A stretch of 64,000 nucleotides of DNA from Sulfuritalea hydrogenivorans sk43H (GTDB lineage Bacteria > Pseudomonadota > Gammaproteobacteria > Burkholderiales > Rhodocyclaceae): contig NZ_AP012547.1 of the NCBI RefSeq assembly GCF_000828635.1, forward strand, positions 434,001 to 498,000. Reading direction: 5' to 3'. Made by a program: the position numbers and the translations under genes. Shown piece after piece: positions 1 to 64,000 of this stretch (the first letter of the stretch is position 1; every line of letters starts with the position of its first letter). The notes under the pieces were generated by a model that had not been told where the DNA came from, searched no databases, and saw only the letters and a program-made list of their open reading frames with translations.

Positions 1-1
1 C

Positions 2-1255
2 GCCACCGAGGATTTCAACCTGGTGCTGATGGATCAGCGCCTGCCCAAGGACAACGGCATCGATCTGGCGCGCGAATTCCGTGCCCGGCGGCCGAAACTC
101 GTGACGATCCTGATGACCGGCTTTGCCGATGTCCGCGATGCGGTGGCTGCGGTGCGTGAAGGCCTGTTCGACTACCTGACCAAGCCGTTCGAGGATCTCG
201 AAGCCTTGGAGGCGGTAATCGGCAAGGCGCTCGAGCTCGATGCCGCCTACCGGGAGATCGACGGTCTGCGCACTCGACTCGCCGCCGAGTCGGGTGCGCC
301 GGCGACGGTTGGGCAGTCACCGGCCATGGAGCGCCTGCTCGACCAGGTTCGCCAAGTCGCCGGCCTCGATACTACCGTGTTGCTGGAAGGCGAAAGCGGA
401 ACCGGCAAGGATGTTGTCGCCAGGCTGTTGCATGCGTGGAGCGCGCGCGCGGAGAAGCCCTTCCTCGAAGTCAATTGCGGCGGCCTCCCGGAATCGCTGC
501 TGGAAAGCCTGCTCTTCGGCCACGAGAAGGGGGCATTCACCGGGGCGACGCAGGCAAGTCCCGGCTATTTTGAAAAAGCGCATGGCGGCAATCTGTTCCT
601 GGACGAGATCGCCGACATGAGTCCAAAGTTGCAGAGCAGCTTGCTGCACGTGCTGCAAAGCCATCAATTCACGCGGATTGGCAGCACCCAGCCGCGGACC
701 GCCGATTTCCGCCTGATCTGCGCCACGAATCGACAGCTGTCTTCCGAAGTTCAGGCGGGTCGCTTTCGCGAGGACCTGTTCTATCGCATCAACGTGGTTG
801 CACTGCGCCTGCCACCCTTGCGCGAGCGACACGGAGACATCATTCTCCTGGCCGCCCATTTTCTCGATTATTTCAACGCCAAATTCGACAAGAACTGCGG
901 CCCCTTCACCGCGGCGGCAGTGCGCCTGCTCGAAACCAGCCAGTGGCCAGGCAACGTGCGCCAGTTGAAGCATTGCATCGAGCGTGCGGTGGCACTTCAT
1001 CCGGGGGGGCCGATCGATGGCACGCATTTGTTCATGGCAGGCGAGGCTGCCATGAACACCTCACTCACCAACGCAGCGGCGTCTGTCGCCGCGCTACGTT
1101 ATCAGGATGTGCGTGCCGGTTTCGAGCGCGAATATTTCCAGCGCCTGCTCGATGCGGCCGGAGGAAACATGTCCGAGGCGGCGCGTCTGAGCGGCATCCC
1201 GCGACAGAATCTCTATGTGCGCATGAAGCGATGGGGGATTGTCACTAATCAGTGA
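2..1255 (+). CDS. NtrC-family sigma-54-dependent response regulator, 5'-truncated by window edge
   Basis: The frame is open from base 2, so the N-terminus lies outside the window. The visible part starts inside a receiver domain: the phospho-acceptor Asp is in LMDQRLP and the conserved Lys is in LTKPFED. A sigma-54 AAA+ domain follows, with Walker A GESGTGKD, the sigma-54 contact loop GAFTGA and a Walker B LFLDEI. The C-terminus is a Fis-type helix-turn-helix (SEAARLSGIPRQNLYVRMKRW). Such activators open promoters bound by RNA polymerase-sigma-54 after phosphorylation by a partner kinase, which is probably just upstream and not visible. A sigma-54 promoter follows within 100 bp, ahead of the cytochrome genes, so regulation of that cluster is the natural inference. 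Confidence 0.95.
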   Translation, partial: ATEDFNLVLMDQRLPKDNGIDLAREFRARRPKLVTILMTGFADVRDAVAAVREGLFDYLTKPFEDLEALEAVIGKALELDAAYREIDGLRTRLAAESGAPATVGQSPAMERLLDQVRQVAGLDTTVLLEGESGTGKDVVARLLHAWSARAEKPFLEVNCGGLPESLLESLLFGHEKGAFTGATQASPGYFEKAHGGNLFLDEIADMSPKLQSSLLHVLQSHQFTRIGSTQPRTADFRLICATNRQLSSEVQAGRFREDLFYRINVVALRLPPLRERHGDIILLAAHFLDYFNAKFDKNCGPFTAAAVRLLETSQWPGNVRQLKHCIERAVALHPGGPIDGTHLFMAGEAAMNTSLTNAAASVAALRYQDVRAGFEREYFQRLLDAAGGNMSEAARLSGIPRQNLYVRMKRWGIVTNQ

Positions 1256-1278
1256 CATGCGTCTTTGTATTGTGACAA
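1239..1278. promoter_or_regulatory. Palindromic upstream activator sites
   Basis: The perfect inverted repeat GTCACT-AATC-AGTGAC lies at 1241-1256, overlapping the stop codon of the sigma-54 activator. A second palindrome, TTGTGACAA, lies at 1270-1278. Both contain the core GTGAC/GTCAC and sit 60-100 bp upstream of the -24 element, the usual place for enhancer-binding sites. Their use by the adjacent activator is inference. Confidence 0.5.
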
Positions 1279-1339
1279 CCTGGTAGTCGATTCCCGGGCG
1301 TGACCATTGACAGTTCTAGAGAAAAATCAAGTCTGCTGG

Positions 1340-1355
1340 TGGCACAGGGATTGCT
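1340..1355 (+). promoter_or_regulatory. Sigma-54 (-24/-12) promoter of the cytochrome cluster
   Basis: TGGCAC, five bases, then TTGCT: this matches the sigma-54 consensus, with GG (1341-1342) and GC (1353-1354) separated by exactly 10 bases. Transcription would start near 1366, about 28 bp before the ATG of the multiheme lipoprotein. The activator gene immediately upstream belongs to the class that works on such promoters. Confidence 0.8.
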
Positions 1356-1393
1356 CGTCTCCCTTCGAACAGTCGAACAACAAGGGGATCGTC

Positions 1394-3310
1394 ATGAACA
1401 AAAAAATTATCGGAAGCTTGCTGGTGATCGCTTCCGCGTTCCTGATCTACGGTTGTACGGGCGGAGTGAAGAGCTACCCGAACACCGCTTTCAAGGGCGT
1501 GGTCGAGGATGGCAGCAAGGAGACCTTCCTCAAGGTGGCCGATGCCACGGTCTGGCTGATTCCCGCCAACGACATCGCGGCGATGGGCAAGACGCCGATC
1601 GAAGTCAAAAAGGACTCACCGAACGACGAGCCGCTGGAAGACAGCCTGGCCGCCAATCGCGGACGCTACCTGAATGCGAAGACCAATGCCAAGGGTGAAT
1701 TCAGCTTCGCCGACGTGCCCGGCGGCAAATACTTTGTCTATGTCGAACCGGCCACCAGCAAGTATCTGCCGGGTGGCGACAAGTCGCGCAAGGCTCTGGG
1801 CACGGATGAACTGGGCGCCGCGCCGATGCTGATCAAGATTTCCGGCAACGTGCCGCCCGATGCCAAATACATCGGCAGCACCGCTTGCATCGAATGCCAC
1901 GAAGACCAGAAGCACATCACCAAGACCCTGCACCGGCTGGGCATGACGGTCATCGGCAAGCCGAGCAAGCTGCAGGATCATTCCCGCTTCCCGGAATTCA
2001 ACAAGGGCCTGGACAAGCTCATGGCCGGCACCAAGTTCTGGTTCCACGGTTTCGACAAGGGCCGCGGCTTCGACAAGTACCAGATCGCCACCAAGGCACC
2101 GGCCGATGCCGCGTCGGCAAGTTTCACCGCCACTTTCTACAAGGACACCGACGGCAAGCTCAAGCTGCGTACCGAAAACCTGCGTGACAGCGCGGACAAG
2201 CCCCGCACCTATACGGTGGACATGACCTACGGCGGCGGCCTTTACAAGCAGCGCTACCTGGTGCGCGTTGGTGCCAACCTGTTCCCCTTCGTGCAGTTCA
2301 ACCAGAACGGCGACGACAGCTTTGCCGACCGTACCCGCAAGCCCTGGCGCGACTACCACGCCGACTGGTTCTACAACGAGGAGAAAAAGCAGCTGACCGA
2401 TCCGCCACAGGCCAAGTCCTTCGACAAGGAATGCGCATCCTGCCACTACGCCGGCTACACGCTGACCAAGAACGCCAAGGGTGATTACATCGCCGGCGCC
2501 GTCAATGATCGCAACGGCGAGATGGACATCGACGGCGACGGCAAGCCCAACGAGCTAAACCTGGGTTGCGAAACCTGCCACGGCCCCGGTTCGGTGCACG
2601 ACAAGGCAAAAGAAATCGACATGCCCGCCACCATCGTCAGCCCCAACAAGCTCTCGGCGGAACGCGCCGATGTGTTGTGCGGGCAGTGCCACAGCCGGCC
2701 CCAGGGATTCCTGAACAACGACCAGCCGGTGAACAAGGACAACAAGATGATGTTGCCGGGCACCTCGCGCAACCGCTTCCTCACGGAATACACCACCCGG
2801 GCGGACGGCAAGGACGCCGACTTCTGGGCGGACGGACAGCATTCCAAGAGCCACCACCAGCCCTACTCGGACCTGATCAAGGCGAAAAAATATCGCAACG
2901 GCACCCAGCTGGTGGCGTGCTCCGACTGCCATGATCCGCACGGTAACGGCAAGTCGCTGCATCAGCTGAAGCACGATCCGAAGACGCCAGAGGTGTGCAC
3001 CGCCTGCCACAAGAACCGCGACAGCATGAAGGATCATCTGGCGGACAAGGCCAGGTGCACGGTGGATCCCGCCAAGATCACCTGCATCGACTGCCACAAC
3101 GCCAAGACCGCACAGACTGGCGCCGGCTTCGGCAAGGGCCTGCTCAACAAGGACGGCAAGAACTACTGGGTCAACGACATCAGCTCGCACGTCTATGACG
3201 TTCCGCGCAAGGACAACAAGGGCGTCAAGGGTGTGGAACCGGGCAAGGCGATGCCGATCCCCTACACCAACTCCTGCGGCGCGGCTTGCCACGATACGAA
3301 GAATCTTTAG
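1394..3310 (+). CDS. Multiheme (about octaheme) c-type cytochrome lipoprotein
   Basis: A 638-residue protein starting at ATG 1394, chosen because it follows a purine-rich ribosome site and begins a lipoprotein signal (MNKKIIG...FLIYGC, Cys about residue 21). Seven CXXCH sites lie near residues 165, 347, 392, 429, 509, 535 and 564, and a final CX3CH (CGAACH) near 628, giving up to eight hemes. Residues 30-160 are heme-free and look like a beta-rich carboxypeptidase-regulatory-like domain. Likely role: a lipid-anchored periplasmic or outer-membrane electron carrier receiving electrons from the CbcL-like quinol oxidase encoded downstream. It is the first gene after the sigma-54 promoter. The exact redox partner is unknown. 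Confidence 0.85.
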   Translation: MNKKIIGSLLVIASAFLIYGCTGGVKSYPNTAFKGVVEDGSKETFLKVADATVWLIPANDIAAMGKTPIEVKKDSPNDEPLEDSLAANRGRYLNAKTNAKGEFSFADVPGGKYFVYVEPATSKYLPGGDKSRKALGTDELGAAPMLIKISGNVPPDAKYIGSTACIECHEDQKHITKTLHRLGMTVIGKPSKLQDHSRFPEFNKGLDKLMAGTKFWFHGFDKGRGFDKYQIATKAPADAASASFTATFYKDTDGKLKLRTENLRDSADKPRTYTVDMTYGGGLYKQRYLVRVGANLFPFVQFNQNGDDSFADRTRKPWRDYHADWFYNEEKKQLTDPPQAKSFDKECASCHYAGYTLTKNAKGDYIAGAVNDRNGEMDIDGDGKPNELNLGCETCHGPGSVHDKAKEIDMPATIVSPNKLSAERADVLCGQCHSRPQGFLNNDQPVNKDNKMMLPGTSRNRFLTEYTTRADGKDADFWADGQHSKSHHQPYSDLIKAKKYRNGTQLVACSDCHDPHGNGKSLHQLKHDPKTPEVCTACHKNRDSMKDHLADKARCTVDPAKITCIDCHNAKTAQTGAGFGKGLLNKDGKNYWVNDISSHVYDVPRKDNKGVKGVEPGKAMPIPYTNSCGAACHDTKNL

Positions 3311-3331
3311 CAGGGGCTTTCGATGAAATCA

Positions 3332-3360
3332 AAACCGCCGGCATGTCCGGCGGTTTCTTG
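3332..3360 (+). terminator. Intrinsic terminator-like hairpin
   Basis: AAACCGCCGG, loop CATGT, CCGGCGGTTT, followed by CTTG. It is a strong stem directly after the multiheme lipoprotein gene, so the downstream cytochrome genes may be partly uncoupled from the sigma-54 transcript. Confidence 0.75.
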
Positions 3361-3431
3361 TCAAGTTGCCATACCGACCTTGTCTTGATTGGCGACACAA
3401 ACTTTTTCAGCAACTTTTTCGGAGTCGAACC

Positions 3432-3776
3432 ATGAAAACCCAAACCACCCTGCTGCTGACCGGATCGCTGATTTTCGCCCTGACCGGAATCGCGCCCGCG
3501 CATGCCCAAGTCGATGAGGTGGCCGCCAGGGCGCTGGCCAAGAAGAATGACTGCTTCAAGTGCCACGACGTCGCCAAGAGCAAGAAAGGCCCTTCGTATC
3601 AGAAGATCGCCGCCAAGTACAAGGAAAAGAAACTCGGTGAGAAAGAGGCCATCAAGCAGATGACCACCGGGCCGAAGGTCAAGCTCGAAGACGGCACCGA
3701 AGAAGATCACAAGAACATCGAGACCCGGGATCCGAAGGAGCTGAGCAATCTGGCGCAGTGGATCCTTTCGCGCTGA
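3432..3776 (+). CDS. Small periplasmic class I cytochrome c (copy 1)
   Basis: A 114-residue protein. ATG 3432 begins a clean Sec signal peptide ending ...APAHA, followed by the mature protein. One heme site, CFKCH, lies near residue 42, and the C-terminal part (DPKELSNLAQWILS) is the helix that packs against heme in cytochromes of the c551/c552 type. The sixth heme ligand is less certain. It probably shuttles single electrons in the periplasm between the CbcL-like membrane protein encoded downstream and the multiheme lipoprotein. It is closely related to the cytochrome at 5970-6308: same NDCFKCH core and near-identical C-terminus. Confidence 0.88.
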   Translation: MKTQTTLLLTGSLIFALTGIAPAHAQVDEVAARALAKKNDCFKCHDVAKSKKGPSYQKIAAKYKEKKLGEKEAIKQMTTGPKVKLEDGTEEDHKNIETRDPKELSNLAQWILSR

Positions 3777-3891
3777 TCCGGCATCTCCCGCTGACGCCCG
3801 GCACATGGCTTTCGGCGGGATGCTTTCCAGGCATGCGCGCCGCGCGGAGCGGTGAGTGCCTGAACATCCAGAAACACCGGGAATTCTGATC

Positions 3892-5898
3892 ATGCGTACC
3901 AGCAAGCTTGCGGCGTGGATTGCAACGGCGGCCGTTTTTGTGGCCGGTAGCCTGGCGAGTGTATCGGTCGTGGCGGCCAGCAGTCCGGCGCCTGTCACGC
4001 AAAAACTCGACAACGCCACCTGTCAGACTTGCCACGACGGCAAGAAGGGCAAGCTCGAAATGCTCGCCAGCAATGGCGAAAAGCGCGACGTCAAGACCGT
4101 CGGTCCGGACAAGTACGCCAGGAGCGTGCACGCCAAAATGGAGTGCGTCGGCTGCCACAAGGACATCATCGACAGTGTCACGCCGCACCAGAAGCCGGCC
4201 GGCGTCAAGAAGGTTGAATGCGCGCAATGCCACCTCGACCTGTGGGAAGCCACGCAGAAGGACGGCAAGGCCGCCGAGAAGCCGCGGCTGGGCATCGTCG
4301 CCGACAACGTTGCGGCCTACCGCAAATCCTTCCACGCCAAGCCGGACAAGGATGATCCCACCAAGCAGATGGCCATCTGCAGCGATTGCCACGACGTACA
4401 CAGCTTCGATGTACCGCCACGCGGTACCCAGGAACGCAAGGAATGGCACCTGACCGTCCCCAATGTGTGCGGCGAGAAGTGCCATACCGATCATCTGGAA
4501 GATTGGACCGGGTCTGCGCACGGCCGCGAAGCCGACAAGAAGAATTTCAAGACGGCGGTCTGTTCCGACTGCCACACCACCCACGACATCGTCGGCAGTT
4601 CCACCGACAAGGCCAAGCTGGCGATCACCGCGAGTTGCGGCGATTGCCACAAGGATGCCTACGAGTCCTACAAGGCCTCCTATCACGGCCAGGTTAACCG
4701 GCTGGGCTACGCCTATACCGCCAAGTGCGCCGATTGCCATGGCAGCCATGCCATCGAAGCTTCGAAGGATCCGAAATCGAAGATGCACGAGAAGAACCGG
4801 CTCAAGACCTGCCAGAAGTGCCACAGCGGCAAGGAAGGCAAGCCCGGGCTGGCGACTGCCGGCTTCCTCAGCTTCAGCCCGCACGGCAACAGCCACGACT
4901 TTGCCAAGTACCCGGAAATCTGGTTGACCACCAAGGCGATGATCGCCCTGCTGGTCGGGGTCTTCGCCTTCTTCTGGCTGCATTCCGGCCTGTGGTGGTA
5001 TCGCGAGTATGCGGATCGCAAGCAAGGCAGGAGCGTGCCGCATGTCATGACCGACAAGCTGCCGCCCGAACTCGCCACCAGGCATGTCAAGCGCTTCGGT
5101 CCGATGTGGCGCATCGCGCACCTGCTGTTCGCCTTGAGCGTGATGCTGCTGGTGCTGACCGGGATGGCGGCCTTCTTCCCCGAGACCAGCTGGGCCAAGG
5201 CAGTGATGGCGGCCTTCGGTACTCCGAAAATCGCCGGGCAGGTACACCGTCTGGCGGCCTACACCATGCTGGGCATCTTCGCCCTCCATCTGGTGGCGGT
5301 CTCGATCAGCATCGCCCGCAAGTGGAAGGACTTCAGGTTCTTCGGCCCCGACTCCTTCGTGCCGAACTGGAAGGACATGTACGACATGATCGGCATGTTC
5401 AAGTGGTTCGTCGGCAAGGGGCCGCGCCCCGCGATCGAACGCTGGTCCTACTGGGAGAAGTTCGACTACTGGGCGGTGTTCTGGGGTATGGCCATCATCG
5501 GCGGCAGCGGCATGATGCTCGCCTTCCCGCACGTGGTTGCCGCCTACCTGCCGGGCTGGGTGTTCAACGTGGCGATGGTGGTGCATGGTGAAGAAGCGGT
5601 GCTCGCCGCCGTGTTCCTCTTCACGGTGCACTTCTTCAACAACCACTTCCGGCCCGACAAGCTGCCTCCGCCGGATGTGGTGATGTTCACCGGCACGCAG
5701 TCGCTGCAGGAGTTCAGGCACGAGCACCGGGCGCAATACGATCGCCTGGTGGCGAGCGGCGAACTGGAGAAATATCTGGTCGACGCGCCGTCGGCGCCCT
5801 TCACGCTGGCGTCGAAGATTCTCGGCCTGGTGCTGATTGCCTTCGGCCTGACGTTGCTGACGCTGATCGTCATCGGCTTCCTCGGCGGCGGTCACTGA
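3892..5898 (+). CDS. CbcL-like fusion: nona-heme cytochrome c plus b-type membrane cytochrome
   Basis: A 668-residue protein with a signal peptide (start ATG 3892). The periplasmic half carries eight CXXCH motifs near residues 44, 85, 110, 163, 224, 249, 279 and 307, and one CX3CH (CGEKCH) near 193. From about residue 337, six hydrophobic helices contain paired histidines (LHSGLWWY, AHLLF, VHRLA, LHLVAV, VHGEEAV, VHFFNNH), as in FdnI/HydC-type diheme cytochrome b. The same order of nine c-hemes then a b-type domain is known for Geobacter CbcL, an inner-membrane quinol oxidase for low-potential extracellular electron acceptors. I infer quinol oxidation coupled to periplasmic heme wires. It is flanked by two small cytochromes c. 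Confidence 0.88.
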   Translation: MRTSKLAAWIATAAVFVAGSLASVSVVAASSPAPVTQKLDNATCQTCHDGKKGKLEMLASNGEKRDVKTVGPDKYARSVHAKMECVGCHKDIIDSVTPHQKPAGVKKVECAQCHLDLWEATQKDGKAAEKPRLGIVADNVAAYRKSFHAKPDKDDPTKQMAICSDCHDVHSFDVPPRGTQERKEWHLTVPNVCGEKCHTDHLEDWTGSAHGREADKKNFKTAVCSDCHTTHDIVGSSTDKAKLAITASCGDCHKDAYESYKASYHGQVNRLGYAYTAKCADCHGSHAIEASKDPKSKMHEKNRLKTCQKCHSGKEGKPGLATAGFLSFSPHGNSHDFAKYPEIWLTTKAMIALLVGVFAFFWLHSGLWWYREYADRKQGRSVPHVMTDKLPPELATRHVKRFGPMWRIAHLLFALSVMLLVLTGMAAFFPETSWAKAVMAAFGTPKIAGQVHRLAAYTMLGIFALHLVAVSISIARKWKDFRFFGPDSFVPNWKDMYDMIGMFKWFVGKGPRPAIERWSYWEKFDYWAVFWGMAIIGGSGMMLAFPHVVAAYLPGWVFNVAMVVHGEEAVLAAVFLFTVHFFNNHFRPDKLPPPDVVMFTGTQSLQEFRHEHRAQYDRLVASGELEKYLVDAPSAPFTLASKILGLVLIAFGLTLLTLIVIGFLGGGH

Positions 5899-5969
5899 GC
5901 GATTCCCGCTTCGAGGCGCCTGCCTTGAAGCGGGATCATCGCAGACCGGATGAGCGGGGACAACTGGCC

Positions 5970-6308
5970 ATGAAGAAGGCGCTTGCGCTGGCAGGAATCC
6001 TGCTGCTTGGAATGGCCGCGTACGGCCCGGCGCGGGCGGAGGCCGACGCGGAGGCCGCCAGGGCGCTGGCAAAGCGCAACGACTGCTTCAAGTGCCACGC
6101 CATCGACAAGACCAAAAAGGGCCCCGCCTACGCCCGCGTGGCGGCCCGGCTGAAGACCAAGCCCGACGCCGTGGCAGTGATCGTCGAGCACATTACCGCC
6201 GGCCACATGGTCCAGTTGCCGGACGGCACCGACGAGAAGCACCCGATCATTGACACGAAGGATCCGGACGAGCTCAGTAATCTTGCCCTGTGGATTCTTT
6301 CACTGTGA
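5970..6308 (+). CDS. Small periplasmic class I cytochrome c (copy 2)
   Basis: A 112-residue protein beginning at ATG 5970 with a short signal peptide (MKKALALAG...ARAEA) and one CFKCH heme site. It shares the AARALAK(R/K)NDCFKCH core and the DPDELSNLALWILS C-terminus with the cytochrome at 3432, so the two are paralogues bracketing the CbcL-like gene. A hairpin (CCCGCTTC at 5905-5912 pairing with GAAGCGGG at 5927-5934) lies between the membrane protein and this gene and may modulate read-through. Predicted role: soluble periplasmic electron carrier. Confidence 0.88.
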   Translation: MKKALALAGILLLGMAAYGPARAEADAEAARALAKRNDCFKCHAIDKTKKGPAYARVAARLKTKPDAVAVIVEHITAGHMVQLPDGTDEKHPIIDTKDPDELSNLALWILSL

Positions 6309-6338
6309 CAACGGTGGAGGCAAATGCCGCAAGACAAA

Positions 6339-6361
6339 GTCGGCGCTGGCGAGACGCCGAC
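6339..6361. terminator. Possible bidirectional terminator hairpin
   Basis: GTCGGCG ... CGCCGAC stem between the converging cytochrome c gene and the DUF3460 gene. There is no T-tract, so function is tentative. The rest of 6309-6451 shows nothing else recognisable. Confidence 0.35.
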
Positions 6362-6451
6362 ACAGATGCCCGCTGAAGCTCCGGAAAGCGTTCAGCGATC
6401 CGGACGGGTACCGTGCGGCCAAGATGACTTCTGCCGCAGGAGAGCTGCCTT

Positions 6452-6640
6452 CTAATTCGCGTCGTAGTAATAGGCCTTGTTCGGCACTCTCGCGGCTTCG
6501 GCTTCCTTCATCGTGTCCAGCGCCTGCGGCGGCTTGTCCCACCACAGTGCGCGGCCCTTCTGCTGCTCGCGCGATTCTTCGGGATGCTTTTCCATCCATT
6601 CGCGCATGAACTTGGTGTGCTCGGATTCATAAAGGGCCAT
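6452..6640 (-). CDS. DUF3460 family small protein
   Basis: A 62-residue acidic/basic soluble protein beginning MALYESEHTKFMREW and containing the conserved stretch EEQQKGRALWWDK-like (here SREQQKGRALWWDK). This is the hallmark of DUF3460, a short family found almost only in Betaproteobacteria. Function is unknown. It lies 17 bp downstream of spoT on the same strand and is probably co-transcribed with it. A GGAAA ribosome site precedes the ATG. Confidence 0.85.
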   Translation of the reverse strand: MALYESEHTKFMREWMEKHPEESREQQKGRALWWDKPPQALDTMKEAEAARVPNKAYYYDAN

Positions 6641-6657
6641 CAGGTTTCCTTTCCAGT

Positions 6658-8925
6658 CTAGTGTTGTTTCGGATCGACGTAACGGGTGATGCGCACCACT
6701 TCGGGTACGCGGCGCAGGGTGCGCAGGATGCGGGCGAGATGGCTGCGGTCGGTCACCTGCAGCGTGAAGAACAGGGTGGTGGCCTCGCCGTGGTCTTCAT
6801 CCATGCTGATATTGACGATGTTGGAGTCGGCTTCGGCGATGCCGGACGCAAGCCGCGCCAGCACGCCGCGCACATTCTTGGCGACGACGCGAATGCTCGC
6901 CTCGAACATGCCGGTGATGCCTGATTCCCATTCGACATCGACCCAGTTGCCGCGCTCGCTGCGCAGCTTGGTGATGGCGGTGCAGTCGTGCGTGTGCACC
7001 ACCAGCCCCTGGCCCTTGCGGATGAGTCCGACGATAGGGTCGCCGGGAATCGGCCGGCAGCAGTTGCCGAGCTTGACCGCGACGCCTTCCGCGCCATGGA
7101 TCAGGATCGCCTGATGCGGCCGGTTTTCGGTTGCGATGCCCGCAACGGCGTCCTCGGCGCCCTCGGCCAGTCGTCTTGCGACAATTGCCGGCAGGCGCTT
7201 GCCGAGGCCGATGTCCGCCAGCACGGCGCGTTGCGAGCGGGCGCCCGAGGCGCGCTTGAAGCGGTCCCAGGCCTGGGCCGGAAGCTTGGCCAGGGCCAGG
7301 CCCAGATCGCGCAAGGCGTGCGACAGCAGGCGTTCGCCGAGCGCGGCGGACTCTTCATGCTGCTGCGTGTTGAGAAAATGGCGGATCTTGGAGCGCGCCC
7401 GCGCGCTTTTGACGTAGCCGAGCCAGGCTGGATTGGGCGCGGCATTCGGCGCGGTGATGATCTCGACGCGGTCGCCGTTGCGCAATTCGGTGCGCAAGGG
7501 CATGGTCTCGAAATTGACGCGGCAGGCCACGCAGCGGTCGCCGATGTCGGTATGCACGGCGTAGGCCATGTCCACCGGCGTCGAGCCGCGCGGCAGGGCG
7601 AAGATCTTGCCCTTGGGGCTGAACACGTAGACCTCGCTGGGGAACAGGTCGACCTTGACGTGTTCGAGGAACTCCGAGGAATCGCCCGTGGTGGATTGCA
7701 GTTCGACCAGCGATTGCAGCCACTTGTGGGTTTTCTGCTGCAACTGGTCGAGCGCCGATTCGTCCTTGTACAACCAGTGCGAGGCGACGCCGGATTCGGC
7801 GACATGGTGCATGTGCGGGTCGCGAATCTGGATTTCCACCGGCGTGCCGAAGGGACCGATCAGGGTCGTGTGCAGCGACTGGTAGCCGTTCGCCTTGGGG
7901 ATGGCGATGTAATCCTTGAACTTGCCCGGCACTGGCTGGTACAGCGCATGCAGCGCGCCGAGCGCCAGGTAGCAGGTGGGGCGATCCTTGACGATGATGC
8001 GGAAACCGTAGATGTCGAGCACCTGCGAAAAGGAGAGGTGCTTGTCGCGCATCTTGCGATAAATGCCGTAGAGATGTTTTTCGCGGCCCATCACCTCGGC
8101 ATCGATGCCGGCCTCGGGCAGCGTCTTGCGAATGGCTTCGAGGATTTTGCTGACCACCTCGCGCCGGTTGCCGCGCGCGCCTTTCACGGCCTTGGACAGT
8201 ACGCGGTAGCGCAGCGGGTGGGCATGGCGGAAAGCCATCTCCTGCAATTCCCGGTAGAGCGCGTTGAGGCCGAGCCGGTTGGCGATCGGCGCGTAAATGT
8301 CCAGCGTTTCGCGCGCGATCCGCCGCCGTTTTTCGGGCCGCATGACGTCGAGCGTGCGCATGTTGTGCAGGCGATCGGCCAGCTTGATCAGGATCACGCG
8401 CACGTCGCGCGCCATGGCCAGCAGCATCTTGCGGAAGTTTTCGGCCTGGGCTTCCTCGAAGCTTTGGTGCTCGATCCGATCCAGTTTTGAGACGCCATCG
8501 ACCAGTTCGGCCGCGACCTTGCCGAAGCGCTCGGCAATCTGGTCCTTGGTGATCGACGTGTCTTCCATCACGTCATGCAGCAGCGCCGCCATCAGGGCGT
8601 GGGCGTCGAGATGCCAGCCGGCCAGCGTTTCGGCCACCGCCAGCGGATGCGAAATATAGGGCGCGCCGGAAAGGCGCATCTGGCCTCGGTGCGCGGCATC
8701 GGCAAACACGTAGGCGGAACCGACGCGGGTGATCTCTTCAGGCTTGAGGTAGGTTGCGAGCCGGGCGTTGAAGCGTTCCAGGTCTTCGGCGAGATCGACC
8801 GGCGGGTGCATGTCCGCCGAGATCAGCGGCGACTCGTCGGCGGCGGCAAGCGCTGCGTCGGGTTCAGCCGGCGCGGCAGGGGCGCCGGCAGCAGGGGCGG
8901 GGGGTGACACAGACGGCGTCGTCAC
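6658..8925 (-). CDS. spoT: Bifunctional (p)ppGpp synthetase/hydrolase (SpoT/RelA)
   Basis: A 755-residue protein with the full long RSH architecture. The N-terminal HD hydrolase carries HDVMEDT and the synthetase domain carries GYQSLHT. A TGS domain (FSPKGKIFALPRGSTPVDMAYAVHTDIGD), a conserved zinc-finger/CC region and a C-terminal ACT domain (MFEASIRVVAKNVRGVLARL) follow. The intact HD motif argues for a bifunctional enzyme controlling the stringent response. It lies in the standard gmk-rpoZ-spoT order. The first ~35 residues are a low-complexity Ala/Pro tail, so the true start could be slightly internal. Confidence 0.96.
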   Translation of the reverse strand: MTTPSVSPPAPAAGAPAAPAEPDAALAAADESPLISADMHPPVDLAEDLERFNARLATYLKPEEITRVGSAYVFADAAHRGQMRLSGAPYISHPLAVAETLAGWHLDAHALMAALLHDVMEDTSITKDQIAERFGKVAAELVDGVSKLDRIEHQSFEEAQAENFRKMLLAMARDVRVILIKLADRLHNMRTLDVMRPEKRRRIARETLDIYAPIANRLGLNALYRELQEMAFRHAHPLRYRVLSKAVKGARGNRREVVSKILEAIRKTLPEAGIDAEVMGREKHLYGIYRKMRDKHLSFSQVLDIYGFRIIVKDRPTCYLALGALHALYQPVPGKFKDYIAIPKANGYQSLHTTLIGPFGTPVEIQIRDPHMHHVAESGVASHWLYKDESALDQLQQKTHKWLQSLVELQSTTGDSSEFLEHVKVDLFPSEVYVFSPKGKIFALPRGSTPVDMAYAVHTDIGDRCVACRVNFETMPLRTELRNGDRVEIITAPNAAPNPAWLGYVKSARARSKIRHFLNTQQHEESAALGERLLSHALRDLGLALAKLPAQAWDRFKRASGARSQRAVLADIGLGKRLPAIVARRLAEGAEDAVAGIATENRPHQAILIHGAEGVAVKLGNCCRPIPGDPIVGLIRKGQGLVVHTHDCTAITKLRSERGNWVDVEWESGITGMFEASIRVVAKNVRGVLARLASGIAEADSNIVNISMDEDHGEATTLFFTLQVTDRSHLARILRTLRRVPEVVRITRYVDPKQH

Positions 8926-8948
8926 GGTTCACCCCGTCCGCATGATGC

Positions 8949-9155
8949 TTACGTGTTGCTGCGGTTGAGGATTTCGATGCCCACCTTGCCGCCGGCGATT
9001 TCGCGGAGGGCAATCACCGTCGGCTTGTCGCGCCCCGGGTCTACTTGCGGCGTGCTGCCGAGCGTGAGCTGGCGGGCACGATAAGTTGCCGCCAGGGTGA
9101 GCTGAAAGCGGTTGGGAATGAGTTTGATGCAATCATCAATGGTGACACGAGCCAT
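8949..9155 (-). CDS. rpoZ: RNA polymerase omega subunit
   Basis: A 68-residue protein starting [19 protein letters not shown], the conserved omega N-terminus, followed by the REIAGGKVG segment. Omega assists folding and assembly of the beta' subunit and contributes to ppGpp binding in proteobacterial RNA polymerase. It sits between gmk (5 bp upstream) and spoT (23 bp downstream) on the same strand, which is the expected operon. Confidence 0.96.
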
Positions 9156-9160
9156 GGGGT

Positions 9161-9778
9161 TCAGTCCTGATCAAGAAAGCGGAATACGTCGGGATGACGG
9201 GCCCGCTGACGTGCGAAACGCAGACGCGAAGCACGCACGGCGGCTTTGAGCTCGCCGAGCGCCACATCCAAGTCATTGTTGATTATAACAAAATCGAACT
9301 CATGCACGTGGCGCATTTCACCCAGGGCGCCGGCTACCCGCCGCGCGATGACATCTTCACTATCCGAGCCGCGCTTGCGCAGACGGCGTTCCAGTTCCGC
9401 GATCGAGGGCGGCAGGATGAAAATGCTCACCGCCTCGGGCAACTGGCGGCGCATCTGCTGTGCGCCCTGCCAGTCGATCTCCAGCAGCATGTCGCAGCCT
9501 TCCTTCATGCGCTGTTCGAGCCAGACGCGCGAGGTGCCGTAGAAATTGTCATGCACTTCGGCCCACTCGGCGAACTCGCCGCGTTCGCGCATGGCCAGAA
9601 ACTGCTGCACGTCGATGAAGTGGTATTCGCGGCCGTTCTGCTCGCCGGCGCGCGGCGCGCGGGTGGTATAGGAGATCGAGTGCTGGACGTGCGGGTCTTC
9701 CGCCATGAGGCGTCCGACCAGCGTGGTCTTGCCGGCGCCGGAGGGCGCCGCAACGATGAACAGGGTACCGGCGATCAT
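9161..9778 (-). CDS. gmk: Guanylate kinase
   Basis: A 205-residue enzyme with the P-loop [10 protein letters not shown] at residues 10-19 and the GMP-binding segment [21 protein letters not shown]. It phosphorylates GMP to GDP. Length and motifs are standard. It is the first gene of the gmk-rpoZ-spoT cluster. The 148 bp up to the divergent copper chaperone gene should hold both promoters. Confidence 0.96.
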
Positions 9779-9925
9779 GGTCTTCGGAACGTGAGTTGGG
9801 TCGGTCCCAATACTACGCGAGGGCGGTGTGCATTAGTATACGCGGCCCATGCTTCGAACCGCCCACCCGCTGTCGTCAGGTCTTCCCGCACTGTCGCGGG
9901 ACTATTTCCATCGCAAGGAGTATTC

Positions 9926-10408
9926 ATGAATCGCACCATCCGCGTCGCCGCTTTGGCGGCACTCGTTTCCGCCGCAGTTGTATTGCCCGCCCACGCCCAG
10001 GTCACGGTCAAGGACCCCTGGGTGCGCGCCACCGTGGCGCAGCAAAAAGCCACCGGTGCCTTCATGCAGATCACCTCGGCGCAGGATGCACGCCTGGTCG
10101 AAGCCAAGTCGCCGGTCGCGGGCGTGGTCGAGATCCACGAGATGGCGATGGAAAAGGACGTCATGAGGATGCGCGCCCTGCCCAACGGCCTTGACCTTCC
10201 CGCCGGCAAGACCGTCGAACTCAAGTCGGGGGGCTATCACGTCATGCTGATGGACCTGAAGCAGCAGATGAAGGAAGGCGAAACCGTGCCGATGACCCTT
10301 GTGGTCGAAGGCAAGGACAAGAAGCGCAGCACCATCGAGGTCAAGGCGCCAGTCAAGCCGCTGGCCGCCGCCGCGCCGAAGATGGACCACAGCCAGCACA
10401 AACACTGA
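9926..10408 (+). CDS. PCu(A)C-type periplasmic copper chaperone
   Basis: A 160-residue exported protein. ATG 9926 has an AAGGAG ribosome site and a signal peptide ending HAQ. The metal motif H-E-M ... M-R-M ... H-V-M is spread as in the PCu(A)C/DUF461 family (VEIHEMAMEKDVMRM and GGYHVMLMDL), and the C-terminal tail is His/Met-rich (MDHSQHKH). The family delivers Cu(I) to the CuA or CuB site of cytochrome oxidases. It stands alone here, followed by a strong hairpin. Confidence 0.9.
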   Translation: MNRTIRVAALAALVSAAVVLPAHAQVTVKDPWVRATVAQQKATGAFMQITSAQDARLVEAKSPVAGVVEIHEMAMEKDVMRMRALPNGLDLPAGKTVELKSGGYHVMLMDLKQQMKEGETVPMTLVVEGKDKKRSTIEVKAPVKPLAAAAPKMDHSQHKH

Positions 10409-10430
10409 TCCCGGCTTTCCCGCAAGCGAC

Positions 10431-10452
10431 AACGGCGCCCGCGGGCGCCGTT
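10431..10452 (+). terminator. Palindromic terminator-like hairpin
   Basis: AACGGCGCCC then GC then GGGCGCCGTT: a perfect 22-bp GC-rich palindrome 22 bp after the copper chaperone stop. It can serve the converging gene as well. Confidence 0.6.
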
Positions 10453-10507
10453 GCCGTTGCTGCGACGAAATGCCGCAGGTTCTTGCCGCCGTGATCCGGG
10501 ACTGCGG

Positions 10508-10828
10508 CTACAGCGTTTCGATATCCGAGTCGCAGCCTTGCCCGGCGGCGATCCAGCGCGCGAAGCGGCGGCCGCAGAATGCGTTCCATCCTGGCGGCAG
10601 CCAGCGCAGGAAGCTCGCTGGAGCGACGGCCATGCCGCAGCGGTAGCGGCGCTCCGCCTCGTCCCATTGCAGGGCGGGACAGGCCCCCGTGCGGTGGCCA
10701 AGCAGCAGGTGGCTGACCGGGCACGGCCGGGCTGCGCAGCACACACCGCAACCGTTGCAGGACGCGCCGAACGCCGGCTTGGGCGGCGCGGCGCGATGGA
10801 TGGCGATGAAGGAAACGTCGGTCGGCAT
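10508..10828 (-). CDS. YkgJ-like Cys-cluster protein
   Basis: A 106-residue protein from ATG 10828 (a GTG 42 bp upstream is also possible). Its cysteine pattern CNGCGVCC ... CP ... C ... YRC is that of the YkgJ (zinc- or iron-chelating domain, UPF0153) family; a further Cys pair lies near the C-terminus. The biochemical role of this family is not established; metal binding is inferred from the cysteines. It converges with the copper chaperone gene. Confidence 0.75.
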   Translation of the reverse strand: MPTDVSFIAIHRAAPPKPAFGASCNGCGVCCAARPCPVSHLLLGHRTGACPALQWDEAERRYRCGMAVAPASFLRWLPPGWNAFCGRRFARWIAAGQGCDSDIETL

Positions 10829-11089
10829 GGGTAGCTGAGTGCCGGCTGTGCCGGTGCGGGCATTATTCACGATGGGCGCTCATGGCGAAAGGAATATTGC
10901 CGTGTCGCCATCGCCGACTCTTCGAATCAGCCTGCCAGGAACGCTGATCGGGCCAGCGGACCTTGCCTTCGGCAGAGGCGTGGGCGGTAATGGCATGCAG
11001 GCATTCCCCGGAATCGGCTTTCTGCAGGTATAAAGGGATTGAGCAATCACCTTGTCCTGCAACCCGTTCCACTTTCGCTCCCGCCCGCC

Positions 11090-12349
11090 ATGAATCATCC
11101 GCCCTCTCCAGAACCCCTCGATCCAGGGCGCGAACGCATCTTGCTGGTGACGCTGGCGGGAATCCAGTTCGCCCACATCCTCGATTTCATGATCATGATG
11201 CCGCTGGGCCCGATCCTGATGCGGGAACTCGGCGTCGGCACCCACGAGTTCGGCCTGCTGGTGTCTTCCTACACCTTCTCGGCGGCATTCACCGGCCTGC
11301 TGGCGGCGATGTTCGTCGACCGCTTCGAGCGCAAGCGTTTGCTGCTGACGATGTTCGGCCTGTTCGCCGTGGCGACGCTGGCCTGCGGGCTGGCACCCGG
11401 CTACTGGACCCTGCTCGCGGCGCGCGGAACGGCGGGCGCGTTTGGCGGCGTGCTCGGCTCGATGGTGCAGACCATGGTCGGCGACCTGATTCCCTTCGAG
11501 CGGCGCGGCCGCGCCAGCGGCACCATCATGTCGGCGTTTTCCTTGTCGACCGTGGCCGGCGTGCCGCTGTCGCTGTATCTGGCCAACCATTTCGGCTGGC
11601 GCTTTCCGTTCTTCTTCATTGCCGCGCTGTCCTGTGCTTTTTTGCTGCTCGGCTGGAAGATGCTGCCGGCATTGCGTGGACATCTGCCCGGCGCCACCGT
11701 CAGCGAAACCGAGCGCGCGCATCCGCTCTCGGCCATGATTGCAGTGCTGCGCGACGCCAACCATCTGCGGGCGCTGCTGTTCATGGCCCTGATCATGTTC
11801 TCCGGCTTTTCGGTGATTCCCTACATCACCATCTACGTCACCGCCAACGTCGGCATTCGGCAGGAAGACATTCCGCTGATTTATCTGGTCGGCGGCTGCG
11901 CGACATTTTTCACCTCGCGGCTGGTCGGTCGACTGGCCGATGCCCACGGCAAGATCCGCGTCTACCGCTGGATGGCGCTGTGCTCGATGGTGCCGCTGCT
12001 GATCCAGACCCATCTCGGGCCCGTGCCGCTGTGGCTCATGATCGTTTGTTCGACGGCGTTTTTCATTTTCGTGCCGGGACGCATGGTGCCGGCGATGGCC
12101 GTCGTCACTTCAGCCGTGCAACCACGCCTGCGCGGCACCTTCCTCTCGATGAACGGCGCCGTGCAGCAACTGGCGTCCGGGGGAGCGTCCTGGCTCGGCG
12201 GCGCGATGATCAGCGCCGACGCCGCGGGGCGCATCGTCGGTTATGACCGGGTCGGTTATCTGGCCATCGCCGCCACGCTGATGGCAATGGTTTTCGTCGG
12301 GCAGATTCACATGCATACCGGCGTTCCCGCCGCCGGCCGCAAAGCCTGA
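11090..12349 (+). CDS. MFS transporter, AraJ/drug-efflux type
   Basis: A 419-residue inner-membrane protein with about 12 hydrophobic helices. The loop 2-3 signature survives as FVDRFERKRLL. The conserved start of helix 1 (GIQFAHILDFMIMMPLGPILM) is typical of the YdhP/AraJ-like major facilitator group. It uses the proton gradient to export small molecules; the substrate cannot be told. ATG 11090 is preferred over an upstream start because it begins the conserved region. No regulator gene is adjacent. Confidence 0.85.
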   Translation: MNHPPSPEPLDPGRERILLVTLAGIQFAHILDFMIMMPLGPILMRELGVGTHEFGLLVSSYTFSAAFTGLLAAMFVDRFERKRLLLTMFGLFAVATLACGLAPGYWTLLAARGTAGAFGGVLGSMVQTMVGDLIPFERRGRASGTIMSAFSLSTVAGVPLSLYLANHFGWRFPFFFIAALSCAFLLLGWKMLPALRGHLPGATVSETERAHPLSAMIAVLRDANHLRALLFMALIMFSGFSVIPYITIYVTANVGIRQEDIPLIYLVGGCATFFTSRLVGRLADAHGKIRVYRWMALCSMVPLLIQTHLGPVPLWLMIVCSTAFFIFVPGRMVPAMAVVTSAVQPRLRGTFLSMNGAVQQLASGGASWLGGAMISADAAGRIVGYDRVGYLAIAATLMAMVFVGQIHMHTGVPAAGRKA

Positions 12350-12382
12350 CGGAGACTCTCGGGTGTTTGTTGCAGCGAGTCA

Positions 12383-12525
12383 GAACTTGTGAAGAAATCG
12401 TAGCGAGCGGGCCGCAGCGGGGTGCGGCCGGAGCGCAGCTACCGGAACGTATGTTTTATACGTGAGGATAGCGAGTACCGCCCAAGCCCCGATCCGGCAC
12501 GCGCAGTAGATTTATTCATAAGTTC
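12383..12525. repeat. 143-bp structured intergenic element with imperfect terminal inverted repeats
   Basis: The ends GAACTTGTGAAGAAATC (12383-12399) and GATTTATTCATAAGTTC (12509-12525) are inverted repeats with two mismatches. Inside are further stems (GGCCGCA...TGCGGCC and an ACGTAT/ATACGT pair). It has the look of a miniature inverted-repeat or REP-type dispersed element and abuts the stop codon of the next gene. No second copy was seen in the window. Confidence 0.5.
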
Positions 12526-12831
12526 CTAGAAGCGGTCGAGCAGCTTGTCCATCTTCTTCCAGCTGTCGCCCGTGTCCTTGGCGGCCTTGTCGATGGCCTG
12601 GGTATCCAGCACCGGCGTCTTGTCGCCCTCCTTTTGCCCCGCCGCACTGCTGCTTGAGGCGGCGGCGACATCGGGCGGACCTTCCTTGTCCTGGCGAGTG
12701 GCGTAGTCGCGCGCTTTCGATGCCTGCCTGGAAGAGGCGCTTTGCTTGGCGGGCTCTTCAGCCCGGCAATTGGTGAAGGCCAGGAGCGAAAGAACCGCCG
12801 CGCCGGCCACAATGAGGTTGGTGTTTTTCAT
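12526..12831 (-). CDS. Small exported protein of unknown function
   Basis: A 101-residue protein with an N-terminal signal-like segment (MKNTNLIVAGAAVLSLLAFTNC) and a possible lipidated Cys at 22, although the residues before it are not an ideal lipobox. The mature part is low-complexity, charged and Ala/Ser-rich, ending in an amphipathic helix (GDSWKKMDKLLDRF). It is not recognised as a named family. It leads a run of minus-strand small genes. Confidence 0.6.
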   Translation of the reverse strand: MKNTNLIVAGAAVLSLLAFTNCRAEEPAKQSASSRQASKARDYATRQDKEGPPDVAAASSSSAAGQKEGDKTPVLDTQAIDKAAKDTGDSWKKMDKLLDRF

Positions 12832-12887
12832 GTTCGGTTTCCAGGCACAACGGTAATTTCTGCCAATACTCCTGTGCGGCGCGGGAT

Positions 12888-13115
12888 TCAGGCAGTTTCG
12901 TTGACTACCCGTCCGGTTGTCTGCCCCTGGGCGTTCACCACGGGCTTTGGCTGCTCGGGTTTGTTCGCCTGCTGCTGCTGTGCCTGGCGGGCTTTGGTTG
13001 CTTCATCGGTAGCCATGGCGACTTCGGCCTTCTGGTTCTGTGACGCCTGCGGCTTGGGCTGCTGGGTTGCCTGCGTCAAGGCGCTGGTTGCGGAACTCAC
13101 TGAGTTGATGGCCAT
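12888..13115 (-). CDS. Small Gln-rich protein with VVNxxGQxTGxVVN C-terminal motif
   Basis: A 75-residue protein starting at ATG 13115, supported by GGAGG five bases upstream. It is Ala/Gln/Ser-rich and helical, ending PKPVVNAQGQTTGRVVNETA. The ending is shared with the next gene upstream, so the two proteins are related by a common tail. No signal peptide. Function unknown; the tail may be a binding or polymerisation motif (inference). Confidence 0.6.
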   Translation of the reverse strand: MAINSVSSATSALTQATQQPKPQASQNQKAEVAMATDEATKARQAQQQQANKPEQPKPVVNAQGQTTGRVVNETA

Positions 13116-13137
13116 CATAGCCTCCTGTTGAAGTGTT

Positions 13138-13545
13138 CTAGGCAGTGGTGTTGACAACTGCACCCGTAACCTGCCCTTCGGTATTGACTACCGGGGTCGG
13201 TGAACTTTTGGTTGCCGGGGCGGGTTTTGGAGGTGCCATCCGCTCCGTGACCTGGGTCACGACCCCCGACAGCTGGTTTTGCATCCGGACAACGGTACTC
13301 ACCGCCGCCAGACCCTGACGTGCCTGCCCGGCAGTGGCTTGCGCCTGATCGGATTGGGATGTGATCGCCCGCGCACGTTCCATGGCCTCGGTGGCATGCT
13401 GCTGGGCGCTCTGGGCCTGGGCCTGCAAGGCGCGGGCTATCTGCTCCGCCTGTTCCGCATCCCTTTTCGCCTGCTGCAGACGCAACTGTCGCAAGCCCGA
13501 CTGGGCCGCTGACTGTGCGCCGGAAAGTGATGAGATGGTTGCCAT
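13138..13545 (-). CDS. Coiled-coil small protein with the same C-terminal motif
   Basis: A 135-residue protein from ATG 13545 (MATISSLSGAQS). Residues 15-70 are a long Gln/Ala/Glu-rich heptad-like helix. The protein ends TPVVNTEGQVTGAVVNTTA, the same tail as its 75-residue neighbour 22 bp downstream. The repeated tail and the shared N-terminal (M)AxIxSxSxA pattern suggest a duplicated family. No signal peptide was seen. Function unknown. Confidence 0.65.
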   Translation of the reverse strand: MATISSLSGAQSAAQSGLRQLRLQQAKRDAEQAEQIARALQAQAQSAQQHATEAMERARAITSQSDQAQATAGQARQGLAAVSTVVRMQNQLSGVVTQVTERMAPPKPAPATKSSPTPVVNTEGQVTGAVVNTTA

Positions 13546-13617
13546 GGGAACACCTTCAAGCCGAAGCTCGTACAGCAATCATAGTCCCTCTCTTACCATA
13601 GGGCAAACCGCAAACGC

Positions 13618-14019
13618 CTACCCGCATTGCATGTATTCGACACCGTCGGCGACGATGATCGGGTAGCCCTTCGAATTGCGCTTCAACACGGTCTGCACCG
13701 GCTCCAGTGGGCCGTCGCCTTCGCCCATGTACAGTTCGCCGCCCTTCACCTGCCAGCGTCCGCCGCCGCCGCCGCCGCCCTGTCCATAAACGGAGCCGTA
13801 TTGCCCGCTGGACAGGCTTTCGCGCTGGTTGCCGAAGGCGTAGGTTCCGTTGGCATGGAATTTTGCCCGCGTGGTCCGGGTCGTCCCGGAAATCTGGTTG
13901 TAGGAGAAACTGCACCAGACCGAGGACAGCAGCAGCTGGTTCGACATGCCGCCCGCCAGCGCGGGGGCGGAAGCTCCGGCGAGGAGGGCTGGAACAAGCA
14001 GGCCGATCAGTCGGTTCAT
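13618..14019 (-). CDS. Exported hypothetical protein
   Basis: A 133-residue protein from ATG 14019, which has an AGGAG site and starts a signal peptide (MNRLIGLL...APALAG). The mature domain is beta-rich (SSVWCSFSYNQISGTTRTTRAKFHANGTYAFG) with a glycine run (GQGGGGGGG) and a C-terminal Cys pair partner (EYMQCG). The pattern resembles small lipocalin-like or DUF-type periplasmic proteins, but no family is claimed. It is divergent from the BON-domain gene. Confidence 0.6.
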   Translation of the reverse strand: MNRLIGLLVPALLAGASAPALAGGMSNQLLLSSVWCSFSYNQISGTTRTTRAKFHANGTYAFGNQRESLSSGQYGSVYGQGGGGGGGRWQVKGGELYMGEGDGPLEPVQTVLKRNSKGYPIIVADGVEYMQCG

Positions 14020-14109
14020 GATTGGGCTCCTGTTGTGCAAGATGACGCGCCTGGGCCGATCGGCTTATGATCGGCAATCCCGATTGCCCGAATGCCGAAA
14101 GGGTGCGCG

Positions 14110-14718
14110 ATGCGACATCTACCGCCTATCAGCTTATTCTGCTCCGGTGTTCTCCGGACCGCAATCGTCCTGCTGTTGCTTGCCGGACCGCCAGTCGTGG
14201 CGCAGGTCAATCCCTTCAGCGCGCTGGGGCGGGTGGTTTCGACCAGCATGGACGCGCGCAGCAAGGGCGAGGTTGCCGCGGATGCCGAAATCGGCGCAGC
14301 GGCGTCAAAACAGCTGCTTGAAGACAAGGGCGCCGAATGGGCCGGCGTTACGGTGCTGGTCTTTCAGCGCCATGTCGTGCTCGCCGGCGCGGTCAAGACG
14401 GCGGACGTCAAAAAACGCGTCGAGGAACTGCTGCGCAAGGACCGCCGCATCAAATCGCTTGCCAACGAACTGATGGTGGGCAACGTCGGCAGCCTGGCCA
14501 GGGATACCGCGCTCGAAGCGCAGATCAATGCCGCCCTGACCGCTGCCTCGGGGGTTTCCTCGGTCAACATGCGCTGGTGCGCGACGGGCGGGCATGTCGT
14601 CCTGATGGGGGTCGCGCAATCCGCTCGGGAGGCATCGCTGGCGCAAGTGAAAGTGCGCGAAGTCAGCGGCGTCAAAAGCCTCAAGTCCTACCTTCGGGTG
14701 GTTGCGCACAAGAAGTGA
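14110..14718 (+). CDS. BON-domain periplasmic protein
   Basis: A 202-residue protein from ATG 14110 (AAAGGG upstream) with a signal peptide. Two BON-like repeats are visible: VLVFQRHVVLAGAVKTADVKKR..., and TGGHVVLMGVAQSAREASLAQ...VKSLKSYLRVV. Each has the beta-Gly-x-Val pattern that lets these domains bind phospholipid or partner proteins at the envelope (as in OsmY/DolP). It probably supports envelope integrity. It stands alone between convergent or divergent neighbours. Confidence 0.8.
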   Translation: MRHLPPISLFCSGVLRTAIVLLLLAGPPVVAQVNPFSALGRVVSTSMDARSKGEVAADAEIGAAASKQLLEDKGAEWAGVTVLVFQRHVVLAGAVKTADVKKRVEELLRKDRRIKSLANELMVGNVGSLARDTALEAQINAALTAASGVSSVNMRWCATGGHVVLMGVAQSAREASLAQVKVREVSGVKSLKSYLRVVAHKK

Positions 14719-14743
14719 CGGCCTTCCCGCTGCGCCGCCGCGG

Positions 14744-17500
14744 TTATTTTTCGCCGCCGCGTTTCCTCCCGCCCGCCTTGCCAAGGCCGACCGCCGGTTT
14801 CTGCCGCCGCACACGAACCGCTTCCACCGCGGTTGAACCCTCGCGTTCCGGTTCGCGCAGCCGCAGGCGCAGCGCAATCGTGCCGAGGTCCTCGCCGGTT
14901 TTCAGCTCGAAGCCGAGGTCGCGGGCCAGGTGCTGCATGCGCAGGTTGCCCGACATGGTTTCGCCGCGCAGCTCGACGGTGCCGCGGCTGCGCGAGTAGT
15001 CGATGATGCTGGCGAGCAGCCGTCGCCCGAGCCCCTTGCCCTTGATGTCGGAGCGCACCACGATGGCGAAGTCGGCCACCGTGTTGTCCGGATCGGTCAC
15101 CGCGCGCACCTCGCCCAGCGAGCGTTCGACGCCGTCGCGGTCCTTCACGATGGCCACCAGCGCCATCTCGCGGTCGTAGTCGATCTGGGTGAAGCGCGCC
15201 AGTTGCGAACGCGGCAGGCTGCGCATGGTGCCGAAAAAACGCATGCGCGCATCCTCGGGATCGAGCGAGCCGATGAGATCGCCGAGGGTGGTTTCATCCT
15301 CGGGCCGGATCGGCCGGATCAGCAGCGGCTGCCCCTCCCAGACCAGGCGCTGTTCCAGCTCCTTCGGGTAGGGCCGGATCGCAAAGCGGCGGAAGCCCAG
15401 CCTGCGCCCACGCTTTTCGATGCGGATGCGAGCATCGAGCACCACCACGCCCGAAGTCTCGACATGGACCGGATCGAGTTCCACGCCGGCCACTTCGTCG
15501 ATGTCCGTGAGCAGCTGCGACAGTCGCACCAGTGCCGTGGCGGCGCGGGATGCCAGCGTGCCGCGGACCTTGGGCGGGCCCTTTTCCAGAAACCGGCAGC
15601 GGCCGAGCATGTCCTTCGCCAGCGTCAGGTTGAGCGGCGGCAGCGCCGTGACGCAGCTTTCCATCGTGCTTCCCTCCTGCGCCGCCGGACCGAGGAAGAT
15701 CACCGGCCCGAACACCGCATCGTCGGCGACGCCGAAGCGGCATGCCGGCGCGCCGCTGCGCGCGGCGCTGGGCCGCAGGCGGTAGCCGCCGACCCGCGCC
15801 GCCGGATTCGCCAGGCGGGCGTTGGCGCGCAGCTGGCGCACGGCAAAGTGGATATCCCCCGCCGAGCGCAGCCCCGTCGCCACGGGATCGGGGCCCGCGG
15901 CATTGGCCAGCACCAGCGTCAGATCCACCGGGTAGCCGATCTCGTCCGCGGTCCAGATGGCGGCCTTGATGCTGGCATCCAGGTGGGTGCCGGCGGCGGC
16001 AATGCCGTAGGCCTGAAGCAGCTGGCGGGCCTGGCGCGGCGAGAGCATGCCGGCCCCGCCATCGATGGCTTCGGCGATCACGCCGCGCGCGGCCGCAAGG
16101 TTCGGGGTGAAGTCCTCGGCCACCGAGGGCGGCATCTGGACCAGCAGTTCGCGGTTGCGTTCGTAATTGACGATGCCCTGAAAGATCGCGATGGCTTTTT
16201 CCGGCGTGTCATGGCTCAGCAAGCCGTGCGCCGCGGCGATGCGTTGCGCTTCGAGCATCGCGGCGCCGCCGACCCAGCAGGTGAACACATTGCGCTCCGC
16301 ATCCCGCGCCACCTCGCCGATAGCCTTCGCCACCTCGGCGCCCGGCGTGAAGGGCGAGGGCGAACAGACCGTCAGCACCGCGTCCGTTTCGCTGTCGGCG
16401 AGCACCGCCGACAGCGCGGCGGCCCAGTTTTCCGGCGCGATGTCCTCCGGCAGCGCCAGCGGATTGCCCGGCGGCGAGGCCGTCTTCAGCAGCTTGCCGA
16501 GCCGCTTCACGGTCTCGTCCGACAGCGTGGCGAGCTTGCCGCCGGAACGCAGCAGCGTATCGGCGGCAATGCGCCCGAGGCCATGGCCGTTGGCGATGAT
16601 GCAGAGGCGCTCGCCGTGCATCGGCCGCACCCGCGCCAGCGCCTCGGCGGCGTCGAACAAGTCCTCCAGGGTGTCGATGCGAACCCAGCCGGCGCGCCGC
16701 AGCGCCGCTTCATAGACATCGTCGGTGGTGAATGGCCGCTTGCCGGCGGGCCCGGCCTCGGCCCGCGCGCCGCGAATCGCCACCACCGGTTTGTTGCGCG
16801 CCGCCGCGCGCGCCGCCGACATGAACTTGCGGCCCGCCGCAATGGAATGGAACTGCACCAGGATCGCCTCGGTATCCGGGTCCGCCGCCAGCCAGTCGAG
16901 CGTGTCGGCCAGGTCGACATCGACGCCGGAGCCCAGGTGCAGCACCGACGAAAAGCCGATGCCCTTGCTGCCGGCGCGCTCCAGCACGGCGGCGGCGACC
17001 GCCGTCGATTGCGTCACCAGCGCGATCTTGCCCGGCACCGCGGCGACGGTGGCCACGCTGGCATTGAGGCCGTGTGACGGAACGGCCAGGCCGCCGCTGC
17101 CCGGCCCCAGCACGCGCATCAAGAAGGGCTTCGCCGCATCGAGGATGGCGCGGCGCACCTCGGCGAGTTCGTCGCCGGTCATGCGGATTCGCCGCGACGG
17201 GCCGAGGATCACCGCGCGCGTGCCGCGGGCGCCCAGCTTGGCGATGATCTTCGGCGCATCGCGCAGCGGCGCGCAGATGATCGCCAGGTCCGGCACCACC
17301 TCCAGTTCGTCGATGTGGATATGCGTGCCGATGCCGAACAGCGAGCGCTTCTTTGCGGCAACGGAAATGATCGGTCCGGAGAAGCCGCCGGCCGCCAGGT
17401 TGCGCAGCACCACCTCGGCATAGCGGCCCGGTTCGTCGGGCTCGGAAACAACCGCGACCGATTTCGGACGAAAGAGGAATTCGAGATTGCGGACGGTCAT
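14744..17500 (-). CDS. Pat-like protein: ADP-forming acyl-CoA synthetase fused to GNAT acetyltransferase
   Basis: A 918-residue protein from ATG 17500. The N-terminal CoA-binding domain (LFRPKSVAVVSEPDEPGRYAEVVLRNL) is followed by succinyl-CoA-synthetase-like and ATP-grasp regions. A C-terminal GNAT domain lies at about residues 745-895 (acetyl-CoA loop SDIKGKGLGRRLL). The same order is found in Pat/YfiQ protein lysine acetyltransferases, which acetylate acetyl-CoA synthetase and other enzymes. The expected His of an active acyl-CoA synthetase is not obvious, as in Pat. Role in lysine acetylation control is inferred from architecture. Confidence 0.85.
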   Translation of the reverse strand: MTVRNLEFLFRPKSVAVVSEPDEPGRYAEVVLRNLAAGGFSGPIISVAAKKRSLFGIGTHIHIDELEVVPDLAIICAPLRDAPKIIAKLGARGTRAVILGPSRRIRMTGDELAEVRRAILDAAKPFLMRVLGPGSGGLAVPSHGLNASVATVAAVPGKIALVTQSTAVAAAVLERAGSKGIGFSSVLHLGSGVDVDLADTLDWLAADPDTEAILVQFHSIAAGRKFMSAARAAARNKPVVAIRGARAEAGPAGKRPFTTDDVYEAALRRAGWVRIDTLEDLFDAAEALARVRPMHGERLCIIANGHGLGRIAADTLLRSGGKLATLSDETVKRLGKLLKTASPPGNPLALPEDIAPENWAAALSAVLADSETDAVLTVCSPSPFTPGAEVAKAIGEVARDAERNVFTCWVGGAAMLEAQRIAAAHGLLSHDTPEKAIAIFQGIVNYERNRELLVQMPPSVAEDFTPNLAAARGVIAEAIDGGAGMLSPRQARQLLQAYGIAAAGTHLDASIKAAIWTADEIGYPVDLTLVLANAAGPDPVATGLRSAGDIHFAVRQLRANARLANPAARVGGYRLRPSAARSGAPACRFGVADDAVFGPVIFLGPAAQEGSTMESCVTALPPLNLTLAKDMLGRCRFLEKGPPKVRGTLASRAATALVRLSQLLTDIDEVAGVELDPVHVETSGVVVLDARIRIEKRGRRLGFRRFAIRPYPKELEQRLVWEGQPLLIRPIRPEDETTLGDLIGSLDPEDARMRFFGTMRSLPRSQLARFTQIDYDREMALVAIVKDRDGVERSLGEVRAVTDPDNTVADFAIVVRSDIKGKGLGRRLLASIIDYSRSRGTVELRGETMSGNLRMQHLARDLGFELKTGEDLGTIALRLRLREPEREGSTAVEAVRVRRQKPAVGLGKAGGRKRGGEK

Positions 17501-17790
17501 GGTGTTCTTGGTTCTGTTCGCGTCGGCAGCCCGGCGGACGCGATCCATTGTGCCACAGCGCCACGGCGCGACTTGCGGGGAACGGAAAAGTCGGCGCCGG
17601 CGACACGGCGGCCGGGCGCATCCCATGAGCCGCCGGCGCGCTTACCCTGAAGCCATGATCATTCGAAGGGGGGGGGGGTCGCCATGAACACCGATCGTCT
17701 TGGCATGAAGTTCGGCGCGTTTTATGCGCAGTGTGCCGCCGCACCCTGGAATACTCGGATGGATCGCCTTTCCCGGAACTGCTATGATTC

Positions 17791-17810
17791 GTCTTACCTA
17801 GTCTTACTTA
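17791..17810 (+). promoter_or_regulatory. Tandem GTCTTAC operator-like repeats before the AbrB/PIN pair
   Basis: GTCTTACcta is followed directly by GTCTTACtta, one helical turn apart and ending 10 bp before the antitoxin ATG, with GGAG in between. AbrB-type antitoxins commonly repress their own operon through such repeats. The rest of 17501-17790 holds a run of ten G residues near 17670 and no convincing gene. Confidence 0.4.
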
Positions 17811-17820
17811 TGGAGTTGCC

Positions 17821-18087
17821 ATGACCATCGTGCGGGTATCGAGCAAGGGCCAGATCGTCATTCCCCAGCGGTTGCGAGCGGCGTTTCATATCGAAGCCGG
17901 CAGCGAGCTGGCGATTTTTGCCGAGGGCGACGAGATTCGTTTGCGCCAGGCCGAGCAGCGCTTTCCCCGCACCGAGATCACGGCGGGCCTCGGCCTGCTG
18001 GCGAAGCAGGGGCGCAAGGCTCCCGCGCAAACGGAGATCAAAGAGGCCATAGGCGAAATGCTGAAGCGGAAGAACGCGGCAAGGTGA
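17821..18087 (+). CDS. AbrB/MazE-type antitoxin (VapB-like)
   Basis: An 88-residue protein whose first 45 residues form the swapped-hairpin AbrB fold (VRVSSKGQIVIPQRLRAAFHIEAGSELAIF). The C-terminal part is a flexible, charged tail expected to wrap the toxin. It lies 7 bp before the PIN toxin gene and should neutralise it and autorepress the pair. A GGAG site precedes the ATG. Confidence 0.88.
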   Translation: MTIVRVSSKGQIVIPQRLRAAFHIEAGSELAIFAEGDEIRLRQAEQRFPRTEITAGLGLLAKQGRKAPAQTEIKEAIGEMLKRKNAAR

Positions 18088-18094
18088 TGCGGCC

Positions 18095-18492
18095 GTGATT
18101 GTCCTCGACACCAACCTGCTGCTGCGCTACCTGCTTAACGACGATGTCGGGCAGGCAAGGCGCGTCGCGCGCCTGCTGGAAACTTCATCGCAAATCACCG
18201 TGACTCCCACCATCGTCCTCGAACTGGTCTGGGTGCTGGAGTGCAGTGATTGTTCCCGCGCCGAGATCGCCGTCGCGTTGCGCCATGTGCTGGGGCTGCC
18301 CAATATGCGACTGCCGAACGAAGCCGCGCTGTATCGCGCCGTGCAATGGTTCGAGCGGGGATTGGACTTCGCGGACGCGCTGCATCTGGGCCTCTCGCCC
18401 GCCACGGCCACGCTGATGTCGTTCGACAAGGATTTCGCCAGCAAGGCGAAGCGCGCCGAAGCGTTTCCGATGGTGGCCTTGTGCCCGGCCCG

Positions 18493-18496
<4 letters not shown>
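18095..18496 (+). CDS. PIN-domain toxin (VapC-like ribonuclease)
   Basis: A 133-residue protein starting at GTG 18095. It has the PIN pattern: LDTNLLLRYLL at the N-terminus (Asp5), a central acidic Glu (IVLELVWVLE), DFADALHLG and a C-terminal SFDKDFASKA. These acidic residues coordinate Mg2+ for RNA cleavage. Its stop codon overlaps the ATG of the restriction-modification gene by ATGA, so toxin, antitoxin and restriction enzyme appear translationally linked. Confidence 0.88.
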
Positions 18497-21903
<3,407 letters not shown>

Positions 21904-21940
21904 GCTTGCATTTCAGCGAAACCGAAATCAAGGAGAAGTC

Positions 21941-22198
21941 ATGTCCGCCGTCGATCCCAGCCTGAGTCAAACCGACTTGCGCCGCCTTGAAAAGCTGGCA
22001 AGTGCCGCGGGACGCACTCCAAGAGCCATGCTGAAATTCGTTCTGCGCGACGGATTCGCCGAAACCGAGAGGGTGGTGCGCGCCGTGCAGGCGGGGCGCG
22101 CCGACGTTGCGGCCGGGCGCACGCGCTCGCACGCGGCGGTCATGCGCGAAGCCGCGGCGATCCTGTCGGGCCATGTCAAGTCGCAACAAGCCGCTTGA
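21941..22198 (+). CDS. Antitoxin-like protein of the ParE/RelE module
   Basis: An 85-residue protein (ATG 21941, AAGGAG site). The first 45 residues (LSQTDLRRLEKLASAAGRTPRAMLKFVLRDGF) look like a ribbon-helix-helix or CopG-type DNA-binding fold, followed by a helical tail ending ...AAAILSGHVKSQQAA. It overlaps the toxin gene by 26 bp. Expected role: bind the toxin and repress the operon. The family assignment is by pattern and context only. Confidence 0.7.
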   Translation: MSAVDPSLSQTDLRRLEKLASAAGRTPRAMLKFVLRDGFAETERVVRAVQAGRADVAAGRTRSHAAVMREAAAILSGHVKSQQAA

Positions 22199-22475
22199 CT
22201 GGTCGGCGACCGCGGCGCGGGAGTTGATCGACGGCCTTGTCCATATTGCCGAAGACAGCCCGCAGGGCGCGCGCCTCGTCAAAACCCGCATCGACCGCGC
22301 GGGACGTTTTCTCGAACTGAATCCTCGAATGGGTAAACCCGGAGTCGTCGCCGGAACGCGCGAGTATCCGGCGCCTAAAACACGCTACACGCTGATCTAC
22401 GAAGAGGGCGTCAACGCAATTCACATCCTGCATTGCTGGCACCAGAGCCGGCAACGAGTTGTGGGCGACGCTTGA
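22173..22475 (+). CDS. ParE/RelE-family toxin
   Basis: A 100-residue basic protein from ATG 22173. It carries the ParE-like features LDWSATAARELIDGLVHIAEDSP, a central NPRMGKPG...TREYPAPKTRYTLIYE beta-sheet and a C-terminal ILHCWHQSRQRV, which matches the usual IL(R/H)VxHxRR ending. ParE/RelE toxins poison gyrase or cut ribosome-bound mRNA; which applies here cannot be told. It overlaps the antitoxin gene upstream. Confidence 0.85.
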   Translation: MSSRNKPLDWSATAARELIDGLVHIAEDSPQGARLVKTRIDRAGRFLELNPRMGKPGVVAGTREYPAPKTRYTLIYEEGVNAIHILHCWHQSRQRVVGDA

Positions 22476-22513
22476 TACTCAAGTTGGGCGAATCAATTCA
22501 CGGATGCCGCGCG

Positions 22514-22624
22514 ATGAACATCAAGTACTTTAAGGACACCGACACTCTGTATATCGAGCTTCGCAAGGACGCCGTAACAGAGATTCGGCGGCCTGAGCGT
22601 GATCGGGAAACGAGAACAGTGTAG
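22514..22624 (+). pseudogene. Truncated DUF2283 protein
   Basis: MNIKYFKDTDTLYIEL is the well-known start of DUF2283 proteins (about 55-70 residues, often beside toxin-antitoxin genes). Here the frame keeps only about 25 family residues and then runs into an unrelated ending and a stop at residue 37. The next gene starts within 15 bp, so the loss is probably an old deletion. Confidence 0.6.
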
Positions 22625-22633
22625 GCCTTGACG

Positions 22634-23128
22634 ATGGGTATCCATGACCTGATCAGGCTGCTGGCGGAGAAGAAAATCGACTTCGTGCTGGTCGGCGGTC
22701 TGGCTGTCGCCTTGCAGGGCTATCAGCGCGTGACGATGGATGTGGATGTCGTCCTCGCCATGGACGCAGGCAACCTGGAACGTTTCATTGCCGCCGCCCG
22801 CAATGCCGGATTGCGGCCGACGATTCCGGTGCCCATCGAATCGCTCGCCCGTCCCGAGCTGGTTGAACAATGGCATCGCGAGAAAGGCATGCTGGCATTC
22901 AGCCTGCGGGGTGCCGAGGCGCGGGCGACCGTTCTCGATGTGCTGGTCAAGCCGGTCGTGCCCTATGCCGATTTGCGTCGGGACGCGTTGATGGTCGAGA
23001 TGGGGACTGCGCAGGTGCCCGTTGCGTCGATCCCGCACCTGATCGCGATGAAGACCGGCACCGGACGCGGCAAGGACCGGATCGACATCGATGAGCTGCA
23101 AAAACTGATGTCGGGGAATACGCCATGA
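22634..23128 (+). CDS. AbiEii-like nucleotidyltransferase
   Basis: A 164-residue protein; ATG 22634 is preferred to TTG 22628. The nucleotidyltransferase core is visible: the glycine motif LVGGLAVALQGYQR followed by TMDVDVVLAMD, which gives the paired Asp residues, with a third acidic residue likely in LDVLVK. Proteins like this act as toxins of AbiE-type toxin-antitoxin pairs or as minimal tRNA-modifying NTases. It overlaps the next 60-residue reading frame by four bases (ATGA). Confidence 0.75.
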   Translation: MGIHDLIRLLAEKKIDFVLVGGLAVALQGYQRVTMDVDVVLAMDAGNLERFIAAARNAGLRPTIPVPIESLARPELVEQWHREKGMLAFSLRGAEARATVLDVLVKPVVPYADLRRDALMVEMGTAQVPVASIPHLIAMKTGTGRGKDRIDIDELQKLMSGNTP

Positions 23129-23307
23129 CCGGAGAACAGAACCTGAACCTGATCCGCCAGATCGAAGAACATCGCGGATTCCTGCTGACGGTCCTGAGCC
23201 AGAACCCGGTGCTGCGCGCGCGCGCCGAACCGCGCATCCGTCAACTGCTGGAGCCCTTGCCGCCGGAGCCGACTCCCGAGTCGGGCGCCGGGCCGGACGT
23301 GCCTTAG
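23125..23307 (+). CDS. 60-residue protein translationally coupled to the nucleotidyltransferase
   Basis: It begins in the ATGA overlap with the nucleotidyltransferase gene. The sequence is a helical segment (LNLIRQIEEHRGFLLTVLSQNPVLRARAEPRIRQLLEPL) followed by a Pro-rich tail. It is not a recognised antitoxin family, but size, coupling and position fit a partner protein. Moderate confidence that it is expressed. Confidence 0.5.
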   Translation: MTGEQNLNLIRQIEEHRGFLLTVLSQNPVLRARAEPRIRQLLEPLPPEPTPESGAGPDVP

Positions 23308-23311
23308 GCGC

Positions 23312-25168
23312 TTACCGCGTCCACCACGCCAGCGCGACGAACAGCACGACGGCGATGGCGGCATAGACCTTCCACGGCCTTTCCTTTTCCGCATACGGGT
23401 CGGTCAGCGCGCGCTCGGCGCCTTCGGGCAGTTGCGCCAACTGCGTCAGCGACGTGCCGAAGGGAATGTTGATGCGCGCGCGCGCATTCACCGCCCAGCC
23501 GTTGGCGTCGAGGATCGGGCCTAGGTTGCGGCTTCTGAGCTTGAACCAGGCGAGCACCATGGCCGGCGCGGAAATCAGCAGCATCAGGCCGCCGAGGGCG
23601 AGCGGGATCTGCCACCACTTGAGCGCGAGCAGGCCGGTGACCATGGCTGCCGCCGCCGTACCGATGGCGCCGACTGCGAGGCCGATGGCGGCGAAGATGC
23701 CGGCGAACTTGCCGACATCGAAGGCTTGTTGCGCGGGCGGTTTTGCGGCAGGCGGCGCGTCGACCTTTTTACCGATGCCGACGGCGGCTTCGCCGAGCTT
23801 GCCTTCGACGGCGGCGGCCTTGCTCGCGGCGATCTTCTGCAGTTGTTCGCCGATCATGCGCATCAGGCGTTTGTAGGGCGACCAGAAGGCCTGGCGCAGG
23901 CTGATCGGATGCTCGACCAGTTTGGTGATGGTGGCGTTCCAGTCGCGTCCCTGGCGGTCGTAGAACACGCCATTGCGGCCGACCATGAGCTGGTCGGAAT
24001 CGCCGGCGGTGAAGGCGGCGGCGATGGTCTGCTTTTCGCCGCCGTTTTGTCCAGTTCGCACGCAGTCGCAATACACCAGGCAGATGCGCGAGAGGCCGGC
24101 CAGCGCGGCATGCTTGGCGGCGTCATTGACCGCGACGCAGAGCTCGGCCGAGCGGCCGTCGAGATACAGGGTGCCGATCTGGAACGTCGCCTTGCCCTGG
24201 CGCGTGTAGAAGTCGCGGAAGGCGACGAAGTTGTTGGCCAGCGGCAGCAGGTCGCGCACGTAGCGCGCCAGGCGTTCGAGGTCGCGCACGCCCTCGGCTT
24301 CGGCCGGCAGGCCGGCGGGCTTGGCGGCCTGCCAGGCGACGTAGGGCGCGAGCTGGTCCTGCAGCGCCAGCCAGTCGGATTCGCTCAAGCCTTCGCGCGG
24401 GCCGAGCAGCGGCACCACGGCGGCTTCGCGCAGCGCGCCGATGCGCGCGGCCCAGGCCGGGTTGGCGCCCGAGTCGATGCCGGCGCCCAGTGGCGCCGTG
24501 GCGCCAGCGCCGACTCTTGCCAGCGGCAGGGCGGCGATGTCGGCGTGTTCGGTGGTCAGCGCGACGTTGCCCAGTGATTTCAGCGCGTCGTCGGAGGCGT
24601 TCATGGCGTCGCCGGCGCGAATGTCGAAGGCGGCCAGGCGGCAGCGGACGAAGAAGTCGTCGAGCTTTTCCTTGACGGCGGCGACGGCGGCGCAGGCCGC
24701 ATCGGTGGCGTCGCCCAGCGGCCTTGCCGCGCTGCCGGCGGCTTCCCAGGCGGCCAGCGCGCGGGCGCCGTACTCGGCCTCGGCGGCGCTGGCGGCATAC
24801 ACCGAAATCAATGCCTGGTCGCCGGCGAGCAGTCCGCGCGCGGCGGCCAGCAGCGGCGCGGTGGTTTCGTCATCCCGGATCGCGGCCAGCGGCACGCCGT
24901 CGAGCTGCTGCGCCAGCACGCCGGTGTCGGCAAGGCGCGCCGCCGCCCAGTCGATGGCGGCCAGCAGTTCCGGGGCGCGGATGTGCCCGTCGTTGTCGGT
25001 GTCGATCAGCGCCAGCGTGCGCGCGTCGAACTCGATGCCCTTGACCGGGCAGGACAGCGCGACCCACAGCTTCTGGTCGAGATCCTTGAGCGCCAGCAGG
25101 TCGGCGGCGGTGTCGACGCGCACCTGGTCGAAGCCGCCGGCGCGGAAGAACTTGAATGTGTGGGACAT
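23312..25168 (-). CDS. Membrane-anchored protein with an EF-hand-like loop
   Basis: A 618-residue protein from ATG 25168. Near residue 50 is a calcium-loop-like sequence DTDNDGHIRAPELLAAID. A long Ala-rich helical region follows, and the C-terminus has transmembrane segments (FAAIGLAVGAIGTAAAAMV, IPLALGGLMLLISAPAMVLA and a final VYAAIAVVLFVALAWW). It is not recognised as a named family. It starts one base after the stop of the MBL-fold hydrolase, so the two are co-transcribed. A role in envelope Ca2+ sensing would be a guess. Confidence 0.7.
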   Translation of the reverse strand: MSHTFKFFRAGGFDQVRVDTAADLLALKDLDQKLWVALSCPVKGIEFDARTLALIDTDNDGHIRAPELLAAIDWAAARLADTGVLAQQLDGVPLAAIRDDETTAPLLAAARGLLAGDQALISVYAASAAEAEYGARALAAWEAAGSAARPLGDATDAACAAVAAVKEKLDDFFVRCRLAAFDIRAGDAMNASDDALKSLGNVALTTEHADIAALPLARVGAGATAPLGAGIDSGANPAWAARIGALREAAVVPLLGPREGLSESDWLALQDQLAPYVAWQAAKPAGLPAEAEGVRDLERLARYVRDLLPLANNFVAFRDFYTRQGKATFQIGTLYLDGRSAELCVAVNDAAKHAALAGLSRICLVYCDCVRTGQNGGEKQTIAAAFTAGDSDQLMVGRNGVFYDRQGRDWNATITKLVEHPISLRQAFWSPYKRLMRMIGEQLQKIAASKAAAVEGKLGEAAVGIGKKVDAPPAAKPPAQQAFDVGKFAGIFAAIGLAVGAIGTAAAAMVTGLLALKWWQIPLALGGLMLLISAPAMVLAWFKLRSRNLGPILDANGWAVNARARINIPFGTSLTQLAQLPEGAERALTDPYAEKERPWKVYAAIAVVLFVALAWWTR

Positions 25169-25169
25169 G

Positions 25170-25808
25170 TCAGGCTCCATCTCCAACGAAGGGGTTGCTG
25201 CGGCGCTCATGGCCGAAGGTCGACATCGGTCCGTGGCCGGATATGAATTCGACATCGTCGCCCAGCGGCCAGAGCTTGTTCCGGATCGAGTCGATCAGCG
25301 ACTGGTAATCGCCGCGCGGAAAATCGGTGCGGCCGATCGATCCGGCGAACAGCACGTCGCCGACCAGGGCGAGTTTGGTGGGCGCGTGGAAGAACACCAC
25401 GTGGCCCGGCGTGTGGCCGGGGGTGTGCAGCACCTGCAGGGTCTGCTTGCCAACCGTGACGGTGTCGCCGTCTTCCAGCCAGCGGTTCGGCGTGAAGGGC
25501 TGCGCCGGCGGGAAGCCGAAGCTGCGGCTTTGGAGGACGAGCTGGTCGATCCAGAAGCTTTCTTCGCGCTGCGGGCCTTCGATCGGTATGCCCAGGCGCG
25601 TCGCCAGTTCGCCGGCGGCGCCGGCATGGTCGATGTGGCCGTGGGTGAGCAGGATTTTTTCGACGCTGACGCCGAGCGTGGCCGCCGCGGCCAGCAGCTT
25701 CTCGATCTCGCCGCCGGGATCGACGAAGGCGCCTTTCATGGTGTCGGTGCACCAGAGCAGGGTGCAGTTCTGTTCGAAGGGCGTGACGGGAATGATGCGG
25801 TATTTCAT
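25170..25808 (-). CDS. Glyoxalase II-like MBL-fold hydrolase (YcbL type)
   Basis: A 212-residue enzyme from ATG 25808. The metal site is THGHIDHAG (HxHxDH), with further ligands in HTPGHTPGHVVF and LVGDVLFAGSIGRTDF, and a terminal SGHGPMSTFGHERRSNPF. This matches YcbL/glyoxalase II-like single-domain hydrolases that split thioesters such as S-lactoylglutathione. It lacks the long C-terminal substrate domain of true GloB. Start AUG with a GGAG-like site (GAGACCC region). Confidence 0.88.
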   Translation of the reverse strand: MKYRIIPVTPFEQNCTLLWCTDTMKGAFVDPGGEIEKLLAAAATLGVSVEKILLTHGHIDHAGAAGELATRLGIPIEGPQREESFWIDQLVLQSRSFGFPPAQPFTPNRWLEDGDTVTVGKQTLQVLHTPGHTPGHVVFFHAPTKLALVGDVLFAGSIGRTDFPRGDYQSLIDSIRNKLWPLGDDVEFISGHGPMSTFGHERRSNPFVGDGA

Positions 25809-25838
25809 GAGGGTCTCCTGAACCAGAGAAAAGCTTAA

Positions 25839-25929
25839 CCGCAGAGGCGCAGAGGCGCGGAGAAAAGCAACGCAGAGAATTTCATTATTGTTTCCTCTGC
25901 GTTTCCTCCGCGCCTCTGCGCCTCTGCGG
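25839..25929. repeat. GCAGAGG-type long palindrome
   Basis: 24-base arms at 25839-25862 and 25906-25929 (CCGCAGAGGCGC...GCGCCTCTGCGG) are perfect inverted repeats, with a further 8-bp inner pair (ACGCAGAG/CTCTGCGT). The unit lies between the hydrolase promoter and the truncated comM gene. Similar GCAGAGG palindromes are common dispersed repeats in bacteria. Confidence 0.8.
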
Positions 25930-25950
25930 TGGTGCCTTTGACTTTGCCCA

Positions 25951-26607
25951 TCAATCCGCCAGTCCGCGCCGGTAGTGAATGGCCTCGGCGACGTGCGCCG
26001 AATTGATCTGTGCCGCACCGGCCAGGTCGGCGATGCTGCGCGCCACCTTGAGGATGCGATGATAAGCCCGCGCGGTGAGCGCGAGGCGCGCCATGGCCTG
26101 CTTCAGCAATTGCGCGCCGGCCGCGTCGGGCCGCGCGTGGCGGTCGACTTCGTCGGGTCCGAGCAGGGCGTTGGGCTTGCCCTGGCGTTCGAGCTGCACG
26201 GCGCGCGCCGCCGCGACGCGGGCCTGCACCGTGGCCGAGGATTCGCCGTCGCCGCGCGCGGACAGATCGGCTTCGGCGACGGCCGGCACGTCGAGCATCA
26301 GGTCGATGCGGTCGAGCAGCGGCCCCGACAGTTTGCCGCGATAGCGCGCCACCTGGTCGGGCGTGCAGCGGCACTTGGCCGAAGGATGGCCGAGCCAGCC
26401 GCAGGGACAGGGATTCATTGCCGCGACGAGCTGGAAGCGCGCCGGGAATTCGGCGCGGCGCGCGGCGCGGGCGATGTTGATCTGCCCGGTTTCGAGCGGT
26501 TCGCGCAGGGCCTCCAGCACCCCGCGCTGGAACTCGGGCAGTTCGTCGAGGAACAGCGTGCCGTTGTGCGCCAGCGAGATTTCTCCCGGCCGCGGCGTCC
26601 CGCCACT
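25951..26607 (-). pseudogene. comM: comM (yifB) 3' fragment, cut by the Tn7-like element
   Basis: The reading frame keeps the C-terminal part of the MCM-like ATPase ComM/YifB: PRPGEISLAHNG...LFLDELPEF (Walker B), the MNPCPCG cysteine motif, the arginine finger/sensor region and the helical C-terminus. It has no start: about 26607 the homology stops and transposon sequence begins. ComM is a branch-migration helicase for natural transformation, so competence recombination may be impaired. The 5' part is not found up to 64000. Confidence 0.9.
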
Positions 26608-26712
26608 GAGACTTCCATCAAATAATAGGACATAAGGTCGAAATTTCTGTTACTTCTCAGAAGTTTGCTACAATTCATTTATGGACTGTGATATTAATAA
26701 GGCGGACCAAGT

Positions 26713-27405
26713 ATGGATTTTACAGTATTAGATGCGACTGACCGAAAGGGCGTGCGTAACGTTATTTCGAACCGGCGCGTTATCACTGGTTTCGTCAGCA
26801 TAGCAGGCGTCGGGCTCGTGCCTTATGAGGGGGCGCTTGAACGAGATTTCCTTGAACTCCGAGACTTCGATCGCTCCCTGAGCTATGTTGGCGCGCAGCC
26901 GCTTCGCTTGATATTCAAAGGGGACAAGCGCCGTCGCTATACCCCGGATTTTCTTTGCCAGTTCAATCCGGTCGGGAATAGGCCGGCGTTTTCTCCAGCC
27001 CTTTATGAGATCAAGCTACGTGCCGAGCTCAGGGAAAAGTGGGCAGAACTGAGGCCCGGGTTCCAGCGTGCCTCCCTGTTGTGTCGACAGCGAGGATGGC
27101 GTTTCCGCATCGCGACCGAGCGGATTATCCGCATCCCCCGACTTAGGCAGATCAAGTTCCTGCGTGGGTTTCTCGATCGGCCTGACCATGACTGCATCGG
27201 TCAAATCTTGTACCGGGTTATGAACGATCTTAAGGTCAGCACCCCGGCCGAATTGTTAGCTGCGAGCTTCGCCAGTAAAGACCGTCGTCTTGAGGCCGTT
27301 GGCATCCTATGGAAACTCGTCGCCGACGGAAGGATAAAGATCGACCTCAGCAGGCCACTCAACATGGAGACCCCAATCTGGAGCATGTGGCATGAGCGTC
27401 GCTAG
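26713..27405 (+). CDS. TnsA-like transposon endonuclease (TniC)
   Basis: A 230-residue protein with a restriction-endonuclease-like core: Glu43 (ALERDF), Asp79 (YTPDF) and Glu99-x-Lys101 (YEIK). These are the catalytic residues of TnsA, which cuts the 5' ends of the transposon so the element moves by cut-and-paste. The C-terminal half is a helical domain expected to contact TnsB/TnsC. Its end overlaps the next gene by 14 bp. Confidence 0.88.
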   Translation: MDFTVLDATDRKGVRNVISNRRVITGFVSIAGVGLVPYEGALERDFLELRDFDRSLSYVGAQPLRLIFKGDKRRRYTPDFLCQFNPVGNRPAFSPALYEIKLRAELREKWAELRPGFQRASLLCRQRGWRFRIATERIIRIPRLRQIKFLRGFLDRPDHDCIGQILYRVMNDLKVSTPAELLAASFASKDRRLEAVGILWKLVADGRIKIDLSRPLNMETPIWSMWHERR

Positions 27406-29395
27406 GTCGCTCCTGACGCCAGGAGGTTATCTCGAGCTTGCGCAGGGAGCCTTCGTCTCCTTTCGCGGCAAAGCATGCAAGATTCGGCGGGTGATGTCGC
27501 TGGATAGCGTGGTGATCCAGTATGTCGACGGCGGCGAGACTGATCGCGTCCATCCAATCGAATTGCGACCAGTCGAGGAGGCTGTGGTGGAGTCGGCGAT
27601 GCAACCCACACCTGTCGACGAAGGAGATGCGGAAGTTTCTCCCGACGCCAAGTCCGACAAGCGGGATATCAACGATATCAGCGATGCAGAGTGGGAAGAG
27701 GCGAAAGCGCTCTACGAAGTTATCAAACCCCTACTTGAAAACCCGAAACGGACACGCGCCGACGTGGTCGCGGTGGCTACTGCGCGCGGTGTGCAGGCCA
27801 GCACCGTGTACCGATGGATGGGCGATTATGGAAGCACTGGCCACGTCTCTGGTCTGATCAAGGGAAAACGGGGCCGGAAGAAGGGCACCCGGTTGCTCAC
27901 GCCGGAGCAGGAAGCGATCATCGATGAGGCACTTGAAGAATTCCTTGACCCCCAAGCCATAACCCCCGCAACGTTGATCGAAGACCTCAATGGCCGGTTC
28001 GACGATGCTGGCATTGTCAGGCCACATCCGAACACTATTCGCAATCGTGTGGTGGATATTCCACTGAAACGCAAGATGTCGGCGCGAGGTAACAAGGAAC
28101 TGGCGAAACAGCGCTTTGATCCGACACCAGGTAAATTTCCGGATGGAACATTTCCGCTCGAGTGCATCCAGATCGATCATGTCCGGTTGGACATGAAGGT
28201 GGTCGATGCGGAGACCCGCCAGCCAATTGAGAAACGGCCATGGCTTACGCTGGCCATCGATTCATATTCTCGGATGATCGTCGGGTATTTTCTTAGTCTG
28301 ATGAGCCCTTCGGCCTTTGGAGCCGGCGTTGCACTCTATATGGGGATGATGCCGAAGCGAGATCTGCTGACCACACTTGACCTGCCCGGGCGTTGGCCAG
28401 TTTTTGGCAAGTTTCGCAAGGTATTTGCGGACAACGCCAAGGAGTTTAAGGGTACCGTCCTTCAGCGTGCGTGCGAGGAACATCAGATCGATCTACAACT
28501 TCGTCCGGTTAAGACGCCGAGGTATGGGGCCTACATCGAGGCCATGGTGGGGAACGTCAATAAGCAATTGCACAAGAAGCGCGGTACAACCCACAGGTCG
28601 CCGGATGTCAGCCCTGATTATGACTCTTCGGAAAAGTCGGCGTTTACGCTCGCGGCACTTGAATGCGACATTGTTGACTGGATTGTGAATAGTTATCAGG
28701 TCGACCGTCACTCAGCGTTCAACACGACGCCGCTACACAAATGGGAGCAAGGCTTGCTTGGCGACTCAAGAATGCCGGGCGTCGGTTTGCCGCCAATACC
28801 CATGAACCCTGAAAAACTGCGTCTCGATTTTCTACCGTTTGAGAGACGCGCCGTTCATCCCTACGGCGTCGAGTTGGGTAGTCTGATGTTCTACCACGAG
28901 GTTCTCAATCGATGGATCGGCGCAGCTGACCCAGGGATTCCCAAAGAAAAGCGCAAATTCATTTTTCATTACGATCCAAGAACTATCCGGAAAATCTGGT
29001 TCTGGGATCCTGAGGTTAAGCAGCATTACGAGATCCCATTGAAAGATACTACTTGGCCGGACATCTCTTGGTCGGAGTTTGATGAGTACCGCAAAGCAAT
29101 GATCAAACAGGGCCATCAACATGTCGATGAGGCGGCGATCAAGGGGTACGTCCAGCGCAGCAAGATTCGTGAACAGCACGAAGTCGAGCAAACGCAGGCG
29201 TTCAGAAAAGGAAAAACCAAACCTGCGAACCGGAGCGCCCAGGGCAAACCGGCCAATACGGCGCCGGGGTCCAACCACTACGCCGCCACACCCGCAACGA
29301 CCATACAGACTCCGGTGAATGATGTTGGATACAACAATCAACATGACGATCTATTCAGCACACCGGCCCAGCCTTTCGCGGACATCGAAATATGA
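27392..29395 (+). CDS. TnsB-like DDE transposase (TniA)
   Basis: A 667-residue protein. The N-terminal part holds helix-turn-helix DNA-binding segments (ARGVQASTVYRWMGDYG). The rve/RNase H-like core shows Asp in QIDHVRLDMKVVD, Asp in VFADNAKEFKG and Glu in YGAYIEAMVGNVNKQLH. A Mu-transposase-type C-terminal beta-barrel follows, then a basic, Asn/Pro-rich tail, the usual contact point for the ATPase. It joins 3' ends to target DNA. Its stop overlaps the ATPase gene by ATGA. Confidence 0.9.
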   Translation: MSVARSLLTPGGYLELAQGAFVSFRGKACKIRRVMSLDSVVIQYVDGGETDRVHPIELRPVEEAVVESAMQPTPVDEGDAEVSPDAKSDKRDINDISDAEWEEAKALYEVIKPLLENPKRTRADVVAVATARGVQASTVYRWMGDYGSTGHVSGLIKGKRGRKKGTRLLTPEQEAIIDEALEEFLDPQAITPATLIEDLNGRFDDAGIVRPHPNTIRNRVVDIPLKRKMSARGNKELAKQRFDPTPGKFPDGTFPLECIQIDHVRLDMKVVDAETRQPIEKRPWLTLAIDSYSRMIVGYFLSLMSPSAFGAGVALYMGMMPKRDLLTTLDLPGRWPVFGKFRKVFADNAKEFKGTVLQRACEEHQIDLQLRPVKTPRYGAYIEAMVGNVNKQLHKKRGTTHRSPDVSPDYDSSEKSAFTLAALECDIVDWIVNSYQVDRHSAFNTTPLHKWEQGLLGDSRMPGVGLPPIPMNPEKLRLDFLPFERRAVHPYGVELGSLMFYHEVLNRWIGAADPGIPKEKRKFIFHYDPRTIRKIWFWDPEVKQHYEIPLKDTTWPDISWSEFDEYRKAMIKQGHQHVDEAAIKGYVQRSKIREQHEVEQTQAFRKGKTKPANRSAQGKPANTAPGSNHYAATPATTIQTPVNDVGYNNQHDDLFSTPAQPFADIEI

Positions 29396-30270
29396 GTTTC
29401 GATCATCTTCTAGGCGTTGCCAAGGACGCAGTCCTGTGGACACCCGAAGATCGGATCGACTTCATCAATGAAGATCGATGGATCGGCTACTCGGCCGCCG
29501 CCACCATTCTTACGGAGTTCGATGACCTGGTGGAACATCCGCGTAATTTACGCATGCCGTGCCGCTACGTTGTCGGCGACCCGGACAACGGAAAGACGAT
29601 GCTGCTTCACCAATGCATCAAGCGACATCCGTTTCGGGAAAAAGAGGGCGATGAATCCCATGTCGCTGTTCTCGTATTTGAAACTCCGCCAGTGCCAGAT
29701 GAAGGCAGGCTATATAGTCAAATCCTCAAGGCGCTGCGGGTCGCGCATCGGGAGGATGCCCCACCTGAAAAGCTGCTCGCCAAGGTGATTGAACGCTTTA
29801 GTGAGTTAGGCATACGGCTTCTGATGGCTGACGAATTTCACAACATGCTCAATGGGTCGGCTTCGCACCAACGACAGTTCCTGGCCTCGCTGAAGAGTCT
29901 GATCAACACTCTGCGTGTTTCATTTGTGGCTGCCGGAACGGAGGACATTACTCGCGCGCTTGCCACTGATTCTCAGTTCATCACGCGATTCGAAAAGCTG
30001 GCGCTGCCGACATGGGGCATCAACAAAGAGACAAGAAGTCTTCTAAGTAGCATCGAGAAGACGTTGCCGTTAGCAGAACCATCGGGCCTTGCGGACGACC
30101 GGGATTTGGCACTCGGAATAATTTTGGGCGGAAAGGGAAAGATCGGCGGAATAGTCAAGGTGGCCAAGAAAGCTGCAATTGCGGCGATCAGGGGCGGCAA
30201 AGAGAAGATCGCAAAAGATATTGTCGACAAAGTCGTTGCTGAGCTTCGAGAGCGCGAGTTCGCCGCATGA
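29392..30270 (+). CDS. TnsC/TniB-like AAA+ target-selection ATPase
   Basis: A 292-residue protein with Walker A GDPDNGKT and Walker B RLLMADEFHNML, plus the sensor region FVAAGTEDITRAL. It links transposase to TniQ at the target and prevents repeated insertion (target immunity) in Tn7-like systems. It starts in the TnsB stop (ATGA) and overlaps the tniQ start by 4 bp. Confidence 0.9.
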   Translation: MSFDHLLGVAKDAVLWTPEDRIDFINEDRWIGYSAAATILTEFDDLVEHPRNLRMPCRYVVGDPDNGKTMLLHQCIKRHPFREKEGDESHVAVLVFETPPVPDEGRLYSQILKALRVAHREDAPPEKLLAKVIERFSELGIRLLMADEFHNMLNGSASHQRQFLASLKSLINTLRVSFVAAGTEDITRALATDSQFITRFEKLALPTWGINKETRSLLSSIEKTLPLAEPSGLADDRDLALGIILGGKGKIGGIVKVAKKAAIAAIRGGKEKIAKDIVDKVVAELREREFAA

Positions 30271-31370
30271 CGGCATCCGTGGCGCACGTTCCGAGAATCC
30301 AGCATGACGAGGCGCTTTCCTCGGTGTTGTTACGGCTCGCGCGCAATCACAGCGCTTCGGGGCACGAGCTGTGCACTCTGCTTTGGCCAAGCTTCCAGTT
30401 CTGGACACGTGACACCGACCGTACCGCATCCGATGCTCTGCTCGATGATATCTCGCAAGTTACCGGCATTGACAGGGTTGTTTTGAGGCAAGCTACGCTT
30501 AGCGAACTAGTGAAAGCAACGGGCTTTCGGGAATGGATATCGGGCTGCCAGCGTGGAATCCTTCCAGTCGGCGTCTATCATCGGGTGCGCCATCGTTTCG
30601 GGCAGCAATACTGCCCTGCATGTTTGGCAGAGATGCCCGCATACCTTCGCAAGCTGTGGCGGTTCGAATTCATGGTTGCGTGTCAGGCGCACGGAATCTT
30701 GCTGCGCGATTCCTGCCCAGCTTGCGATGCACCGTTCATTCCACATCGCAACCACGCCTTGACAAGGGCGCAGTGCCACCTGTGCGCTGCTTCGCTGACG
30801 ATAGGAGAATGCGCGAAGCCCACGGCTTCGGCGGCAATGCTGCAGAAGGCAGTGCTTGATGCGTTGGCAGATGCCAACAACCATGCGGCTACTGCGACGG
30901 ATGATGGTGCGAACGAGAGGGTCGGCTGGCACTTCCTCGGCGACATTGGGAATGCGGCGTATCTGGACGGCGTTCATCGATTGTGCCGACTTGCGGCGCG
31001 TGCTTCGGATGCGCTGCCATGCCAATCTGGACGCAGTCGGACGGTCTGGACACTATTGCGCGTCACCGAACGTGCAATGGTTATGGCGAAAGTCGGACGA
31101 TGGCTTTCCAACTGGCCCAAAGAATGGGTCAGTTGGGCAGGTGTTTCGGACCTGACCCAACACTACCTCGAGAAAGAGTATGGTCCTTGGCCCGGCTGGG
31201 TCAAGCCGGCCATAGCACAGCTGCCCTATTCGCACGGGCCAGTGAATGTTCGGCGGCCCAGACAGAAGCGCTGCCTAAGCCGACTCCGAAAGGAGCATAA
31301 GAGCCTTGCCGTTTACCGACAGGCGCGAGCGGCCCTATTGCTGACCAAAGCCGGATTGCAGTCGGCATAG
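30267..31370 (+). CDS. TniQ/TnsD-like target-site selector
   Basis: A 367-residue protein with a TniQ N-terminal domain (DEALSSVLLRLARNHSASGHELC), a zinc-binding cluster (YCPACLAEMP...W...CQAHGILLRDSCPACDAPF...CHLCAASL) and a helical C-terminus (GRWLSNWPKEWVSWAG). TniQ-family proteins recognise the attachment sequence; here the likely target is comM itself. The start overlaps the TnsC stop. Confidence 0.88.
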   Translation: MTASVAHVPRIQHDEALSSVLLRLARNHSASGHELCTLLWPSFQFWTRDTDRTASDALLDDISQVTGIDRVVLRQATLSELVKATGFREWISGCQRGILPVGVYHRVRHRFGQQYCPACLAEMPAYLRKLWRFEFMVACQAHGILLRDSCPACDAPFIPHRNHALTRAQCHLCAASLTIGECAKPTASAAMLQKAVLDALADANNHAATATDDGANERVGWHFLGDIGNAAYLDGVHRLCRLAARASDALPCQSGRSRTVWTLLRVTERAMVMAKVGRWLSNWPKEWVSWAGVSDLTQHYLEKEYGPWPGWVKPAIAQLPYSHGPVNVRRPRQKRCLSRLRKEHKSLAVYRQARAALLLTKAGLQSA

Positions 31371-31377
31371 TACGTCA

Positions 31378-32961
31378 ATGACTTCGATGCGACCCGGCGC
31401 TCCGATCGGTACTCGCCAATGCGGGGAATGCGGCCATGGCATGGCGAAGGCTCACAAGATACATGGCGGGACGGCCCTATGCCAGAACTGCTATCAGCGC
31501 CTATTCAGGCATCGGACATGTGTCAAATGTGGCGGATCGGTGCGCGCTCTGGCGCAGGATCCAGAACCAATCTGTTCTTCATGTCGGAAGACGGAGCGCG
31601 TCTGTTTGCGTTGCGAGCGGCCGGTACCGTCCGCCGGGCTGATACTCAAGGGTAAACCGGTGTGCCCAAGTTGCGCGCCATATTTTCGCGAAGCTCGGTC
31701 CTGTCCGCGTTGCGGAAAATCGTCATCACGGCTATCCCGGGTCGTCGGCGTTACGGACGAGCAGGTATGCGATTCCTGCCGGCGAAAGCTTGTTTGTGCG
31801 ACCTGTAGCGTTTGTGGAAAACATCGAGAGCGCTTCGCACTCGCGCCTGATGGGAAGCCATTGTGCAAGCGGTGTGCCTCCAACCCCGCTGCAAGTCACC
31901 CTTGTCCGGACTGCGGACAAACAATCGGTGGGTTTGGCAACGCGCCATGTTTGTCCTGCGGGATGATCCGGTCGCTTCGCAAAAAGACAGATGCGTTGGC
32001 CGGTATACTTCAAAATGCAGATGCGCGGAGGCTGTTAGGGAAATACGTCGACTGGATTGTTGAAAGGCAATCGGTAAGCAAGGCGCTCCGCCCGCTGCCG
32101 AAGGTTGCCGAGATGCTGGGAAGGGTCGAGCGATTGGCTCAGAACGATGGCGCGATGACATCGGAAATTATTGGGAAGTCGCTGACGACAGAAGAAATTA
32201 GGCGAGCCGGTCTTTTCGGAATGTTCCTGGCCGAACGTGGGTTCATTACAGGATCGGTTCAAGACCGGGTCGCGGCGTCAGACGCGCGGAGAATCGATAC
32301 GGCGCTGTCGGAGATTCGTGGCCGACCCTGGGAGAAAGCAATTCGGCAATACGCCGATGAACTTTCAGGGCCGGTCAAGAAGCTCAGTCTGCGCTCGCGG
32401 CGTGTGTATCTTCGAGCCGCCGTTGAGTTGATGACTTTTGCGCATGTTGAGGGAATGTCTGAATTGACGGACAGGCATATAAAACATTTTCTGCGCTCCA
32501 AGCCGGGCCATCGCGCTTCGCTCTTTCCATGGCTCTCCTTTGTTAGAGAGCGTTCGGGCCACGAGTTATGTATTCCGAAGAAGGCGGTGCGGAAGGAGCC
32601 GACCGTCAAGGCGGTGGCGAATGGTGTCGGTCATCTTGTGTCGGCGATTAAAGCGGCACCGACCAAGGAAGCACGTCGCGCACTGGTCGCGAAGCTGCTA
32701 TCGATACTATATGGTGTCCCACTTGAGCATGTCCTTTCCTTGGAGCGAAAGAATATGGAAGAGTTGAATGGCAAGGTCCGGTTGCGGTTTGACGATGACT
32801 GGGTGACCGTAGATGCGCCTATTGATGATCTCTTGTCCGAGGCAGTCAGCTACTCTGCGAATAACATGGGGTCGGCAAGATTGTTTCCTGGGCGAATGAT
32901 GAATGACGGCTTGTCCGTAGGCGCGGTTCAGCATTATCTGCAGAAGCTCTCGAATGCGTGA
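31378..32961 (+). CDS. Zinc-ribbon protein with a degenerate integrase-like C-terminus (TniE-like)
   Basis: A 527-residue protein 7 bp after tniQ. The first 200 residues contain about a dozen CxxC pairs forming multiple zinc ribbons. Residues ~300-410 resemble a tyrosine-recombinase core-binding domain (LSLRSRRVYLRAAVELMTFAH...ITFLRS-like), and the end (YGVPLEHVLSLERKNM...GLSVGAVQHYL) resembles an integrase catalytic fold without the HxxR...Y residues. It is the position of tniE in Tn6022-like elements, where its function is unknown. DNA binding without catalysis is inferred. Confidence 0.65.
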   Translation: MTSMRPGAPIGTRQCGECGHGMAKAHKIHGGTALCQNCYQRLFRHRTCVKCGGSVRALAQDPEPICSSCRKTERVCLRCERPVPSAGLILKGKPVCPSCAPYFREARSCPRCGKSSSRLSRVVGVTDEQVCDSCRRKLVCATCSVCGKHRERFALAPDGKPLCKRCASNPAASHPCPDCGQTIGGFGNAPCLSCGMIRSLRKKTDALAGILQNADARRLLGKYVDWIVERQSVSKALRPLPKVAEMLGRVERLAQNDGAMTSEIIGKSLTTEEIRRAGLFGMFLAERGFITGSVQDRVAASDARRIDTALSEIRGRPWEKAIRQYADELSGPVKKLSLRSRRVYLRAAVELMTFAHVEGMSELTDRHIKHFLRSKPGHRASLFPWLSFVRERSGHELCIPKKAVRKEPTVKAVANGVGHLVSAIKAAPTKEARRALVAKLLSILYGVPLEHVLSLERKNMEELNGKVRLRFDDDWVTVDAPIDDLLSEAVSYSANNMGSARLFPGRMMNDGLSVGAVQHYLQKLSNA

Positions 32962-33087
32962 CGACAAACGCACTCGCTGGCTTCCCCGGTCGAAGTGATG
33001 GATCAGGCCCGGCGCTGACTTGTTGCGAAACCATGCCATACTCAGCGCATCGATCACGATGCCCGCCGTCACACGCCGCAATTTCAA
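32962..33087 (-). pseudogene. IS3-family transposase fragment
   Basis: About 40 residues on the minus strand read VIDALSMAWFRNKSAPGLIHHFDRGSQ, the rve core around the second Asp of IS3-type OrfB. There is no start, and the frame then diverges into tniE antisense. It is a remnant of an insertion sequence directly behind the transposition genes. Confidence 0.7.
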
Positions 33088-33188
33088 GTTTTCTTGCGGG
33101 TGCTTTGCTCAATATAAAGTCCTAGTGCCCCCTAAGATTCGACAGCCTAGGAATTTGCCGTCTGGAATCGGCTTTTGCTTTTTCGACG

Positions 33189-33482
33189 CTACCGACATGC
33201 CTCGGCTACGTTGATCGAGAATTCACAAGCCGACTCGGTTTCGCGCCAATGATGCTTGTCCAGTTCGGCTGTACAGCCGGCGTCCTCTAGCAACCGAACT
33301 TTGCCGTCGGCAGTGCAGACCAAAACGATACCGCGGCGATCCCGCCATAGCGCTCGAAGGGTAAAGCCGGCAAACGGTTCAAGCAAAGACCGATCATGCC
33401 GCGTCGAGAACTCTAGAAACTCTCGCTCCGACAGGTCTGGAGACGGATCTTTGTAGCGAGGGCGCCATCTGTTCAAATTCAT
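33189..33482 (-). CDS. Hypothetical protein, possibly expressed
   Basis: A 97-residue frame from ATG 33482 (MNLNRWRPRYKDPSPDLSEREFLEF). It has no recognisable family and no good ribosome site. The stretch LRALWRDRRGIVLVCTADGKVRLLEDAG suggests a small beta-strand protein. It is in a region of IS and TniQ debris, so it may be a remnant. Confidence 0.3.
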   Translation of the reverse strand: MNLNRWRPRYKDPSPDLSEREFLEFSTRHDRSLLEPFAGFTLRALWRDRRGIVLVCTADGKVRLLEDAGCTAELDKHHWRETESACEFSINVAEACR

Positions 33483-33858
33483 AGAACGCGAAACCGGCTG
33501 GCGCGCGGCGATTGAGGATTCGTTGGCGCGGGGGTATTTCGAGCAGCGGTCGGTTGGTGTCAGGCACAAATTGCTGGTGTCTGCCCTTTGGCTGCTCGAC
33601 GACTGGCCTGAGCGCTTCGTGCGGGCAGCGGAGACGGTAGGGTTGTCGCAGTCGCGGATTCTTCGAGGAGAGTCCCTGCCGTTCTGGTTCGAGTCCGAAA
33701 TCCGTCTGAGTCTGGGAGCGGGATTTCCTGCTCCGACGGCGGCGGAAGCGAAGCAGGCCGCAGCCTATCTGGTCAAAGGCGGCGAAGAGGTTGGCTCCGG
33801 ACAGGCTCATCTGTTGAGCCTCGTCGGGCAGATACTTCTCCATACGCAGTCCAGATAG
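33457..33858 (+). pseudogene. C-terminal fragment of a second TniQ-like protein
   Basis: An open frame without a natural start reads FKFIERETGWRAAIEDSLARGYFEQ... and then LLVSALWLLDDWPERFVRAAETVGLSQSRIL...LPFWFESEIRLSLG. Its W(L)xxWPxxF(V)xxA pattern parallels the tail of the intact TniQ at 30267-31370 (GRWLSNWPKEWVSWAG...). It looks like the tail of a TnsD-type protein lost to deletion. Confidence 0.5.
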
Positions 33859-33885
33859 CTTACCCCTGACATAAGGAGCATTCGT

Positions 33886-34308
33886 ATGGAATCTGTTGCG
33901 CAACAACTCGAACAGATGATTCCCAAGTCCTTGGGCGATATCATCGTCACCAACCGGGACCAGGTTAAGGCCTATCTAACTACCGACGCCGAGATCGAGG
34001 CACTGAAGGGGGCGGTCCCAATACAGCCTGTCAAAGGCGAATTGTCCGACTGGGCTTTCATCACCTTCTTCCTGACGAAGAAGGGGCTACCGATGATCTA
34101 TTTGACGGGATTCAATGCCGCCGAGCGCTCAAGCTGGATGACGTCGCTGGTCGTCGCGATAGATGGCGACGCCGTGGCGACGACCAGTGGTTCGGTTTAC
34201 AAGCTGAAGGGTGACAAGTCGGAAGTTCTGGATCTTCCATACATCTGCGCTACTCTGAATGGTTGGGGCGTTGGTCGAATGCTCGGCGTGCCGCCGTTTT
34301 TCTTCTGA
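33886..34308 (+). CDS. Hypothetical protein in transposon cargo
   Basis: A 140-residue soluble protein with a good AAGGAG site seven bases before the ATG. It is a mixed alpha/beta sequence (DWAFITFFLTKKGLPMIYLTGFNAAERSSWMTSLVVAIDGDAVATTSGSVYKL cut into strands) without a recognised family. It ends PPFFF. The next sequence is the palindromic element, so its downstream context was probably disrupted. Confidence 0.6.
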   Translation: MESVAQQLEQMIPKSLGDIIVTNRDQVKAYLTTDAEIEALKGAVPIQPVKGELSDWAFITFFLTKKGLPMIYLTGFNAAERSSWMTSLVVAIDGDAVATTSGSVYKLKGDKSEVLDLPYICATLNGWGVGRMLGVPPFFF

Positions 34309-34452
34309 GTCCGACAGGTTCGCCATTGAGCTGGACAGTATGTGATGCGATGATTGTCGGCGCGCGTTTAAAACTACCCAGCTGTGCGCGTTGAATTTTG
34401 ACCAGGGGCTAAAGCCGCCTGTCATAGGTACGGCTGTGGATAAGTGTAACGT

Positions 34453-35780
34453 CAGTAGTGTCCGGTTAAAACGAGCCCCATGAACTGGAAACCCAGAACT
34501 GGAGCGGGATTTGAAGCGATGAAGGGTGGTGTCGATTTGAACGTCGAGCAGCGGCAATTCGGGCAGGCTTCCGGGTTTTCTTCCGGAGATGGCCGCCATG
34601 AACACCGGCAAGACCCTGTTCGCCCAGATCATGGATTTCCTTCCGTGGACGACCTTCACTCGCCTGGTCAACCGCTACGGCGGCGACCGCTATGCGAAGT
34701 CGCTCACCTGCGCCGAGCAGTTCCGCATCATGGCTTTCGCCCAACTGACCTATCGCGAGAGCCTGCGCGACATCGAGGTCTGCCTTTCTGCGCAGTCGGC
34801 GAAGCTCTATCACATGGGGTTTCGGCAGGAGATCAAGCGCTCGACCTTGGCCGACGCCAACGAGTTGCGAGACTGGCGCATCCATGCCGAGTTTGCTCAG
34901 CGGTTGATCGCGCAGGCCAGGAAGCTCTATGTCGGCGAGGCTCTGGACTTCGAGTTGGAGAACACGGCTTACGCACTCGATTCCACGACCATCGATCTGT
35001 GCCTGTCGGTGTTTCCGTGGGCGCCATTTCGTACGACCAAGGCAGCGGTCAAGATGCACACGCTGCTCGATCTGCGCGGCAACATCCCGACCTTCATCCA
35101 CATCTCCGATGGCAAACTGCACGACGTCAACGTGCTCGACGTTCTGGTGCCGGAAGCCGGGGCGATCTATGTCATGGATCGCGGCTACCTGGACTTCAAG
35201 CGACTGCATACTTTCCATCAGGCGAGCGCCTTCTTCGTGACCCGTGCCAAGTCGAACATCGATGCTCGGCGCGTCTATTCGGCGCCGAGCGATCGAGGCA
35301 TCGGCATCATGTGCGACCAGACCATCACGCTCAACGGCTACTACAGCAGTCGGGACTATCCGGCGCACCTGCGCCGCATCCGTTTCAAGGATCCCGAGAC
35401 CGGCAAAGCGCTGGTCTTCCTGACCAACAACTTCGTGCTGCCGGCGACCACCATCTGCGCGCTCTACAAGGCGCGTTGGCAGGTCGAATTGTTCTTCAAA
35501 TGGATCAAGCAGCATCTTCGGATCAAACGATTCTTCGGTACGTCGGAAAACGCGGTCAAGTCGCAAATCTGGATCGCGGTGTCGGTCTATGTTCTCGTTG
35601 CCATCATCAAGAAGCGCCTCAACCTCGACGCTTCGCTCCGCACATTGCTACAGATCCTTTCGGTTACTCTTTTCGAGAAGATGCCCTTGCAGCAAGCATT
35701 CACGACAAATGCATTGGTCGAAAATCAGGCCAACTCATCCAGCCAACTGATTCTCTTCGACTTTTAACCGGACACTACTG
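34453..35780 (+). mobile_element. Complete IS4-family insertion sequence, 1328 bp
   Basis: Perfect 19-bp terminal inverted repeats: CAGTAGTGTCCGGTTAAAA at 34453-34471 and its complement at 35762-35780. Both sides carry the 9-bp target duplication GTGTAACGT (34444-34452 and 35781-35789). It contains one intact transposase gene, so it is a young insertion. Confidence 0.93.
34598..35767 (+). CDS. IS4-family transposase
   Basis: 389 residues from ATG 34598 (MNTGKTLFAQ..., with GGAG nine bases upstream; an ATG three codons earlier is possible). The DDE residues are Asp in YALDSTTIDL, Asp in YVMDRGYLDF and Glu in the IS4 signature YKARWQVELFFKWIK. The N-terminal DUF4372-like segment (MDFLPWTTFTRLVNRYGGD) is also present. 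The frame is intact, so the element is probably mobile. Confidence 0.93.
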   Translation: MNTGKTLFAQIMDFLPWTTFTRLVNRYGGDRYAKSLTCAEQFRIMAFAQLTYRESLRDIEVCLSAQSAKLYHMGFRQEIKRSTLADANELRDWRIHAEFAQRLIAQARKLYVGEALDFELENTAYALDSTTIDLCLSVFPWAPFRTTKAAVKMHTLLDLRGNIPTFIHISDGKLHDVNVLDVLVPEAGAIYVMDRGYLDFKRLHTFHQASAFFVTRAKSNIDARRVYSAPSDRGIGIMCDQTITLNGYYSSRDYPAHLRRIRFKDPETGKALVFLTNNFVLPATTICALYKARWQVELFFKWIKQHLRIKRFFGTSENAVKSQIWIAVSVYVLVAIIKKRLNLDASLRTLLQILSVTLFEKMPLQQAFTTNALVENQANSSSQLILFDF

Positions 35781-36063
35781 GTGTAACGTATTCTCTAAGT
35801 TCGGAGTCTCCTCAGGGTTGGTTGGGATTCTGTAGCGGTTGATGGGCCGTTGCGCGGGGGAAGCCGCGCAGGGCGTAGCCCGAAGCGGATTTCCCCGCGC
35901 AACGTCCCCTTCCGCCGCTACCCAAACCAATTCAACTTCAAGGAGGTTCCCAGATCAGAGAATGCGCTACACTTATCCACAGCCGTACCTATGACAGGCG
36001 GCTTTAGCCCCTGGTCAAAATTCAACGCGCACAGCTGGGTAGTTTTAAACGCGCGCCGACAAT

Positions 36064-36317
36064 ATGTGGGTTAGATTGCTGTTTTCTATGCCCTTTTTCC
36101 CGAGTCTCTCTAGTAAAGAGACAATTTTGCGCGCGCCGCTTTTACTACCACCACGCGACATCCCGAGAGCCAAATGCAATCCAGACTGGGATAAGACACG
36201 AGTCTCATCTGGCAATACATAACACTGAATTTCAATGTTCCCAATACGAATTGGTTTATCCGGGGAACCATGTGTTGCTAAAGGCAAATCCTCGCTCCAG
36301 CTAAGGGGAGATTTCAC
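36064..36317 (-). pseudogene. P63C-like phage/plasmid protein, N-terminal fragment
   Basis: The 85 or so residues PDKPIRIGNIEIQCYVLPDETRVLSQSG...ALGMSRGG resemble the N-terminus of P63C-domain proteins. The frame starts at GTG 36317 and is cut at 36063 by the palindromic element. The first 15 bases overlap the FIST-C fragment. Confidence 0.5.
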
Positions 36318-36460
36318 CGTAGGAGTAGAAGCCGGTCAGGGCCGCTTCGTCACCCAGCACGCGGCGCACCCCCTCGACCTCCTCCTCGATGCGCTGGCCG
36401 AGTACCAATTTGCGACCAACACAACTGATGAGCACGGCAAGTTGCGCGCCGGCGGCCATG
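36301..36460 (-). pseudogene. FIST C-domain fragment
   Basis: The minus strand encodes AQLAVLISCVGRKLVLGQRI then EEEVEGVRRVLGDEA and LTGFYSYGEISP followed by a stop. This is the conserved end of FIST sensory-domain proteins. There is no upstream body in the same orientation; the rest has been lost or rearranged. Confidence 0.65.
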
Positions 36461-36499
36461 GGCAAGGCCAGGCGCTACGAGAAGGAATTCCTGCTTAAA

Positions 36500-36674
36500 G
36501 TGCAGGTCTTCAGCTACGAGGAAGCCAAGTCTCGCTACGCCAGCTTTGCCGCCGGGTCCCGATACCGCGCAACTGGTGCTGGTATTCGGCGGCACGGCCC
36601 AGCTCGATGCCGATCGCTCCCACCTATTCGATCAGGCGCGTAGAACCAAGCTAAACGTGCCGCAATTGATCTAA
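36500..36674 (+). pseudogene. FIST N-domain fragment, frameshifted, opposite orientation
   Basis: GTG 36500 opens VQVFSYEEAKSRYASF; after a frameshift the next frame reads LPPGPDTAQLVLVFGGTAQL, typical of the FIST N-terminus. It points away from the FIST C-fragment next to it, so the original gene was inverted in parts or two copies decayed. Confidence 0.45.
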
Positions 36675-36736
36675 TTGTTGAGGTTCCTATTGATACCTGC
36701 CAGATTCCATGTGGGTTTCTTGGGCCGAGCTCAAGC

Positions 36737-37444
36737 TCAGTCACTTGGTCCCTCTTTCGCGGCTGCAGCGGCCTTTGGCGCAGCCTGTTTTGACCCACTC
36801 ACCTTGCGACTGGCATGAATGGCCAAAACGTTCTGCACAAAACCAATGCCAGTGGTTCTCGCAGCAAACGCCACTACCAGGTACTGCCCAAGAAACCACG
36901 CGGCGGAGACCAGCATGCGCGTGGAATCGATACCGCTGAAATAGAGTACCGCGGGCAGCGTCGGCACTAGCAGCAGTGACATTGCCGCAATGTCACGAAA
37001 CAGAAGATAGTTCTTGTGACTGTCTACGACAGATGGATCTGAATCGACCTGTTTGTACAGAGCGTACCACTTCGAATTCTGATCTCTCTCCGCCACTGGA
37101 AACTCGCCTACGTTCTTTTTCAGCTTTGCAAGGTCGATCCGGTGGTCTGCTGGTGCATGCACAGAGAAAGCCCGTGCGCCTGGCAGCGGGTGCTTAAGAC
37201 GCCAGAACACTAGGATGGCTTTGTGGTCAGACGAGATGAGCGATGAGAGGATCAGGACTGGGATGGGCAGAAGCGCGGTCAAACTCAAGCGAATGGCTGC
37301 GATCCTCGTTGGCGTCAGATCGTCGATCGCGGTGTGGAACGCAATGACCAAAAGGACGAGGGCGTCGAGGACGAGCGTCGCAACCAGCCATGCGAGATTT
37401 CGGCCTTTCAGCGTCTTGCTTCTGTATTCCTTGGCGTTCTTCAT
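36737..37444 (-). CDS. Multi-TM membrane protein, last gene of the E2-E1-JAB operon
   Basis: 235 residues with about four membrane helices: LAWLVATLVLDALVLLVIAF near the N-terminus, LSLTALLPIPVLILSSLI, and two after residue 140 (AAMSLLLVPTLPAVLYF, AAWFLGQYLVVAFAA). Between them is a soluble segment of about 75 residues. The C-terminus is a Lys/Ala-rich tail. It is not a recognised family. It overlaps the second MBL gene by ATGA. In defence operons such multi-TM proteins are often membrane-damaging effectors; that role is inference. Confidence 0.7.
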   Translation of the reverse strand: MKNAKEYRSKTLKGRNLAWLVATLVLDALVLLVIAFHTAIDDLTPTRIAAIRLSLTALLPIPVLILSSLISSDHKAILVFWRLKHPLPGARAFSVHAPADHRIDLAKLKKNVGEFPVAERDQNSKWYALYKQVDSDPSVVDSHKNYLLFRDIAAMSLLLVPTLPAVLYFSGIDSTRMLVSAAWFLGQYLVVAFAARTTGIGFVQNVLAIHASRKVSGSKQAAPKAAAAAKEGPSD

Positions 37445-38304
37445 CCGTCGTACTCCGTGGTGACCGTATATTCGCCAGTTTCCGACACCTTGAACAGAAT
37501 CCAGCCGTCCTTTCGCGTCGTCAGGCAGCGTCGGCGCCTTGTGGTGTTGGACACCAGCACGCCATTGTCCGCGGCCGCGTACTGATACTGCGGCTTCTGG
37601 GTCGTATGGACGATCGACTTGTCCGAGATAACGACCACCTGCGGCTCAAAATAGTCGAATATCCGCTGACAGTATCCGTTGGTTCGACCGTGATGGGACG
37701 CGACCAGAACGGTGGTGTCAGCCAGCCTATCTCGAAACGCCGGCTGCTCCAGCATCGCTAACCAGCCATCCTCTTCCAAGTCGCCCGGGAACAGGATTTT
37801 GAACGGGCCGAACTCGAAGAACACGACAAGGCTCAAGTTGTTCGTGTCATAGAAGCGCGGATACGGATTGAAAAAAGTAGTCGCCGTGATCCCACCCATA
37901 TTCTGGTCGAATGGCGCATCGAGAGGGTAGACATAGTCGTTGTGAAGGGCCAGATACCGCTCGATGTCGTCGGTCAATTCGCCGTTCGCTTCCTTGATGA
38001 TCCTCAATACCTCAGGGGATACGCTGCAATTCCTATAGAACGAGGAAACGGATATTCCCTCTCTCCACAGGTTGTTCAGATCGCTAATGTGATCGAGGTC
38101 CGCATTCGTGATGAACAGGTAATCCAGCACGTTGCGTCTCAACTGACGCTTGATATACGTGCTCGGCTTCCAGCCCGTAAGCCCGTTGTCACCCGAATCG
38201 ATCATCGCCAGTCTACCTTGCTCGCCGTTCTCTGATTCGTGGGTGAGCATGGTGCAGGCGCCATGTTGCACATCCCATATCTGAAGGATCATTTGGCCCG
38301 GCAT
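37441..38304 (-). CDS. ComEC-like MBL-fold protein 2, metal-binding His replaced
   Basis: 287 residues with a metallo-beta-lactamase fold of the ComEC/Rec2 type: LQIWDVQHGACTMLTHES, LAMIDSGDN, TNADLDHISDL, ILFPGDLEEDGW and VLVASHHGRTNGY. Where related proteins have HxDxDH the sequence is NADLDH, so the first His is Asn and metal binding may be weakened. It lies 100 bp after the E2-E1-JAB gene and overlaps the membrane protein gene by 4 bp. The substrate is unknown. Confidence 0.8.
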   Translation of the reverse strand: MPGQMILQIWDVQHGACTMLTHESENGEQGRLAMIDSGDNGLTGWKPSTYIKRQLRRNVLDYLFITNADLDHISDLNNLWREGISVSSFYRNCSVSPEVLRIIKEANGELTDDIERYLALHNDYVYPLDAPFDQNMGGITATTFFNPYPRFYDTNNLSLVVFFEFGPFKILFPGDLEEDGWLAMLEQPAFRDRLADTTVLVASHHGRTNGYCQRIFDYFEPQVVVISDKSIVHTTQKPQYQYAAADNGVLVSNTTRRRRCLTTRKDGWILFKVSETGEYTVTTEYDG

Positions 38305-38404
38305 GTTGCATTCCCGCCCAGGTTGCCTTGTTGATCACTGAGAGCGAGTGGAACGTGGCCACCCCCGCGTCTCCATGCAGTGCTGGCAACCTGTTCTCTG
38401 CTCA

Positions 38405-40654
38405 TCACTTAACCGTGCCCTGCAGGACCTGCAGATCATGTTCGCCAATGATGAGTTGAACGCCCGGAAGGCCGTCATCCGCCATGCCTAATGCCAAATG
38501 GACGAGTTGCATGAGGTCATCTCTGCTGGGCGACGCGGAGTGTCCGGGCGGATGGCTGTGCCATTCACCGATGTAGCCGACGATTCCTGCGGTTCGCCGC
38601 GACGCTTCATTGACAGCCTCCGCCAATCCGGCAATGCCGCGCTCGAAGGAACCCGGACTGGACTTACTGTCGGGCGGGGCCGGAAAGCCCGCGACAACCA
38701 CGACGGCACCGATGTTGAAGTCGTAGTACCCGAGCAACACGCCGCCAGTTTCGTTGGGGAAACCTTTCGTGCGCCGGTCTCGCAGCTGGTGCTCTACGCC
38801 AGCGTCGATGAACAGGTCGAACTCGCCAAGCTCCATGCATTGTTCCGACACGACGACCACATCGTGTACTTCGACCACGCCGCGAGTGGGGTCGCGTTGC
38901 CACACACGAATCAATGCGTCCTCACGCGCCGCCGCCATCGGAATCTGCTCGGCCAACGTGCTGGCTTGGCCCATGATCCGCGAATACGGCATGACCATCG
39001 AGATGTCCCGGCAGCTCGCGCCACTCCAGAACGAACTCGCGTTGCCGGCAAGGTGATCCTTTCCCCAATCTTCCTGAATCAACGCGCGGTAGTACTGCGC
39101 TTCCAGGGTGCGCAGGCGAACCAGTCGCCGCGCATCCTCGGCAAGCAGCACGGACGCGTTACCGTTCGGGGTGATGAAGACTGAGATGTGCCTGGCGAAC
39201 GTATCGATGGCGCTCGCTGCGCGCGGGTATTCAAGGGAGGTAGAGACGTCGACCGCCAGCTTTGCTGCCGTCAACGCATTGGTAACCGACTCTTGCGTGA
39301 AGTCGCTGGCATCGGCATTTAGAGGAATGATCTCGGTCGCACCATGCATCACCGCAGCATGCAACTCGGCTACGACCGCAGTCTTGGATTCGCCGATATG
39401 CTGGGTGTAAGCCGTATGCCGCGACAAGTTGTGCGGTTTGATGTGGTCTTTGTCGATGACCGTCCAGCGACCCCATCCGCTGCGGCCCCACAGGTTGAGA
39501 ATTGCACTGCCGAGAGAACCGGCGCCGATCATCACTCCAGTCGGGCCTTCCTCGGCAATACCGGACTGCTTTCTGGCCGCTGCCGCGTCGTTTCGGTTCA
39601 GCACGTCCATCGGGAAGATCTTTTGCGAGCGCCACTGGGTTGTCATATGGTCGTTCATTACGTCTTTGAAGTACCGCTTTTCATGCAGCAGCAGTGCTCC
39701 AATCGCGACTCCAAGTTCCAATGCGCCAGTCAGCACAAAAAACGCCCGTTGGCTGGTCCCCACAGGTTCAGCCCCCACAGTCCTGCATACGGGAACGTGC
39801 AGCAGAACGACGGTCCAGCTGTCCTCGGCGGAGACAGCGACACCGGCGTCGCCAACCCGTTCCTGCATCGCTGTCCGCAGAGCGGAAACGAAATCGGTTC
39901 CTCGCCTCGACAAAATGTCGGCAAGCTGACCCAAGTTCGCCGGGTCGCGCTCCACGAAACCGTGTACTACTGGTGGCAGGACTAACTCGATGGGTGCCGC
40001 AGTGCCAGTTTTTGGTGCCGTGTCTTTCGGTATCGCTTCCAGGAAACAGGTGAAGCCCTTGTCGGGACGCTCCGGGCTTCGGGCGATCACAAAGCGATGT
40101 AACGGGCTCTCTCGAAGCTCCACGAGATTCCAAGGTAAGACGAGCTCGTACTTGGTCGCGAAGAAAAGATGCTCGACCGGCTGGTCCGCTGGATGCAGTT
40201 CGCCCCTGGCGCTCTTCTCAAGCCACCATTGAATCCGGCGTAGAAAGCTTTGCGGCGTCCATGTGCGCATCACGGTTGCAGTCGGCTCGAAGTGCAGGCA
40301 CAGACTCGCCGGAGCGCCAGGGACGCCCTGATTCTGGTGCATCAGGATCGGAAAATCCTTGCGTAGCGCCAGAACCTCCACCAGTTGCTTCGGGTTGTCG
40401 GGAACGCACAGGGCCAAGCGCTCGCGATAGTTGATGCCGTAAGTATTCTTTGGCGGCACCCCATCGCACTCGACCTCGACGATGAGACACTCAAGCTTGG
40501 CCGTACTGCCCTCAGCGTGCTGCAGAAGTTGGACCACCTCATAGTCACGCTGTCGCGTGACTGCGTCGAGCAGCGCTCGCGCACGCGGAATTGTTAGTGA
40601 CTCAGCGTCCTGGACTTCGCTGACGTTGACGAGTTCGTGATACTCCTCGGCCAT
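38405..40654 (-). CDS. E2-E1(ThiF)-JAB triple-fusion ubiquitin-like conjugation protein
   Basis: A 749-residue single chain. Residues ~25-170 resemble prokaryotic E2-like domains, with candidate Cys119 (ASLCLHFEP) before TWTPQSFLRRIQWWLEKSARGELH. Residues ~370-560 are an E1/ThiF adenylating fold: GAGSLG (377-382), Asp401 (VIDKD), Arg412, with Cys548 a candidate transfer Cys. Residues ~610-749 are a JAB/JAMM isopeptidase with Glu635, His699-x-His701 and Asp712 (HxHPxG...SxxD), so all metal ligands are present. It would activate, transfer and remove a ubiquitin-like modifier or protein C-terminus. No separate Ubl gene was found. The start overlaps the MBL1 stop as TGATG. Compare CBASS Cap2 (E2-E1) and Cap3 (JAB). 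Confidence 0.88.
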   Translation of the reverse strand: MAEEYHELVNVSEVQDAESLTIPRARALLDAVTRQRDYEVVQLLQHAEGSTAKLECLIVEVECDGVPPKNTYGINYRERLALCVPDNPKQLVEVLALRKDFPILMHQNQGVPGAPASLCLHFEPTATVMRTWTPQSFLRRIQWWLEKSARGELHPADQPVEHLFFATKYELVLPWNLVELRESPLHRFVIARSPERPDKGFTCFLEAIPKDTAPKTGTAAPIELVLPPVVHGFVERDPANLGQLADILSRRGTDFVSALRTAMQERVGDAGVAVSAEDSWTVVLLHVPVCRTVGAEPVGTSQRAFFVLTGALELGVAIGALLLHEKRYFKDVMNDHMTTQWRSQKIFPMDVLNRNDAAAARKQSGIAEEGPTGVMIGAGSLGSAILNLWGRSGWGRWTVIDKDHIKPHNLSRHTAYTQHIGESKTAVVAELHAAVMHGATEIIPLNADASDFTQESVTNALTAAKLAVDVSTSLEYPRAASAIDTFARHISVFITPNGNASVLLAEDARRLVRLRTLEAQYYRALIQEDWGKDHLAGNASSFWSGASCRDISMVMPYSRIMGQASTLAEQIPMAAAREDALIRVWQRDPTRGVVEVHDVVVVSEQCMELGEFDLFIDAGVEHQLRDRRTKGFPNETGGVLLGYYDFNIGAVVVVAGFPAPPDSKSSPGSFERGIAGLAEAVNEASRRTAGIVGYIGEWHSHPPGHSASPSRDDLMQLVHLALGMADDGLPGVQLIIGEHDLQVLQGTVK

Positions 40655-41805
40655 CAGCCCGCCCGGGGAGGTGTCGACAAGACAATCGCCGGTGCGCCGA
40701 TGGACCCCGAGCGCTTCCAGGTAACCCCGCCCCTCGTGATCTCGAAGGCGATCGGCTCCGGCTTGTTGGCGTTGGGCTCTTCCATCGTGACGAGGAACTT
40801 GCGGCCTCCAACCTCTTTCAGGTAGCGCTCATAGGCTCTGCGGGCCTGGATGTGAGGCGGCTGTATCTGGGTGTACGAATCCTTCATGTCCGGGATCGGT
40901 TTGCTGCAGCTAACAATGTACGCATCCTTCTTGCCCTGCAGCAGAAGATCCTTGACCAGCGGCTTGGGCTCAGTCTCTTTCTCGCCCTTCTGGCCTTCTT
41001 CGTTCAGTGCAAGATAGCTGCAGTGATGCGGGATGTTATACAGATCCCAGGCAAGCCGGTCGTCGTTCTTGTGATACCTCGTCGTCTTGACGATGTCCTC
41101 GATCTCCTCCCACGTGGCATCGCCGACCTCAAGGTAGTCATAGTGCGCGCCGTCGGCGCGGAAGCGCACATTGAAGACCAGCGATGCTCGGTTGCGAATG
41201 ATGTCTCCGTCATCGCAGTGCTTGATGAATGGCGAGTGGCAAAAGAACTCGACGCCGTCGGCCGCAAGCGAAAACCCTGGAACGATAGTGCCGGCATCGA
41301 TGAACAGATGGTCTCGGGCAGAGGCGGGCTCACCGCGCGCCTTCAGAAGAGGCTCCAACCAATCGACCAGCGCCTGCGGCTTCGAGAACACGAGGATGCC
41401 CTTGCCCTCAAGCAGGCGGTGCCGCGCCTCCTGCCGAAGCAAGACGTACTCCTCAGTCTGGTGATCGTTGTCCGCCTCCTCCAGCAGCATGGCGGCAGGA
41501 ACCCAGAGTTCGCGAATTTTGATGCGGCCTTCGCCGTGATATTTCTTGGCATGCTGCAGTTCGAAGAAATCGGTACTGCCCTGGATGTGGTCCAGATCCG
41601 CATGGGTGAAGGCGACGACATCAAAGTAATCGCAGTCAGCCTTCTTCAAGTCGTCCTTGAGGCGAGCCTTGAGGTCAATTTCTGGGGTATCGGCGTCTTC
41701 GGCCTTGTCCCGATGGCAGAAATCGAAAAGAACCCGGCGCCCGCCGCACAGAATGATCTGGGTAGTGTCACCGTTGCCGACGGGGTAGAAAATAACTTGG
41801 TGCAT
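40654..41805 (-). CDS. ComEC-like MBL-fold protein 1
   Basis: 383 residues from ATG 41805 (a TTG eight codons upstream is possible). Metallo-beta-lactamase fold with intact ligands: His68-x-Asp70-x-Asp72-His73 (THADLDHIQG), and a downstream NIPHHCSYLAL. The N-terminal MHQVIFYPVGNGDTTQI is typical of ComEC-like hydrolases. The C-terminus ends in a Gly (TPPRAG), which makes it a possible substrate for the adjoining E1. It is immediately upstream of the triple-fusion gene and overlaps it by one base. Confidence 0.82.
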   Translation of the reverse strand: MHQVIFYPVGNGDTTQIILCGGRRVLFDFCHRDKAEDADTPEIDLKARLKDDLKKADCDYFDVVAFTHADLDHIQGSTDFFELQHAKKYHGEGRIKIRELWVPAAMLLEEADNDHQTEEYVLLRQEARHRLLEGKGILVFSKPQALVDWLEPLLKARGEPASARDHLFIDAGTIVPGFSLAADGVEFFCHSPFIKHCDDGDIIRNRASLVFNVRFRADGAHYDYLEVGDATWEEIEDIVKTTRYHKNDDRLAWDLYNIPHHCSYLALNEEGQKGEKETEPKPLVKDLLLQGKKDAYIVSCSKPIPDMKDSYTQIQPPHIQARRAYERYLKEVGGRKFLVTMEEPNANKPEPIAFEITRGGVTWKRSGSIGAPAIVLSTPPRAG

Positions 41806-41925
41806 ATCTGCCACGATTAGCCCTTTCAAGGTGGCAGATGAAAATTTAGCACTCGGCCACGAAGAGTGCTAATCCGCACTATATATGTGGTCTTACTGTT
41901 TTTCAACACACAATATGCAATTCGT

Positions 41926-42480
41926 CTACAGGTTCCGGGGCGATTCACATGGCTCTGTGCCCGGCATCTTCACAACCATCCATCCCGCCTTCAAGGCTCT
42001 GGCATCCACCAAAGCGTGGTGCTGCTCGCCATGCAACTGGTGGTATGTCGCTATGACCCTACTAAGGATTTGATCCACTCCGCTCAGGTCGAGAATGTGC
42101 TGCACCATCCTGCCGATGAGATTGAATTCAACCGTCCACGCCCGTTCGCCGGGCGGTCGCGTCGGAAACAGCAAGAGGAAGTGGTCCCAGTCCCATGATG
42201 AGTCTGCGATCATTTGAATTTGGCACTGCCGATTACCGTCACGCACGGTATCCAGCCAAGTTTCAATCCGAACCGCCGTTGCCGCCTTGGTCAGTACCTC
42301 CGGGGCATGCCGACCGAACAGCGACAGTACGTTCTTCTTGACGAAGTCGGAGCTGCCGTTCAGGTTGGCATCCGAGATTTCAATGTACAGTTCGGCATCG
42401 CTATCAGCGACCACCAGCCCGATGGATAACAAGCTGGAAGCGGGCGAAAGATTTGTAAACTCGCAGTCATAAAAGACCAT
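41926..42480 (-). CDS. DEDDh 3'-5' exonuclease-like protein
   Basis: 184 residues from ATG 42480, chosen because of GGGGAG seven bases upstream; an ATG at 42546 adds 22 residues. Asp5-x-Glu7 (YDCEFT) opens an RNase H-fold exonuclease domain and HHALVDARALKAGW supplies the terminal His and Asp of a DEDDh site. It would trim DNA or RNA 3' ends. It lies 120 bp before the MBL1 start on the same strand and is probably part of the accessory module. Confidence 0.75.
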   Translation of the reverse strand: MVFYDCEFTNLSPASSLLSIGLVVADSDAELYIEISDANLNGSSDFVKKNVLSLFGRHAPEVLTKAATAVRIETWLDTVRDGNRQCQIQMIADSSWDWDHFLLLFPTRPPGERAWTVEFNLIGRMVQHILDLSGVDQILSRVIATYHQLHGEQHHALVDARALKAGWMVVKMPGTEPCESPRNL

Positions 42481-42697
42481 GACAGGCTCCCCGCTTGATG
42501 GAGGATCCGGCGGCAAGTCCAGCAAGTCGAAGTCAGGTCGGGCCATGTTCTAGCAGGACGCCAAAGAACGGGCTTTGCGATTGTCCGAATTCATTGAAAC
42601 AGCAGCAAGATAAGCACTCACCGGTCGATCTACCTTTCAGGGAAATACGATGTCTCCCGCCAGATCTTCTCGAGTAGCCCATGAGCGGGGCAGCTAT

Positions 42698-43351
42698 TCA
42701 CGTCAGGTTGTCCCAATCCTGGACATGGTAACTAGGCGGCGGATTCAGAACGCCCCACACCTTCTGGATTCCGGCGGCGGCAAACGCGGCGGCAAAGAGC
42801 ATGGGGCCGTCAACTACGACCGTTTCGCCGGTGCGAATGTTTTCCACCGTCACCTCGGCCTCGTCGGTATGGAAATCGCGCACAACGGAAACCGAGAAGC
42901 TCTCCCGTTTCGGAAGCGCGCGTGGGCGCGGCAACGACGTGCCGGTCATCTGTTCGAGCACGATCAGCATATGCTTGTTGGCCAGTCCGGCAAACGGCCT
43001 TCGTGGAAACTCGCAGCCGGTGTCTGCCGCGACAAACAAAGCGAGCGCGGCCGATCGGCTGATACCCGCCCGGCAATGAATGATCAGGTCCAGATACTCA
43101 GAATCGGCGTGAAGCCGGCGCACAAAGCGGATCACCTGGTCGGCGTGCGACGGATCGAACAGCGTCCAGCGCGTTTCGGTCTCGGCTCCCGGATCGACGT
43201 CGTGAAACACCAGTCGGAGAATCACGTCCTCGTGGAACGCGAGCGCCGCCGGATCCGCCTCCGGCTCGGTGATCGAAATGACCGCCAGGTCGTTTCTGGC
43301 CGGAAGGGATTCCGCCTTGAGGCGGGAAATGAAATCAACCGATCGAATCAT
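42698..43351 (-). CDS. Tyrosine/dual-specificity phosphatase-like protein
   Basis: 217 residues from ATG 43351 with a GGAGAGAG site. The catalytic P-loop IHCRAGISRSAAL (CX5R plus the following Ser) lies near residues 92-104, and a candidate general-acid Asp comes earlier (VFHDVDPG). The C-terminal part is an extra domain without a clear match. It probably dephosphorylates Tyr or Ser/Thr residues. Same strand and spacing as the neighbouring accessory genes. Confidence 0.8.
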   Translation of the reverse strand: MIRSVDFISRLKAESLPARNDLAVISITEPEADPAALAFHEDVILRLVFHDVDPGAETETRWTLFDPSHADQVIRFVRRLHADSEYLDLIIHCRAGISRSAALALFVAADTGCEFPRRPFAGLANKHMLIVLEQMTGTSLPRPRALPKRESFSVSVVRDFHTDEAEVTVENIRTGETVVVDGPMLFAAAFAAAGIQKVWGVLNPPPSYHVQDWDNLT

Positions 43352-43456
43352 GGCTCTCTCCGGTTCGTGGAGTGAATAGGTTGGGTTTGATATCGTTCAT
43401 ACAATGCCGAGGATGGTCTTCAAGGAAAGCAACGCATTCCAGTGAACGCACGGCCT

Positions 43457-43786
43457 TCACAATCTCATCGGCTGCAACACGTACGTCTTGCTGTTCACAA
43501 TATTCCCGGCTTGATCGACCTCAGGCCCCCACCCCAGCGTATGCAGGGCTTCCGCGAGGATTCGCGAAGCCGCTTGTTTATCGGCTCCCTTGGGAATACG
43601 AAAAGTCGGCAGCAGCAACTCCAGCTCGCCGGATATGCGGGGCGCCAGGAACAGGCCGTCTGGCGTAGCGCACAACAGGCCGTACTCGCCTCGCCCTTCG
43701 ATGCCCTTGATGTCGAAGATCACGCGCCCATACCACGGACTGTCTTCGCGCGTTTCGAACGCTACGCTGTCTATCCTAAAAGTCAT
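43457..43786 (-). CDS. Hypothetical protein of the accessory module
   Basis: 109 residues from ATG 43786 with AGGAGG upstream. It is beta-rich (GRVIFDIKGIEGRGEYGLLCATPDGLFLAPRISGELELLLP) and has no recognised family. It lies between the two-TM protein (40 bp upstream) and the phosphatase gene on the same strand. Confidence 0.6.
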   Translation of the reverse strand: MTFRIDSVAFETREDSPWYGRVIFDIKGIEGRGEYGLLCATPDGLFLAPRISGELELLLPTFRIPKGADKQAASRILAEALHTLGWGPEVDQAGNIVNSKTYVLQPMRL

Positions 43787-43826
43787 GATGCTCTTTGCCT
43801 CCTGAAATCTTGGCAGTTTCCCCTCG

Positions 43827-44120
43827 TCATGATCGATTCCCCCAAAAGCCGCTCGCCCGGAAAAGAACGACCCATGCCCGGACCGATGCGACAGCCCCGA
43901 GTACCGCGCCGGCGATCAACAACCCTTCACCGATGATTCGCAGGGAGATCGATGCCGGTTCCGCCATCGTGTTCCCGATCGCGATGGCGCCAGCGCCGGT
44001 CAACAGCATCACCACGCTGACCGCCATCGAACGCAACAATTGGGGCATCACCTTTTGGAAGGGAGCACACCCGGCCCGAAAGCCTTCGGTGAAGTTGGTG
44101 ATCTCTTTGCGGACCATCAT
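43827..44120 (-). CDS. Small two-TM membrane protein coupled to the AAA ATPase
   Basis: 97 residues from ATG 44120, overlapping the ATPase stop as TGATG. Two hydrophobic helices are visible (SMAVSVVMLLTGAGAIAIG and IIGEGLLIAGAVLGAVASVRA). No known family. A membrane anchor or pore for the ATPase is a reasonable inference from the overlap. Confidence 0.6.
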   Translation of the reverse strand: MMVRKEITNFTEGFRAGCAPFQKVMPQLLRSMAVSVVMLLTGAGAIAIGNTMAEPASISLRIIGEGLLIAGAVLGAVASVRAWVVLFRASGFWGNRS

Positions 44121-46303
44121 CAACTCACCCGCAGCAGCGGGCCCTCATCCACTTTTGAGCGATGCTTCGCCTTGACCTCCAGTTCCAACTGAGTCAGCCA
44201 CGCTTCCGGCGACAGCTCTTCGCCCAGCAACAGGCATTGCCGCTTCACCGTCGCAAAGTCCCCCGGCGTCAGGTCCAGCATGAACGCCAACCGCTCCTCG
44301 TAGGCCGATTGCCGTTTCTCCGCAATTGGCTTGCCGCGCAGCCCGGTTTCGTTGAGGAACATCGCCCAGCGCTGCTCCAGGGTCAGCGGCAGGAACTCCA
44401 GCTTGAAGGTGAAGCGCCGCAGCGCCGCCACATCCACCTGGCTAAACAGGTTCGTGGTGCAGATGAAGATTTCCTCGAAGCGCTCCATCCTCTGCAAGAG
44501 TTCATTGACCGTACTCACCTCCCAGCCATGCTCGCTGCGCGAGCGGTCGCGCAGGAAGGAATCCGCCTCATCCAGAAGAAGGATCGCTCCTTCTTCTTCG
44601 GCCTCATCGAAAGCCTCGGCAATGCGCTTCTCGGACTCCCCCAGATACTTGTCGAAAAGCTGGGAGGCGTGCTTGATCAGGATCGGCTTGCCCAGTTCCA
44701 GTGCCACATGCTCGGCGAACTGGGTCTTGCCTGTGCCAGGCAGACCATACAGGCACAAGCTTCCCTGCGGCCGGCGCTTCAAGGCTTGGAGTATCTGGGC
44801 GGGACCGAAGCGTCCCGCGGCATGGATGTAGTCCAGGCTGTAGCGGGTCACCGGGATCCGCGCCTCGTCCTTGCCCCGACGCGCCAGCGCCTTCTGGCTG
44901 CGCGTGGTGGCCACCAGCAGATCCCGGGCAAAGATCTTGCGGGAACGGCCCGCCGTCATCGTTGCCAGAGTCCGGGCACAGGCCAGTTGCTGGGCCGACA
45001 GTCCCTCCAACTTCGCCAGTTCCGCCTTGTGGCACTTTGCCAGCGGCAGCGACTCGATCATCGATTCAACCAGGGCCAGGCGGTCGGCTCGGGTGCCCTT
45101 CAAGGCCTCGGCATGGAACAGGAAGCGGGTCAGGGTGTCCCGATGCAGCCGTTTCGCTTCATGGGTGAGCCACAGGGTCGGCACCGGATTCTCCGCCAGC
45201 AGGCGCTCATCCAGGGGCCGAGCCTCCTCGTCCTCGTCGGTCAGCCCCAGAAAGAAGGCAAAGCCATCCGGCAAGGCCCGCGACAATACGGCCTGGGCCT
45301 TCTCGACGACCAGTACGACGCGTCCCGGTCGCCGGGCGAGCAGGCGTTGCGCCACCATCACGGCGGCGGGCCGGTCCTTCTCCGGAATGTCGGCGGCCAG
45401 GGTATAGGCGCCGCCGGCGATGGCCTGGACCAGACCATGGGCGAGGCGTTTCTTGTCGACCGAGGACTTGCCATGCACCAGCACGTTGATGCCAGGTTCG
45501 CGGCGCGCCAGCAGAACCACTAGGATTTCGCGGTCGTCGGCGGGCAGGCGTGCCGCGCCCCCGGAAGAGTCTTTCAGAGCGAGGGCTTGCAGGAGGCCTT
45601 CCTCGAAGCGGGTGCCGGTCTTGACGAGCAACTCCATCCAGAACTCGGACATCCTGGGGACGCCTTCCTTGGCATACAGCAATCCCGACCCGGCGAGTCG
45701 TCCCGTGGCCGACAGCGCCCCGGCGAGGGACTCGGCATCCAGATCAAGCAGGGTCTGCCAGAACAGGGGGCGGCTCCAGCGCTGCTCGGAGAACATCCGG
45801 GTGAAGAGCTGCGCCGCCGGGACTACCGTATAGACCAAGGCGTAGGCCATGACCCGGGTTTGCGCCGGGGAGAATTCCAGCAGACGGGCTAAGAGCGCCA
45901 GCCGGCCACCCGGGGTGATTTCCTCGGGAAAATCGTCCATCGTCAACCCCTCGCGTTGACGTGCCAGGCACTCGGCACAGGCGTTACGGTAGGTATCCTC
46001 GCTGTTCTTCAGGGCGGTGTGCAGTTCCATGCCTTCGGCCATGCGCCGGGCCAGATCGGCTGACAGGGCCATGGGTACTTGGCCGCGCAGGGTATCGATG
46101 AGGTCGAGTACCGCATCGTGTGCGCCGTAGCGGGTACGGACGCTGGCCAATGTGGCTTCAATCTCGTCGGGCCACTCGAGGATGTCGGCGACGGTGGCGT
46201 AGTGGGCGGCGAACAGCAGCGGCTCGGAGAAGAGGACCGCGAGGGTGACCGGCGTGGTGCCGACGCGCAGCGGGCCGAGGACGACATCGGGGAGGTGGGC
46301 CAT
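44120..46303 (-). CDS. Tandem AAA ATPase with a degenerate first P-loop
   Basis: 727 residues. A degenerate phosphate loop, VLVHGKSSVDKKRLA, near residue 276 marks an inactive first AAA-like domain. The second domain, from about residue 510, has an intact Walker A (YGLPGTGKTQFAEH), Walker B (ILLLDEADSFL) and sensor-1 region (IFICTTNLFSQVD). The N-terminal 250 residues are helical, and a small C-terminal lid follows. Likely an ATP-driven remodelling motor for a membrane partner. It is the first gene of the minus-strand accessory run. Confidence 0.75.
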   Translation of the reverse strand: MAHLPDVVLGPLRVGTTPVTLAVLFSEPLLFAAHYATVADILEWPDEIEATLASVRTRYGAHDAVLDLIDTLRGQVPMALSADLARRMAEGMELHTALKNSEDTYRNACAECLARQREGLTMDDFPEEITPGGRLALLARLLEFSPAQTRVMAYALVYTVVPAAQLFTRMFSEQRWSRPLFWQTLLDLDAESLAGALSATGRLAGSGLLYAKEGVPRMSEFWMELLVKTGTRFEEGLLQALALKDSSGGAARLPADDREILVVLLARREPGINVLVHGKSSVDKKRLAHGLVQAIAGGAYTLAADIPEKDRPAAVMVAQRLLARRPGRVVLVVEKAQAVLSRALPDGFAFFLGLTDEDEEARPLDERLLAENPVPTLWLTHEAKRLHRDTLTRFLFHAEALKGTRADRLALVESMIESLPLAKCHKAELAKLEGLSAQQLACARTLATMTAGRSRKIFARDLLVATTRSQKALARRGKDEARIPVTRYSLDYIHAAGRFGPAQILQALKRRPQGSLCLYGLPGTGKTQFAEHVALELGKPILIKHASQLFDKYLGESEKRIAEAFDEAEEEGAILLLDEADSFLRDRSRSEHGWEVSTVNELLQRMERFEEIFICTTNLFSQVDVAALRRFTFKLEFLPLTLEQRWAMFLNETGLRGKPIAEKRQSAYEERLAFMLDLTPGDFATVKRQCLLLGEELSPEAWLTQLELEVKAKHRSKVDEGPLLRVS

Positions 46304-46915
46304 GATCAGTGTGCCTTTTTCGGTTCAGGTGAGGTATTCAAAATTGGCGCGACTCGATCCCATCGTTCTTGCCATTTTTGACGCGAGGTCGAGCCGAACA
46401 ACCTGTCTAATGAGCGAACAATCCAGTCTCGGATCACGGGCACATTCGGTGGCCTTGATGTCATCGCACAGATGGCAGGAGTGCAAATCGCGGTACCCGC
46501 GGATGGACCGGCAACCGGCCTCAAGTCGGTCGGACTCGTCAGCAAAATCGACAATGGCGATGTGGGCGAATGCGCTACGCACGGTCAGAGACCCCTTGAC
46601 AATGGTTGGCACAAGCTTAGTGGTTCAGTGGCTCGCCACGTGAGCCACTGGATTCGTCGTTGACGAATGGACTTATTGCGCGCGGCGGCCTTGGATGCCG
46701 TCAATCAACTACCGCGCGCCGATACCACTCCGACTACTACAGTCTTGCCACTTAAAAAGAAGCACATCGTTACTATGCCGATCTGATTTCTAGGGATATC
46801 CTTGGCACCAGCTTTGCTGGCGTGCAGTGATTACGTGCCCGACGCGTATCATCGATACCTCACTGCACAACATTGAGCTAGCATAGCGGTCACTACACCC
46901 TCGATGGAGTTCGCC
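46304..46915. other. Intergenic region between AAA ATPase and HTH gene
   Basis: About 610 bp without a convincing gene. Two short minus-strand frames start at TTG or GTG (46554, 46612) and lack ribosome sites. The region probably holds the divergent promoters for the ATPase operon and the HTH gene, but no clear consensus was seen. Confidence 0.4.
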
Positions 46916-47134
46916 ATGGCCCGAAAGCAGAAACTTGATTTTTCCGACATCGCTACCACGCGAAAGAAAGCCAATCTCAGTCAGGTGGATTTCTGGGCAC
47001 GTTATGGCGTCACGCAGTCGACCAGTTCCCGCTACGAAACCGGCCGCACTATTCCGAAGCCGCTGGCGATCCTGTTATGGCTTCACCAGTCAGGGAAGGT
47101 GACGGACAAGGATCTGGCCGAAGCGTTGAAGTAA
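46916..47134 (+). CDS. Small XRE-like HTH protein
   Basis: 72 residues from ATG 46916 (GGAG upstream). The helix-turn-helix ANLSQVDFWARYGVTQSTSSRYETGRTIP matches Cro/C1-type regulators, with a short helical C-terminus. It may be the regulator of the surrounding accessory genes or an antitoxin without its toxin. It is divergent from the AAA operon. Confidence 0.75.
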   Translation: MARKQKLDFSDIATTRKKANLSQVDFWARYGVTQSTSSRYETGRTIPKPLAILLWLHQSGKVTDKDLAEALK

Positions 47135-47217
47135 TCCGTAATGGCTACGGTTCGAGTGACGGAAGGCCGTCACGGAACCCCGTCTTGTCGCTGCGCTCTG
47201 CCGGGTCGCCTATCGAG

Positions 47218-48294
47218 TTATCGCTGGATTTCCGTAAACGCCGCCGGAAGATTCGTCGGTTGATATGACGGGACTTGGCGGCTGCGTTCCGCAACGGACC
47301 AATGAATATTGGAGTTTTCGGGAACATGCCGATACCGCCCGGCATGGATGATCCATCGCGTGGCCCACCCCGCGGCCGCGTCCCGGTGCGGCTTCGGAAT
47401 GAATTCCGCGATCCACCACAGCCCCTTCAGCGATTCATGCTGCACCGATGCGGGATCGGGAGCAGCGTAATCCACGGTATCGACAGTCGGAAGAATCACG
47501 TCCTTTCCCTTGGGGTTGAACCGTAACCCGAAGGCTTCGGCCTGCTCGATCATCCATTGGAGTGCGATCTTGGATAGCCCGGCTTCCTTTTCGGCATAGC
47601 CGCCGCCGACGTCGCAGTGCACGCCCGGGAACCAGATCTGCAGCACGTCAGTCGGCAGGTCGGGATCGTGGCCCCATAGATTCTGGGGGAAGTAGGCCCG
47701 GCGCTCATCCAGGGCGACCGCGTGGCGCACAATTTCAACGGAAGGGTTGTTGGCGGTGAACTGCAGGGTCTGCTGATCCCACATCCATCCCACGGAACTC
47801 ACCGTATCCCAGAGCCCGATGAAGTGGATCGGCACCTTGCGCGAGAACGTGTGCCGGAAGCCGTTGTACAGCTTCGGGTCCTGTTCCCGCTTGAACATGT
47901 TCCAGGCGAACGGCAACAACTCCTCGTTGCCCTGGGTCAGCAATCCCACCTTGTGCACCATGGCCGCCACGGCTCGGGCCGTATAGGCGCCGCGACTGAA
48001 GCCGAAGATGAAGATCCGGTCCCCGTCCTGGTAGTAGCGCATCAGAAACCGGTAGCCGTCGCTGACGTGCTCTTCGAGTAGCCATGCAATCGCCAGGTCA
48101 AGCCGGGTGATGAACCACTTCTTGAACTTGTCCCAGACCCCAGGCGGCGCAAAGGTCCCGATACCGGGCTGGTAGTAGGCTAGCTGATCACCGCCGGCAC
48201 GGTCCAGCATGCCGTAGAGCTTGACGACGTTGGTATTGGTCGCCGCATATTTGTTGTTGGTGCCGTCAAAGCACAGAACGATGTTGCGTCCCAT
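47218..48294 (-). CDS. DUF2235 phospholipase-like protein (Tle1 type)
   Basis: 358 residues from ATG 48294 (AAGGAGG site). It opens MGRNIVLCFDGTNNKY, the DUF2235 start, and has the lipase elbow GFSRGAYTARAVAAMV (GxSxG, residues ~98-102), a possible acidic residue in HCDVGGGY and later His candidates. Proteins of this family include type VI secretion phospholipase A1/A2 effectors. No immunity or VgrG gene adjoins it. Secretion route unknown. Confidence 0.82.
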   Translation of the reverse strand: MGRNIVLCFDGTNNKYAATNTNVVKLYGMLDRAGGDQLAYYQPGIGTFAPPGVWDKFKKWFITRLDLAIAWLLEEHVSDGYRFLMRYYQDGDRIFIFGFSRGAYTARAVAAMVHKVGLLTQGNEELLPFAWNMFKREQDPKLYNGFRHTFSRKVPIHFIGLWDTVSSVGWMWDQQTLQFTANNPSVEIVRHAVALDERRAYFPQNLWGHDPDLPTDVLQIWFPGVHCDVGGGYAEKEAGLSKIALQWMIEQAEAFGLRFNPKGKDVILPTVDTVDYAAPDPASVQHESLKGLWWIAEFIPKPHRDAAAGWATRWIIHAGRYRHVPENSNIHWSVAERSRQVPSYQPTNLPAAFTEIQR

Positions 48295-48382
48295 GGCGCC
48301 CCTCCTTATCTGCCGTTGCCGGCCGCTTCATTCACGCCTGCCCGGTTCTTTCCCGGCCAATAGTCTGCAAGCAACTTCGCAT

Positions 48383-49675
48383 TCACTCCGCAGGAGCTTG
48401 GGTCGGCGCCGTGTCACCCTTGATCAGCTTGGCGATCTCGTCGGACAGCACCTTGTTCTCGACTACGTAGAACAGGCCGCCCCGGCCGTTCTGGCTGCTG
48501 CCGCAGTTGGCTCCCGACAGGGTGCCTTGCTGGTTCATGTCCCCGAAAATCGCGAAGTTGTTCGGGCCGGCCGTCGATACGCCGATCTTCGCGTGGTTGA
48601 AATCCGGACCCGGACCGCCCTTGAGGCCGAACGTCGTTCCCTCCCATTGGCCGGTGGTCGCAATCTCCACCGCGCCGGGCGCACCCAGATTGGTGTCCCA
48701 GCACGCGACGGGAGTGGACGCCGTCGTCGAGTCGATCTGCGGATTGGCCCACCAGGTGGCGGTCCGGAGGGACGCGCCACCCAGGACCGCCGAGACCATC
48801 TGCCAGGGCGGTACGTGAAGGGCCGAGGGCTTTGACAGCAGCCCCACGCCAGTGGAGAGCCGGACTCTCGTAATCGACGTACCCTTGGTCTTGGTGCCGA
48901 GGTTCTTGACGAGCGCCTGGATGTCCTCAGGCCCCCCGTTGCGTACGATCTGGGAGTTTTCGGGATCGGTGACCACACTGGCGTTGGCGAGGGCCTCGAG
49001 GATATTCACCAGATCGTCCTTGGTCACCTTGAGCGAAAAGAAGTGCTGGCTGACCTTGACGTCGTTGTCCGTCACGCAACCCAGCGTGTTGCCGTCGGCC
49101 TTGCGCGGAAACCGGCGGCTCCCGGCGGCGGGCCAGGAGGGAGTCGATACCTGCAGGACCAGCCCGTCGCCGGCGTCGTTCCAGGCCACCATGCCCTTGG
49201 AGTGTCCCCAGGGCGAAGAGCACACGGTCGAACACCCCGCAATGGGCGGATCGTTGTAGAACTGGTCGTTCCAGATGACGTAATAGAACGAGCCGTTATA
49301 GACCGCGTCGAAGGTGGCGCCGAGCGGATCGGCCGCCGTGGTGCCGGCGCAGCCACCGCCTTTTCGGAGCGTCTGCGTCTCGCTACTGGCATAGACGTAC
49401 TGCTGACCCAAGGCGTAGTTCTGGACATCGCCGCCGAAGGGACAGGCGCGTTGGTCGCTATCCCCGGCGCCACACCCGGGAAAGGACTTGGCGTTGAACT
49501 TGAAGACGAACCACCAATCGACCGCATGGTCTTTTTCCAGAAGAGGCGTCGGGGCGGTAGCCGTCTGGGCGAAGGCTTGGCTACCCGGGATGACGGAGAA
49601 GGCAGCGAGTCCCGCGAACAGGACGGCGGTGTATAGAGCGCTGCTGAATCGTGACTTACGGTTCTTGTCTTGCAT
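48383..49675 (-). CDS. Secreted DNase II-like nuclease
   Basis: 430 residues from ATG 49675 (AAGGAGG site) with a signal peptide ending SQAFAQ. Two HxK motifs, WGHSKGMVAWN (residue ~158) and DFNHAKIGVS (residue ~360), match the two active-site repeats of DNase II (phospholipase D-like fold). Several cysteines suggest disulfides. It should cut extracellular DNA. Bacterial DNase II is uncommon. It lies 88 bp upstream of the DUF2235 gene on the same strand, so both may form a toxin pair. Confidence 0.8.
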   Translation of the reverse strand: MQDKNRKSRFSSALYTAVLFAGLAAFSVIPGSQAFAQTATAPTPLLEKDHAVDWWFVFKFNAKSFPGCGAGDSDQRACPFGGDVQNYALGQQYVYASSETQTLRKGGGCAGTTAADPLGATFDAVYNGSFYYVIWNDQFYNDPPIAGCSTVCSSPWGHSKGMVAWNDAGDGLVLQVSTPSWPAAGSRRFPRKADGNTLGCVTDNDVKVSQHFFSLKVTKDDLVNILEALANASVVTDPENSQIVRNGGPEDIQALVKNLGTKTKGTSITRVRLSTGVGLLSKPSALHVPPWQMVSAVLGGASLRTATWWANPQIDSTTASTPVACWDTNLGAPGAVEIATTGQWEGTTFGLKGGPGPDFNHAKIGVSTAGPNNFAIFGDMNQQGTLSGANCGSSQNGRGGLFYVVENKVLSDEIAKLIKGDTAPTQAPAE

Positions 49676-49743
49676 GCTTCATGCCTCCTTGGTGACCGAT
49701 GCGGTGGTAATTCAGGGCAAGATGTTGTCGTTTCGAGTCACGT

Positions 49744-50010
49744 TCACGTCTGCGGAACATCCGCGGGACGATTGAGCCCGACGGTCAGTTCGGGATGGCG
49801 CGCCGAGGGCCATCGCTTGGCCCACTGTTCCACCGACTGTTCCTGATTCCGGCCTACCGGACCGATGCCGCCGCATGCGGCGCATACCACTGCCCATCTC
49901 GATTCATCTACTTCGATGGGATGCGCTTGTTGCGAACCGCAGAAAGGGCAGGGGGGAATTGGGATCGATGTCGCTGCAGGCACGGCATACTTGTTACTGC
50001 CCCGCAGCAT
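49744..50010 (-). CDS. Lar-like zinc-finger protein
   Basis: 88 residues from ATG 50010 (GTG 50070 possible). CPFCGSQQAHPIEVDESRWAV then CAACGGIGP and SVEQWAKRW is the pattern of Lar restriction-alleviation-like proteins carried by phages and islands. Low composition fit and weak ribosome site. Confidence 0.5.
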   Translation of the reverse strand: MLRGSNKYAVPAATSIPIPPCPFCGSQQAHPIEVDESRWAVVCAACGGIGPVGRNQEQSVEQWAKRWPSARHPELTVGLNRPADVPQT

Positions 50011-50310
50011 GACATCGTTCTGGCGATTTGACAATTGCACGAAAGCAATAGATCGTCGCACCGCATTCACAATCAGCGTGTCACACCTCTTTGCGGCCTA
50101 TTCATTAGCAATGATTGCGGGCTTGGGCATGACACCGCTCACCACGATGACCTCAACAGCACATTCGCAATAATAAATTTGTGCCACGGGTATCTGTCGG
50201 TCCCGTCCCTCGGCCTTATGGAAAGCTTTGCACAAGGCCGATTCCTAGCCAGATAGAGTGGTTCCATGGATTGGATAGAGTCACCGGGCTCTTCAGCAAT
50301 CTCGAGTCCG

Positions 50311-51450
50311 TCAATCATCCCGGATTTCGGGAACCCGCTGGCCGGCCCTGACCGGTAGCGGTAGCAACAGCGTCACCATCAGACCACCTTTGACTTGGTT
50401 TGCAGCCGAGACACTGCCGCCGTGGGCCTCGACGACGCGGCGGGTGATGGCGAGCCCGAGTCCGTAGCCGGCAACGGATTGGCCGGGGTCACTGCGAAAA
50501 AACGGATCGAAAATCGCGGCGAGATCGCCGTCGAACACGCCCGGCCCGCCGTCCGCGACCGTGACGCGCAGCCGTCCGTCGGCCGAATGCGCGGAAATCG
50601 CCACGATGCCGCCCTCCGGCGAATGAAGCACGGCGTTGCGCACGACGTTTTCAATGGCGCGGTAGAGCAGTTCATGGCTGCCGCGCGCGACAACCGGGCC
50701 GTTCAAATCGACTTCGATCGCGCAATGCTTGCCGTCGGCCTCGAAACGGGCGTCGGCGGAAATGTCAGTGACGACTTCGCGCAGGTCGACATCCTCGTCG
50801 AGTTTGCCGGTCATGCCGGCGTCGAGCCGGGCCAGCGTCAGCAGTTCGCCGACGAGTTTGTCCATGCGCGCCGTGTCGCGCTCGATGCGTTCGATAAACT
50901 CGGCGCCGCGCTCGGGTTGCTGCCGCATCAGGTCGGCGGCCGCCTGCAACCGCGCCAGCGGCGAGCGCAGTTCGTGAGAAACGTCATGCAGCAGCCGGCG
51001 CTGCGCGTCGAGCAAATTCTGGAGGCGGTCGGCCATGTGATCGAAATCCTTGCCGAGATCGGCGAGTTCATCCTTGCGGCGCCCCATCGATGCGCCGATG
51101 CGCGTCCCCAGTTTGCCGCCAGCGACCGACTCGAAGGCGGAGCGCAGGCTACGAATCGGCTTGGCGAAATACCATGCCAGCAGTGCTGCGAACAACAAGC
51201 TCACGACACAGCCCGCGAGGATTGGCAGCAGAGGTAGCGACAAATAGTGGGGCGGTGGCGGGGGTCGATCCGGCAGTGGCGGCGGGTGATCCGGCCCGCC
51301 AAACCTCGGCGGGGGCGGCCCCTCGGCGAACGCTCCCGCTCCCGGCATGTGCGCGGGGCGCTCCAGCCATATCGCGACGCCGACACCAACCGAGGTAACG
51401 ACCTGCGCCAGCCAGAAGATGAAAAAGAATTTCCAGAACAGGCGGCCCAT
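50311..51450 (-). CDS. Sensor histidine kinase, proline-rich periplasmic sensor
   Basis: 379 residues from ATG 51450, overlapping the regulator stop by one base. Two membrane helices flank a ~45-residue periplasmic loop rich in Pro/Gly (EGPPPPRFGG...PDRPPPPP). HAMP, HisKA with H159 (DVSHELRSPL), and HATPase_c (N and G boxes, VADGGPGVFDGDL and GYGLGLAI) follow. Typical of CpxA/RstB-type kinases. It is translationally coupled to the OmpR-family regulator. Confidence 0.93.
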   Translation of the reverse strand: MGRLFWKFFFIFWLAQVVTSVGVGVAIWLERPAHMPGAGAFAEGPPPPRFGGPDHPPPLPDRPPPPPHYLSLPLLPILAGCVVSLLFAALLAWYFAKPIRSLRSAFESVAGGKLGTRIGASMGRRKDELADLGKDFDHMADRLQNLLDAQRRLLHDVSHELRSPLARLQAAADLMRQQPERGAEFIERIERDTARMDKLVGELLTLARLDAGMTGKLDEDVDLREVVTDISADARFEADGKHCAIEVDLNGPVVARGSHELLYRAIENVVRNAVLHSPEGGIVAISAHSADGRLRVTVADGGPGVFDGDLAAIFDPFFRSDPGQSVAGYGLGLAITRRVVEAHGGSVSAANQVKGGLMVTLLLPLPVRAGQRVPEIRDD

Positions 51451-52145
51451 CAAGGATTCTTTTCGGCGATCAGTTGATAGCCCTTGCGGATCACGGTCTG
51501 GATGCAGGAGCGGCCGTCGGCCAGCTTGCCGAGCTTGTGACGGATGCTGCTCATATGCACATCAATGCTGCGGTCGAAGCGTGTCAGTGGCCGTCCGAGC
51601 ACTTCCTGCGAAAGATCGGCCTTGCTCACCGGGCGTCCGGCGTTGCGCGCGAGCGCTTCGACCAGATTGAACTCGGTGCTCGTGAGATTGAGCGCCTTGC
51701 CGGCGCGCTCGGCGCGGCGCTGCGCGGGCCAGACTGTCAGGGTGCCGGCGATGATGGCTTGCTCGCTCGCCGTGGCCGCCGCACCGACACGTTTCAGAAT
51801 GGCACGAATACGCGCTGTCAGTTCACGCGGTGTGCACGGCTTGGGCACGTAGTCGTCCGCCCCCAGTTCGAGGCCAGTGATACGGTCGCCATCGTCGCCG
51901 CGCGCCGTCAGCATGATGACCGGCACCGCGCTCGTCGCACGGATTCGCGCCAGCGCCTGAATGCCGCTGATGCCCGGCATCATCACGTCAAGCACGACAA
52001 GGTCGTGCCCACCGGACATAGCCGCAGCGGCACCTGTTGCGCCGTCGTGTGCCGCAGCCACGGTGAATCCCTCGCGTTCGAGGTAGTCACGCAACAACTC
52101 GACCAGTTCGACGTCGTCATCGACCAATAACACACTGAACGGCAT
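51450..52145 (-). CDS. OmpR-family response regulator
   Basis: 231 residues from ATG 52145 (a GTG four codons earlier is less likely). Receiver domain with Asp53 (VVLDVMMPG), Lys in PKPCTPRELT, and a winged-helix C-terminal domain ending RGKGYQLIAE-like (IRKGYQLIAEKNP). It probably binds the tandem TTTACCG arrays at 52208-52246 and 54181-54318. It is divergent from the Spy-like gene. Confidence 0.93.
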   Translation of the reverse strand: MPFSVLLVDDDVELVELLRDYLEREGFTVAAAHDGATGAAAAMSGGHDLVVLDVMMPGISGIQALARIRATSAVPVIMLTARGDDGDRITGLELGADDYVPKPCTPRELTARIRAILKRVGAAATASEQAIIAGTLTVWPAQRRAERAGKALNLTSTEFNLVEALARNAGRPVSKADLSQEVLGRPLTRFDRSIDVHMSSIRHKLGKLADGRSCIQTVIRKGYQLIAEKNP

Positions 52146-52207
52146 AGCTTCTTTCACGGAATCCGACAGTGGCGATCATAGGACATGGCTCGCGCGCACG
52201 GCAGGTT

Positions 52208-52246
52208 TTTACCGGCTTTTACCGCAGTGCTAACCGTGCTTTACCG
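52208..52246. promoter_or_regulatory. Tandem TTTACCG repeats in the divergent regulator/Spy-like promoter
   Basis: Four related heptamers start at 52208 (TTTACCG), 52218 (TTTACCG), 52230 (CTAACCG) and 52240 (TTTACCG): two 10-bp-phased pairs 22 bp apart. Direct repeats with about one helical turn spacing are typical binding sites for OmpR-family dimers. They lie 70-110 bp upstream of the Spy-like ATG and 60-100 bp from the regulator start. Confidence 0.65.
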
Positions 52247-52317
52247 GAAATTTGTCGAATATGTCGTCATCGCGCCGGCCTGCCATTGTGGCAGGTCCGC
52301 GACCCAGGGAGTCACCG

Positions 52318-52848
52318 ATGGAAACCACCCAACACCTCAGGATCAAACGCTTCGCTGCAGGTGCCGTGGCGATAGCGCTGCCGCTGGCAGTCACGGCGCA
52401 CGGCCCGATGGGCGATTCGTCCGAGAGCTGTCCGCCGACACCCCATACGGGCGACCCGATGGCACTGCCGCCGCCCGGCAGGTTCCCCGTAGCCCCGCTG
52501 CCTGGTGCAATGCCAATGCCGCCCTACCTGCACGGCCTCGAATTGACGGAAGCACAGCGGGACAAGCTGTTCGCGCTGATGCATGATCAAGCGCCGAACG
52601 AACGCGATCAGTTGAAGAGGGCCTTAAGGGCGATGGAGGATTTGCGTCGCCTCGTCACCGCGGACCGCTTCGATGTCGACAAGGCACGCATTCTGGCCGA
52701 AACCCACGGCCAGGCATTGGCACAGTTGGCCCTGATGCACGCCGAGCTCGACGCCAGGATGCGTACGCTTCTGACACCTGAACAACGCCAGCAACTCGAC
52801 GATGCGCGCACCAATGCCGAGTCGCGCCGCGGCTTCAAGCGCTCATGA
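52318..52848 (+). CDS. Spy/CpxP-like periplasmic protein
   Basis: 176 residues from ATG 52318 with a signal peptide (MALPPPG... region follows). The helical mature domain has two LTxxQ motifs, LTEAQRDKLFALM and LTPEQRQQLDDA, the mark of Spy/CpxP chaperones and of heavy-metal-sensor relatives. It is Pro-rich between signal and first helix. The upstream repeats and the divergent two-component pair suggest envelope-stress control. The stop overlaps the next gene by ATGA. Confidence 0.85.
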   Translation: METTQHLRIKRFAAGAVAIALPLAVTAHGPMGDSSESCPPTPHTGDPMALPPPGRFPVAPLPGAMPMPPYLHGLELTEAQRDKLFALMHDQAPNERDQLKRALRAMEDLRRLVTADRFDVDKARILAETHGQALAQLALMHAELDARMRTLLTPEQRQQLDDARTNAESRRGFKRS

Positions 52849-54110
52849 ATGCATCCGAATCGCGGCTTCCTCATGCCGGTGTCGCTTCGCTAGAACGCCG
52901 CCGCGCCATTTTTCTGGCAGGCAGCGCGGCGCTGCTCGCCGCCTGCGGCGGCCCGCGTATGCCGCGACGCGAGGAGGATAACGAACTCAAGCGCTTTACC
53001 GAACGCGGCTATACCGCGGCGACGGCAACGACCGCCGAACCCCATAGGGACATGTGGCTGCGCGGCGATGAGGAAATCGTCATTGAGTTGCTGGTGCCGC
53101 AAAGCGCTAGCCGGAGTCCGCTCGTGGTCTATCTGCCGGGCATGGGCGAGCCCGTCGAGGCTGGCGCCGTCTGGCGCAATGCGTGGGCACAGGCTGGCTA
53201 CGCGGTCGCGTCGCTGCAAACCGGATCCGGTGGTGCGCTCTGGTCATCGGCATCCGGCCACAACGGCGATTCTGCCAAGGTCGCGCGCGAGCAGTTTGCG
53301 GTGAAGTCCCTGGCGACGTGGATCGAGCGTGTCGCCTTCGTCCTGCAAGGCATTGTCCGCCGCGCGAAAGCCGGCGAAAGCTTTTACGCGCGGATCGACA
53401 CCGATCGTATCGCCGTTGCCGGCTTCGACCTCGGTGCGCAAACGGCGCTGGCGTTCGCCGGCGAAAAGCATCCGGGCATAACAGACCTGCCGGCCATGCC
53501 CGGATTGCGTGCAGTGATCGCCCTGAGCCCGCAGGCGATCCTTGCCCGCGGCGGCTTCGCCGAGCACTTCGGCGACATCCGGCTGCCGACCCTCGCCATC
53601 ACCGGTACCGAGGATATCGATCCCTACGGCATCGTCGACTCGCCCCACACGCGACAGGCGCCGTTCAGTTACATGCCGCCGGGAGACAAGTACCTTCTCG
53701 TCATTGAGGACGGCACCCACCAGTTGCTGGCCGGAGGCAACCGCCCGCTCGCCGCGGCCGAGCACGCGAACGGCCCGGCTGGGGACTCTCCGGGCGGCGA
53801 CGGACAGCGCGAGCCGCCTGGCGGCATGGGGCGAGGCGGCCCTGGCGGTGGTCGAGGCGGCATGGGTGGCCCGGGCGGCGGGCGGGGCGGTATGGGGGGC
53901 GGTCCGGGCGGCGCGTCTGGCGGCCGACCCGACGAAGCAAGGTTCCGGCGGTCCGCCGGCATAGGTTTGCAGCGTCAGACCGTGATCATCGAGCGGGTGT
54001 CGGTCGCCTTCCTCGATACCGTGGTCAAGGACGATCCGGTCGCGCGGGAGTGGCTCGCGCGCGACGCGGTGCGCTGGAGTGACCCGCTGGCGCGATTGAA
54101 GATGAAGTGA
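52845..54110 (+). CDS. Alpha/beta-hydrolase-fold lipoprotein lacking the catalytic Ser
   Basis: 421 residues. The N-terminus RRRAIFLAGSAALLAAC is a lipobox-type (possibly Tat) signal. The fold continues SPLVVYLPGMGEPV (oxyanion strand) and IAVAGFDLGAQTALAFAG, where Asp195 replaces the nucleophile of the GxSxG elbow. ITGTEDIDPYG and a terminal GTHQLLAGG suggest Asp and His of the old triad. A 35-residue Gly/Arg/Met-rich tract (GGMGRGG...GGPGGG) follows. Probably a binding rather than hydrolytic protein. It is cotranscribed with the Spy-like gene. Confidence 0.75.
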   Translation: MNASESRLPHAGVASLERRRAIFLAGSAALLAACGGPRMPRREEDNELKRFTERGYTAATATTAEPHRDMWLRGDEEIVIELLVPQSASRSPLVVYLPGMGEPVEAGAVWRNAWAQAGYAVASLQTGSGGALWSSASGHNGDSAKVAREQFAVKSLATWIERVAFVLQGIVRRAKAGESFYARIDTDRIAVAGFDLGAQTALAFAGEKHPGITDLPAMPGLRAVIALSPQAILARGGFAEHFGDIRLPTLAITGTEDIDPYGIVDSPHTRQAPFSYMPPGDKYLLVIEDGTHQLLAGGNRPLAAAEHANGPAGDSPGGDGQREPPGGMGRGGPGGGRGGMGGPGGGRGGMGGGPGGASGGRPDEARFRRSAGIGLQRQTVIIERVSVAFLDTVVKDDPVAREWLARDAVRWSDPLARLKMK

Positions 54111-54180
54111 CGGCAATCCTTGCCGGCGCGAATGCCCGAATCACGTTGAAGGCAATTCCAGTCGTCTGTCGCCAAAGAGT

Positions 54181-54318
54181 TTTAACGAGGCTTTACATCC
54201 ACCAGAGTTTGCCGGCATCCGGCAATGTCCAAAAACCGCCGTTCGAGGCAGCAGGCAAACAACGTCCAAGCTACTGAATGTGACGTTTTTCTTAACCGGC
54301 TTTTACCCCGCTTTACGG
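54181..54318 (+). promoter_or_regulatory. TTTACCG-type repeat arrays upstream of the EF-hand gene
   Basis: Two groups: TTTAACG (54181) and TTTACAT (54192), 11 bp apart; and TTAACCG (54292), TTTACCC (54302), TTTACGG (54312), each 10 bp apart. They match the array at 52208-52246, linking this promoter to the same regulator. The remainder of 54111-54415 shows nothing else recognisable. Confidence 0.6.
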
Positions 54319-54415
54319 CAAATGCTGTGAATCTCGTGGCTTTCCGGCCGATATCTTGCACAGATGCCATTGCGTGCATCGCACGTCGACCCACTCACCA
54401 TGAAAGGAACACATC

Positions 54416-55132
54416 ATGAGCAGCAGCATTGGCAGTATCGGTAGCAGCTACAGTACGACCATGCAGTCCATGCGGACGAAGATGGCGAACAACCTGTTCT
54501 CGAAGCTCGACACTTCCGGCCAGGGCTACCTGACGAAGATCGACCTTCAAGCCGCCTTGGACAAGGTCTCGTCTTCATCCGCGTCTTCGAGCACAACGTC
54601 GAGCGTCGACGACCTGTTCTCGAAACTCGACACCGACAGCGACGGCAAGGTCACCCAGCAGGAGTTCTCCGACACCCTGCAAAAGGTCGCCGAGCAACTC
54701 GACAACCAGGCAATGAGCATGCGCATGAACGGCGGCATGCAAGGCATGGGCGGCATGCCCCCTCCCCCGCCGCCCCAGGACGGCGACAGCGGCTTCACGA
54801 AGGACGAACTGACCAGCCAACTCAGCGAAATCGGCTCGTCCGACAGCAAGCGCTCGGCGGCGATCTCGAACATCGTCAAAAACTTCGACAAGGCCGACAC
54901 GGATGGTGACGGCAAGGTCAGCTTCAAGGAAGCGATGGCCTTCGATCAGAGCACGTCGTCGTCTTCCTCATCGACATCCTCGTCGACTTCAACCGATGCG
55001 AGTTCGTCGACTTCCAGCAGCGACCTGAACGCGAAGCTGTTGTCGCAGATCATGAAGCTGATGCAGGCCTACGGCCTGGGCAACGACGAAACCCGCAACA
55101 GTTTGTTGTCGACACTGTCTGTTACAGCGTAG
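54416..55132 (+). CDS. EF-hand calcium-binding protein, Ser-rich
   Basis: 238 residues. Three clear calcium loops: LDTSGQGYLTKIDL (residue ~31), LDTDSDGKVTQQEF (~75) and ADTDGDGKVSFKEA (~160); a fourth, in DGDSGFTKDEL near residue 120, is degenerate. Long Ser/Thr tracts (about residues 50-65 and 180-200) separate the domains. No signal peptide. The loops resemble XopAW- or EfhP-like bacterial EF-hand proteins. The upstream repeats suggest control by the neighbouring two-component system. Confidence 0.85.
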   Translation: MSSSIGSIGSSYSTTMQSMRTKMANNLFSKLDTSGQGYLTKIDLQAALDKVSSSSASSSTTSSVDDLFSKLDTDSDGKVTQQEFSDTLQKVAEQLDNQAMSMRMNGGMQGMGGMPPPPPPQDGDSGFTKDELTSQLSEIGSSDSKRSAAISNIVKNFDKADTDGDGKVSFKEAMAFDQSTSSSSSSTSSSTSTDASSSTSSSDLNAKLLSQIMKLMQAYGLGNDETRNSLLSTLSVTA

Positions 55133-55143
55133 GCGGGGCGCCA

Positions 55144-55173
55144 GCGCGGGGGCACCATAGGACACCCCCGCGC
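55144..55173. terminator. Bidirectional terminator hairpin
   Basis: GCGCGGGGG (55144-55152) pairs with CCCCCGCGC (55165-55173). It lies between converging EF-hand and ABC permease genes, so it can stop both. Confidence 0.75.
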
Positions 55174-55182
55174 CTGTCGTCT

Positions 55183-56396
55183 CTACTCGTAACGCAGTGC
55201 AACAATCGGATCGAGGCTCGCCGCCCGCCGTGCCGGCATATAGCCAAACACAATGCCGATCATGGCGGAGAAGACGAAAGCCAGGAGGTTGATCCCGGGA
55301 TTGAACAGGAAGGGCATGTTCATGAGCGCGGTGAGCCCGAGACAGGTGACGAAGGCGAGCGTGATGCCAATCAGCCCGCCGAGCGCCGAGAGGACCACGG
55401 CCTCGATCAGGAATTGCAGCAGCACCTCGTGCTCCAGCGCGCCGATCGCCAGACGAATGCCGATTTCCCGCGTGCGTTCCGTGACCGACACCAACATGAT
55501 GTTCATGATGCCGATGCCGCCCACCAGCAGGCTGACCGCCGCCACCGCGCCGAGCAGTCCCGTCATGGTGCGGATGGTGCCGGAAAGGGTCTCCGCGATC
55601 TGCTTGGTGTCCATGACGTTGAAGTTGTCTTCCTCGCTCTCGGCCAGCTTGCGGCGCTCGCGCATCAGGCGACGGATCTGAACCATCACCTGATCGGCGT
55701 TCGCACCGTCGCGCATCGACAACATCATCGTGGAAACGTCCTGGTTGCCGGTGAGTCGGCGCTGCACGGTACGAATAGGCATCAGCACGACATCGTCCTG
55801 GTCCTGCCCCATCGCCCCCTGGCCCTTGGCTGCCAGCAGGCCGACGACTATGCAAGTGAAGTTCTTGACGCGCAGCTCGCCGCCCAGGGGCGATCCGCTG
55901 CCGAACAGCTGCTTCCTCACCGTATCGCCGATGACGCAGACGGCCTTGCCCGCGGTTTCCTCGTCCTCGTCGAAGCTTCGGCCGGCGGCGATCTTCCAGT
56001 TACCCGCCGTGAAGTAGGCATTGCTGGTTCCGCTCACCTGCGACGACCAGTTCTGGCTGCCGACGACAAGGGTGACGCGGCTGCCGACCACCGGTGCCAC
56101 GGCATGCAGGGACGGAATCTGCGCTTGCAGGGCTTCGACGTCGGTCAACCGGAAATTCGCCGCGCCAGCACTTTCCCGGCCCGGGCCGAGTTGTTGTCCC
56201 GGCCTCAGGATCAGCAGATTGATGCCCAGGCTCGATATCTGGTCCGACACCATGCGCGTCGCGCCGTTGCCCAGAGTCACCATCGTGATCACGGCGCCGA
56301 CGCCGATGACGATGCCGAGCACCGTCAGGAAGGAGCGCATCAGATTGCGGCGTATGGCACGCAGGGCCAGCAGCAGTGCATTGAGCAGCATCTGGT

Positions 56397-56400
<4 letters not shown>
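55183..56400 (-). CDS. MacB-like ABC transporter permease
   Basis: 405 residues with four membrane helices and a large periplasmic MacB_PCD domain between helices 1 and 2, then the FtsX-type C-terminal permease (VGGIGIMNIMLVSVTERTREIGIRLAIGA). It lacks the ATPase domain, which is encoded by the gene upstream with a 4-bp overlap. It works with the ATPase, adaptor and outer-membrane factor encoded before it, moving substrates from the periplasm to TolC-like channels. Confidence 0.9.
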
Positions 56401-57106
<706 letters not shown>

Positions 57107-57110
<4 letters not shown>

Positions 57111-58327
57111 TTCTTCGTTTCCTGATATTCGATGATGACCGGCGTGCCGGCCTTGAGTTCGCCACCGGCAATCTCCGTCTGCCGGCCGTTGCTGGGACCC
57201 GTCTGGACCGCAATGGCCGCGGGTAGGCCATCGCGCAGCACCCAGACCTGTGCGGAGTCCGATGTCATTGCCGGCTGCTGTGTTTTTTGTGTCGGAGGGC
57301 GCGGCACCAGGCGCGAGACGATGCTGCCGGAAGGGGTGGCCGCTGTCGCCGGCGGCGTGAAGCGCAGGGCGCCGTTGGGCACCAGCAGGACGTTCCCGCG
57401 ATTGGCGGTGACGATGCGCGCCGTGGCCGTCATGCCTGGGCGCAATGCCAAGTCGTCGTTGGCGACCGAGAGCACCGTCTTGTAGGTGACGACGTTGTCG
57501 GTGATGGTCGAACCCAGGCCGACGCGCTGGATGACGGCGGGAAAGCTCCTCCCGGTCCAGGCGGAAACCGTGAAGCTGGCGGGCTGGCCGAGCTTGACCG
57601 TGCCGACATCGGCCTCATCCACCTTCACCTGGAGTTCCATCTTGGTCAGGTCTTCGGCGATGACGAACAACACCGGCGTGGTCATCGCCGCGGCGACGGT
57701 CTGGCCCGGTTCGACTTTGCGGGTGAGGACGACGCCGTTGATCGGCGAGAGGATTACCGCCTTCTCGATGTTGGTCTCGTCGGACTTCAGCGTGGCGCGG
57801 GCGCTGGTGTCGTTCGCTACGGCGCGCTGGAATGTGGCCTCCGCCGTTTCGAGTTCGGACTTGGACGGCACCTTGCCGCCGGAGAGCTCGGCGACGTGGC
57901 GCAGGCGGTTGAGGTTGGCTCGCGCTTCCGCCACCGTCGCTTCCATCTGAGCCACCGCGGCGCGCGACTTGGCGACGGCATCTTGCAGTTTGGAGGTTTC
58001 GAGCCGTGCCAGAACCTGACCCTTCGTGACGCGATCGTTGTCGTTTACCAGCACAGCTTCCAGCGTGCCCGAGAGCTCGCTGCCGACATCGACCGAACGT
58101 GTCGGCTGCAGCGTGCCGCTGGCCGAGATGGTAACGACCAGATTACCCGTGACCGCGTCTTCGGTGAGGTACTGGCCCTGCCGGGATCCGCCGGTCGGGA
58201 ACCAGGCGACCACCGCAACGACGATGATCAGCGCAAGTCCGGCGACGAGCCAGCGCCGGCGGCCCACAAGCCTTCCGGCCGCGCCGGTCTTAAGGAAATC
58301 AGGGATGGGGGTATCGGTGCTGTTCAT
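57107..58327 (-). CDS. MacA-like periplasmic adaptor protein
   Basis: 406 residues: an N-terminal membrane anchor (RRRWLVAGLALIIVVAVVAWF), biotinyl-lipoyl-like and coiled-coil hairpin segments (AVAKSRAAVAQMEATVAEARANLNRL), and beta-barrel domains. It joins the inner-membrane ABC transporter to the outer-membrane channel. It overlaps the ATPase and the NodT-like gene. Confidence 0.9.
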
Positions 58328-59796
58328 GAGCGTGCGTCCTGTGATGTGCCTGCTGCCGTGTCGCCGCCGGGCTGCCAGCCGCCGCCCAGCGCCTTGTAGA
58401 GCTTGATCACCGCCGCGAGAAGGTCGCTCTCGGCGGAGGCCAAACCGTCTTCCGCGCTCAAGCGCGTGCGGTCGGTGTCGAGCACCTGCTGGAAATCGAC
58501 GGAGCCAGCTTCATACAGCGTGCGTGCCAGTTGCGCCGCGCTGCGCGCCGATTCAGCGGCACGGCGCTGCGTGTCGAGCCGTGTGCGCCCGGCGGCGTAG
58601 GCGACAAGCGCATTCTCGACATCCTCGAGGGCGGTGAGAATGCTGGATTCGTAAGCCACGAGGGCGCGTTCCTGCACGGCGTCCTGTACGGCGATGCCTG
58701 CACGAATGCGGCCGCCGTCGAACAGCGTCGCGGCGAGGCTGCCCGCCAATGACCTGACGAGGGTATCGCCGCCGCCCAAGGCGGCGCTGCTGAATGCGTT
58801 CCAGCCCCATGATCCCGAAAGGGTCAGGCTCGGATAAAGCGCGGCCTCCTGTTCGGCGCTGCGCGCGACCTCAGCCTGAAGCGTCAGTTCGGCGGCACGC
58901 ACATCGGGACGTTGGCGGATCGTGTCGGCGGGTATGCCGACGGCCACGCCATCCGGCGCCCTGGGCAGGGGCTTCGCCTCGCGCAGCCTGTCCGCCAACG
59001 CGCCCGGAACCTGTCCCGTGAGGACTGCCAGCCGATGCTCGGCTTGCGCCCGGCCGGTCTCCAGACCAGGAATTGCGGCCCGGCTCTGTTCAAGATTGGT
59101 GCGTGCCTGCTCGACGTTGAGCATTGTTGTGAGGCCGGCCTGTTGCCGCCAATCGGTGATCTGCAAGGTTTCGGTTTGGCTCGCCGTGTTGTCGCGAGCG
59201 ATGGCCAGTCGCTGCTGATAGGCGCGCAGCGTCACGTATTCGAGTGCGACTTCGGCCGCGAGCGAAACCTGCGCCGCGGCCAGCGTTGCCTCGCTGGCCG
59301 CAACATCGGCCTGCGCACCAGCCGCCGCGTCGCGCTTGCCGCCGAAGATCGGAGGTTCCCAACTCGCGTCGAAGCCGGCGACATATTGGGTCCGGGCTTC
59401 GGCCGTGCCGGTCTTCGAGCGATTGGCCGAGGCCGACACACCGAGGCTGGGGTAGAGGTTTCCCACCGCAAGATCGCGGCTTGCTCTTGCCTGGCGTAGC
59501 TTCGTCTGGGCCGTTCTCAGGTCCGGCGCCGCCGTCATTGCCGCGGCAATCAGTTGGTCGAGCCGTGGATCGTCCAAGCGCCGCCACCAGCTTTGCAGTT
59601 CGTTTGTGGTCGAGGCGGGTCTGTTCGCCTCGCCGGCCCGGGACCACGCTGCCGGTATCGGGACTGCGGACATCCGCCCGTCGCTTCTCGCGGATCCCAG
59701 CTGAGCGCAGCCGCCCAGCAGAACCAGCGCCAAGCCGAGTGCAACCCATCGAGCTTGGCAGGGGAGTAGCGGAAATCCGGAGCCAGGTGCGATCAT
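58324..59796 (-). CDS. NodT-family outer-membrane efflux lipoprotein (TolC-like)
   Basis: 490 residues from ATG 59796, with a lipobox (ALVLLGGC). Two OEP repeats with helical barrel segments (LRTAQTKLRQARASRDLAVGNLYPSL; VRAAELTLQAEVARSAEQEAALYPSLTLSGSWG). It forms the outer-membrane channel for the MacA/MacB-type pump encoded downstream. The start lies one base after the DUF4405 stop. Confidence 0.9.
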   Translation of the reverse strand: MIAPGSGFPLLPCQARWVALGLALVLLGGCAQLGSARSDGRMSAVPIPAAWSRAGEANRPASTTNELQSWWRRLDDPRLDQLIAAAMTAAPDLRTAQTKLRQARASRDLAVGNLYPSLGVSASANRSKTGTAEARTQYVAGFDASWEPPIFGGKRDAAAGAQADVAASEATLAAAQVSLAAEVALEYVTLRAYQQRLAIARDNTASQTETLQITDWRQQAGLTTMLNVEQARTNLEQSRAAIPGLETGRAQAEHRLAVLTGQVPGALADRLREAKPLPRAPDGVAVGIPADTIRQRPDVRAAELTLQAEVARSAEQEAALYPSLTLSGSWGWNAFSSAALGGGDTLVRSLAGSLAATLFDGGRIRAGIAVQDAVQERALVAYESSILTALEDVENALVAYAAGRTRLDTQRRAAESARSAAQLARTLYEAGSVDFQQVLDTDRTRLSAEDGLASAESDLLAAVIKLYKALGGGWQPGGDTAAGTSQDARS

Positions 59797-59797
59797 G

Positions 59798-60292
59798 TCA
59801 CTTCGCTGCGGCAAACAAGGTGCTCATGACCTGTACCTGCTTGCGCATGTCCGGGCCGGTCAGGTCGGCGAGGCTCTGCGGGTCGGATGTTGGTTGGAGG
59901 CCAGTCGTGGTCAGGCGTTCGCGCAATTGTTCGGGGCTAAGGTTGGCCACCTGAGCCAGTATCGTCAGTGGCGCCGCGGACAGAGCGCGGATGGGTGGAG
60001 CAAAGGATGGTTCGCTTTTTTGGCCGCCGGGACTGAGGAAGCTGAGAGCCAGTATCAATGCGAGCACGCCGATCAGCACTTGGCCGCGGCGGGTGACGAG
60101 ATGACGCTTGAAGCCGCTGAAATTCGCGACAAGATGCAGCGCCACGGCGGCGAGCAGCACCCAGCTCAGCCATTCATCGACAAACTTGTTCAGGCCGCTG
60201 TCGAGGTGGAAGAAGATCAGGACGCCGATGACCGCCGAGAGCAGAAAAGCTCCTGCCGCGACCGGCGTCGCCCATTCGCGTTGCACCGCCAT
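59798..60292 (-). CDS. DUF4405-type membrane protein leading the efflux operon
   Basis: 164 residues from ATG 60292, preferred because AAGGAG lies seven bases upstream. Three hydrophobic segments (FLLSAVIGVLIFFHLD, LLAAVALHLVANFSGF, LIGVLALILALSFL) and several His residues, as in DUF4405 proteins with b-type-cytochrome-like helices. The C-terminal part is periplasmic (SPEQLRERLTTTGLQPT). It is the first gene after the MarR operator. Confidence 0.7.
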   Translation of the reverse strand: MAVQREWATPVAAGAFLLSAVIGVLIFFHLDSGLNKFVDEWLSWVLLAAVALHLVANFSGFKRHLVTRRGQVLIGVLALILALSFLSPGGQKSEPSFAPPIRALSAAPLTILAQVANLSPEQLRERLTTTGLQPTSDPQSLADLTGPDMRKQVQVMSTLFAAAK

Positions 60293-60338
60293 TGCCAACT
60301 CCTTGAAGAAATGCGTTGACGGAATGATAGCGGCGAAT

Positions 60339-60356
60339 TATCTTTCTAGAAAGATA
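60339..60356. promoter_or_regulatory. MarR-type operator palindrome
   Basis: TATCTTTCTAGAAAGATA is a perfect 18-bp palindrome midway between the divergent MarR gene and the efflux operon. Size and position fit autoregulation and repression of the pump by MarR. Confidence 0.75.
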
Positions 60357-60403
60357 CTTTACATCCAATTACAAATTCGCCCAACTTCCTGCGAGAGAAA
60401 CGA

Positions 60404-60907
60404 ATGGCGCTTCAGAAAGCAATCCGGACAAAGATGCCGCGTCATGAATGGTCCGAAGCACATGCCTCGGACACGATGCCCTTGATGCTGCATCTGCACC
60501 GGGCGCAAGGCTTGGCCTTCGCTCAGGCGCTGAGTGTGTGGGCCAGGCATGGCCTGACGCCGGCGGAGTTCGATGTACTGGCCACCCTGCGCAATTCGCC
60601 GCCACCCTTCGAGCTCACGCCATCACGGCTGCAGGCATCGGTGATAATCACTTCCGGCGGGCTAACCAAAGTCATGCGGCAGCTGGAAGACAGAAACCTG
60701 GTCACCCGTTCGCAAACGAATTACGACCAGCGCATCAAGCCAATCAAGCTGACCCGCAAGGGGAAGCACCTGGTCGAGGCAGCAATGGCCGAATTGGCGG
60801 CCACGTCCGGTGCCTGGGTCAAGAAGATTCTGGGTGCGAAAGAGATTGCGTTGCTGACGGGATTGCTTGGAAAATTTGCCGAAGCCGTCGATTCCGACGA
60901 AGAGTGA
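60404..60907 (+). CDS. MarR-family transcriptional regulator
   Basis: 167 residues with a winged-helix domain: LTPAEFDVLATLRNSPPPFELTPSRL, IITSGGLTKVMRQLEDRNLV and a wing SQTNYDQRIKPIKLTRKGKHL. It likely binds the palindrome upstream and releases it on binding a phenolic or drug-like ligand, de-repressing the DUF4405-NodT-MacAB operon. Confidence 0.9.
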   Translation: MALQKAIRTKMPRHEWSEAHASDTMPLMLHLHRAQGLAFAQALSVWARHGLTPAEFDVLATLRNSPPPFELTPSRLQASVIITSGGLTKVMRQLEDRNLVTRSQTNYDQRIKPIKLTRKGKHLVEAAMAELAATSGAWVKKILGAKEIALLTGLLGKFAEAVDSDEE

Positions 60908-61148
60908 ATGACCAATTGCGAGACGCCCGAGCAGCGGGATAAATGAATTCAATCAGTTGCTTCTCGAATGGCATATGGCTATTTAGGGTCAACTAATTAC
61001 GAGCGACAAGGGAAGTGCTCTCCCCAGCCCTCTCGCGCCGACAGGAGGCGAGGGCGGCTTCCAGATACCTGAAATGCATTCCGGAATCCGTGGTTGACGT
61101 GTCGAAGTTGGATCGCGTCGCACGGAATCGGGCGAACCCGCCGCCTTC

Positions 61149-61514
61149 TCACTGCGCGAGCGCCAGTGCGAAACCGCCTGCCAGGAGCACCTCGACCGCA
61201 ACACTTACGAGCATTGCCGGTCCCACACGACGAAGCTTGAATTCGAACAGCCCAAGGGCAGCCAGCAACAACAGGACGACAAGCATTCCGATGCAGGTGA
61301 TGGATCGAAGTTCCGATGGCGGCGCGTATCGTCCCAGATACAGAATCATGGCCATTCCAAGATATACCGCGCCAAGCCGGCGACCTATGAGCAGGGAAGC
61401 CGGACTCGGTTCAATTCGCCATCGCTTTAGCATCAGCCGCCCCCCGAACAGCCACCCGACACCGAGAAATAGCGCGGCGACCGATGTGACGATGGCAACG
61501 ATGGTGAAATTCAT
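61149..61514 (-). CDS. Four-TM membrane protein
   Basis: 121 residues with about four membrane helices (FTIVAIVTSVAALFLGVGWLF, LGAVYLGMAMILYLG, SITCIGMLVVLLLLAALGLFEF, AMLVSVAVEVLLAGGFALALA). It is not recognised as a named family. It stands alone. The gaps on either side (60908-61148, 61515-61770) contain nothing recognisable. Confidence 0.6.
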   Translation of the reverse strand: MNFTIVAIVTSVAALFLGVGWLFGGRLMLKRWRIEPSPASLLIGRRLGAVYLGMAMILYLGRYAPPSELRSITCIGMLVVLLLLAALGLFEFKLRRVGPAMLVSVAVEVLLAGGFALALAQ

Positions 61515-61770
61515 GTTCTACCTTTCTGAGACGCACGAGACTTTCGCGTCTGGCGAGCCGGCATTCCCCGTTGCAGCGGCACCTTCCCGCGCCGCAAGCA
61601 AAGCTACTCCATGGGGGTTTCCCGACCGTTGAAGGACGGCGGACAGGATCGCGCTCAACCCGTTAAGCAATCCCGTGCGGTCAGAATATTCCATTGCAGG
61701 GCATGGCTCCGGAGTATGCGCCGCAACCTGGTTTCGATCGGCGGATCGTCTGGCGAGTGCCGGTGAGGGA

Positions 61771-63960
61771 TCATCGCGTTGTCAGTTCCACGGACTCGAT
61801 CTTTCCATTGAAGGGGAACGGACTTTCGTAGGTGTCGGCGGCCGGCGTTCCGGTGTCCCTGCCAACGTCCAGGGTTTCGTCTGCCGAAAAACCCAGCGGA
61901 ACGGTGGCGGGTATCGGCTTCTCGGCCACGATTCGCCCATTCACCAGAAGCCTGGCCGTACCGCCCATGCCGAGATCGATGCTCGGATAGTCGAACTCCA
62001 TCTTCAGCGTGACCTTGCCTTGCGGCAGCCGGGCGGATCCAGCCAAGGTCGTGTAGTTGGAGCCGAAATAGTTGTAGGTGAAATGCGGTATGCCGGCCTT
62101 GACGTACAGCGAAAGTCCCGCGAAATATCCGCCTGCTGCCAACAGAACACCGTCCGCTGGAATGTCATCCAGCGATGCGAATGTGGCCGTGATCGCATAG
62201 GGGCGGTTGAAGAATGCCCGTATGACGTCTTCGGGCAAACGCGTGGCACCAGCCGTCAGTCGAATGGACTTGCGCTTTCCCATCAATGTCGGACGCGGGC
62301 TCATCATGGCGCGCGCCGGGCCGCGGTCATCTAGCGGCAAAACGCGATTCTCTCTTGCCTGCGCCAGGAAGAGCGCTTTGAGTTGTTCCAGTTTTTCCGG
62401 TTCGCGATCAGCGAGATCGGCGGACTGGCTGAAGTCGTTGTCGAGGTGATACAACTCCCAGCGATCCTTGTCGAAGGCCTGCAATGACTTGCGCTGCCAC
62501 AGCAGGAAGTTGTGCGTGGTCCCCGCCAGCCAGCCGTCGTGATAGATGCCCCGCCTGCCCTGGATTTCGAAGTACTGGGTCTTGCGGCGTTCCCCGGCGC
62601 CGGCGTCGTCGAAGGTATATGTCATGCTGATGCCATCGAGCGGCATTTGGTCGACGCCGTCGACGCGCTTGGGCGCGGGAATGCCGGCTGCATCGTAGAT
62701 CGTTGGCGCGATGTCGATCAGGTGATGGAACTGGCTACGCAGGCCGCCGTGGCCCTTAATCCGGTTCGGCCACGAAACGACCATCGGATTGCGGGTGCCG
62801 CCGAGATGGCTGGCAATCTGCTTGGTATATTGAAACGGCGTGTTCATGGCCCAGGCGAAACCCACCGGATATTCGCTGTTGGCCTTCGGCCCGCCGATTT
62901 GATCGAGACGCGACATGACGACTGCGGGGTCTTCCTTCAGGCCGTTGAGTGTCACCATTTCATTGAACACGCCGTCGATTCCCCCCGCCGGGGCCGCCCC
63001 ATTGTCACCGACGATGTAGATGAACAGTGTGTTCTCCCATTCTTTCATGTCGCGCAGACTCGCCATCAGACGTCCGACCTCGTGGTCGGTATGGGCAAGG
63101 AAGCCGGCATAGACTTCCATCAAGCGGGAAGCGAGCCGCTTGCGATCGGGGGACAGCGAATTCCATGCCGGAATCGATTCATGCCGCGGGGTCAGCTTGG
63201 CGTCCCGGGGAATAACGCCGAGCTTTTTCTGACGCGTGAAGATTTCCTCTCTGAGTTGGTCCCAGCCCTGCTCGAATTTTCCTTCGTACGGTTTTACCCA
63301 TTCCGGGTAGACCTGAAACGGCGCGTGGGTGGCTCCGGGCGCCCAGTAGACAAAAAACGGCTTGTCGGGAGTCATCGCCTTTTGGGTATGCATCCAGGCA
63401 ATCGCCTGATCGGCCAGATCGGTGGTCAGGTGATAGTGCTTCGCGTGCTCGGACCTCTCCACCGGAGTGGTGCCGCGATAGAGTCCGGGAGAGTATTGAT
63501 GCGCCTCGCCGCCCATGAATCCGTAGAACTCGTCGAAGCCCAGCCCGGTCGGCCAGCGGTCGAAAGGTCCCGCCGGGCTGATTTCCCAAACCGGCGTGTT
63601 GTGCCACTTGCCGTAGGCCGCCGTGCTATAGCCATTGTCGCGCAGCACCCGCGCAATGGTCGCGGCAGCCTTGGGAATGATCGAGTTGTAGCCGTCGAAG
63701 CCGGTTGCGAACTCGGTCACGCCGCCGGCATTGACGCGGTGGTGATTGCGGCCGGTCAGCAGCGCCGCACGGCTCGGAGAACTCAGCGCCGTCGTATGAA
63801 AGCGGTTGTAGCGGAGGCCCTCCCGAGCTAGCTCGTCCAGAGCGGGTGTCGCCACCGGTCCGCCGAAGGTACCTGCGGCGCCAAAACCCACATCGTCGAG
63901 CAGGACCACGACGATGTTCGGCGCCTTTTCCGGGGGGCGGATCGGCACGATTTTCGGCAT
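61771..63960 (-). CDS. Arylsulfatase-like enzyme with a serine-type active site
   Basis: 729 residues from ATG 63960, complete. Metal ligands in NIVVVLLDDVGFGAAG (Asp22-Asp23) and the sulfatase signature S60-S-P-S-R (ALSSPSRAALLTGRNHH), so the residue to be turned into formylglycine is Ser, not Cys. A C-terminal extension of ~200 residues (beta-rich, GKIESVELTTR) is present. Serine-type sulfatases need the radical-SAM maturase anSME/AtsB, which is not in this window. No signal peptide was found. Confidence 0.88.
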   Translation of the reverse strand: MPKIVPIRPPEKAPNIVVVLLDDVGFGAAGTFGGPVATPALDELAREGLRYNRFHTTALSSPSRAALLTGRNHHRVNAGGVTEFATGFDGYNSIIPKAAATIARVLRDNGYSTAAYGKWHNTPVWEISPAGPFDRWPTGLGFDEFYGFMGGEAHQYSPGLYRGTTPVERSEHAKHYHLTTDLADQAIAWMHTQKAMTPDKPFFVYWAPGATHAPFQVYPEWVKPYEGKFEQGWDQLREEIFTRQKKLGVIPRDAKLTPRHESIPAWNSLSPDRKRLASRLMEVYAGFLAHTDHEVGRLMASLRDMKEWENTLFIYIVGDNGAAPAGGIDGVFNEMVTLNGLKEDPAVVMSRLDQIGGPKANSEYPVGFAWAMNTPFQYTKQIASHLGGTRNPMVVSWPNRIKGHGGLRSQFHHLIDIAPTIYDAAGIPAPKRVDGVDQMPLDGISMTYTFDDAGAGERRKTQYFEIQGRRGIYHDGWLAGTTHNFLLWQRKSLQAFDKDRWELYHLDNDFSQSADLADREPEKLEQLKALFLAQARENRVLPLDDRGPARAMMSPRPTLMGKRKSIRLTAGATRLPEDVIRAFFNRPYAITATFASLDDIPADGVLLAAGGYFAGLSLYVKAGIPHFTYNYFGSNYTTLAGSARLPQGKVTLKMEFDYPSIDLGMGGTARLLVNGRIVAEKPIPATVPLGFSADETLDVGRDTGTPAADTYESPFPFNGKIESVELTTR

Positions 63961-64000
63961 TACCGATTCCCTGACGGTCAGTCCAGCCTTTCCGCCCTGA

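What the first reader, a model, noticed from the sequence alone, without database searches (positions are those of the whole stretch)
38405..40654. One-chain E2-E1-JAB conjugation/deconjugation protein in an uncharacterised operon
A 749-residue protein joins an E2-like domain (Cys119), an E1/ThiF fold (GAGSLG, Asp401, Arg412, Cys548) and an intact JAMM isopeptidase (Glu635, His699, His701, Asp712). In CBASS type II the equivalents are Cap2 (E2-E1) and Cap3 (JAB), in separate genes, and a CD-NTase is the target. Here no CD-NTase or Ubl gene is near. Two MBL-fold proteins and a multi-TM protein flank it with overlapping starts. This could be an undescribed ubiquitin-like defence or signalling system. 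The operon and fusion are seen; the role is inferred.
Basis: partly seen in the sequence, partly recalled or inferred. Interest (0 to 1): 0.88.

Follow-up and report, generated by a model that had tools for sequence, protein, structure and literature searches.

The report
6A-MBL conjugation operon behind heat-shock operator
A bacterial gene cluster of a known anti-virus type, in which a ubiquitin-like machine probably attaches a metal-dependent hydrolase to other proteins, sits behind the DNA switch of the heat-shock repressor, which suggests that it may be turned on when chaperones run short.

Summary
The 749-aa E2-E1-JAB protein is real (minus strand, 38405-40654). C119, D401, R412, C548, E635, H699 and H701 are identical in all 80 aligned sequences; the JAMM Asp is D713, not D712. 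It is not undescribed: Iyer 2006 lists the operon (row 6a) and NCBIfam 20 names both proteins 'anti-phage 6A-MBL system'.

Three things go beyond that; my paper searches did not find them. (1) Upstream MBL1 ends in a low-confidence tail closing on R-A-G-COOH. [RK]AG lies in the last 12 residues of 73 of 77 distinct homologues against 12 of 948 other ORFs, so MBL1 is the likely donor, as the CD-NTase is in type II CBASS. (2) The gene behind E2-E1-JAB is a swapped slot: patatin-like in 39 of 84 loci, MBL2+4TM in 14 and here. (3) A perfect CIRCE (HrcA operator) precedes MBL1. The genome has four: groESL, rpoH, both 6A-MBL operons. It recurs at like distance in 18 of 47 scored loci, window included; 29 lack it.

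Conjugation, HrcA control and defence are inferred. A 60.5-kb Tn7-like element carries the operon.

The parts
41878..41906 (-). promoter-like site TTGAAA-17-TATAGT (10 of 12), the only sigma-70-like match in 36500-42200
   Evidence: 1 found, shuffles mean 2.4, so weak alone; a TTGA(C/T)..TATA(G/A)T-like block stands directly before CIRCE in 11 of 17 relatives printed (judged by eye)
41846..41872 (.). perfect CIRCE element TTAGCACTC-N9-GAGTGCTAA (HrcA operator), directly behind the promoter, 31 nt before the likely start of MBL1
   Evidence: 0 mismatches; 0 in 100 shuffles at up to 3 mismatches; like position in relatives; 4 places in the genome
40654..41814 (-). MBL1, ComEC-like metallo-beta-lactamase-fold protein, likely GTG start (longest ORF starts at TTG 41829); H76, D78, D80, H81, D237, H268, H269 conserved (391-aa numbering)
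   Evidence: (NF058524, 394.6 bits, cut-off 220)
40657..40713 (-). low-confidence (probably disordered) C-terminal tail of MBL1 (residues 373-391) ending in R389-A390-G391-COOH; proposed conjugation donor tail
38405..40654 (-). E2-E1-JAB fusion (Cap2 and Cap3 in one chain), 749 aa
   Evidence: (NF058523, 694.8 bits, cut-off 320)
40124..40582 (-). E2 domain (Prok-E2_A, residues 25-177), catalytic C119
38465..38800 (-). JAB/JAMM domain (residues 619-730): E635, H699, H701, D713
37441..38304 (-). MBL2, second MBL-fold protein (PADLOC candidate PDC-M48B, 192 bits), T-N-A-D-x-D-H motif; proposed effector part
36737..37444 (-). four-transmembrane protein (hydropathy), overlaps MBL2 by 4 nt; no significant family match; proposed effector part
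26602..26606 (.). left copy of the 5-bp target duplication GCCAC in comM
26607..64000 (.). part inside the window of the 60,525-bp Tn7-like element that carries the operon (right end at window coordinate 87131, outside)
26713..32961 (+). Tn7-like transposition genes: tnsA, tnsB, tnsC/tniB, tniQ, zinc-ribbon protein

Best explanation
The operon is a four-gene variant of the 6A-MBL anti-phage system. SHOWN by sequence: a promoter followed at once by a perfect CIRCE operator, then MBL1 (ComEC-like MBL fold with its metal ligands and a low-confidence tail ending in a widely conserved RAG), E2-E1-JAB with all catalytic residues, MBL2 and a 4TM protein. INFERRED: in an unstressed cell HrcA, which depends on GroEL, sits on CIRCE and keeps the operon low. 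Heat, or a phage whose proteins occupy GroEL, inactivates HrcA and induces the operon together with groESL and rpoH. The E1 domain adenylates MBL1 Gly391 and takes it onto C548, passes it to C119 of the E2 domain, and MBL1 is joined through its C-terminus to lysines of a still unknown target, as the CD-NTase is by Cap2 in type II CBASS. The JAB domain removes it again, and in relatives with 2-9 residues behind RAG may also trim the precursor. The module in the third slot (here MBL2+4TM, elsewhere often a patatin) carries out a membrane- or nucleic-acid-directed attack.
For: Family. Donor tail: [RK]AG in the last 12 residues of 73 of 77 distinct MBL1 (window not counted) against 12 of 948 other ORFs of 200 aa or more from the same loci. 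A390 and G391 are at least 95% conserved in 78 aligned MBL1, like the metal ligands, and invariant in the 51 rows that I picked for the model, which did not include the four without RAG. The tail has pLDDT 49-58. The motif is coded by 6 Arg, 4 Ala and 4 Gly codons and stands in 23 of 74 cases without gene overlap, so it is kept as protein. MBL1 lies upstream on the same strand in 80 of 85 loci. MBL1 and E2-E1-JAB distances correlate (n 77, r 0.77, 0 of 1000 permutations). Best solved match: Cap2, with entries that hold the CD-NTase C-terminus. In CBASS the CD-NTase C-terminal Gly/Ala is conserved only beside Cap2+Cap3 (PMC10097602, passages). Downstream slot. CIRCE; hrcA, groESL and rpoH identified.
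Against: No conjugate, phage test or HrcA binding was measured. CIRCE is absent (5 or more mismatches) in 29 of 47 scored loci, and 42 of 89 rows could not be scored that way, so it belongs to one branch of the family. Among 36 host genomes tested, HrcA is in 10 of 12 with CIRCE and in 16 of 24 without, no clear difference. In the genome scan the backwards control pattern also gave one place. 4 of 78 MBL1 lack [RK]AG, and of 15 plasmid loci 6 end in xHG and 2 in GFG instead, at or a few residues before the end. 21 of 78 have residues behind RAG, so a free Gly is not universal without trimming. Target and trigger are unknown. MBL2 ends in Gly too, but always as GGA in an overlap with the next gene (15 of 15).
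Confidence: 0.68

Rival explanations
1. A heat-shock protein-quality system, not an immune system: MBL1 is conjugated to damaged proteins or complexes when folding fails, and CIRCE control is simply that of a proteostasis operon.
For: The genome's only other CIRCE sites (up to 3 mismatches), besides the second 6A-MBL operon, are those of groESL and rpoH; JAB and E1/E2 chemistry suits quality control.
Against: Patchy spread over phyla, plasmids and a Tn7-like element, variable third gene such as patatin, NCBIfam label 'anti-phage', WYL regulators beside 7 of 15 plasmid loci and CapK/CapS in front of 7 MBL operons in print.
Confidence: 0.17
2. The E2-E1-JAB protein acts on a Ubl encoded elsewhere (ThiS/MoaD-like); MBL1 is only a nuclease effector and RAG serves localisation or stability.
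For: The E1 fold also matches ThiF; neither the genome nor the 85 loci were searched for a Ubl.
Against: 80 of 85 loci have MBL1 directly upstream; the RAG tail is about as conserved as the active site; the model's best match is Cap2, ahead of ThiF.
Confidence: 0.12
3. MBL2+4TM are a separate PDC-M48-like defence module that merely travels with the core.
For: 100-nt gap in the window; an MBL2 relative stands without an annotated core within about 3-5 kb on a Rahnella plasmid.
Against: Same order and strand in 14 loci (two of them one contig) plus the window, gap down to 1 nt; the same slot holds patatin in relatives.
Confidence: 0.25
4. The RAG motif is an artefact of the MBL1 stop / E2-E1-JAB start overlap.
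For: One-base overlap in the window.
Against: All synonymous Arg, Ala and Gly codons are used, 23 of 74 have no overlap, and in 21 RAG lies before the end.
Confidence: 0.02

Closest known systems
6A-MBL anti-phage system (NCBIfam NF058523/NF058524); operon type 6a of Iyer et al. 2006 (PMC1779556)
   Same: E2-E1-JAB in one chain with an MBL-fold gene next to it; both proteins far above the curated cut-offs.
   Different: Here two further genes (MBL2, 4TM) and a CIRCE operator; the passages of the 2006 paper that I saw mention no donor tail, third slot or CIRCE.
Type II CBASS (Cap2, Cap3, CD-NTase, effector)
   Same: E2-E1 and JAB chemistry, structural match of the model to Cap2, donor with conserved C-terminal Gly, swappable effector slot (CBASS patatin effectors recalled).
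   Different: No CD-NTase beside it; an MBL-fold hydrolase in the donor place; E2, E1 and JAB fused.
Bil and Bub systems (bacterial ubiquitin-like)
   Same: E1, E2 and JAB-type enzymes in defence operons (recalled); Bub E1-E2 structures appear lower in the fold search.
   Different: They encode a Ubl (recalled); no such gene is in this operon.
Trypsin-MBL modules of AVAST, Hachiman, Lamassu, DRT (PMC12799240, passages)
   Same: A ComEC-like MBL nuclease gene directly upstream of its partner.
   Different: The partner is a trypsin-like protease that cuts the MBL; here a conjugation enzyme.
HrcA/CIRCE regulon (groESL, rpoH)
   Same: Operator identical in sequence and placed at the promoter.
   Different: The controlled operon encodes a defence-type conjugation system, not chaperones or a sigma factor.

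Membership tests
6A-MBL system | E2-E1-JAB protein over NF058523 cut-off (320 bits) | tested here: met
   694.8 bits
6A-MBL system | MBL protein over NF058524 cut-off (220 bits), adjacent gene | tested here: met
   394.5 bits, one-base overlap
6A-MBL system | anti-phage activity | not testable with these tools
   name only; no experiment seen; '6A-MBL' is in no held paper
Type II CBASS | CD-NTase gene in the operon | tested here: not met
   no such model among the nine proteins scanned; the rest of the genome was not searched
Type II CBASS | E2-E1 protein with Cap2 architecture and both catalytic Cys | tested here: met
   (7to3, E 2.4e-25)
Type II CBASS | Cap3-like JAMM isopeptidase | tested here: met
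   present but fused; E635, H699, H701, D713
Type II CBASS | conjugation donor with C-terminal Gly or Ala | tested here: inconclusive
   conserved in MBL1 as sequence; conjugation not testable here
Bil / Bub | ubiquitin-like gene in the operon | tested here: not met
   the operon holds four genes only and none of the nine proteins scanned hits a beta-grasp model; a Ubl too divergent for these models would be missed
HrcA regulon | CIRCE at the promoter | tested here: met
   0 mismatches, like position in 17 other scored rows
HrcA regulon | hrcA gene in the genome | tested here: met
   TIGR00331, 327.5 bits, cut-off 197.2
HrcA regulon | HrcA binding and heat induction | not testable with these tools
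   needs an experiment
Tn7-like transposon | tnsA, tnsB, tnsC, tniQ; inverted ends; 5-bp duplication | tested here: met

The most novel reading that the evidence does not exclude
A ubiquitin-like bacterial immune system that senses chaperonin occupancy. HrcA needs GroEL to stay active; phage proteins that fill GroEL release HrcA from CIRCE, so the operon is induced exactly when a GroEL-dependent virus (or proteotoxic stress) is present. A ComEC-like hydrolase is then covalently attached through its RAG tail to infection targets while a swappable membrane, lipase or MBL effector is fired. The donor of the ubiquitin-like reaction is an enzyme of MBL fold, a second non-Ubl donor beside the CD-NTase.
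Probability: 0.4. Interest if true: 0.9.

Novelty: new variant of a known kind. Interest (0 to 1): 0.72.

Why it matters
The 6A operon type has been in print since 2006, yet my searches found no published mechanism. If MBL1 is the donor, ubiquitin-like conjugation in bacteria uses at least two unrelated enzymes in the place of ubiquitin, and the RAG tail gives a one-residue test. If HrcA controls the operon, a defence system is wired to the chaperonin, which can be tested by heat shock, an hrcA deletion or GroEL-dependent phages. The swapped third slot offers a panel of candidate effectors.

Tried and rejected
Undescribed system: rejected. RAG as overlap artefact: rejected. MBL2 as second donor: its terminal Gly is always GGA within an overlap with the next gene (15 of 15), so not supported. 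Upstream genes 41926-46303 (AAA ATPase, 98 aa, 109 aa, phosphatase-like, RNase-AS-like) as operon members: no relative in any of the 85 loci at E 1e-3, so left out. 4TM as a known effector family: no significant Pfam, NCBIfam or PADLOC match (best Pfam listing among eight homologues E 0.036, below its cut-off). CIRCE following HrcA in hosts: 10 of 12 against 16 of 24 of the 36 genomes tested, no support. CIRCE on viral contigs: 104 stretches with an exact match, 80 listed; none of these 80 holds a relative of the nine proteins, 8 show groES/EL-like patterns. Phage records: no match to E2-E1-JAB. The 'MBL2' profile was iterated three times and may include other MBL-fold proteins, so its counts outside the 4-gene clade are loose. 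Locus counts include near-copies (L044 and L052 are the same contig; so are L045 and L094).

Rows dropped: one search kept the best 80 of 197 relatives (78 loci). One search left out proteins under 690 aa (E2-E1-JAB) or 330 aa (MBL1) and identical ones. L006, L047, L055, L058 and L101 had no MBL1 ORF (L006 and L101 begin at a contig end; L047 is a truncated gene on a 7.5-kb contig; L055 is one long ORF; in L058 MBL1 is missing); no anchor in 42 of 89 rows. The alignments for the models held 57 E2-E1-JAB and 51 MBL1 rows of my choice; the four MBL1 without RAG were not in the latter. One search left 11 of 80 rows without a label. HrcA was sought in 36 host genomes and 3 plasmid records only.

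Full report
WHAT IS THERE. The reported ORF is real and lies on the minus strand (38405-40654, 749 aa). It carries Prok-E2_A, ThiF and Prok-JAB domains in that order. In an alignment of 80 sequences, window included, C119, D401, R412, C548, E635, H699 and H701 are identical in all; the JAMM Asp is D713. In a second alignment of 17 rows (window, nine divergent plasmid members, seven from genomes) these residues and D713 stand in all, some with HxHL in place of HxHP. AlphaFold2 gives mean pLDDT 89.7, with a low-confidence loop at 540-552 that holds C548. The best solved match is Cap2 in complex with the CD-NTase CdnD02 (7to3, E 2.4e-25, 649 columns); Cap2 bound to the CdnD02 C-terminus follows. 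By sequence the JAB part hits a solved peptidase (9ild, 1.3e-5) and the E1 part hits Cap2 (7tsq, 0.0023).

ALREADY NAMED. NCBIfam 20 calls the protein '6A-MBL_cap2_3' (694.8 bits, cut-off 320) and its upstream neighbour '6A-MBL_enzyme' (394.5 bits, cut-off 220), both 'anti-phage 6A-MBL system'. Iyer et al. 2006 describe the triple-module protein as 'almost always next to a metallo-beta-lactamase' (row 6a; PMC1779556, passages). [quoted passage not shown] '6A-MBL' itself is in no held paper, and further searches gave no mechanism (listings and, for a few papers, passages). Many subscription papers and all bioRxiv preprints are outside that library, so a published mechanism may exist.

RELATIVES. 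A scan of one genome per species found 197 relatives by close patterns, of which the best 80 were kept as 78 loci. With 7 more from whole genomes and viral contigs, 85 loci hold an E2-E1-JAB relative (two contigs appear twice). 80 of these have MBL1 upstream on the same strand, 77 within 130 nt. In the window's order 5 of 399 genomes, own included, are over the family cut-off. Among plasmids 278 of 72,556 records match, 221 over at least 80% of the query. The window's own genome has a second copy, 52.3% (E2-E1-JAB) and 67.6% (MBL1) identical, with a patatin gene behind it.

MBL1 AS DONOR. MBL1 has a ComEC-like fold (9ic4, E 1.6e-13, TM-score 0.50 by query and 0.69 by target) with its metal ligands conserved. 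Its last 20 or so residues are modelled with pLDDT 49-58 and end in RAG. Of 78 distinct MBL1 (window included) 74 carry [RK]AG in the last 25 residues: 53 exactly at the C-terminus (6 of them have the motif twice) and 21 with 2-9 residues behind it; 4 have none (L046, L108, L118, L121). In the last 12 residues it is in 73 of 77 (window not counted) against 12 of 948 other ORFs from the same loci. Codons vary freely and 23 of 74 have no overlap with the next gene. A390 and G391 are at least 95% conserved in 78 aligned MBL1 and invariant in the 51 that I chose for the model. Of 15 plasmid loci examined, 7 have RAG, 6 xHG and 2 GFG at or a few residues before the end. For type II CBASS the C-terminal Gly/Ala of the CD-NTase is conserved only in operons with Cap2 and Cap3, and it is the residue that is conjugated (PMC10097602, PMC11153139, passages). 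By the same logic MBL1 is the donor here. This is inference; nothing was measured. Residues behind RAG would need trimming, perhaps by the JAB domain.

THIRD SLOT. Of 84 loci scored behind the E2-E1-JAB gene, 39 have a patatin-like gene, 14 MBL2+4TM (13 distinct, besides the window), 18 a membrane protein of about 250 or 165 aa, 3 an MBL-fold gene alone, 2 a metallophosphoesterase, and in 8 none was recognised. Four patatins were checked against Pfam and all pass its cut-off; one 165-aa-type protein was checked and matches PADLOC PDC-M48A; the others rest on clustering and profiles. On a quick tree of 80 rows, 69 of them labelled, the labels change at least 8 times (minimum 4; shuffled mean 30.4, as low in 0 of 200), with a patatin locus (L063) inside the set of 16 that holds the MBL2+4TM rows. 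So the module is swapped, as effectors are in CBASS (recalled). MBL2 has N in place of the first metal His in all 14 distinct clade members, so its activity is open.

CIRCE. Reading the promoter I saw TTAGCACTC-N9-GAGTGCTAA at 41846-41872. It is perfect, and 100 shuffles of the window give none at up to 3 mismatches. It follows a TTGAAA-17-TATAGT promoter (not above chance by itself); 11 of 17 relatives show such a block at the same place (by eye). In the 1.6 Mb of loci held then, each site with at most 3 mismatches lies at an MBL1 gene: in front of it, or just behind a start called too early (L065, L073), and in L067 566 nt before the called start. Scored from a conserved anchor in MBL1, 18 of 47 rows (window included; L044 and L052 are one contig) have 0-2 mismatches at 82-102 nt; the other 29 have 5 or more, as shuffles do; 42 of 89 rows had no anchor. 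The spacers differ, so the arms are conserved for themselves. The whole 3.8-Mb genome has four places (up to 3 mismatches; the backwards control pattern gives one): groESL, rpoH, this operon and the second 6A-MBL operon. Its hrcA gene scores 327.5 bits. HrcA repression through CIRCE and its dependence on the chaperonin are described in PMC4534711 and PMC12038028 (passages). Of 17 held papers with HrcA, CIRCE and phage (titles and abstract starts seen, these two in passages) none is titled or begins as one on a defence system; in a wider search 337 papers qualified and the 15 listed had neither HrcA nor CIRCE. That phages fill GroEL is recalled. Against a simple story: 29 of 47 rows lack CIRCE, and of 36 host genomes tested HrcA is in 10 of 12 with CIRCE and 16 of 24 without. 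WYL regulators stand beside 7 of 15 plasmid loci read (one had no annotation), so other branches probably use other switches.

CARRIER. The operon sits in a Tn7-like element of 60,525 bp with 11-bp ends TGAGACTTCCA and a GCCAC duplication. It splits a gene that I take for comM, from the ChlI hit of its N-terminal half and from recall for the other half. Its transposition genes are at the left end.

VERDICT. A known kind of system in a new variant. Most likely mechanism: chaperonin-linked induction, conjugation of MBL1 through Gly391, effector in the third slot. Confidence 0.68 for the whole chain; the family assignment is near certain, the operator strong, the donor role likely, the defence and effector roles plausible.

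Noticed in passing
window 26602-64000 and on to genome position 521131: 60,525-bp Tn7-like element inserted in comM, duplication GCCAC, ends TGAGACTTCCA; tnsA-tnsB-tnsC-tniQ-zinc-ribbon gene at the left end.
   Followed up: partly
L041 4649-9161 (genome C1:1882648-1887160): Second 6A-MBL operon in the same genome, own CIRCE (1 mismatch), patatin as third gene, MBL1 tail with two RAG motifs (PPRAGLESRPIRAG).
   Followed up: partly
window 41926-46303, minus strand: Upstream set: AAA ATPase resembling IetA (76 bits, far below the NCBIfam cut-off of 510), 98-aa and 109-aa proteins, phosphatase-like and RNase-AS-like proteins; perhaps another defence module; no relatives in the 85 6A-MBL loci.
   Followed up: no
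L058 about 2450-2633: MBL1 is missing; read by eye, the frame upstream looks like acetate kinase but ends in PPRAG and a stop, as if the tail alone remained; near a MAG contig edge, may be misassembly.
   Followed up: no
L136, L137, L138, L142, L144 (xHG) and L139, L141 (GFG): Divergent MBL1 tails seem to go with enzyme type: of five xHG loci examined four have a JAMM with HxHL, and both GFG loci have HTHP.
   Followed up: partly
window 34353-36063: DUF4372/DDE transposase with 26-nt ends, framed by 99-nt inverted arms, 99% complementary.
   Followed up: no
window 47218-49675: Tle1-like phospholipase and DNase II genes side by side within the same element.
   Followed up: no
L133, L140, L142, L143, L144, L146, L147: WYL-domain regulators divergent to MBL1 on plasmids of Enterobacteriaceae, Xanthomonas, Acinetobacter and Rhizobium; no CIRCE within 4 mismatches on these seven loci.
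   Followed up: no
L177 5424-5548 and other IMG/VR loci: Exact CIRCE elements on 104 viral-contig stretches, three in tandem on L177; what they control was not examined beyond a groE pattern in the 80 listed.
   Followed up: partly
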